Of a stretch of DNA of 23,406 nt, positions 1 to 23,406 are shown one piece after another. A program made the translations under genes and the position numbers. This DNA is from a virus. The notes beneath the pieces are model-generated. The model saw only the letters and a program-made list of their open reading frames with translations. It made no database searches and was not told the origin of the DNA. How positions within the stretch are numbered: the first letter of the stretch is position 1; every line of letters starts with the position of its first letter. The stretch covers positions 1 to 23,406 of IMG/VR virus record IMGVR_UViG_3300005913_000097, one strand, 5' to 3'.

Positions 1-180
1 GGAACAGTCGGAACAGTCGGAACAGTCGGAACATCTGGGACAGTAGGAACAGTCGGAACAGTCGGAACAGTCGGAACATCTGGAACAGTCGGAACAGTCG
101 AAACAGTCGGAACAGTCGGAACAGTCGGAACAGCCGGAACAGTCGGAACAGTCGGAACAGCTGGAACAGCCGGAACAGTT
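1..180. repeat. 9-bp tandem repeat (unit GGAACAGTC) inside the Cys-Ser repeat gene
   Basis: About 20 near-identical copies of GGAACAGTC fill bases 1-180. The 9-bp unit is three codons, and on the minus strand it reads Cys-Ser-Asp. Variants (ATC TGG, AGC CGG, AGT AGG) keep the frame and change mainly the third residue of each unit. Copy-number change by slippage would alter protein length without a frameshift. Confidence 0.93.
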
Positions 181-315
181 AAAACACACCATATTTGTCA
201 CATTCTGTTTTTCGTAATCTGGATTTTTGTCTGCAAAATCCTGATCTACGCCGTTACTTTCTTTGTCCTCTCTTTGAAGGAAGTCTGAATAGTTTTTAAA
301 GATTTGTGTTTTCAT
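1..315 (-). CDS. Cys-Ser-rich tripeptide-repeat protein, 5'-complete but truncated by the window edge
   Basis: The frame starts at ATG 315 and stays open for 105 codons to base 1, so the C-terminus lies outside the window. The first 45 residues are a normal polar sequence (MKTQIFKNYSDFLQREDK..., then DFADKNPDYEKQN). From residue 46 it becomes an uninterrupted C-S-x tripeptide repeat (NCSGCSSCSDCSDC...), about 20 units, with D, G, S, R, Y or F at the third position and one CPR unit. I recall proteins with this head and a CSxCSx tract in Bacteroidota phages, usually with a further C-terminal domain, but no established function. The regular cysteine spacing could support metal binding, disulfides or a stacked helical solenoid; this is inference. 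It is the last visible gene of the leftward operon. The reading frame is certain; the function is not. Confidence 0.8.
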   Translation of the reverse strand, partial: MKTQIFKNYSDFLQREDKESNGVDQDFADKNPDYEKQNVTNMVCFNCSGCSSCSDCSDCSGCSDCSDCSDCFDCSDCSRCSDCSDCSDCSYCPRCSDCSDCSDCS

Positions 316-454
316 TTTTTTGTTTGGTTAAAGGGTTAATTACTGCAAAGCATATAAATAGCAGCCAATAAAAAGATTACCTATATCGCACGTAGCACGC
401 TTAGCACCCTACCTTTAAGTGCGTGGTGGCAGTACTTGTAGTTACTCATTATTT

Positions 455-652
455 CTAAGTTAAAATGTAATAAATACAAACCACTACCAACAGCCCGAGA
501 CCAAACATGCTGCGGTATAGCCACTTTGGATTAGGGTCTTGTAAGTGGTGCTCATGCGGCTCTTTAGGGTGTAGCGCTTCGTTGTTGAATAGGTACAGCG
601 TGACCATTGCGGCGCACAGTAGTGCTAGAATTAGGATGGGTAGGTAGCTCAT
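455..652 (-). CDS. small membrane protein with two predicted transmembrane segments
   Basis: This 65-residue protein has a hydrophobic segment at about residues 3-22 (LPILILALLCAAMVTLYLF) and a second at about 50-64 (MFGLGLLVVVCIYYILT). Between them is a polar, His/Pro-rich loop (HPKEPHEHHLQDPNPKW). It probably sits in the inner membrane as a hairpin. It lies 12 nt downstream of the Cys-rich protein gene at 665-1084 in the same operon. Two short TM segments and small size fit some holin classes, but no endolysin is visible beside it, so I do not call a holin. About 140 bases without a convincing gene separate it from the next gene (316-454). Confidence 0.65.
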   Translation of the reverse strand: MSYLPILILALLCAAMVTLYLFNNEALHPKEPHEHHLQDPNPKWLYRSMFGLGLLVVVCIYYILT

Positions 653-664
653 TTCTGTTTGGTT

Positions 665-1084
665 TTAATCCATATTATCTAAATCGTCCTGAGTTATCTC
701 AAGGCAGTCTATCTTATCTGCGCAGTTCTCCAGGAAAACGTGCAAGAAAGGTTCGTTAAGTCTAGGCATGATACCTCTTACGAAAGTATGCCCTTCCTTA
801 GATACGAACTTCCACACAGGTACGTTGAACATATCGTGTCCCCAATCGCTACTTTCTAAAGTCTCATAGATAGTAGGTCTTAAATCAGGACTATCTCCTA
901 AGCGGTTAAACCCTTTGGGCATCCCTAAAAATAGTTTCCCTACGTTTGACATTAGCGTTCCGGCATAATGCTTTCCGCACCCTACACCTCCTTGAGGATT
1001 TTCTAAGAAACAAGAGATACCCCTACCATTAACGCACCCTGCGCATTGGTATTTTTCTACTGCTTTTTTTATTTCTGTTTTCAT
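665..1084 (-). CDS. conserved phage protein with a Cys-rich N-terminus (possible zinc site)
   Basis: This 139-residue protein has cysteines spaced CAGC (residues 14-17), C25 and C36 followed by KH, in the pattern CxxC-x7-C-x10-CxH, within the first 40 residues. That could bind zinc, but it is not a canonical finger. The rest has an IMPRLNEPFLHVFLENC segment and an acidic C-terminus (CLEITQDDLDNMD). I recall proteins beginning with CAGCVNG and containing GCGKHYAGT from Bacteroidota phages, always without known function. The start ATG overlaps the upstream gene's TGA by 4 nt (ATGA), which fixes the start and suggests translational coupling. Confidence 0.75.
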   Translation of the reverse strand: MKTEIKKAVEKYQCAGCVNGRGISCFLENPQGGVGCGKHYAGTLMSNVGKLFLGMPKGFNRLGDSPDLRPTIYETLESSDWGHDMFNVPVWKFVSKEGHTFVRGIMPRLNEPFLHVFLENCADKIDCLEITQDDLDNMD

Positions 1085-1329
1085 ACTATTCCACCGTTAA
1101 AATATCCAAGGTATAAGCCTTCAAAATCTTTGCCCTTTACAAACATCAGGTCATAGTATGAATTTCTATAATTTCTTGACAATAAAGTCAGCGAATCCCA
1201 AGTATTGCTAACTTTTTTATATACTGCGCTTACTATTGTATGTTCGTCTTGAAGGAGATAGACCAACTCAATTTTATTTAACACACTTTTTTCTTTTGCC
1301 CCGGACGTGAGGTCTATTACTTTAGTCAT
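1081..1329 (-). CDS. hypothetical small protein
   Basis: This 82-residue protein of unknown function is soluble and rich in Ser, Tyr and Lys, with a C-terminal aromatic/glycine stretch (YDLMFVKGKDFEGLYLGYFNGG). No motif is recognised. It is coupled on both sides: its ATG overlaps the TGA of the 39-residue membrane protein upstream, and its own TGA overlaps the ATG of the Cys-rich protein downstream. The operon position is well supported although the role is unknown. Confidence 0.6.
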   Translation of the reverse strand: MTKVIDLTSGAKEKSVLNKIELVYLLQDEHTIVSAVYKKVSNTWDSLTLLSRNYRNSYYDLMFVKGKDFEGLYLGYFNGGIV

Positions 1330-1445
1330 CTTATCTGTATATAAAATTTAATAAATATCTCCACTAAAAAGAATATTAACAATATCGCACGAGCTGAGAC
1401 AATTATCCAGAACGTGATCAGGTTCTCCGGGTCTTTGATTTTCAT
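1326..1445 (-). CDS. 39-residue single-pass membrane protein
   Basis: This short gene has ATG at 1445 and TGA at 1328-1326. The protein begins MKIKDPENLITFWIIVSARA and continues with a strongly hydrophobic run (ILLIFFLVEIFIKFYI), so most of it is one membrane helix with a short polar N-terminus. The support is architectural: its ATG overlaps the TGA of the 75-residue gene upstream and its TGA overlaps the ATG of the 82-residue gene downstream, and it exactly fills the gap between them. The function is unknown. Confidence 0.6.
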   Translation of the reverse strand: MKIKDPENLITFWIIVSARAILLIFFLVEIFIKFYIQIR

Positions 1446-1669
1446 AAAGTCAAAATGTAAAAGAACACCCATCCGATAATTAAAATACCAATACACAAAG
1501 CAAGTGATTGAAAACCCTCTTTAGGATTAGATGACCGTTCTATTGAATGCATCCATATTGATTGGTTGCGCAAGGTCATTGTTGGTGGTTCTTCCTCTTT
1601 AATCTGATTAACGGTATGAACCTTTGAGATTGAACCATCTCTATTTACTCGGTGTGCTATATTTCTCAT
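1442..1669 (-). CDS. small protein with a C-terminal membrane anchor
   Basis: This 75-residue protein has a polar N-terminal half (MRNIAHRVNRDGSISKVHTV...) and a hydrophobic segment at about residues 56-74 (LALCIGILIIGWVFFYIL), consistent with a C-terminal tail anchor or single TM helix. The next two genes leftward include another single-TM protein and, further on, a two-TM protein, so this operon may act at the membrane. Its TGA overlaps the next ATG (1443-1445). The function is unknown. Confidence 0.6.
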   Translation of the reverse strand: MRNIAHRVNRDGSISKVHTVNQIKEEEPPTMTLRNQSIWMHSIERSSNPKEGFQSLALCIGILIIGWVFFYILTL

Positions 1670-1713
1670 GATATTTTACTCTAATAATTTTAATTAGTTT
1701 ATAAATTGATCTG

Positions 1714-1845
1714 CTATTTGAACTGTATACAAAGCAATTGATTCGCCTTGGTTAATCCGATATTTATAGCAGTTACACTACCGCCAAATTCATTTGCAGT
1801 ATGATATTCAAAATACGATGTCGGTTCTGTTATAATCGCTTTCAT
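1714..1845 (-). CDS. 43-residue hypothetical protein
   Basis: This short frame runs from ATG 1845 to TAG 1716-1714. It reads MKAIITEPTSYFEYHTANEF, then GGSVTAINIGLTKANQLLC and a short tail. The main support is that its ATG overlaps the TGA (1844-1842) of the preceding 43-codon gene as ATGA, the same coupling used elsewhere in this operon, and that composition and codon use look coding. The function is unknown. Confidence 0.5.
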   Translation of the reverse strand: MKAIITEPTSYFEYHTANEFGGSVTAINIGLTKANQLLCIQFK

Positions 1846-1973
1846 ATTTTTAGTGTTAATTGTGAATGTTTAAGTAGGTAAGCCGGCAGCGCATCTTTAT
1901 GTATGTACTTACCGCTTACCGTGTCTTGGTACCAAGTCTTGCTCTTTTTGATTATGTGGCGGGGTACTCTCAC
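1842..1973 (-). CDS. 43-residue basic hypothetical protein with GTG start
   Basis: GTG at 1973 overlaps the TGA (1972-1970) of the gene upstream, and its own TGA (1844-1842) overlaps the ATG at 1845. The product begins MRVPRHIIKKSKTWYQDTVS and ends LPAYLLKHSQLTLKI; it is basic and soluble. The double overlap across three consecutive short frames is hard to explain by chance. A nucleic-acid-binding role is possible from its charge but is not shown. Confidence 0.5.
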   Translation of the reverse strand: MRVPRHIIKKSKTWYQDTVSGKYIHKDALPAYLLKHSQLTLKI

Positions 1974-2107
1974 CTAGTCGCCTCTTTAAAATTCGCCTGA
2001 TGCTCAACGCTCAGGCGTCTGTACTCTGGATGGCTAATGGGCTCACCCCATAGATACCGCCTGTTAGCCGTTCTGAACGGCATGAGGCATTCATATATTT
2101 TGCTCAT
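1970..2107 (-). CDS. 45-residue hypothetical protein
   Basis: ATG at 2107 gives MSKIYECLMPFRTANRRYLW followed by GEPISHPEYRRLSVEHQANF and a short basic end. An in-frame TAA lies 15 nt upstream, so the start is bounded. It is the first of three mutually overlapping mini-genes. A TACATTTG box ends 3 nt before the ATG, so it may also be transcribed from its own, nearly leaderless, start. The function is unknown. Confidence 0.5.
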   Translation of the reverse strand: MSKIYECLMPFRTANRRYLWGEPISHPEYRRLSVEHQANFKEATR

Positions 2108-2110
2108 AAT

Positions 2111-2118
2111 CAAATGTA
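2111..2118 (-). promoter_or_regulatory. candidate leftward -7 box (TACATTTG)
   Basis: This is a perfect match to the Bacteroidota -7 consensus TAnnTTTG, read leftward, ending three bases before ATG 2107. I do not see a good TTTG at the -33 spacing; the upstream sequence is simply AT-rich, so this is only a candidate. Confidence 0.35.
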
Positions 2119-2144
2119 ATTAATATATTTTATATTATCTAATA

Positions 2145-2513
2145 TTATTTAAAGTTATTGTGTCTTCTTATATACAGTCTACGCCTAGCGCATCTGGTTA
2201 GCAGTTTGTAACGCTCCAATTCAGTCATACGAGGGCGGTTATGTAAGCTGAGGCTGAAAAACCACTCACGATCACTCACGTTCTGGCACGTGCCGTATCC
2301 CGCACGTATGAACAGCTCTACGTACAGGCCATAATATACTTTGACTAGGGTTAGTGGTCTCTTACTACCCACGTGTAAGTTACAATCACCTGTGGCGCGG
2401 AACGCGTTGGTGCCGTGCGAAAAGGTGAATTTAGATAGGTGCCGGATCTCTCTACACCTGCGGCACTTGCGCGTTGTTGCTATAGGGCTAAGGAACTCGT
2501 ACTTGCTTCTCAT
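2145..2513 (-). CDS. hypothetical basic protein with an N-terminal CxxC knuckle
   Basis: This 122-residue, very Arg-rich protein has KCRRCREIRHLSKF near residues 16-29. That resembles the first zinc knuckle of phage HNH and endonuclease VII-like proteins (CxxCxExKPLxxF). The expected second Cys pair and an HNH signature are not evident: there is one later Cys-Asn-Leu-His segment (about residues 44-47), then C76 and C107. It may be a small zinc-binding DNA or RNA binder. The ATG overlaps the upstream TGA by 4 nt, fixing the start. Confidence 0.6.
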   Translation of the reverse strand: MRSKYEFLSPIATTRKCRRCREIRHLSKFTFSHGTNAFRATGDCNLHVGSKRPLTLVKVYYGLYVELFIRAGYGTCQNVSDREWFFSLSLHNRPRMTELERYKLLTRCARRRLYIRRHNNFK

Positions 2514-2920
2514 AGGTTACGGATCTGCATACTAAGTAACCCTTCGAGCACCCTACAAACGTCTGGAAAGTCGGCACCTATAGGTATAGTGAGGCGGGAG
2601 GTTAGGTCTACCCCTTTGACTATAATCACTATGTCGCACGTATCGACGTTTTTATCGAATTGCTCAGCCTTCCAGGCCAAGTCTTCCAAAGCATTTCTGA
2701 GCTTACTTCTTAGCTTATGTTTAGTGTCTTTAGGACCTGCTGGTTTAGGGCCCTCCAGGCGGGTGAGTTGTACGCTGTCGCCTACTATTTTAGAGGCGTA
2801 CAAACCAATACCCGCTCTTTTTAAACGGGTAGCGGTTGATAGGATACTGGTGTACTGTGTTAAGGTAAAGGTAGCGGTCTGTCCGAGGGCTAAACTTTTT
2901 AGAATGGGGGATATTCTCAT
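2510..2920 (-). CDS. hypothetical phage protein, first gene of the left operon
   Basis: This 136-residue protein is not recognised with certainty. The N-terminal third (ILKSLALGQTATFTLTQYTS, then ILSTATRLKRAGIGLYASKI) alternates as expected for a compact alpha/beta or HTH-like unit. The middle is basic (KPAGPKDTKHKLRSKLRNAL), and the C-terminus is hydrophobic/alternating (CDIVIIVKGVDL). A TACTTTTA box ends four bases before the ATG, which favours this ATG and makes it the first gene of the leftward operon. The TGA overlaps the next ATG. A long rightward frame over the same bases looks like a shadow. Confidence 0.6.
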   Translation of the reverse strand: MRISPILKSLALGQTATFTLTQYTSILSTATRLKRAGIGLYASKIVGDSVQLTRLEGPKPAGPKDTKHKLRSKLRNALEDLAWKAEQFDKNVDTCDIVIIVKGVDLTSRLTIPIGADFPDVCRVLEGLLSMQIRNL

Positions 2921-2924
2921 AGGG

Positions 2925-2932
2925 TAAAAGTA
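2925..2932 (-). promoter_or_regulatory. candidate leftward promoter (TACTTTTA) for the left operon
   Basis: The leftward sequence TACTTTTA-CCCT-ATG closely resembles the layout TACTTTG-TCCT-ATG in front of the RHH gene at 21450. A TTG (complement of 2953-2955) lies at an acceptable -33 distance, and a full TTTG is slightly too far. This is weak to moderate support for a promoter giving a nearly leaderless transcript. Confidence 0.35.
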
Positions 2933-3031
2933 GGGTTAATAATTAGCATTACAATACAAAAAAATAAAAAGTTGTATGTACATGAAAAAGCAGTAAAAAA
3001 ATAAAATAAAAAATCCATTTTAAAAAGGGTG

Positions 3032-3076
3032 TTTTGCCTTTACTGAAATTTATTTTAGATTGTTGTAAAGGTAAAA
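3032..3076. repeat. 12-bp inverted repeat, 21-nt spacer
   Basis: TTTTGCCTTTAC (3032-3043) and GTAAAGGTAAAA (3065-3076) are inverted copies with one mismatch that would be a G-U pair in RNA. This could be a stem-loop or paired protein-binding half-sites. Confidence 0.6.
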
Positions 3077-3119
3077 TGCTCCCTAGGATTGAGGTTATTA
3101 TAAAGAGTATAAGTGTTAA

Positions 3120-3218
3120 TAGTTAAGTATTGCCTTATCAAGTAGTTAAGTATTAACCTATTGAAAAATGACATTTTAAAAAAAAGTGTTTAGTTTATAA
3201 AAAAGTAATGTTTAGTTT
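3120..3218. repeat. two sets of direct repeats with 22-23 bp period
   Basis: TAGTTAAGTATT occurs at 3120-3131 and 3143-3154 (period 23). TGTTTAGTTT occurs at 3187-3196 and 3209-3218 (period 22), and again at 3307-3316 in the 3' end of the winged-helix gene. A spacing of about two helical turns would place bound proteins on one face of the DNA, as in iterons or repressor arrays. Confidence 0.6.
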
Positions 3219-3229
3219 GTGTTTTGGGT

Positions 3230-3254
3230 GTAAACCTCGTGAAGAGGGGTTTAC
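3230..3254. repeat. 9-bp hairpin
   Basis: GTAAACCTC and GGGGTTTAC pair fully with one G-U across a 7-nt loop (GTGAAGA). No T-run follows in either direction, so it is not a typical intrinsic terminator; it may be an operator or origin element. Confidence 0.5.
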
Positions 3255-3301
3255 AAAATTAAATATTTCAAATTTGTTGTGTTTACAAATTACGGGTTCA
3301 A

Positions 3302-3640
3302 TTATGTGTTTAGTTTTAGTGGTATTTCGATGAGGGAGTTTAGCTCTTTTATAGCTAGTGGGGTGAGGTAGGATAGCCTACCATTAAATTCTACAAGTCC
3401 TTTTTTAACTAGGAGGCTACGCCTGTCTTTTATGGTTTGTGCGCCACGTCTACCTCCGTATCTGAACATTCGCATTTGGAATGCCGTTACTCCGCATTGG
3501 GTCTTATTGAACATTATGTATATTGCGAATAGGTCCCATATTGCGGCGTCGCTGACCCTGTATTTGACTCTTAGGGCGTATAATGCTTGTAGTAGTAAAA
3601 TTGACACGGAAGCTCCGTATAGGCGATTTATCTTGGTCAT
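3302..3640 (-). CDS. winged-helix DNA-binding protein
   Basis: I start this gene at ATG 3640 (MTKINRLYGASV..., 112 residues). A longer frame reaches 3709 but would run through the terminator hairpin at 3692-3728. The C-terminal half reads as a winged helix-turn-helix: helices around ALRVKYRVSDAAIWDLFAIY and TAFQMRMFRYGG, a basic recognition segment (RRGAQTIKDRRSLLVKKGL), then a beta wing (VEFNGRLSYLTPLAIKEL). This is MarR/PadR-like in style, but I cannot assign a family. It sits alone between a terminator and the repeat-rich region, so it may control the left operon or itself by binding those repeats (inference). Confidence 0.65.
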   Translation of the reverse strand: MTKINRLYGASVSILLLQALYALRVKYRVSDAAIWDLFAIYIMFNKTQCGVTAFQMRMFRYGGRRGAQTIKDRRSLLVKKGLVEFNGRLSYLTPLAIKELNSLIEIPLKLNT

Positions 3641-3691
3641 AATGGCATAATTTAAGATATAAAAAGATAAAATTACAAAATTTTTTGCACT

Positions 3692-3728
3692 AAAAAACCC
3701 CCTTCGCAATACCGCAAAGGGGGTTTTT
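3692..3728. terminator. bidirectional hairpin terminator ending the 3740-6994 operon
   Basis: A6-CCCCC (3692-3702) pairs with GGGGG-T5 (3719-3728) around an AT-rich loop. Read leftward, the stem is followed by a T-run, and it lies directly after the stop of the small HTH gene. It therefore ends the operon running left from 6994 and insulates the winged-helix gene. Confidence 0.8.
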
Positions 3729-3739
3729 AAAAAACGGCC

Positions 3740-3925
3740 TTAAAATCCGTACTTTTTTAAGACCGGAAGCAGTTTTGTCATACTTTTTGCACCGGGCAGT
3801 TTTTTTTCCTTAATTCTCCTATAAAGTGGCGGCTCGGTGATCCCCGCTTCGGTACAAATTCCTTTGACATTTATTCCCGGCCGGTCAAGGAATTCTTTGA
3901 ATTGTTTAAATGTTAAGTTTTCCAT
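3740..3925 (-). CDS. small helix-turn-helix (Cro-like) protein
   Basis: This 61-residue protein reads FKEFLDRPGINVKGICTEAG then ITEPPLYRRIKEKKLPGAKS. ICTEAGITEPPLYRRIKE has the spacing of an HTH (helix, turn with G, recognition helix), followed by a C-terminal helix (MTKLLPVLKKYGF). I recall short HTH proteins with this FxxFxxRPGxxVKxICxEAGI layout in Bacteroidota phages. It is the last gene of the operon, directly before the terminator, and is probably a DNA-binding regulator. Confidence 0.7.
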   Translation of the reverse strand: MENLTFKQFKEFLDRPGINVKGICTEAGITEPPLYRRIKEKKLPGAKSMTKLLPVLKKYGF

Positions 3926-3935
3926 GTTTAGCGTA

Positions 3936-4172
3936 TTATATAATTCTAAAATAACCGCAATCGTGCTGCGACATTACTTCCTGAATTGATTTTAAAGTTT
4001 CTATTGTGGCGGGATCTGAGATTAACTCAAGAATCGCATCGGGGGTGTATAAATGCTCCTTAATGACTAAATCTCTGTAATCCTCTGTGCCTTTTATTTG
4101 TTTGATAAATTCCGGCGTGAAGTAATCAGAATCTAAGTCTACTATTTTTACTATTCCTATTTCCATTTCCAT
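3936..4172 (-). CDS. hypothetical acidic protein
   Basis: This 78-residue acidic protein (MEMEIGIVKIVDLDSDYFTP...) is mostly predicted helix and ends CGYFRII. The start could be ATG 4172 or the second Met at 4166; I keep the first. No family is recognised. It lies 10 nt upstream of the HTH gene and 2 nt after the next gene upstream, as expected for an operon member. Confidence 0.55.
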   Translation of the reverse strand: MEMEIGIVKIVDLDSDYFTPEFIKQIKGTEDYRDLVIKEHLYTPDAILELISDPATIETLKSIQEVMSQHDCGYFRII

Positions 4173-4174
4173 AT

Positions 4175-4372
4175 TTATTTTAAGTTTTTTATAATTTGTT
4201 TAGCTCTACAGATTTTCAAGTTAAATTCAAGTGACCTGTAGAGCTGCATATAATCTATAGTTTCCAGGTCGTGCGCAATTTCGGCATCTAATTTCCAAAA
4301 CTCCAAGAGCTGCGCGTGGCTACTTTGGACTGCTAAGTCCTTGGCACCAGCATAAACGAATAGCTTATTCAT
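4175..4372 (-). CDS. hypothetical protein
   Basis: This 65-residue helical protein (MNKLFVYAGAKDLAVQSSHA, then LLEFWKLDAEIAHDLETIDY...) ends with a basic tail (CRAKQIIKNLK). No family is recognised. It overlaps the upstream gene by 8 nt, which supports it as a coupled operon member. Confidence 0.55.
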   Translation of the reverse strand: MNKLFVYAGAKDLAVQSSHAQLLEFWKLDAEIAHDLETIDYMQLYRSLEFNLKICRAKQIIKNLK

Positions 4373-4640
4373 GGCTTATACGGACTAATATTACTGTTTT
4401 AGGAATATTCAGAAGCGCTTCGCCTTTAGGGTTAAATTTCCTTTGCGTGGCGTAGTAAGGCTTAGTTATAGCTTTATCAGAAGTATATTTTTGCCCTGGT
4501 AAGCCAATGTCAAACAAACTTTGCATTTTTTGCCTGTGGATCTCTGTCAAGTAGTTTCCCGCTTCTTTATTTGTACCGACTTCCTTTACCTCAGTAGTGG
4601 AAACCCCCGCAGGGGTTGTCCGTGTTACTTCTATTTTCAT
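4365..4640 (-). CDS. hypothetical protein
   Basis: This 91-residue basic protein begins with a beta-like stretch (MKIEVTRTTPAGVSTTEVKE) and ends in alternating hydrophobic residues (IPKTVILVRISHE). No recognised motif. It overlaps the next gene leftward by 8 nt and follows the 4665-4949 gene by 24 nt. Confidence 0.55.
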   Translation of the reverse strand: MKIEVTRTTPAGVSTTEVKEVGTNKEAGNYLTEIHRQKMQSLFDIGLPGQKYTSDKAITKPYYATQRKFNPKGEALLNIPKTVILVRISHE

Positions 4641-4664
4641 GTTATATAATATATAAGGAGTGAA

Positions 4665-4949
4665 TTAATAATCCGCCGGGTCAAGCGGCTTTGAATGGTC
4701 TATTTGCTTTTGCTTCACTAACGGACTGATCCAGCTCCGCCGCATCACTCGCTTATCGAACCAAACTTTTGCGGTCTGGTACGATTTGAATAACCTTTGA
4801 TCTGCATCAGTCCATCCGCTGTACACGGCGAACGCGCTCCCGTCCGCGTAGGGTCTGCTAAGCTCTATCATATTAATAAAGCTCCCATCTTTAAAGTTCG
4901 CATACTCAATGAGCGGCGAATTAAATACTCTTTGTGGTAATTTTCTCAT
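4665..4949 (-). CDS. hypothetical protein
   Basis: This 94-residue protein (MRKLPQRVFNSPLIEYANFK...) has an aromatic-rich middle (FAVYSGWTDADQRLFKSYQT) and a basic/Trp segment (WFDKRVMRRSWISPLVKQKQ). The function is unknown. It is spaced 7 nt from the gene upstream and belongs to the same leftward operon. Confidence 0.55.
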   Translation of the reverse strand: MRKLPQRVFNSPLIEYANFKDGSFINMIELSRPYADGSAFAVYSGWTDADQRLFKSYQTAKVWFDKRVMRRSWISPLVKQKQIDHSKPLDPADY

Positions 4950-4956
4950 AATTATT

Positions 4957-5235
4957 TTAAGTTAAATTTTTAAGTATTAAAGCCTTAGTTTCTATTGGCG
5001 ACAGCCCCCGGAATGATATAGACTCACTTTCTAAATTATTCCCTCCTATTCGGCGCCGAATGTCTATCCCTGTAACTCTCCCTGATTCAAAGGGTGTAAT
5101 TTCGCTACCTATTATTTCCATTAGTTTACTTTTGCACTCTTCAAGGGTGCATTTCCAAACAGTAACATCTGTAGTTTTGTCTCCTGCACGGCGTATAGAT
5201 AGAGTATATACCTCATCGGGTATGTAAATGTTCAT
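4957..5235 (-). CDS. hypothetical protein
   Basis: This 92-residue protein begins MNIYIPDEVYTLSIRRAGDK and looks like a small alpha/beta fold with strands near both ends. No family is recognised. It follows the 5237-5425 gene by one base. Both proteins start with MNIY, but I see no wider similarity. Confidence 0.55.
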   Translation of the reverse strand: MNIYIPDEVYTLSIRRAGDKTTDVTVWKCTLEECKSKLMEIIGSEITPFESGRVTGIDIRRRIGGNNLESESISFRGLSPIETKALILKNLT

Positions 5236-5236
5236 T

Positions 5237-5425
5237 TTATTTTAAATTAATATTAAACCACCTATCATTTTTACCTTTGCGGCATATCTCCTGAGCTACA
5301 TATCCGCAGTTATATCGAATTGTAACCGTGTCAAATCCATTCCTTGTTGCGTAGCATTTTGCACCGCGTTCTGTTTTTGAGACGTCTATGTGCGCTCCGT
5401 CTTCTAATACTCCGTAAATGTTCAT
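5237..5425 (-). CDS. hypothetical small protein
   Basis: This 62-residue protein contains ISKTERGAKCYATRNGFDTV-like sequence (actual N-terminal residue of that run is Val) and a cysteine pair (YNCGYVAQEICRKG). The segment TERGAK also appears as TERSAK near the end of the 163-residue protein at 5779-6270 (HKTERSAKMLISKL), which may mark a shared small module seen in phage proteins. The ATG overlaps the upstream TGA by 4 nt. The function is unknown. Confidence 0.55.
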   Translation of the reverse strand: MNIYGVLEDGAHIDVSKTERGAKCYATRNGFDTVTIRYNCGYVAQEICRKGKNDRWFNINLK

Positions 5426-5748
5426 ACGTTTAAAGCCCTCCGCATCTCATTTACAATGTGAATTTGATCGTGATGCACTTTTTCTTGGTAAGAGTATCCA
5501 TATATAATCTCGTTACAAGCTTCACTCTGCTCCGGTGTTATACCGCCGTTCCGCATCGCAAAATCGTATTGCTCTCTGGTAGGGATATAACTCCCCCCGG
5601 CAGAATCATAATCGAATTTACTACCGGCACGGCGTTTTTCTGCCTTGTCAATTTTGCGCTGTGTGTACGCTTTTTCTTCTTGTGGATTTTTCATCCGTTC
5701 TGCGAACGCCTTGCGTTGACTTGCGTTTGGTTTCCATTTGTAGGCCAT
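5422..5748 (-). CDS. hypothetical protein with a basic N-terminus
   Basis: This 108-residue protein has a strongly charged first half (KWKPNASQRKAFAERMKNPQ, then KIDKAEKRRAG) and a C-terminal helical part (REQYDFAMRNGGITPEQSEA...). The basic N-terminus suggests nucleic-acid contact, but there is no diagnostic motif. It is coupled to the next gene by an ATGA overlap. Longer frames on the other strand here appear to be shadows. Confidence 0.55.
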   Translation of the reverse strand: MAYKWKPNASQRKAFAERMKNPQEEKAYTQRKIDKAEKRRAGSKFDYDSAGGSYIPTREQYDFAMRNGGITPEQSEACNEIIYGYSYQEKVHHDQIHIVNEMRRALNV

Positions 5749-5778
5749 AATTTTAAGTTTTAAAAGGTTTATATTTGT

Positions 5779-6270
5779 TTAACTCAATTTACTAATTAGC
5801 ATTTTTGCGCTCCGTTCTGTTTTATGCCTACTATATAGCATACCATCTATATTTACATTGTGGGAATACCCAGGAAGATCGGAAGGCGTTAACTCAAAAA
5901 CAGAGGCCTTAAATTTTGGATGCTGGTATTTTATGTAGCCGTCTATTTTTATCTTTACTATACAGTCAGACATTAAAGATCCTCCGCCCATACTCCGGGA
6001 ATTATGAACCGATATTGGAAAACGCGCCTTATAACCCCGGCTTAAACCTACACGTCCGGTTGTGTCGTGTTCTTGGTGCCAACTTTTACCGGTTTTAACA
6101 TCCCCAAAGTATATTTTAATCCGGTTTCTGTTTTTACGTGCCCTTTCAAGTACGTTTATAACCTCTTGTTTTGTTTTAAAGTAATAGGCTATAGGCAGAT
6201 CTTCGCCATCCGGTATTAACTGATATTTACATTTGTGCCCGTTCTTGAAGTTGATTGTTAATGTTTCCAT
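5779..6270 (-). CDS. conserved Bacteroidota-phage protein of unknown function
   Basis: This 163-residue protein has a centre of IKIYFGDVKTGKSWHQEHDT then GRVGLSRG, ARFPISVHNSRSMGGGSLMS and CIVKIKIDGYIKYQHPKF. I recall this block (IYxGDxxTGxxWxEEHD, GxIGLSRG, NSRSxGGGSLxxxCIVKIK) from many Bacteroidota phage genomes, always as a hypothetical protein. The block is probably a small mixed alpha/beta domain. The C-terminus carries HKTERSAKMLISKL. No catalytic motif can be assigned. Confidence 0.75.
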   Translation of the reverse strand: METLTINFKNGHKCKYQLIPDGEDLPIAYYFKTKQEVINVLERARKNRNRIKIYFGDVKTGKSWHQEHDTTGRVGLSRGYKARFPISVHNSRSMGGGSLMSDCIVKIKIDGYIKYQHPKFKASVFELTPSDLPGYSHNVNIDGMLYSRHKTERSAKMLISKLS

Positions 6271-6299
6271 AATATTTATAGTTTGGTTTTTACCCCCTC

Positions 6300-6327
6300 A
6301 ACCCCGCTTAACTGATTAAGCAGGGTT
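6300..6327. repeat. 12-bp intergenic hairpin between two leftward genes
   Basis: AACCCCGCTTAA (6300-6311) pairs with TTAAGCAGGGTT (6316-6327) around a CTGA loop with one C-A mismatch. A T-run follows only in the rightward direction, where no gene precedes it. In the leftward transcript it lies between the 6347 and 5779 genes and could act as a processing or partial attenuation element. Confidence 0.6.
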
Positions 6328-6346
6328 TTTAGTGGTTTTTAATTGG

Positions 6347-6694
6347 TTAGTCTTCCAGGTAGTGTATTAATTCTCCGGCCATATTCTCCCATGCAAACCA
6401 GGCAAGCCAATTGTAGTATTGTGTTGGGTCCTCTGTACTGGGTTTATTGCCCAATTTACCGCACCCATTCTCAAAATCTTCAAGTGCCTGAAGTATCTCT
6501 AAATGATTGCGTTTGGCAAATTTAACCATACCCGTATAATAGATCATACCTGACACGGATCCAGAGTTTGCAGCGTAATAGTCTGATGGCCTATCTTTAA
6601 AGTCTTTAAAGTCTACACCACCGGCGGAAAATGTTTTTTTGTGTAGCTCCGGATTAGAGCTATATTTCTGTAGAAAGTTTTTTAAGGTTTTCAT
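6347..6694 (-). CDS. conserved phage protein of unknown function
   Basis: This 115-residue protein contains VSGMIYYTGMVKFAKRNHLE, a helical part (ILQALEDFENGCGKLG) and a C-terminal YYNWLAWFAWENMAGELIHY motif. Proteins with GLIYYxDTxKFFxKxxxEI and a terminal NWLAWFAWE segment are common in phages of several hosts; I know no activity. It appears soluble and helical. It is separated from the gene upstream by 45 nt containing short hairpins (ACGCT-TCGC-AGCGT and GGCT...GCC). Confidence 0.72.
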   Translation of the reverse strand: MKTLKNFLQKYSSNPELHKKTFSAGGVDFKDFKDRPSDYYAANSGSVSGMIYYTGMVKFAKRNHLEILQALEDFENGCGKLGNKPSTEDPTQYYNWLAWFAWENMAGELIHYLED

Positions 6695-6739
6695 AATATT
6701 ATTTATTTGGTTAAGACGCTTCGCAGCGTTTCGGCTATT

Positions 6740-6994
6740 TTAAGCCTCTTCAGTTAACCTTATTAGTGCCTGGTATTTTTTAGGTATTTTATTATACATT
6801 GTAACTTTGTGACCGCTGCACCAAGCATTTATATAATACTCTTTAATGATGACCGTTTTTGTCTTTGGGGCATCATGTAGGATTAAAAACCCTAAACCTA
6901 AGCATCCCTCCTCTATCTGGGTAAGTGTACCGTTGCGCTCATTAACGTAGCGGCTTATAAGGTCTTCACACTGTTTTAAACTGTAGTCTTTCAT
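6740..6994 (-). CDS. conserved small phage protein, first gene of the 6994-3740 operon
   Basis: This 84-residue protein has the core GTLTQIEEGCLGLGFLILHD, TVIIKEYYINAWCSGHKVTM and YNKIPKKY. I recall this pattern (xTTQIEEGxLGLGTLVxY, KTAVIKEVYLNEWSSGHTIRxYNKMPKKY) as a frequent Bacteroidota-phage hypothetical protein. The function is unknown. It is the first gene after the 7055-7062 promoter-like box and so probably belongs to an early operon (inference). Confidence 0.72.
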   Translation of the reverse strand: MKDYSLKQCEDLISRYVNERNGTLTQIEEGCLGLGFLILHDAPKTKTVIIKEYYINAWCSGHKVTMYNKIPKKYQALIRLTEEA

Positions 6995-7054
6995 AATATT
7001 TTTTATTTAGATAAGTTGGCTATAAGGTTTAAAAGCAAGCTCCGTGCTACGCTT

Positions 7055-7062
7055 ATTCAAAT
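7055..7062 (-). promoter_or_regulatory. leftward -7 box (TATATTTG) for the 6994-3740 operon
   Basis: CAAATATA on the plus strand reads TATATTTG leftward, a perfect TAnnTTTG. It gives a leader of about 50 nt before ATG 6994. The -33 TTTG is not clear. Confidence 0.45.
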
Positions 7063-7394
7063 ATACATAGTTTATAATTACTAACCTAATTTATTTTACC
7101 TTTTATTATTGTTTGTTATTGCTTATAGGTCTATTCTAGTTACATAGGGCCTTATATCGCCGTTTATGTTGTCTTACTGGTAGATCATTTGAGTAATTTA
7201 CCGGCCTTCGATCCGAGGGCACCCGGTCCGCCTGGTTTACGTTTCAAAACTGCGAAGCCCGGGGCTCTATGTGGGGGATAGTCCCCTATGCGCATTTCTA
7301 CTTAAAAAATAAAACTGTCATACATTGTCATACAAATAAGCTATCCCCCTATGCGCTTTTCCACTTTAAAAATATAATTTGCATTTGTCATACA
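7063..7394. other. divergent control region without genes, with a bulged hairpin
   Basis: These roughly 330 bases lie between the leftward operon and the rightward RHH gene, and I see no supported gene in them. At 7200-7227, ACCG-GCCTT (7200-7208) pairs with AGGGC-acc-CGGT around a CGATCCG loop, a strong GC hairpin in otherwise AT-rich DNA that could be a small RNA or a regulatory structure. The right half holds the duplicated block described separately. Confidence 0.45.
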
Positions 7395-7404
7395 ATGTCA
7401 TACC
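7283..7404. promoter_or_regulatory. duplicated block with tandem TGTCATAC sites (probable operator)
   Basis: CCCCTATGCGC occurs at 7283-7293 and 7346-7356, each followed by a similar A/T stretch and then paired TGTCATAC sites: TGTCATACATTGTCATACA at 7316-7334 and TGTCATACAATGTCATACC at 7386-7404. The spacing is 63-70 bp. Within each pair the two TGTCATAC units are 10 bp apart, one helical turn, which suits cooperative binding by an RHH repressor. The second pair overlaps the promoter spacer and -7 box, consistent with autoregulation by the adjacent RHH protein (inference). Confidence 0.6.
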
Positions 7405-7408
7405 TTTA
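7378..7408 (+). promoter_or_regulatory. promoter TTTG-N19-TACCTTTA
   Basis: TTTG (7378-7381) and TACCTTTA (7401-7408) are 19 nt apart, close to the Bacteroidota consensus. A start site just downstream would begin the transcript at or inside the RHH start region: ATG 7395 would then lie upstream of it, while GTG 7413 would give a leaderless message. Confidence 0.5.
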
Positions 7409-7592
7409 CAAAGTGAAAACAGAACGCCTAAACCTAAGAGTAACCCCTGAGCTAAAAGCCGAAGTGGAGAAACTCGCACTCAGTAACGACTGCTCGGTAT
7501 CTAAGTATGTGGCATGGGCTGTAATAGATAAGATTAACAGGGATAAGGAGGCTAAGCAGTCCGAAGACGACGAATGGTTAAACGGGCAGTAA
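7395..7592 (+). CDS. ribbon-helix-helix (RHH) transcriptional repressor
   Basis: From ATG 7395 the protein is 65 residues: a first strand (KTERLNLRVTPEL), helix (KAEVEKLALSND), turn and second helix (CSVSKYVAWAVIDKINRDKE). This is the Arc/MetJ-type RHH pattern, in which the strand contacts DNA as a dimer. An in-frame extension upstream to 7269 translates the operator repeats and is unlikely. GTG 7413 is an alternative start that would still keep the whole fold (59 residues) and fits the promoter better. It is followed after 17 nt by the methyltransferase, so it probably regulates the sugar-modification cassette and itself. Confidence 0.7.
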   Translation: MSYLYKVKTERLNLRVTPELKAEVEKLALSNDCSVSKYVAWAVIDKINRDKEAKQSEDDEWLNGQ

Positions 7593-7609
7593 ACCAAATA
7601 GATAAAAAT

Positions 7610-8137
7610 ATGAAAACAATAAACTTTAAAGACAAACAATACCCCGCATTGCAAGCCGAAGGATTCGCTAGTCAGTATGCCTTTCTGTTCGCTAATACCT
7701 TATTAACCGGATTTGGTGTGGACATCGGGTACGGTAAGCCTGAATGGAAGTTGCCCAAAGCGGTCGGTATTGAATTTGGAAAGTGGATGCCCGATGATAG
7801 GCACGAATGGATAGAATCCGACGTAAGCGCGACTAACTTCAACTGTGACCCGCTAGACTATTTATTTTCTTCGCACTGCTTAGAACATCTTGCGGATTGG
7901 GTTGGTGTGTTGGACTATTGGGGAGAGAAGTTGAAGTCGGGAGGTGTCATGTTCTTGTACCTACCCAATGCGGATTACCAAGAGTACTGGCGGCCTATGT
8001 ATAATCGTAAGCACGTAAATTGGCTCACGCCGCACATGTTAGAAGCCTATTTCAAAGGGCGGTCTTACACAAATATTTTTGTTACGCAAGGGTATGACTT
8101 GAACGGGTCTTTTTACGCGGTAGCTGAAAGGGTATAG
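7610..8137 (+). CDS. class I SAM-dependent methyltransferase
   Basis: Starting at ATG 7610 the protein has 175 residues. The nucleotide-binding loop is GFGVDIGYG (residues 34-42), followed by a second strand ending in an acidic residue (AVGIEF, 51-56), an acidic SDV segment (70-72), and motif IV plus helix (DYLFSSHCLEHLADW, 83-97) with SGGVMFLYLPN. This is the Methyltransf_11 style, with EHL typical of sugar or small-molecule methyltransferases. An alternative ATG at 7574 overlaps the RHH gene and adds unstructured sequence. The glycosyltransferase starts 3 nt downstream, so its substrate may be a glycan or sugar nucleotide (inference). Confidence 0.78.
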   Translation: MKTINFKDKQYPALQAEGFASQYAFLFANTLLTGFGVDIGYGKPEWKLPKAVGIEFGKWMPDDRHEWIESDVSATNFNCDPLDYLFSSHCLEHLADWVGVLDYWGEKLKSGGVMFLYLPNADYQEYWRPMYNRKHVNWLTPHMLEAYFKGRSYTNIFVTQGYDLNGSFYAVAERV

Positions 8138-8140
8138 ATT

Positions 8141-9475
8141 ATGAACATAGGTCTGCTCATAACGACCCACAACCGCCCAGAGTATTTAGCCCGAACGCTA
8201 GAGAGTTTAAGCAGGGCTGACTTGTGCGGGGCAGAGATTCTGATCGTAGATGACTTTAGTACCAACAGAGAAACGCTTCGCATGTTGAAGGGTCGCATGG
8301 TAACAAGGCTTCCTAGGAACATGGGCGTTAGGCATGCCCTATGCATAGGGTTTGACAGACTTCTCAGCAGGGGGCATGATGTGCTGGTGAACTTGGATTC
8401 GGATGCTGTGGTAAGGGCTGACTTTCTAGTAACGCTCTTGGCTCTGTATGAACAGTTTCCAGATCATATTATTTCGGGGTTCAATACCCTAACCCCTTCT
8501 GCCCGTACAGGACAGCCGAGGCACCCTATCCTATCTTGGCACGAAGGGTATGTGCGAAAGCATTCCATCGGGGGGTTGAATATGTTACTCTCCGCTCAAA
8601 CGTATCAGGACATTGTACGGCCAGCCCTGATAGAATCACAAAGCACAAAAAAGGATTGGGATCGGATTGCTTGCAGGATGAGCGCAGAGCAAGGCAAGGA
8701 TATAATTGTGGCAAGCCCATCGGTGGTGCAGCACATTGGGTTCACCTCTGCGATGGGGCATGCTGATAACCCCGATGTGGCGGATGACTTTGTGGACGAG
8801 TACAAGCAGAAGATGTGCGTACTGCAGCCACATGGCTTGGGGGATATTATATTTTGTCAGACCTTGGTGCGCTCCTTCATGGCCGAGTATGAGATTACGT
8901 GGGCGGTGCATCCCGATTGGGTAGAAGGGTTAAGCGGGGCATACCCTGACATTAATTGGGTTACGGTCAGTCCTGTTAGCTTAGAGGTCAAAGAGGATAA
9001 GTATGTTAATGGGTATCACACCTTACCTATTCGGTGGAGCGATACCATCATGAAAGTCCCCTACCGCTCGGTGATGGGTGCTAAGTACGGTATGTACGGG
9101 CAAGACTACCTCTCATGGACGGATCAAGCGATGTGGGTCAGGAACAAAGCTAAAGAGGATGAGCTGTTTGAACTGCTCGGCTTAACCGGTAAGGAGTACG
9201 TATTGAAGAACACACACTTCAGCGGCGGAGAGATAGCGATAGCGATAGCAATAGGGGTTCAGGGCGTAGCGATGAGGCAGATTGACGGGTTCAGCTTGTT
9301 TGACTGGGCTAAAGTGCTAGAGAACGCCAAAGAGATTCACACGGTAAGCACCTCCCTACTATTCGTATTGGGGCTGCTGTCTACGGGGCCTGTTTATGTT
9401 TACACCAGAGGCACTAATAAAAAGCATGATGAGTATGACTATCTGTTTACGCCCGGCAGGTTTAACTTTCAGTAA
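8141..9475 (+). CDS. two-domain glycosyltransferase (GT2-like N-terminus, GT9-like C-terminus)
   Basis: This 444-residue protein has residues 4-95 carrying GT-A / GT2 hallmarks: LLITTHNRPEYLARTLESL, ILIVDDFSTN, NMGVRHALCIGFD and a DxD in VLVNLDSDAVV (D86-x-D88). From residue 225 a second domain begins with VLQPHGLGDIIFCQTLVRSF, like the N-terminal loop of GT-B heptosyltransferase-type enzymes, and ends with IDGFSLFDWAKVLENAKEIH then TVSTSLLFVLGLLS, a GT-B nucleotide-sugar-binding style. It may therefore carry out two sugar transfers or use one domain for recognition. A short (GCGATA) repeat encodes IAIAIAI near residue 365. It overlaps the next, antiparallel gene by 14 nt. Confidence 0.8.
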   Translation: MNIGLLITTHNRPEYLARTLESLSRADLCGAEILIVDDFSTNRETLRMLKGRMVTRLPRNMGVRHALCIGFDRLLSRGHDVLVNLDSDAVVRADFLVTLLALYEQFPDHIISGFNTLTPSARTGQPRHPILSWHEGYVRKHSIGGLNMLLSAQTYQDIVRPALIESQSTKKDWDRIACRMSAEQGKDIIVASPSVVQHIGFTSAMGHADNPDVADDFVDEYKQKMCVLQPHGLGDIIFCQTLVRSFMAEYEITWAVHPDWVEGLSGAYPDINWVTVSPVSLEVKEDKYVNGYHTLPIRWSDTIMKVPYRSVMGAKYGMYGQDYLSWTDQAMWVRNKAKEDELFELLGLTGKEYVLKNTHFSGGEIAIAIAIGVQGVAMRQIDGFSLFDWAKVLENAKEIHTVSTSLLFVLGLLSTGPVYVYTRGTNKKHDEYDYLFTPGRFNFQ

Positions 9476-10028
9476 CGCCGCAGTCCCTATTCGGAGCAAA
9501 CACAACCGGAATAGGGACGAACGTAAGCCTTACCTTGCACGCCACATTTCTTATCCAGTGGTAATCTGCTGCGCCTACGGAGCCATCGAAGTCAACTAGG
9601 GGGGCGTACCGTGCGTGGAGGAACAGGCAAGGCATACCTATTTTGCCTCTGACTATACGCTTGTTCTGGATGTAGTGCGTAGGTGGTTTAAGCCTGCCCC
9701 CTCGTGAGAATTGGCAGATTACGCCATTTGAGTTCTTGAGGTGCTTGGATAATAGAGGTAGCGAATTTGGGATGATCGTATCCCCCTCATCCAAGAACGC
9801 AAAATACCCTTCGGTGACTAATGCTTTGAGGTCGTTGCAGTAGTTATCATAGAAGAAAGGTATAGGAGACTTATAAACACGAATCTTTTGAATAGGAGCG
9901 GGTATGTAGCTCAAAGCCCGCTCATCATCATACGAGCAGATAACGGTTACGTTAGGTGGGATTGATGCTAGTGTGCGTTTGAATCCTTCTGGTCTGTAAC
10001 TGCACCTTATTAATAGAGTTATTTGCAT
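9462..10028 (-). CDS. GT2-like glycosyltransferase, antiparallel to its neighbours
   Basis: This 188-residue protein begins MQITLLIRCSYRPEGFKRTL, a GT-A nucleotide-binding strand and helix. It continues with VTVICSYDDERAL and FAFLDEGDTIIPNSLPLL, where LDEGD (79-83) stands in the DxD position, and has a late acceptor-side segment (SVGAADYHWIRNVACK). It is shorter than usual GT2 enzymes but covers the catalytic core. It runs leftward between two rightward genes, converging on the larger glycosyltransferase with a 14-nt 3' overlap and diverging from the Stealth-like gene. A TATATTTA box lies 7 nt before its ATG. Confidence 0.75.
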   Translation of the reverse strand: MQITLLIRCSYRPEGFKRTLASIPPNVTVICSYDDERALSYIPAPIQKIRVYKSPIPFFYDNYCNDLKALVTEGYFAFLDEGDTIIPNSLPLLSKHLKNSNGVICQFSRGGRLKPPTHYIQNKRIVRGKIGMPCLFLHARYAPLVDFDGSVGAADYHWIRNVACKVRLTFVPIPVVFAPNRDCGVTES

Positions 10029-10053
10029 AATTCAGTAAATATAATTAGTTTTG
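10022..10053 (+). promoter_or_regulatory. promoter TTTG-N20-TAGTTTTG
   Basis: TTTG at 10022-10025 and a perfect TAnnTTTG at 10046-10053 are spaced 20 nt apart, drive rightward and give a leader of about 25 nt before ATG 10085. The -33 element lies inside the 5' end of the divergent glycosyltransferase gene. Confidence 0.6.
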
Positions 10054-10071
10054 ACATATAAAGGTGTCAAA
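10050..10071. promoter_or_regulatory. inverted repeat TTTGACA-N8-TGTCAAA (probable operator)
   Basis: A perfect 7-bp inverted repeat overlaps the end of the -7 box and the start-site region of the rightward promoter. The TGTCA half-site is shared with the repeated TGTCATAC sites upstream of the RHH gene at 7395, so the same repressor might act at both (inference). Confidence 0.5.
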
Positions 10072-10084
10072 CCACATAGGAAAT

Positions 10085-10780
10085 ATGAATGTAGTAATCC
10101 CCCTTACAAAATCGAAAACGGACTTCTTAGACTTGCGCTATGTATTAAGAGCGATAGAACGTCACGGGCAGAACGTAGGCGAGATTTTCATCATTGGGGA
10201 GAGACCGCAGTGGATTAAAAATGTTAAGCATATTCAACAAGAAGATAACCCAAGAAAGGAATGGAAAGAGCGGAATATTTACCTCAAAGCTAAAGCAGCG
10301 TTTGACTTTACTGACCGCTATTTATTTATGAATGACGACCATGTATTACTAGCTGATACAGATTTGGAAAATTACCCAAACTACTACAAAGGTACGTGCT
10401 ATCAAAGTATGTTGAAGAACAGTTCGCATTACAGGCAGACGATGAACCAAACTAAGAAATGGTTAGATTTCAACCACTACCAAGATAGGAGCTTCGACGG
10501 GCACTGCCCCTTGATTATGGAGAAACGTCGGTTCTTGAGTACTATGCAGAGAGCAGATTGGACTCAAGAGTTTGGCTACGGAATGAAGTCACTCTACTGC
10601 GCAGGACTTGAGGGGGAGTATATGCTTGACGGGAAGATAAGTACAAGAGTAGGTTTGGCTAAGGCGAAGCAGGCTTGCAGCGGCAGACACGTAATCAGTT
10701 TTACCGATGCTGCGTTACTGTCAGGACTAGGTGAGCATTTCGCTGATATATTTAAAGAGAAGAGTAGGTATGAAATTTGA
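10085..10780 (+). CDS. Stealth-like sugar-phosphate transferase family protein
   Basis: I prefer ATG 10085 (231 residues; MNVVIPLTKSKTDFLDLRYV) over an in-frame GTG at 10064 inside the operator. An N-terminal strand (VVIPLTKS) is followed by LDLRYVLRAIERHGQNVGEI then FIIGERPQWIK. The core motif is DRYLFMNDDHVLL (NDD at 83-85), then FDGHCPLIMEKRRF around H140. The NDD and later H-x-P patterns match the conserved regions of Stealth proteins (capsule hexose-phosphate transferases) and related GT-A-like folds. The Stealth-type assignment is by motif, not by full-length alignment. It probably modifies a surface or phage glycan together with the two glycosyltransferases. Confidence 0.6.
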   Translation: MNVVIPLTKSKTDFLDLRYVLRAIERHGQNVGEIFIIGERPQWIKNVKHIQQEDNPRKEWKERNIYLKAKAAFDFTDRYLFMNDDHVLLADTDLENYPNYYKGTCYQSMLKNSSHYRQTMNQTKKWLDFNHYQDRSFDGHCPLIMEKRRFLSTMQRADWTQEFGYGMKSLYCAGLEGEYMLDGKISTRVGLAKAKQACSGRHVISFTDAALLSGLGEHFADIFKEKSRYEI

Positions 10781-10853
10781 GGAGAATTACTGCCCATTAA
10801 ACGGGCTTGGTTATTGTTGGGTAATTGGTGAATTTATAGAGGAAACAAACTAA
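10770..10853 (+). CDS. 27-residue hypothetical peptide
   Basis: ATG 10770 lies inside the 3' end of the Stealth-like gene (11-nt overlap) and reads MKFEENYCPLNGLGYCWVIG then EFIEETN before TAA 10851-10853. It fills the gap to the next gene and has two cysteines. The evidence is only position and composition. Confidence 0.35.
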   Translation: MKFEENYCPLNGLGYCWVIGEFIEETN

Positions 10854-11071
10854 AAATAATATGCTAGATAAAATTAAAGCTCAAGAAGCCCTAATTAGTA
10901 TGTACAAAGAGTATGTGCGATTGTTAGGAGACGAACTTAATGAATTAACCCCCTTAGCACACGTCCATGGATGGAAAAGCCACAGGGCTGAGGATGGGCA
11001 ACTGTTAAGAACTAAGATTCAAAATGCAGAAAGTACACTGTTTAAAACCAAAAAATAATATGCTAGATAAA
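10852..11071. repeat. 21-bp perfect direct repeat at two gene starts
   Basis: The same 21 bases occur at 10852-10872 and 11051-11071, covering an A-rich leader, the ATG and the first four codons (M-L-D-K) of both the 65-residue gene and the first co-chaperonin gene. The interval between copies is 199 bp, exactly one gene. Recombination between them would delete or duplicate the 65-residue gene cleanly. Confidence 0.9.
10861..11058 (+). CDS. conserved small phage protein of unknown function
   Basis: This 65-residue helical protein has YKEYVRLLGDELNELTPLAH then VHGWKSHRAEDGQLLRTKI. The segment (EYxxLLGxEIxxLxxLAHVHGWxSxRxxxGxxxRxKI) is one I recall from many Bacteroidota and other phages, often near head-gene chaperonins. 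No function is known. It is separated from the following co-chaperonin gene by a single base and shares its 5' end sequence with it. Confidence 0.75.
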   Translation: MLDKIKAQEALISMYKEYVRLLGDELNELTPLAHVHGWKSHRAEDGQLLRTKIQNAESTLFKTKK

Positions 11072-11320
11072 CTAAAACCAGCCGCAGGGAGAGTGGTAGT
11101 GTTGCCCGATGCGGCAGCAGATAAAACGCAAAGCGGTATTTTTATACCTGAGATTGGAAAGCAACCCCCTTCAAGCGGAGTGGTTACTCACGTTGCCGAA
11201 GGTGACACGCTCTATAAAGTAGGTGACCATGTGCTGTTCGTTAAGAACGCAGGAGTTGAACTGACTTCTACCCCAGTGCATTTCTTGATGCGAGAAGACG
11301 ATATTTACGCTACAATTTAA
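11060..11320 (+). CDS. GroES-like co-chaperonin (first copy)
   Basis: From ATG 11060 this is 86 residues with a Cpn10 layout: LKPAAGRVVVLPDAAAD, a mobile loop with KTQSGIFIPEI, then SSGVVTHVAEGDTLYKVGDH and VLFVKNAGVELTSTPVHFLM with a terminal REDDIYATI. This is the usual order of barrel strands, mobile loop (GIFIP) and C-terminal strand. It should cap a GroEL ring; no GroEL gene is seen, so it would use the host's. An upstream ATG at 11024 lies within the previous gene and is rejected. Confidence 0.85.
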   Translation: MLDKLKPAAGRVVVLPDAAADKTQSGIFIPEIGKQPPSSGVVTHVAEGDTLYKVGDHVLFVKNAGVELTSTPVHFLMREDDIYATI

Positions 11321-11326
11321 ATAGTT

Positions 11327-11944
11327 ATGCAATTAAACGCAAACATCCCCTACGTGAGGGCTTTTGTTAGAAACTGTTATTTATTTTCAGATAAAAATAA
11401 CGAAGATTTAACGGAGTGTTACCTATTCGGTGTTAAAGCTATTATAAATAGGCCGCTTCTATTCCACGCTCAACTTGATAATGGCGCAGTATTTTGGTCA
11501 CTGCCGTTAGCTGCTTTTTGTCAAAATTCAGAATTTGACAGAATTGATGCAGATGAGGGTAAAAGATTGTCTATGTTGCAATATTGGGACATGCAAGGAA
11601 ACGATATTTCTGTAACCGTGTTCACTTACTTGCAAGGTTCAAATGTAGAGTGCAAAAGGAGAGATGGAAAATGTATTGCAGGGACGTATATTTTTACAAT
11701 TGACGATTATTATGCCGATAATAACGCATTGCCATCGGGTTATGCCGTAGATAGCGATAGTAAGTGTTTTCACATAATCAGAGGTGAAGATGGGAACTTT
11801 TACGGCTACCCTAACAACTATTTAAAATGGCATAATTTGAATTTTGTAGAAATACCTGATAAATTTCCAAGTTACAAGGCGATTAGTTTTACAGGGAAAT
11901 CAGAGCATATAGCAGTAGAGGAGGAATTAAATGCTACAATTTAA
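11327..11944 (+). CDS. widespread phage protein of unknown function
   Basis: This 205-residue protein has YLFGVKAIINRPLLFHAQLD, AVFWSLPLAAF, LQYWDMQGNDISVTVFTYLQ, CIAGTYIFTIDDYYADNNAL and FYGYPNNYLKWHNLNF. I recall this order of blocks (GVRSxxGRALxFxxxLExGAxxxxLPxxAL, LQLWDCFxxxxxVxxxxxL, GxYLFTVDWY, YPNNRxxW) from many phages of unrelated hosts, always uncharacterised. It probably works in phage development rather than defence. It interrupts the co-chaperonin pair and is flanked by a 12-bp direct repeat. Confidence 0.75.
   Translation: MQLNANIPYVRAFVRNCYLFSDKNNEDLTECYLFGVKAIINRPLLFHAQLDNGAVFWSLPLAAFCQNSEFDRIDADEGKRLSMLQYWDMQGNDISVTVFTYLQGSNVECKRRDGKCIAGTYIFTIDDYYADNNALPSGYAVDSDSKCFHIIRGEDGNFYGYPNNYLKWHNLNFVEIPDKFPSYKAISFTGKSEHIAVEEELNATI
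11919..11924 (+). promoter_or_regulatory. strong Shine-Dalgarno (AGGAGG) for the second co-chaperonin
   Basis: AGGAGG lies 6 nt before ATG 11931. Such sites are uncommon in this window, where leaders are mostly A-rich. It falls within Glu codons of the upstream gene, so chance is possible. Confidence 0.45.
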
Positions 11945-12173
11945 CCCCGTAAAAGGAAAAGTCTTAATCCGGAAAGATAAGATGGAGGACACCACCGCAT
12001 CGGGCATACTGATAGGTAAGAGCTCGACCGGAAGGTGCGTTACTGCAGAAGTGGTATCGGGCGAAAGGGCAGGCGAGCGCATTGTCTTCACGCCCGGCAT
12101 CAGCAACGCTTTTGACGTGGGCAGCGAGCAGTTGACAGTTATTTTTGAATATGATATAATTGCTTATTTATGA
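11931..12173 (+). CDS. GroES-like co-chaperonin (second copy)
   Basis: This 80-residue protein with Cpn10 architecture reads FNPVKGKVLIRKDKMED, a mobile loop (TTASGILIGKSS), CVTAEVVSGERAGERIVFTP and a C-terminal strand ending EYDIIAYL. It differs strongly from the first copy, so it is not a recent duplicate; it may cap a different surface or substrate. It overlaps the upstream gene by 14 nt and the next by 4 nt. Confidence 0.82.
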   Translation: MLQFNPVKGKVLIRKDKMEDTTASGILIGKSSTGRCVTAEVVSGERAGERIVFTPGISNAFDVGSEQLTVIFEYDIIAYL

Positions 12174-12448
12174 AGTATAGAAAAAAACCAGTAGAAATCG
12201 AGGCTGTACAGTACCTCGGGTTTAACAAGACAGAGATTGACGAGTTCGTAGGTAATATCCTTTCTCGAAAACTAGAAAGTGAGACTGCGTACTTAGCGGG
12301 AAAGGGGGCACCGATGTTTAGCCTTATCATTCCAACATTAGAAGGAGATATGAAAGCTCAGCATGGGGATTATATAATTAAAGGGGTTAAGGGGGAGTTT
12401 TACCCGTGCAAACCTGATATTTTTGTGCTTACTTATGAAAAAGTATGA
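12170..12448 (+). CDS. conserved phage protein (KPV...[20 protein letters not shown] family)
   Basis: This 92-residue protein begins [17 protein letters not shown] and ends [20 protein letters not shown]. This N- and C-terminal signature is very common in phages of many bacteria ([14 protein letters not shown] ... [25 protein letters not shown]); its function is not established to my knowledge. The length is usual for the family. It is coupled to both neighbours by ATGA overlaps. Confidence 0.8.
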   Translation: [92 protein letters not shown]

Positions 12449-13296
12449 TAAGTATAAAAAACATAAAAATACCTTTCAGTTACGTCTTACTTAAATTAGA
12501 TCGTAATTTTGAAAGCTATCAATTCGGGGGGAAGGAGACTAACATCATAGCCCCTACCTATGCGTACAAAGGCAAGGACAGAGTGGACACTAAGCATTTG
12601 AACTTGGCCACCACTGGAACTGTTTATGGCGCGCCCGACAAAATACGCTTCACAAGAGAAGACATCAAGAAAATCAAAGCCTCCATTGTCACCGAGCGTG
12701 ACGGACAGAACGCTTTAGCCGATGCTTCGCTACTGTACAAAATAAACCAATTGAAGGATGCCGGGTGCCGGTTCGAGACAGAAAACGAATTAGTAGTTGG
12801 AGACCATGTGAAAGTGGCTTACCAAGTCCACATGAAAGCACAGTTCTTCGATACGCAGGAAGGTGACATGTGTTTCGTCAAGTATGACGATATATTTATG
12901 ACCACGGATGGGAAGATGGTCAATGGCTATATTCTGGTTGACCCTGAGCTTAGAGATACAGTTAAAGAGAACGGTATGAATTACGCAACCTCTGCGACTG
13001 GACTTGTTCTGCCTAAACTGGGTGAGACCTACAAACGAAGCGCACGGTGGGCACACGGGAAAGTGGTTCACGCGGGTAAGAAAATAAGCGGATACTTCGA
13101 CCAAGCAGATTACCAAGACGAAGATATTGGGGTAACGCCTGGTGACAAGATTATATTCGACCCACGTACCGCACTGCGCTACGAGATGGATACCCACATG
13201 GCTCTGGCGGACAGACGGCTTTATCTCATCCAACGTAAAGATATTTTGTTCTTTGAGAAAGAGAATCCTAACTTTGCTTCATTATGTACGATTTAA
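12445..13296 (+). CDS. tandem GroES-like co-chaperonin with two Cpn10-type domains
   Basis: This 283-residue protein's first domain runs from about residue 8 (KIPFSYVLLKLDRNF) through an extended loop (20-60) to GDHVKVAYQ and VKYDDIF (119-151). The second starts about residue 160 (VNGYILVDPEL), has a clear mobile loop (ATSATGLVLPKLGE, 181-194), a VVHAGKK strand, TPGDKIIFDP and a C-terminal RKDILFFE. It therefore looks like a duplicated Cpn10. Such large co-chaperonins are known in some phages (T4 gp31 is a single-domain analogue) for folding big capsid proteins. It lies four genes before the head genes, including terminase, and overlaps the next gene by 13 nt. Confidence 0.75.
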   Translation: MISIKNIKIPFSYVLLKLDRNFESYQFGGKETNIIAPTYAYKGKDRVDTKHLNLATTGTVYGAPDKIRFTREDIKKIKASIVTERDGQNALADASLLYKINQLKDAGCRFETENELVVGDHVKVAYQVHMKAQFFDTQEGDMCFVKYDDIFMTTDGKMVNGYILVDPELRDTVKENGMNYATSATGLVLPKLGETYKRSARWAHGKVVHAGKKISGYFDQADYQDEDIGVTPGDKIIFDPRTALRYEMDTHMALADRRLYLIQRKDILFFEKENPNFASLCTI

Positions 13297-13877
13297 GTAA
13301 GTGCTATATAGATATCAGTGCTCTTGCAATAGGCGAGAAGGTTTCGGATAAATATCCCGAAATAACATCTTTCTCCGAATTTATGGAGTGCAGTAACGAC
13401 ATGGTTAAAATAGCAATTCTGATAGGCGATGTTGACAGTCCGTTCGTCCGCATCAAGGACAGAGAGGTTATGTTCAAGGCTATATTCGATTATCTAGGCC
13501 TCGACACTAAAACCCACCAATCCATGCTCGGTAAGTTAGTGGCTTACAGACATCCTCTGGTCATGGGGGCTTGGTTACGTTACATGCAGATTTTACATGA
13601 GACAGATTTCACCGATTGGAGCTTAGCTCGTAAAGATTATGATTTCTTCCTATCTCAAACGGATGATGTGAAAATGACTAAAGAAACAGACTTGGCGTTC
13701 TATAAGCGTAAGAACGAAGCTAGAGACAGAGTACGTGAATTAGGGCAAGAAGTTAGGCGTATAGAGGCTAAGTTATTTCCTGACAGTAAGGCGGCTAGAG
13801 AAGCGGCCATAATCGCCAACAGCTTAAAAATAAAGTTGTGGGCCGAGTCCTATGCTGAGAGTAATACTTATATTTGA
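13284..13877 (+). CDS. hypothetical protein, possible small terminase subunit
   Basis: This 197-residue, mostly helical protein's C-terminal half has charged coiled-coil-like sequence (FYKRKNEARDRVRELGQEVR then RIEAKLFPDSKAAREAAI). It lies just before the large terminase gene, where many tailed phages encode the small subunit, whose usual traits (150-200 residues, helical, oligomerising coiled coil) it shares. I see no clear HTH, so this is a positional inference. Confidence 0.4.
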   Translation: MYDLSKCYIDISALAIGEKVSDKYPEITSFSEFMECSNDMVKIAILIGDVDSPFVRIKDREVMFKAIFDYLGLDTKTHQSMLGKLVAYRHPLVMGAWLRYMQILHETDFTDWSLARKDYDFFLSQTDDVKMTKETDLAFYKRKNEARDRVRELGQEVRRIEAKLFPDSKAAREAAIIANSLKIKLWAESYAESNTYI

Positions 13878-13883
13878 TATAAC

Positions 13884-13940
13884 ATGTACAACACTACGGT
13901 TTGCTGGAAAGATAAAATGCCGGAGGAAATGCTAATATGA
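13884..13940 (+). CDS. 18-residue leader frame overlapping the terminase start
   Basis: ATG 13884 reads MYNTTVCWKDKMPEEMLI and stops at TGA 13938-13940, overlapping the terminase ATG as ATGA. The same TGGAAAGATAAAAT stretch (encoding W-K-D-K) occurs in this frame (13905-13918) and in the terminase N-terminus (13946-13959). It contains GGAGG ahead of the terminase start. It may be a coupling leader or simply a remnant. Confidence 0.3.
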   Translation: MYNTTVCWKDKMPEEMLI

Positions 13941-16138
13941 TAAAGTGGAAAGATAAAATATCTAAAGACGGCAAGTACATAGATATGAGGGGGTTGCCGT
14001 ATTACACCATGCGATTCGGTAAGAAGTCGGAAGTCGTAGAAGTGTACGAGTACAACACCATACTGCCCGAAGCCCCCCCTGACGACCATTGCGTAGGTTA
14101 CAACCTGCCCGTAGCGCAGCAAGTATTTTACAGGACAGAGATACCCAAGCAAGTGCGATTCCCTGAAAAAGATTATGGGAGAGAAAATTGGACGCCTAGC
14201 GAACTAGAGCCCTTCATTGACGCTGAGTGGAACAGAAGAAGGCAAGGAGTTTGGATGTTTATCAAAGGAAAGAAAACCTACATACCTGGTTTATTATACG
14301 TGAAGATGAACTATTGGAGAGCCCTAACGGGTGTCGAGTTCATCTACCGATTTTCGGATTGGGAATTTGCGGTATTCTGGTGCATTGAATGTGTACTCGA
14401 CCCAAAGTGCCTAGGAATGACCGATTACAAGTGTAGGCAGGTGGGGGATACGGAATGGGCTGTACTTATTTTATGGGAGTATGGTAGCAGGGTGCGAGGA
14501 ACTTTGAATGCAAATCAATCCTGCATCAATGAGGGGCATGCTGTAAAAACGTACAAACGATTAGTGTACGGGCATAAGAACATGATTTATTACTTCCGAC
14601 CACTTAACCAAGGAACGGAAGATCCAAAGAAGGGGTTGAACCTAAGTTACCCTGCGCAACACATCACTTACGCAGCGGTAAAGAATCGGAACGAAGAAGG
14701 GCAGATGGGTAATAAGAGTTCTCACGACGATTACGAGTATCCAGAGGTCGGTAGCCAATTCTACTACGGACCATCCAAGGTCAGTGAGTTTGACGGTACT
14801 ACGCTCGGTAGAGCCTATCTCGACGAGCATGGTAAATCAGACGGTAAAATAAACCCTGCAGAATGGATTCAGGTTATCAGCGAAGCGTGCTACTCTAACA
14901 TCACGCAGCGCAAAATGGGTATGATACTAATGACAACTACGGTAGAAGAGATTACGCCCGAAGGTCTTGAGTGGGCGCAGACTATTTGGAGGGAAGCCGA
15001 TCCCGCAGAAATGCAGAATGGTCGCACTACCAACGGCCTTAAACGGTGCTTCCGAAATGTAGTTGCCAGAGGTGAGGTTGACCAATGGGGCTTCCCTTAT
15101 GCAGAAAAGATAATAGCCGGAATAAAAGATACTTACAACGCGATGATCCGAGCAGGGAACATGAAAGGGGCAATAAGCTACCTCCGTAAAAACCCTATTG
15201 ATATTGATGATGTGTTTAGGTCAGCTTCCAACGAGAGTCAATTCCACATAGAGAACTTGCAAAGAAGAGAGTTCTATCTGAGCGAAGTAGCCAATCCTAA
15301 GCCTTGGGGCAGAGGCAACTTGAAGTGGAAGGACGGCATAGCTGATACTGAGGTTATATGGGAGCCAAATTCCAAAGGTAAATGGGTCATATCGAGGCAC
15401 CCGCATGACTACGAGCTAGAGACCAATAAACGGGTAACTACTATAAGCGCAAACAAACCTGGTAACTCTAGGTATTTTTGTTGTGGCATTGACCCTATCG
15501 CTCAAAAAGACACCCTTGAAAAAGAGCCATCTAAAGGCGCAATAGTTATCATGCGTAAGATGGACAAAGATGTAGATGTTGCAGAATCGCTGTATTACCA
15601 ATTCAATGACGAGATAAGAGGTATAGTGAAGGGGTCGCCCGTTAATAACGGTAGTGAGTTTGAGACGAATAGAGTTATTTGCACCTACATGGAGCGACCC
15701 TCTGACCCTGCTGAGTTTTTCGAGGACGTAATCCTTTCCGTCGTTTATTACGGCACCGATTTTCTTCCGGAGAAGAACAGCTACGGTGGGTTAAGCGCTT
15801 ATCTGACTCTAAGAGGCTACAATCTTTACGAAATGGATAAGCCGACAACTGTCAAGAACTACAAAGGGCAGTCTGAAAAAGGGGGGGTTACTGCTACGGA
15901 AGGGAGTATAAATATGTGTTTTGACTTTATAACTACCTATACTTGTACAATGGCTAATGCGATTGACCACCCCGATTTGTTGGCGCAACTACTAACTATG
16001 AACTGGAACAACCGCGGAAAGCGAGATTTAGGTATGGCATTTGGGTGGGCTCTCTACGCCAATCTACAGAAAAAACCAAGGTGGCACGGCGATAAGCAGA
16101 AGCAGATTGTACAACATTATACAGAATATCACGTATAA
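13937..16138 (+). CDS. terL: terminase large subunit (packaging ATPase and nuclease)
   Basis: This 733-residue protein is the DNA-packaging motor and headful/cos nuclease. ATPase part: the P-loop region reads YKCRQVGDTEWAVLILWEYG with the aligned P-loop at K165-T172 (RQVGDT, where D171 replaces the usual lysine; K165 may substitute), Walker B is RAYLDEHGK (D296, E297), and the coupling motif is MILMTTT (T333-T335). Nuclease part (RNase H fold): first acidic strand CCGIDPI (D519), a middle acid near D608/E612 (TDFLPEKNSYGG), and a late Asp at RDLGMAFGWAL (D697). Length and motif order fit. The start is ATG 13937, overlapping an upstream stop. It probably acts with the portal at the procapsid vertex. 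Confidence 0.9.
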   Translation: MIKWKDKISKDGKYIDMRGLPYYTMRFGKKSEVVEVYEYNTILPEAPPDDHCVGYNLPVAQQVFYRTEIPKQVRFPEKDYGRENWTPSELEPFIDAEWNRRRQGVWMFIKGKKTYIPGLLYVKMNYWRALTGVEFIYRFSDWEFAVFWCIECVLDPKCLGMTDYKCRQVGDTEWAVLILWEYGSRVRGTLNANQSCINEGHAVKTYKRLVYGHKNMIYYFRPLNQGTEDPKKGLNLSYPAQHITYAAVKNRNEEGQMGNKSSHDDYEYPEVGSQFYYGPSKVSEFDGTTLGRAYLDEHGKSDGKINPAEWIQVISEACYSNITQRKMGMILMTTTVEEITPEGLEWAQTIWREADPAEMQNGRTTNGLKRCFRNVVARGEVDQWGFPYAEKIIAGIKDTYNAMIRAGNMKGAISYLRKNPIDIDDVFRSASNESQFHIENLQRREFYLSEVANPKPWGRGNLKWKDGIADTEVIWEPNSKGKWVISRHPHDYELETNKRVTTISANKPGNSRYFCCGIDPIAQKDTLEKEPSKGAIVIMRKMDKDVDVAESLYYQFNDEIRGIVKGSPVNNGSEFETNRVICTYMERPSDPAEFFEDVILSVVYYGTDFLPEKNSYGGLSAYLTLRGYNLYEMDKPTTVKNYKGQSEKGGVTATEGSINMCFDFITTYTCTMANAIDHPDLLAQLLTMNWNNRGKRDLGMAFGWALYANLQKKPRWHGDKQKQIVQHYTEYHV

Positions 16139-16142
16139 GCTA

Positions 16143-16170
16143 TTGCATTTTAAAATTTTTACTACCTTTA
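16143..16170 (+). promoter_or_regulatory. promoter TTG-N17-TACCTTTA before the portal gene
   Basis: TTG at 16143-16145 and TACCTTTA at 16163-16170 are 17 nt apart, within the usual spacing. The transcript would have a leader of about 10-12 nt before ATG 16189. Confidence 0.5.
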
Positions 16171-16188
16171 TAACAAAAAATTCCGTAA

Positions 16189-18618
16189 ATGGCGAAGAAA
16201 AGTTTAGAGCCCAAGGACTATAAAGGTAAGACCTACGCTTACCCGCCTGACAATATTGACCCTAAAAAGAAATTAGATAAGCAATATTATATAGATGTTA
16301 ATCACGCGCTTTATGCCGATTATATAAACAATAGGATGTTTGTCCCCTATGGAGAGACAGGCGCAGGGCGCAGTATCGAGGAGCTGCAACTATATGCACA
16401 AGGCAGGCAATCTCCGAATAAGATTAAGAAGTGGTTACTTAAAAAAGACCCAAACAACGAAGAGAATTTCATCACTAAGATGAACGTATCCTATGACGGG
16501 TACGCTAAACTCCCTCAGCTCTTGGACATTATGCGCTCGCGTAATATGAACCAAGAGTTCGACGTTCGGTTAACGTGTATTGATGAGGAAAGCACGGCTA
16601 CGATTGAAGCGACTCGCCAAATGATGAAGTTCATCGTAGCTGAAAATACGCAGGAGTTCTTAAAGACTTCGATGTATAAACCAGATGCACAACCGAACCC
16701 CCAAGAATTGGGGCTGAAAACAGCAGAAGATGTGGACACCTACATCGAATCTGGGGGATTTACTCTCCAATGGCAAATCGCAGCAGAAGCCGCTTGCGCC
16801 AAGTCGAAAATGGAATCCTACTACAAGATGTTCCAAGATCAAGTCATGGATGATTTGATTACTAACCCAAGTGGCATTTGTGGTTCAAAAACTTGGATTG
16901 AGAAAAGTACAAAAATACCTAAATTCCGAAGAGTTGATATGCGCATGGCGTTAGTCCCTGCCTCGATTTACCGAGATTTCAACGATATTACAAGGGCAGC
17001 GGAAATCCGCACGATGACCATGACGGACATCTCTCGGGAACACCCGCATCTTACGCCTGAACAGATTTTCGACATTGCACTTACTTTCCGATGGATGAAC
17101 CCACCGCTGATGAGCCTCGGCACAGGAGGTTACTCGAATTGGTACAACTCTTCCACAAGGTTCACTTCGGCTGACCCCGTAATGTCCGCACGCATATTCG
17201 TCTTGGATAGTCAATGGCTATCGGTAGACTCGCAAGTGACATTGAAAAACGAACGGGGGTTATACAAGAGTGTGGACTTCGACTATAAGCTGACTGCAAA
17301 GGATGCAAAGAACGGCGACCAAAAAATACAAAAGAAAGTAATCAAAAAATATTATTCGCAGTGGATTATCGGATCTGACACGCTTCTGGATTACGGAGTG
17401 TGCGAAGATGTGGTGTACTACGGCGAAGACGGGAACAAAAGACCGAAGCTAGACTTCTTTTTTGCCCAAACAGGAAACATGAGCCTTGTCGAGCGTTGCG
17501 TAGCAATTATAGACGACATGAACATGATTTTGGTCAAGTACCGAAATGGTTGGGCGTCCCTACCCGCATCGCCGGCTATGGCTATCCAAAAAAGCTTGAT
17601 TGAGAATGTCATGCTCAACGGTAAACTGCAACAGCCGGAAGACATCATCACAACGCTTATTGAAAAAGGCGTATTGTTATACGATTCGCTTGACGACAAC
17701 GGAGATCCGCTGTTCATGGCAGGAGGGGCTAAGCCTATCGAGTACATGGACGTGAGTCGGATGGCCTCAGTCATGGCGGTGTGTTCAGCAGAATTAGTAG
17801 TGAAAGGCAATGAGCTAAGAGATGTTTTAGGACTTAACGGTGGCTCGGATGGCGGAGAAAAGAATCCGTACCAAGGGCTCGGAGAAACACAGCTTGCTTT
17901 TCAAGCAGCAAATGCCTCTTTGCAACCTACGTTCAACTCTTTTAACTACTTGTTCCGTAACATGTTCACGGACATTATTAAGAAGTGGCAGATTGTGGCT
18001 AAGGGCGGAGGTGTTAAGTTACCTTGGTCTGTGCTTGGTGAGCACAACATGAAGATGCTAGAACTTGGAAATCAGTTCACTAATATGGACTTTAACGTAG
18101 AAGTATCCATAGCCCCTTCTTCCGAAGAACGTGCGGCTATCCTGCAAAGTATCCTGCAGTTAAAGAACGAAAAGCAAATATCTTCTGCGCAGTATCTGTT
18201 CCTATACGAAAAAGTTATGGCGGGGCAGCTTAAAGCGGCTTACTTTAGAATGGCTAAGATTGAGGCGCAGAATGCCGCAGAGCTTCGTAAACAGCAGCAA
18301 GAGGACATCGGTTTAAACGCTCAGTCGCAACAAAATTCGCTCGTGGCAAAAGGTCAAGTGGATGGGCAACTGTTAGAGCGTAAAGGTCAGATTGAGACAG
18401 AGAACATTATGATTAAAGAGCTGATGGCTTCTAATCGTGAGCTACTTAACGAATTAGTTAAATCCCGTAAACCGGACGATATACCGCCAAATTCAGCACT
18501 CGCCATAACAACGGTTACGCAGAATACCGAGGATGTAGCAGAGCTTGTAATGGGGGAAGAAGAGCAACCACAAGAGCAAATACAACCCCAAAATGCAGAA
18601 ATGGCAACGATGCAGTAA
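16189..18618 (+). CDS. portal protein
   Basis: This 809-residue protein has the N-terminal part ALYADYINNRMFVPYGETGA, then RSIEELQLYAQGRQSPNKIK, a pattern I recall in portals of Bacteroidota phages including relatives of crAss-like groups. A long middle part includes VERCVAIIDDMNMILVKYRN, expected of the stem/clip region of a dodecameric ring. The C-terminal helical region is rich in Gln/Glu (LRKQQQEDIGLNAQSQQNSL then VAKGQVDGQLLERKGQIETE), like the barrel or tail-facing helix. It lies between terminase and scaffold/capsid, the normal gene order. The identity is by similarity of pattern and position. Confidence 0.8.
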   Translation: MAKKSLEPKDYKGKTYAYPPDNIDPKKKLDKQYYIDVNHALYADYINNRMFVPYGETGAGRSIEELQLYAQGRQSPNKIKKWLLKKDPNNEENFITKMNVSYDGYAKLPQLLDIMRSRNMNQEFDVRLTCIDEESTATIEATRQMMKFIVAENTQEFLKTSMYKPDAQPNPQELGLKTAEDVDTYIESGGFTLQWQIAAEAACAKSKMESYYKMFQDQVMDDLITNPSGICGSKTWIEKSTKIPKFRRVDMRMALVPASIYRDFNDITRAAEIRTMTMTDISREHPHLTPEQIFDIALTFRWMNPPLMSLGTGGYSNWYNSSTRFTSADPVMSARIFVLDSQWLSVDSQVTLKNERGLYKSVDFDYKLTAKDAKNGDQKIQKKVIKKYYSQWIIGSDTLLDYGVCEDVVYYGEDGNKRPKLDFFFAQTGNMSLVERCVAIIDDMNMILVKYRNGWASLPASPAMAIQKSLIENVMLNGKLQQPEDIITTLIEKGVLLYDSLDDNGDPLFMAGGAKPIEYMDVSRMASVMAVCSAELVVKGNELRDVLGLNGGSDGGEKNPYQGLGETQLAFQAANASLQPTFNSFNYLFRNMFTDIIKKWQIVAKGGGVKLPWSVLGEHNMKMLELGNQFTNMDFNVEVSIAPSSEERAAILQSILQLKNEKQISSAQYLFLYEKVMAGQLKAAYFRMAKIEAQNAAELRKQQQEDIGLNAQSQQNSLVAKGQVDGQLLERKGQIETENIMIKELMASNRELLNELVKSRKPDDIPPNSALAITTVTQNTEDVAELVMGEEEQPQEQIQPQNAEMATMQ

Positions 18619-18624
18619 AATAAA

Positions 18625-18657
18625 TTTGGATTTATCAATAATTAATACCTAATTTTG
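18625..18657 (+). promoter_or_regulatory. promoter TTTG-N21-TAATTTTG before the scaffold gene
   Basis: Perfect elements TTTG (18625-18628) and TAATTTTG (18650-18657) are spaced 21 nt apart. The -7 box ends 6 nt before ATG 18664, so the transcript would be nearly leaderless. The portal stop (18616-18618) lies just upstream, so scaffold and capsid could be boosted independently. Confidence 0.7.
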
Positions 18658-18663
18658 AAATAT

Positions 18664-19797
18664 ATGGAAAATGGATCAGAACTAAGGGCTATGCAGGTAG
18701 CAGCAGGATCACAAGGAGGGCAGGCTGAGGTAGTCGCTCCTATCGCTGAAATACCTGAAACTCAAGTCAGTGCCGAGATGGCCGTTGAGCAGACCCCCGA
18801 AGTAGAAATACCACCTGTAATTGAAGAGCAAGTACAGGAAACCCCATCATCAAGTGAACCTTATAATTACTGGCTTGATTTGGATTCAAAGACAGAAGGT
18901 ACTGTAAAGGATGAAGATTCTCTACTATCTCTGGTTAACAGAGGTAAAGAGTACGACGCATTAGTAGAAGAGAAGAAAACACTTTTCAAACCTGCTAATG
19001 AGTATATCTCCAAACTAAATGAGATGGCACTGTCAGGGGCGAACCCCGACCAAATTAAAGCGTTTGTGAAACTAAACGATTACGGCGATTTAGCGGCGCT
19101 CTCACCTATTGAACTGAAAGTAACCAAAATGGTACTTACGCAGGGGTATAGCGAGGACATAGCTAGAAAAATCGTCAATCGCGAATATGATTTGACTCAA
19201 TTTGACGAGGATTATGAAGACCAGAAAGACCAAGCGGACATCATGCGTGAGAAATTACGTATCGAGTCTAAAAGCGATTTGGTTGCCCTCAACGAATATA
19301 AAAAGGAACTGTCTGCGGTAAATAACCCTGAAAAGGAAAACGCCGAAAAAGCACAACTTCAGCGGATTGCTGATGCCTCTGCCTACAACAAGCAGGTAGA
19401 TGCCCAAGCACCGAACATTGCTAAGCACTTTCCTACTAAAATTGATTACGATTTTAAAGTAGGTGAAGACTCTGTGAAATACGAAGATGCTTTCGACAAA
19501 CAGTTTTTGGAGCAGGAATTACCCAAATTAGTAAAAGATTATTTCAAGGACAGCATGGACCCGGTTAACCCCGAGAACATTGGACTTGCTTATTCTTATG
19601 CTATGGGAGAGTACCTGAAAGCCAACGATAGCAAGAGGCTTGAAAAAGCCTTTCAGAAAGGTGACAGTGCAGGTTATGAGCGTGCAGTCAACAAGTACGA
19701 GAATCGTTCAGGCTTACCTAAAGCTCAGGAGAATCAAGTTATAGCAACAAACGAGTCAGGATTGGCGGAGTTTACAAAAATGATGGTGGGAAGATAA
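18664..19797 (+). CDS. probable scaffolding protein
   Basis: I start at ATG 18664 (377 residues); a TTG start at 18655 would fall in the promoter box. The first 75 residues are acidic and low-complexity (many E, V, P, Q), then long charged helices follow (DEDSLLSLVNRGKEYDALVE, DEDYEDQKDQADIMREKL, LQRIADASAYNKQVDAQAP). An acidic, Cys-free, helical protein between portal and major capsid protein is the usual profile of a head scaffold. There is no sign of a protease domain. The call is from position and composition. Confidence 0.7.
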   Translation: MENGSELRAMQVAAGSQGGQAEVVAPIAEIPETQVSAEMAVEQTPEVEIPPVIEEQVQETPSSSEPYNYWLDLDSKTEGTVKDEDSLLSLVNRGKEYDALVEEKKTLFKPANEYISKLNEMALSGANPDQIKAFVKLNDYGDLAALSPIELKVTKMVLTQGYSEDIARKIVNREYDLTQFDEDYEDQKDQADIMREKLRIESKSDLVALNEYKKELSAVNNPEKENAEKAQLQRIADASAYNKQVDAQAPNIAKHFPTKIDYDFKVGEDSVKYEDAFDKQFLEQELPKLVKDYFKDSMDPVNPENIGLAYSYAMGEYLKANDSKRLEKAFQKGDSAGYERAVNKYENRSGLPKAQENQVIATNESGLAEFTKMMVGR

Positions 19798-19828
19798 TTA
19801 ATCTCACTAATCTAAACGTAATAAAATT

Positions 19829-21346
19829 ATGTCAACAATCGACGCGGCAGGTATCGCTATGGCAGCAGGTACCACTCCCTCACACGTACAGGGTGTAGAA
19901 TCAGATCAGCTAATCTTCGGAACTGAGCTTCTACAACAAAACCCATTTATGCTGGCCGAGTATTTCCGCAACTACGGAAACTACTACACCACGCTAACTA
20001 AGTTGCTTCCGCTAATCGGTAAAACACCGAAGCGCAGAGTATCTTACAATCCGGTCACTTCGCATTGGGAGAAACCAAGAGTGAAAATGACTTTTACCGT
20101 AGGCAGTATTGCCGCCGGGGCAGAAGCAAACGAAGCGGTTATTACGCTTTCTGCTGACGACATGGCTAACGACAACGGGGTAATCAGTTCTTTACCGAGA
20201 ATCAAGGATACCATAGAGTTCGTAGCAGGCGGTCACATGTACCGCATCATCGCCAAAGACCGTTCAGTTAACCCGAATACGATTACCATCCAAGCGGACG
20301 AAACTGCTTATGACCCAATGAACGAAATCGTAGCAGGGTCAATTGGTAACGTGTTCTCAAACATTTCAGGTGAAGGTACAGGGCAGAACACTTCGCTCCG
20401 CCCACGTAGATACCAATACCAAAACACCTTCTGGATTGTGAAAGATACAGATGGCGTGACAGGTTCTAACCTGACTACTCAGGTTAAGTTCCAACCCGTT
20501 CCAGGCACTAACATGCTTTGGATGGAAGGTTTAAAGGACATGGAACTTCGCCACCAGTATCAGAAAGGTTCAACTTGGATGTTTGGTAAGCAGCCAACAG
20601 GATGGTCTGAAACTTCTACCTTTATGGAAGAAGAAGCAACCATTCGTGGTACTCAAGGATTACTTGATTTCATCAAGCAGTCAGGGTACGAGATGGAGAT
20701 TGACCCGAATAACGTAGATATCAACGATATTTACGCACTGTCGGCTTACTACTCATCTATCAACTTACCAACCAATGACATCGTTCTTGCGCAGGGTTAT
20801 AACATCAACCAAGCAATCGAGCGTTCGTTAGCTGATAAGTTGAACTACAACTGGGTAATCGGAGTTTCAGACAAATATGTGGCTGAGAATTTCAAGAAGA
20901 ATTGGGGCGCAACTATGGGCAGAGATTACAATCCAGAAGGAGCGTTCTTGAACATGGGCTTCAAAGGGTTCGCCCTTGGACAGTTCACGTACTTGCAGAC
21001 TGCAGCACCGGAGTTTAACAACGGTCAAGGCGCAGGAGCGATTGGGTACAAGGACTGGATGGTTGCACTTCCATTGGGAGACACTACTGTAACTGACGAT
21101 ACAGGTTTGGAGTTCCAGACTTCGTACTTAGGTTATGAGGTTCGTGGCTCTAACGGCTACACTCGTGAAGATGAGTTGTGGATGGAAGCAGGAGCAGGTA
21201 ACAGCTCTATCATCAGCACCAAAGCGCAGTTGGCTAAAACATCACCTATTGATGGTGTTAAGTTCTTCATACGCACCGAGATGGCACCACACTTCGCTTT
21301 AGGCGATCAAATGGCGCTTATCACTCCGAACGGAATTTCATCATAG
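19829..21346 (+). CDS. major capsid protein
   Basis: This 505-residue, Gly/Asn/Thr-rich protein has a helical N-terminus (FGTELLQQNPFMLAEYFRNY) and repeated short strands. Segments such as DTIEFVAGGHMYRIIAKDRS and TTLTKLLPLIGKTPKRRVSY are reminiscent of capsid proteins in Bacteroidota phages; a HK97 fold is probable but not shown. Its codon choice looks rich in common codons, as expected for a highly made protein. It follows the scaffold by 31 nt and is closed by a strong terminator 20 nt downstream, both typical. The co-chaperonins upstream may serve its folding. Confidence 0.85.
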   Translation: MSTIDAAGIAMAAGTTPSHVQGVESDQLIFGTELLQQNPFMLAEYFRNYGNYYTTLTKLLPLIGKTPKRRVSYNPVTSHWEKPRVKMTFTVGSIAAGAEANEAVITLSADDMANDNGVISSLPRIKDTIEFVAGGHMYRIIAKDRSVNPNTITIQADETAYDPMNEIVAGSIGNVFSNISGEGTGQNTSLRPRRYQYQNTFWIVKDTDGVTGSNLTTQVKFQPVPGTNMLWMEGLKDMELRHQYQKGSTWMFGKQPTGWSETSTFMEEEATIRGTQGLLDFIKQSGYEMEIDPNNVDINDIYALSAYYSSINLPTNDIVLAQGYNINQAIERSLADKLNYNWVIGVSDKYVAENFKKNWGATMGRDYNPEGAFLNMGFKGFALGQFTYLQTAAPEFNNGQGAGAIGYKDWMVALPLGDTTVTDDTGLEFQTSYLGYEVRGSNGYTREDELWMEAGAGNSSIISTKAQLAKTSPIDGVKFFIRTEMAPHFALGDQMALITPNGISS

Positions 21347-21366
21347 TTTGTTTGGTTTAAAGGGAG

Positions 21367-21399
21367 CCCTGCGTCGAGAGATGCGGGGTTTTTTTTGTT
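21367..21399 (+). terminator. strong intrinsic terminator after the major capsid gene
   Basis: CCCTGCGTC (21367-21375) pairs with GATGCGGGG (21380-21388) over 9 bp, including G-U pairs, with a GAGA loop, followed by eight T and a further T-rich stretch. It ends the head transcript and separates it from the next unit. Confidence 0.9.
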
Positions 21400-21413
21400 T
21401 ATTTCATTTTTTA

Positions 21414-21445
21414 TTTGCATTTTGACACCAAAAGGTGTTACTTTG
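21414..21445 (+). promoter_or_regulatory. promoter with overlapping palindromic operator before the RHH gene
   Basis: TTTG (21414-21417) and TACTTTG (21439-21445) are 21 nt apart. The spacer contains the inverted repeat ACACC-AAAA-GGTGT (21425-21438), a likely repressor site. The box ends 4 nt before ATG 21450, again almost leaderless. Confidence 0.6.
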
Positions 21446-21449
21446 TCCT

Positions 21450-21617
21450 ATGCCTGCAAGTAAAATACAATTCAGCGAGGATGACTTCAACTTCATAAAG
21501 CAGTATAAAGATGCCAAAGGAATCTCTATGCAGCGTTTTGTGACTGTTGCCGTACAAGAATTGCGATTGAAATTGGAGGCTGAACAATACATAGAGGACG
21601 CTAAATTTAAAAAATAA
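21450..21617 (+). CDS. small ribbon-helix-helix (RHH)-like protein
   Basis: From ATG 21450 this is 55 residues: MPASKIQFSEDDFNFIKQYK, a turn (DAKGIS) and a second helix (MQRFVTVAVQELRLKLEAEQ). A strand followed by two helices of this spacing matches Arc/MetJ-type RHH proteins. A TTG start five codons upstream would overlap the promoter box. A strong terminator, its own promoter and a palindrome surround it, so it probably autoregulates the unit it leads. Its TAA overlaps the next ATG by one base (TAATG). Confidence 0.6.
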   Translation: MPASKIQFSEDDFNFIKQYKDAKGISMQRFVTVAVQELRLKLEAEQYIEDAKFKK

Positions 21618-22771
21618 TGATATTCATAGACGACGAACAAATAGCACCAGAGGTGCTGGCAGAGCGAATCGGTATTTCACCCGAGAAATATGCTCGAATA
21701 CTCAAAAAACCTATTTTCATGCTTGACGAATCTAAAGTCTTGAAGAAAAAAACGGTCAACTCTCCATTAGCCAAGAAAACCACTTACGGCATCATCACCG
21801 CTTTTTATGTGAAGATAAATGGGGTGTCTAAACGTATCAGGTACGCAGAGAATCAGATACCCCGATTTGAAGGGGGTGTAACAAGGTATGAGTATAAACC
21901 GGAGCGTATCAATATTGAGGGGCAGACCACGAACATGCTAAAGTTCCCTGATAAGGCTTTCTTCATGTTCATCAATCCGGGCAACCCGACATCGCCCTAT
22001 GCAGATCCGGCTAAAAAGAAATTTGCTTACATGGATTCAGTCGAAGTGACTGCAAAAGCTGCTGCGGAAATGGATAATATCCAGAAAGCGTTGAGCCATG
22101 CTACGCACATGGATGAGGATGAATTGGTGATTGTGGCTAAAGGGTTGCGTATCCTTACTTCGGACGACTACGAAATTGGAGACTTGAGAGTACGTTTACA
22201 ACAGTTTGCCATTAACCCTGCAACTAATAAGCGTTATGTACAAGCAATCGAAGATGAAATGGTCAGAGTGGAGGGTAGGATTGCTAACATGATTGATAAA
22301 GGTGTGTTCAAACTCCAAACACGCGGCAGTACCCGTCAGTGGGTTTGGGCACAGGGTGGTCGTGAGGGAGAGTTCATAGGCGATGCGCTGATGAACCCGA
22401 ACGAAGATGCTAAGCAGCGACTGTTTAACTTCATTAAGTCGAACCTTGGGCAGTACCTACCTGACTTGATGAACTCTACCGATACGCTACAAGCAGACCG
22501 TAAAGCAAGAGAAATATTGGCAGAGGCTAAACGGAATACCCCTGCTCCGACTATCGTACCCGATCACTTGGCAGCAGTTAACGCTCCGCCTCTTGGATTG
22601 AACGAGCGGCTGCGCACATTTGAAGACTTTAAGAACTTTGTAGCCAGTAAGGGTTACCCTAAAACTATGGTTCTGATTAAGGAGTTTATGACTGCTACTC
22701 AACAAGGTGTGGTCACGGATGCTAATGAGAATAGCTTCTTGATGAAATTATTTGAGAAGAAAGATGATTAA
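21617..22771 (+). CDS. hypothetical protein downstream of the capsid genes
   Basis: This 384-residue protein is of unknown function. The N-terminus looks like an HTH-like helix pair (EQIAPEVLAERIGISPEKYA). A beta-rich middle follows (TTYGIITAFYVKINGVSKRI then FEGGVTRYEYKPERINIEGQ), then helical, charged sequence and a C-terminal tail ending ANENSFLMKLFEKKDD. It is translationally linked to the RHH gene by a one-base overlap. Its position after the capsid gene suggests a head- or connector-associated role, but the separate promoter, operator and RHH partner also fit an accessory unit. Its 3' end is duplicated downstream (see repeat). Confidence 0.65.
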   Translation: MIFIDDEQIAPEVLAERIGISPEKYARILKKPIFMLDESKVLKKKTVNSPLAKKTTYGIITAFYVKINGVSKRIRYAENQIPRFEGGVTRYEYKPERINIEGQTTNMLKFPDKAFFMFINPGNPTSPYADPAKKKFAYMDSVEVTAKAAAEMDNIQKALSHATHMDEDELVIVAKGLRILTSDDYEIGDLRVRLQQFAINPATNKRYVQAIEDEMVRVEGRIANMIDKGVFKLQTRGSTRQWVWAQGGREGEFIGDALMNPNEDAKQRLFNFIKSNLGQYLPDLMNSTDTLQADRKAREILAEAKRNTPAPTIVPDHLAAVNAPPLGLNERLRTFEDFKNFVASKGYPKTMVLIKEFMTATQQGVVTDANENSFLMKLFEKKDD

Positions 22772-22830
22772 CGACTGCCCATACTATAAAAATATAGCCC
22801 TGGTCGGCTTTGTAAAAACCCCAATTGGTA

Positions 22831-23169
22831 ATGAATAATCCAAAAGTAATCGAAACTGTTATATATGGGGCAACTTATAAAATTCCAACCTACAAGGTAA
22901 CAAATAAAGGCCCCGAAGACGGTACAGGTGTTGAAATTATTTTCTGTAAGGGAAACAAAGAAGACGAAACGGTATTGCGACAAGAAGGTGTGTTTACCGA
23001 AACCTTAATCCAAACTACAAAACAGTATTTGGAAAGTGTAAATGTTGGCGAAATGGCTACAAGAGAAACATCAATGGTAATTACCAAACTTGATGAAGCT
23101 CTTATGTGGATTGCTAAAAGAGCAGAAGACAGAAAACTTAGAGGGGTTCAAGCAACTTATCAAAAGTAA
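22831..23169 (+). CDS. Acb2/Tad1-like cyclic-nucleotide sponge (predicted anti-CBASS / anti-Thoeris)
   Basis: From ATG 22831 this is 112 residues; a TTG six bases upstream is in frame but poor. Residues 35-112 match the core I know for Acb2/Tad1-type proteins: IIFCKG (37-41 region), EGVFTETLIQTTKQYLESVN, ATRETSMVITKLDEALMWI and AEDRKLRGVQATYQK. Compare the family pattern IxFQxG...NGVxxExLLxIxxxRL, FACREN...LxxLEEALxWL, RTxxRxxRGVEGT. Family members bind cyclic di- or trinucleotides, or gcADPR, and sequester the signal of CBASS or Thoeris defences. Here the conserved F-A-C-R-E-N is changed (M-A-T-R-E-T) and the N-terminal 34 residues are an unusual extension. There is no search or structure, so the name is a strong prediction. 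It lies 59 nt after the previous stop and may be independently acquired. Confidence 0.65.
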   Translation: MNNPKVIETVIYGATYKIPTYKVTNKGPEDGTGVEIIFCKGNKEDETVLRQEGVFTETLIQTTKQYLESVNVGEMATRETSMVITKLDEALMWIAKRAEDRKLRGVQATYQK

Positions 23170-23192
23170 TACCCATTGTGGTATCGTAGGAG

Positions 23193-23243
23193 GCTAATGA
23201 AAATAGTTTCTTGATGAAATTATTTGAGAAGAAATACGATTAA
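23193..23243 (+). pseudogene. remnant of the 3' end of the 384-residue gene
   Basis: This reads EANENSFLMKLFEKKYD-stop if the GAG just upstream (23190-23192) is included, nearly the tail of the gene at 21617-22771. A TAG stop directly upstream in frame (in GTAGGAG) and the lack of a start mean it is not translated as a protein of its own. It marks the right edge of the inserted segment. Confidence 0.8.
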
Positions 23244-23282
23244 TTAATCCTATATTGCACCATAATTATAACTAACAAAAAA

Positions 23283-23406
23283 ATGAAATCATTTAAACAC
23301 CTCATCTTTTCACTAATCGGATTAATGATTATGATGACGTTCATCTCAAGCGCCGAAGCTTCGCCTGGGGTCACGAAAGTACAAAAGGAGACTTTTGCTA
23401 AAAAAA
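23283..23406 (+). CDS. signal-peptide-bearing protein, truncated by the window edge
   Basis: ATG 23283 opens a frame that reaches the end of the window. It reads MKSFKHLIFSLIGLMIMMTF then ISSAEASPGVTKVQKE. The positively charged start, the hydrophobic core (about residues 7-22) and A-E-A (24-26) before S27 form a classic signal peptide with type I cleavage. A weak TATATTGC box lies about 25 nt upstream. Only 41 codons are visible, so no domain can be named; it would be exported or membrane-delivered, which is unusual for a gene beside the head cluster. Confidence 0.65.
   Translation, partial: MKSFKHLIFSLIGLMIMMTFISSAEASPGVTKVQKETFAKK

Follow-up and report, generated by a model that had tools for sequence, protein, structure and literature searches.

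A divergent Tad1-family gene in a virus genome encodes a putative signal sponge with a probably shifted ligand range

The gene tad1 in the virus record IMGVR_UViG_3300005913_000097 is a real, well-supported, divergent Tad1, and the variant branch to which it belongs was previously undescribed. Herein, the whole 23,406-base stretch of DNA in this record is called the window. We read the gene product as a Tad1-family sponge, probably with a shifted ligand range, and assign this reading a probability of about 0.78. Tad1 sponges give a view of the alarm molecules on which bacteria rely. In the present branch, otherwise fixed residues of the pocket region were exchanged as a set and have since been kept, and the gene has spread among unrelated phages as a one-gene cassette, which makes the branch a testable case for the evolution of sponge specificity.

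The open reading frame and its 112 residues are exactly as given in the preliminary description of this DNA, which was made from the sequence alone:

22831-23169, + strand: tad1 gene, divergent Tad1-family putative sponge, 112 aa, ATG start, stop included (PDB Tad1 matches, phrog_2428, fold search, clade relatives)

A phmmer search of the PDB with the single window sequence recovered Tad1 chains at E ~1e-8, and a profile of the clade described below recovered them at 1e-11; with both queries the matches were Tad1 chains and one gp184, and no others. From a total of 113 distinct Tad1-family proteins collected, 89 homologs were aligned (alignment A3), and the family profile of these 89 reached CmTad1 at 1.5e-35 and CbTad1 at 5e-28. 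The window protein matched phrog_2428 (1.1e-14), the PHROG that also holds SBSphiJ7 Tad1 (8e-47), and full-length copies, 69-85% identical and with the same start Met, were found at seven IMG/VR loci. The Tad1 matches in the PDB, the phrog_2428 score and the seven copies argue that the motifs of this ORF are not due to chance. Those quoted in the preliminary description are indeed present (IIFCKG, EGVFTETL, MATRETSMVITKLDEALMWI and RKLRGVQAT). The Pfam Acb2_Tad1_hairpin model matched all eight A1 sequences weakly (best 2.7e-5), the window copy scoring 0.002, below the cut-off; PADLOC holds no model for the window protein, nor for validated Tad1. The protein is almost certainly a member of the Tad1 family.

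An AlphaFold2 monomer model built on alignment A3 (pLDDT 82.7, pTM 0.69; mean pLDDT 63 for residues 41-50) has five strands followed by two helices, so that the Tad1 topology, an N-terminal antiparallel beta-sheet and then two long helices, is present in the prediction. In a fold search against the PDB, all 20 matches at E<=0.001 were Tad1 chains (TMq 0.60-0.78), including complexes with gcADPR and cA3, and the best was 7uaw, a complex with 1''-2' gcADPR (E 2.7e-7, TMq 0.72). Matches in a viral structure library were proteins named 'Acb2/Tad1 hairpin domain-containing'. Structure prediction, sequence searches and profile searches led to Tad1 and to no better unrelated family. The protein is divided as follows:

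22831-22944, + strand: N-terminal beta-sheet domain, residues 1-38, with predicted strands at 8-11, 15-18, 21-24, 27-30 and 34-38 (AlphaFold2 model; topology in PMC12043709)
22945-22995, + strand: beta-to-alpha1 loop CKGNKEDETVLRQEGVF, residues 39-55; Q39 to C, N52 to E and a three-residue insertion relative to 80 other homologs (column comparison; low-confidence loop in the model)
22996-23040, + strand: helix alpha1, residues 56-70; R66 to Y, and F/Y70 to V at its end (column comparison, model)
23041-23070, + strand: turn and MATRET motif, residues 71-80; F/Y75 to M, C77 to T, N80 to T; R78 and E79 retained (column comparison)
23062-23142, + strand: helix alpha2, residues 78-104, with the TKLDEALMW core and the invariant R97 and R101 (column comparison, model)
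23143-23166, + strand: C-terminal tail GVQATYQK, residues 105-112; E107 to Q (column comparison)

A supposed 34-residue N-terminal extension had been offered as a ground for expecting another ligand. Neither point holds, since residues 8-38 form the five predicted strands of the ordinary Tad1 beta-sheet (PMC12043709). The ligand change that we expect rests on altered pocket-region residues, not on the N-terminal beta-sheet.

Next, we compared the alignment columns of nine clade members with those of 80 other Tad1 homologs. The clade members are 61-85% identical to the window protein, those at 67% and 61% coming from the family search, and they are carried by unrelated phages. Q39 (76/80 other homologs) is C in 9/9 clade members, R66 (64/80) is Y in 9/9, N80 (77/80) is T in 9/9, and E107 (73/80) is Q in 9/9. 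N52 (78/80) is E in seven members and S or K in the others; F/Y70 (68/80, the rest mostly L) is V in seven and N in two; F/Y75 (74/80) is M or L; and C77 (74/80) is T in seven and S in two. The counts at positions 77 and 80 agree with the earlier remark that MATRET stands where a FACREN-like segment was expected. The REN motif and the aromatics near the alpha1-alpha2 turn, a family tendency counted here and without published status as a criterion (77/80 and 68-74/80 homologs), are replaced in the window protein by RET, V70 and M75. Residues 48-50 are a loop insertion of the clade that is absent from the other homologs in the alignment; since a Tad1 subgroup with a longer GPLGRG-type loop was also found, loop length alone is not unique to the clade. 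Retained in 89/89 homologs are T85, K86, E89, A90, L91, W93, R97 and R101, and R78, E79, K96, R104 and V106 are retained with few exceptions. The divergence from the Tad1 norm is genuine and exceeds what the preliminary description noted.

In a tree computed without column 80, the clade forms one side of a branch with an SH-aLRT of 98. Position 80 changes three times on the whole tree, so N80 to T alone is not unique to the clade: RET, in which the R and E of the motif are kept as in the window, also occurs in a few homologs outside it, and N80 gave way to T or S elsewhere in the family, as in L115, which has RET beside its REN-type relative L116. Because this change arises elsewhere, it may be tolerated on its own without a new function. 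Against clade members, dN/dS was 0.06-0.10, a rough figure since dS is near 2 and close to saturation; it indicates that the protein is under purifying constraint and is not decaying. At an SH-aLRT of 92, the window clade is joined by two Tad1 homologs on long branches that carry RES/RET motifs (L031:4977-5363 and L074:4965-5336); they may be its sister group or a long-branch artefact. Among host genome contigs, clade-specific patterns matched no relative; with a wider pattern, ordinary Tad1 turned up in many phyla, with 0 clade members among the matches.

Characterised systems place these changes in context. CbTad1 of a Clostridium botulinum prophage (7uav, 7uaw, 8smd, 8kbe-8kbh) has the same fold and matches at a sequence E of ~1e-8 over window residues 35-110. 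The two proteins have in common the loop glycine, the motif R and E, the EALMW core, two helix-2 arginines and GT near the C-terminus; from CbTad1 to the window protein, PFSSRENA becomes EMATRETS, KSFQAG becomes ESVNVG, and the Q of FQKG becomes C. CbTad1 is also longer (125 aa), whereas its loop is shorter. Presumably, F82 and N92 of CbTad1 contact gcADPR, and they correspond to V70 and T80 here, with a one-residue PDB-chain offset. CmTad1 (8kbb-8kbd; apo, cAAA and cAAG complexes) likewise has the same fold (TMq 0.60-0.68) and a sequence match of 9e-7, and differs in its YKCRENAM motif, with 25% identity in the fold alignment. The C-terminal 60 residues of phiKZ-type gp184 (8y6v_I, 230 aa) match at E 0.005 with the single sequence and 3e-4 with the clade profile, in a protein twice as long; we take PDB 8y6v to be phiKZ. 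SBSphiJ7 Tad1, the founding anti-Thoeris Tad1 of a Bacillus phage, shares 45% identity over 60 C-terminal residues and differs in FNCRENAM and RLQYFQ, in its length of 142 aa and in a more extended N-terminal part. It blocks Thoeris in infection assays (PMC12043709). SBSphiJ7 belongs to the Herelleviridae, and a recombinase-like gene adjoins tad1 in related phages.

The Tad1 pocket is reported to consist of the loop, the helix-turn-helix and the C-terminal tail (PMC12043709). Judged on the predicted model, the residues replaced in the clade appear to fall within these elements. By analogy with characterised Tad1, the window protein very probably works as a signal sponge. Its protomers would dimerise and probably assemble to a hexamer with ligand pockets between them, and the sponge would trap host-made alarm nucleotides without degrading them, namely the glyco-cyclic ADP-ribose of Thoeris and the cyclic di- and trinucleotides of CBASS. 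With the signal trapped, suicide effectors would stay off. Given sponge function, a shifted ligand range is somewhat favoured, since substitutions in the loop, alpha1-alpha2 turn and C-terminal tail arose together and the new residues stayed constant thereafter. The altered ligand preference, already raised in the preliminary description, is what we infer from the sequence. Such a shift would most likely be towards a different isomer or a different cyclic nucleotide, still within the same chemical class, and not a loss of binding. It is unlikely that the clade is a sponge retargeted to a signal outside the known Tad1 range, such as a TIR product or cyclic nucleotide that has received less study; if it were, the ligand would lead to a defence signal still without a matched sponge. 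The clade is a candidate for finding the signal that such a sponge answers, and at 112 aa the protein is easy to express and assay.

The main alternative, to which we give somewhat less than even odds, is an ordinary Tad1 in which drift with compensation accounts for the substitutions and the ligands are those of CbTad1 and CmTad1 (gcADPR, cA3 and cyclic dinucleotides). It accords with the retained arginines and TKLxEALxW core, with the independent recurrence of N to T at position 80, and with the report that divergent characterised homologs still share CTN and gcADPR binding (PMC12043709). Drift alone, however, explains poorly how eight near-fixed loop, turn and tail positions changed jointly and then stayed mostly constant.

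The gene that encodes this putative sponge is itself accessory. The similarity of the DNA to the closest clade relatives runs from ~22830 to 23170, ending at the start and stop codons, and only in L004 does it begin slightly further upstream, from 22806. Three features mark the site:

21617-22771, + strand: preceding gene, 384 aa, after a putative major capsid gene; insertion-site marker, whose homologs in L016/L131 and L130 precede genes other than tad1
22717-22771, + strand: direct repeat copy 1, at the 3' end of that gene; 50/55 positions agree with copy 2
23189-23243, + strand: direct repeat copy 2, past the end of tad1, a putative insertion scar; 50/55 positions agree with copy 1

This 55-nt pair flanking tad1 is the best in the window at that spacing range. 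The copies differ in four codons, 2/4 of the differences being synonymous, and the second copy looks as if it had formerly been coding. Two backbone relatives, L130 and L016/L131, align with the window across the head genes at ~66-73% DNA identity. In them the preceding gene is succeeded by one gene of 85 or 102 aa and another of 208 aa; tad1 is absent there, and no Tad1 match was found anywhere in these records (72.7 and 15.7 kb). The tad1-free site was judged from L016/L131, in which the neighbouring gene is ~61% identical, and from L130, in which it is comparable; a search of viral contigs with the repeat sequence for an exact empty site gave no match. As the similarity ends at the codons, a repeat flanks the gene and the backbone relatives lack it, tad1 is accessory cargo, a single-gene cassette that entered the window lineage. 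Its entry was probably a recombination event from which the duplicated host-gene end remains, a mechanism that we infer. A second record of the same phage, L132 (IMGVR_UViG_3300025601_000345), is 100% identical to window positions 13829-20817, and the shared stretch stops before tad1.

The clade carriers are contigs of 58, 71, 78 and 146 kb. Three of the four lack a homolog of the window terminase and the fourth has one that is 24% identical; L002 has a phrog_15 terminase near tad1, and that of the window belongs to phrog_6681. Several unrelated carrier phages would be expected if tad1 is useful cargo. Two unrelated carriers have HNH endonuclease genes within one or two genes of tad1 (L002:10663-11235, L008:9007-9624), which is only suggestive of a possible aid to its mobility. 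Cellulophaga phage phi18:3 (Pachyviridae) and Flavobacterium elemo phages have terminases ~24% identical to that of the window, which makes a Bacteroidota host likely.

Around tad1, candidates for a dedicated promoter or terminator did not rise above chance, and the RNA fold upstream is not unusual (z 0.02). Since neither element was detected, expression of tad1 may be late and may depend on read-through out of the head genes. This position directly after the head genes, together with the replaced key motif residues and the report that phiKZ Tad1 is injected with the virion (PMC13282480), would also suit a Tad1 fold that lost signal binding and took a new role, for example in the virion or in regulation. 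We consider this improbable, since R97 and R101 are retained along with most of the hairpin, and since tad1, unlike a structural gene, is mobile and missing from the backbone relatives.

An Acb2-type anti-CBASS sponge is hardly credible and is already refuted at the fold level: the Pfam hairpin model is common to both families and the second helix of Acb2 (T4 Vs.4, 7uq2; p26, 8h2j, 8ixz) is related through it (T-K-L-x-E-A-x-M-W), whereas Acb2 is an all-helical protomer of ~90 aa (a short N-terminal helix and two antiparallel helices) without a beta domain or REN/RET motif, T4 Acb2 (88 aa) having FAKNYAESLDQLTIAKTKLKEASMW instead, and the window protein has a predicted Tad1 beta domain, no Acb2 chain among its fold matches at E<=0.001, no Acb2 match with the single sequence or the clade profile, and an Acb2 homolog at E=0.57 only with the whole-family profile. 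Of the initial assignment to an Acb2/Tad1-type sponge with a divergent core, the superfamily and the divergence stood up to the sequence, profile and fold searches, and Acb2 gave way to Tad1.

Short hairpin-only proteins of 74-79 aa, with RETAMVKTKIDEALMW or an RDTAM motif, occur at L125:3846-4100 and L126:4151-4387, one of them on a Muribaculaceae contig. They match Pfam Acb2_Tad1_hairpin weakly, had no significant relative in the PDB, and are possibly an undescribed small hairpin group. The idea they raised, that RET is an Acb2-like state, was dropped, as T4 Acb2 lacks such a motif and neither protein has a significant Acb2 match in the PDB.

Elsewhere in the window, a 9-bp tandem array (1-179) underlies a Cys-rich CSDCSD hexapeptide repeat in a 105-aa open frame (1-315, - strand). 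Three GroES-like (Cpn10) genes stand in a row just before the terminase (11024-11320, 11931-12173 and 12445-13296, + strand), matching PF00166 at 4.9e-13, 1.8e-8 and 8.6e-4; the third encodes a 283-aa protein that matches in its C-terminal part. By eye, L008 also has a GroES-like protein (7067-7423). Adjoining methyltransferase, glycosyltransferase family 2 and Stealth-CR2-like genes (7574-10780) perhaps modify virion or host surface sugars.
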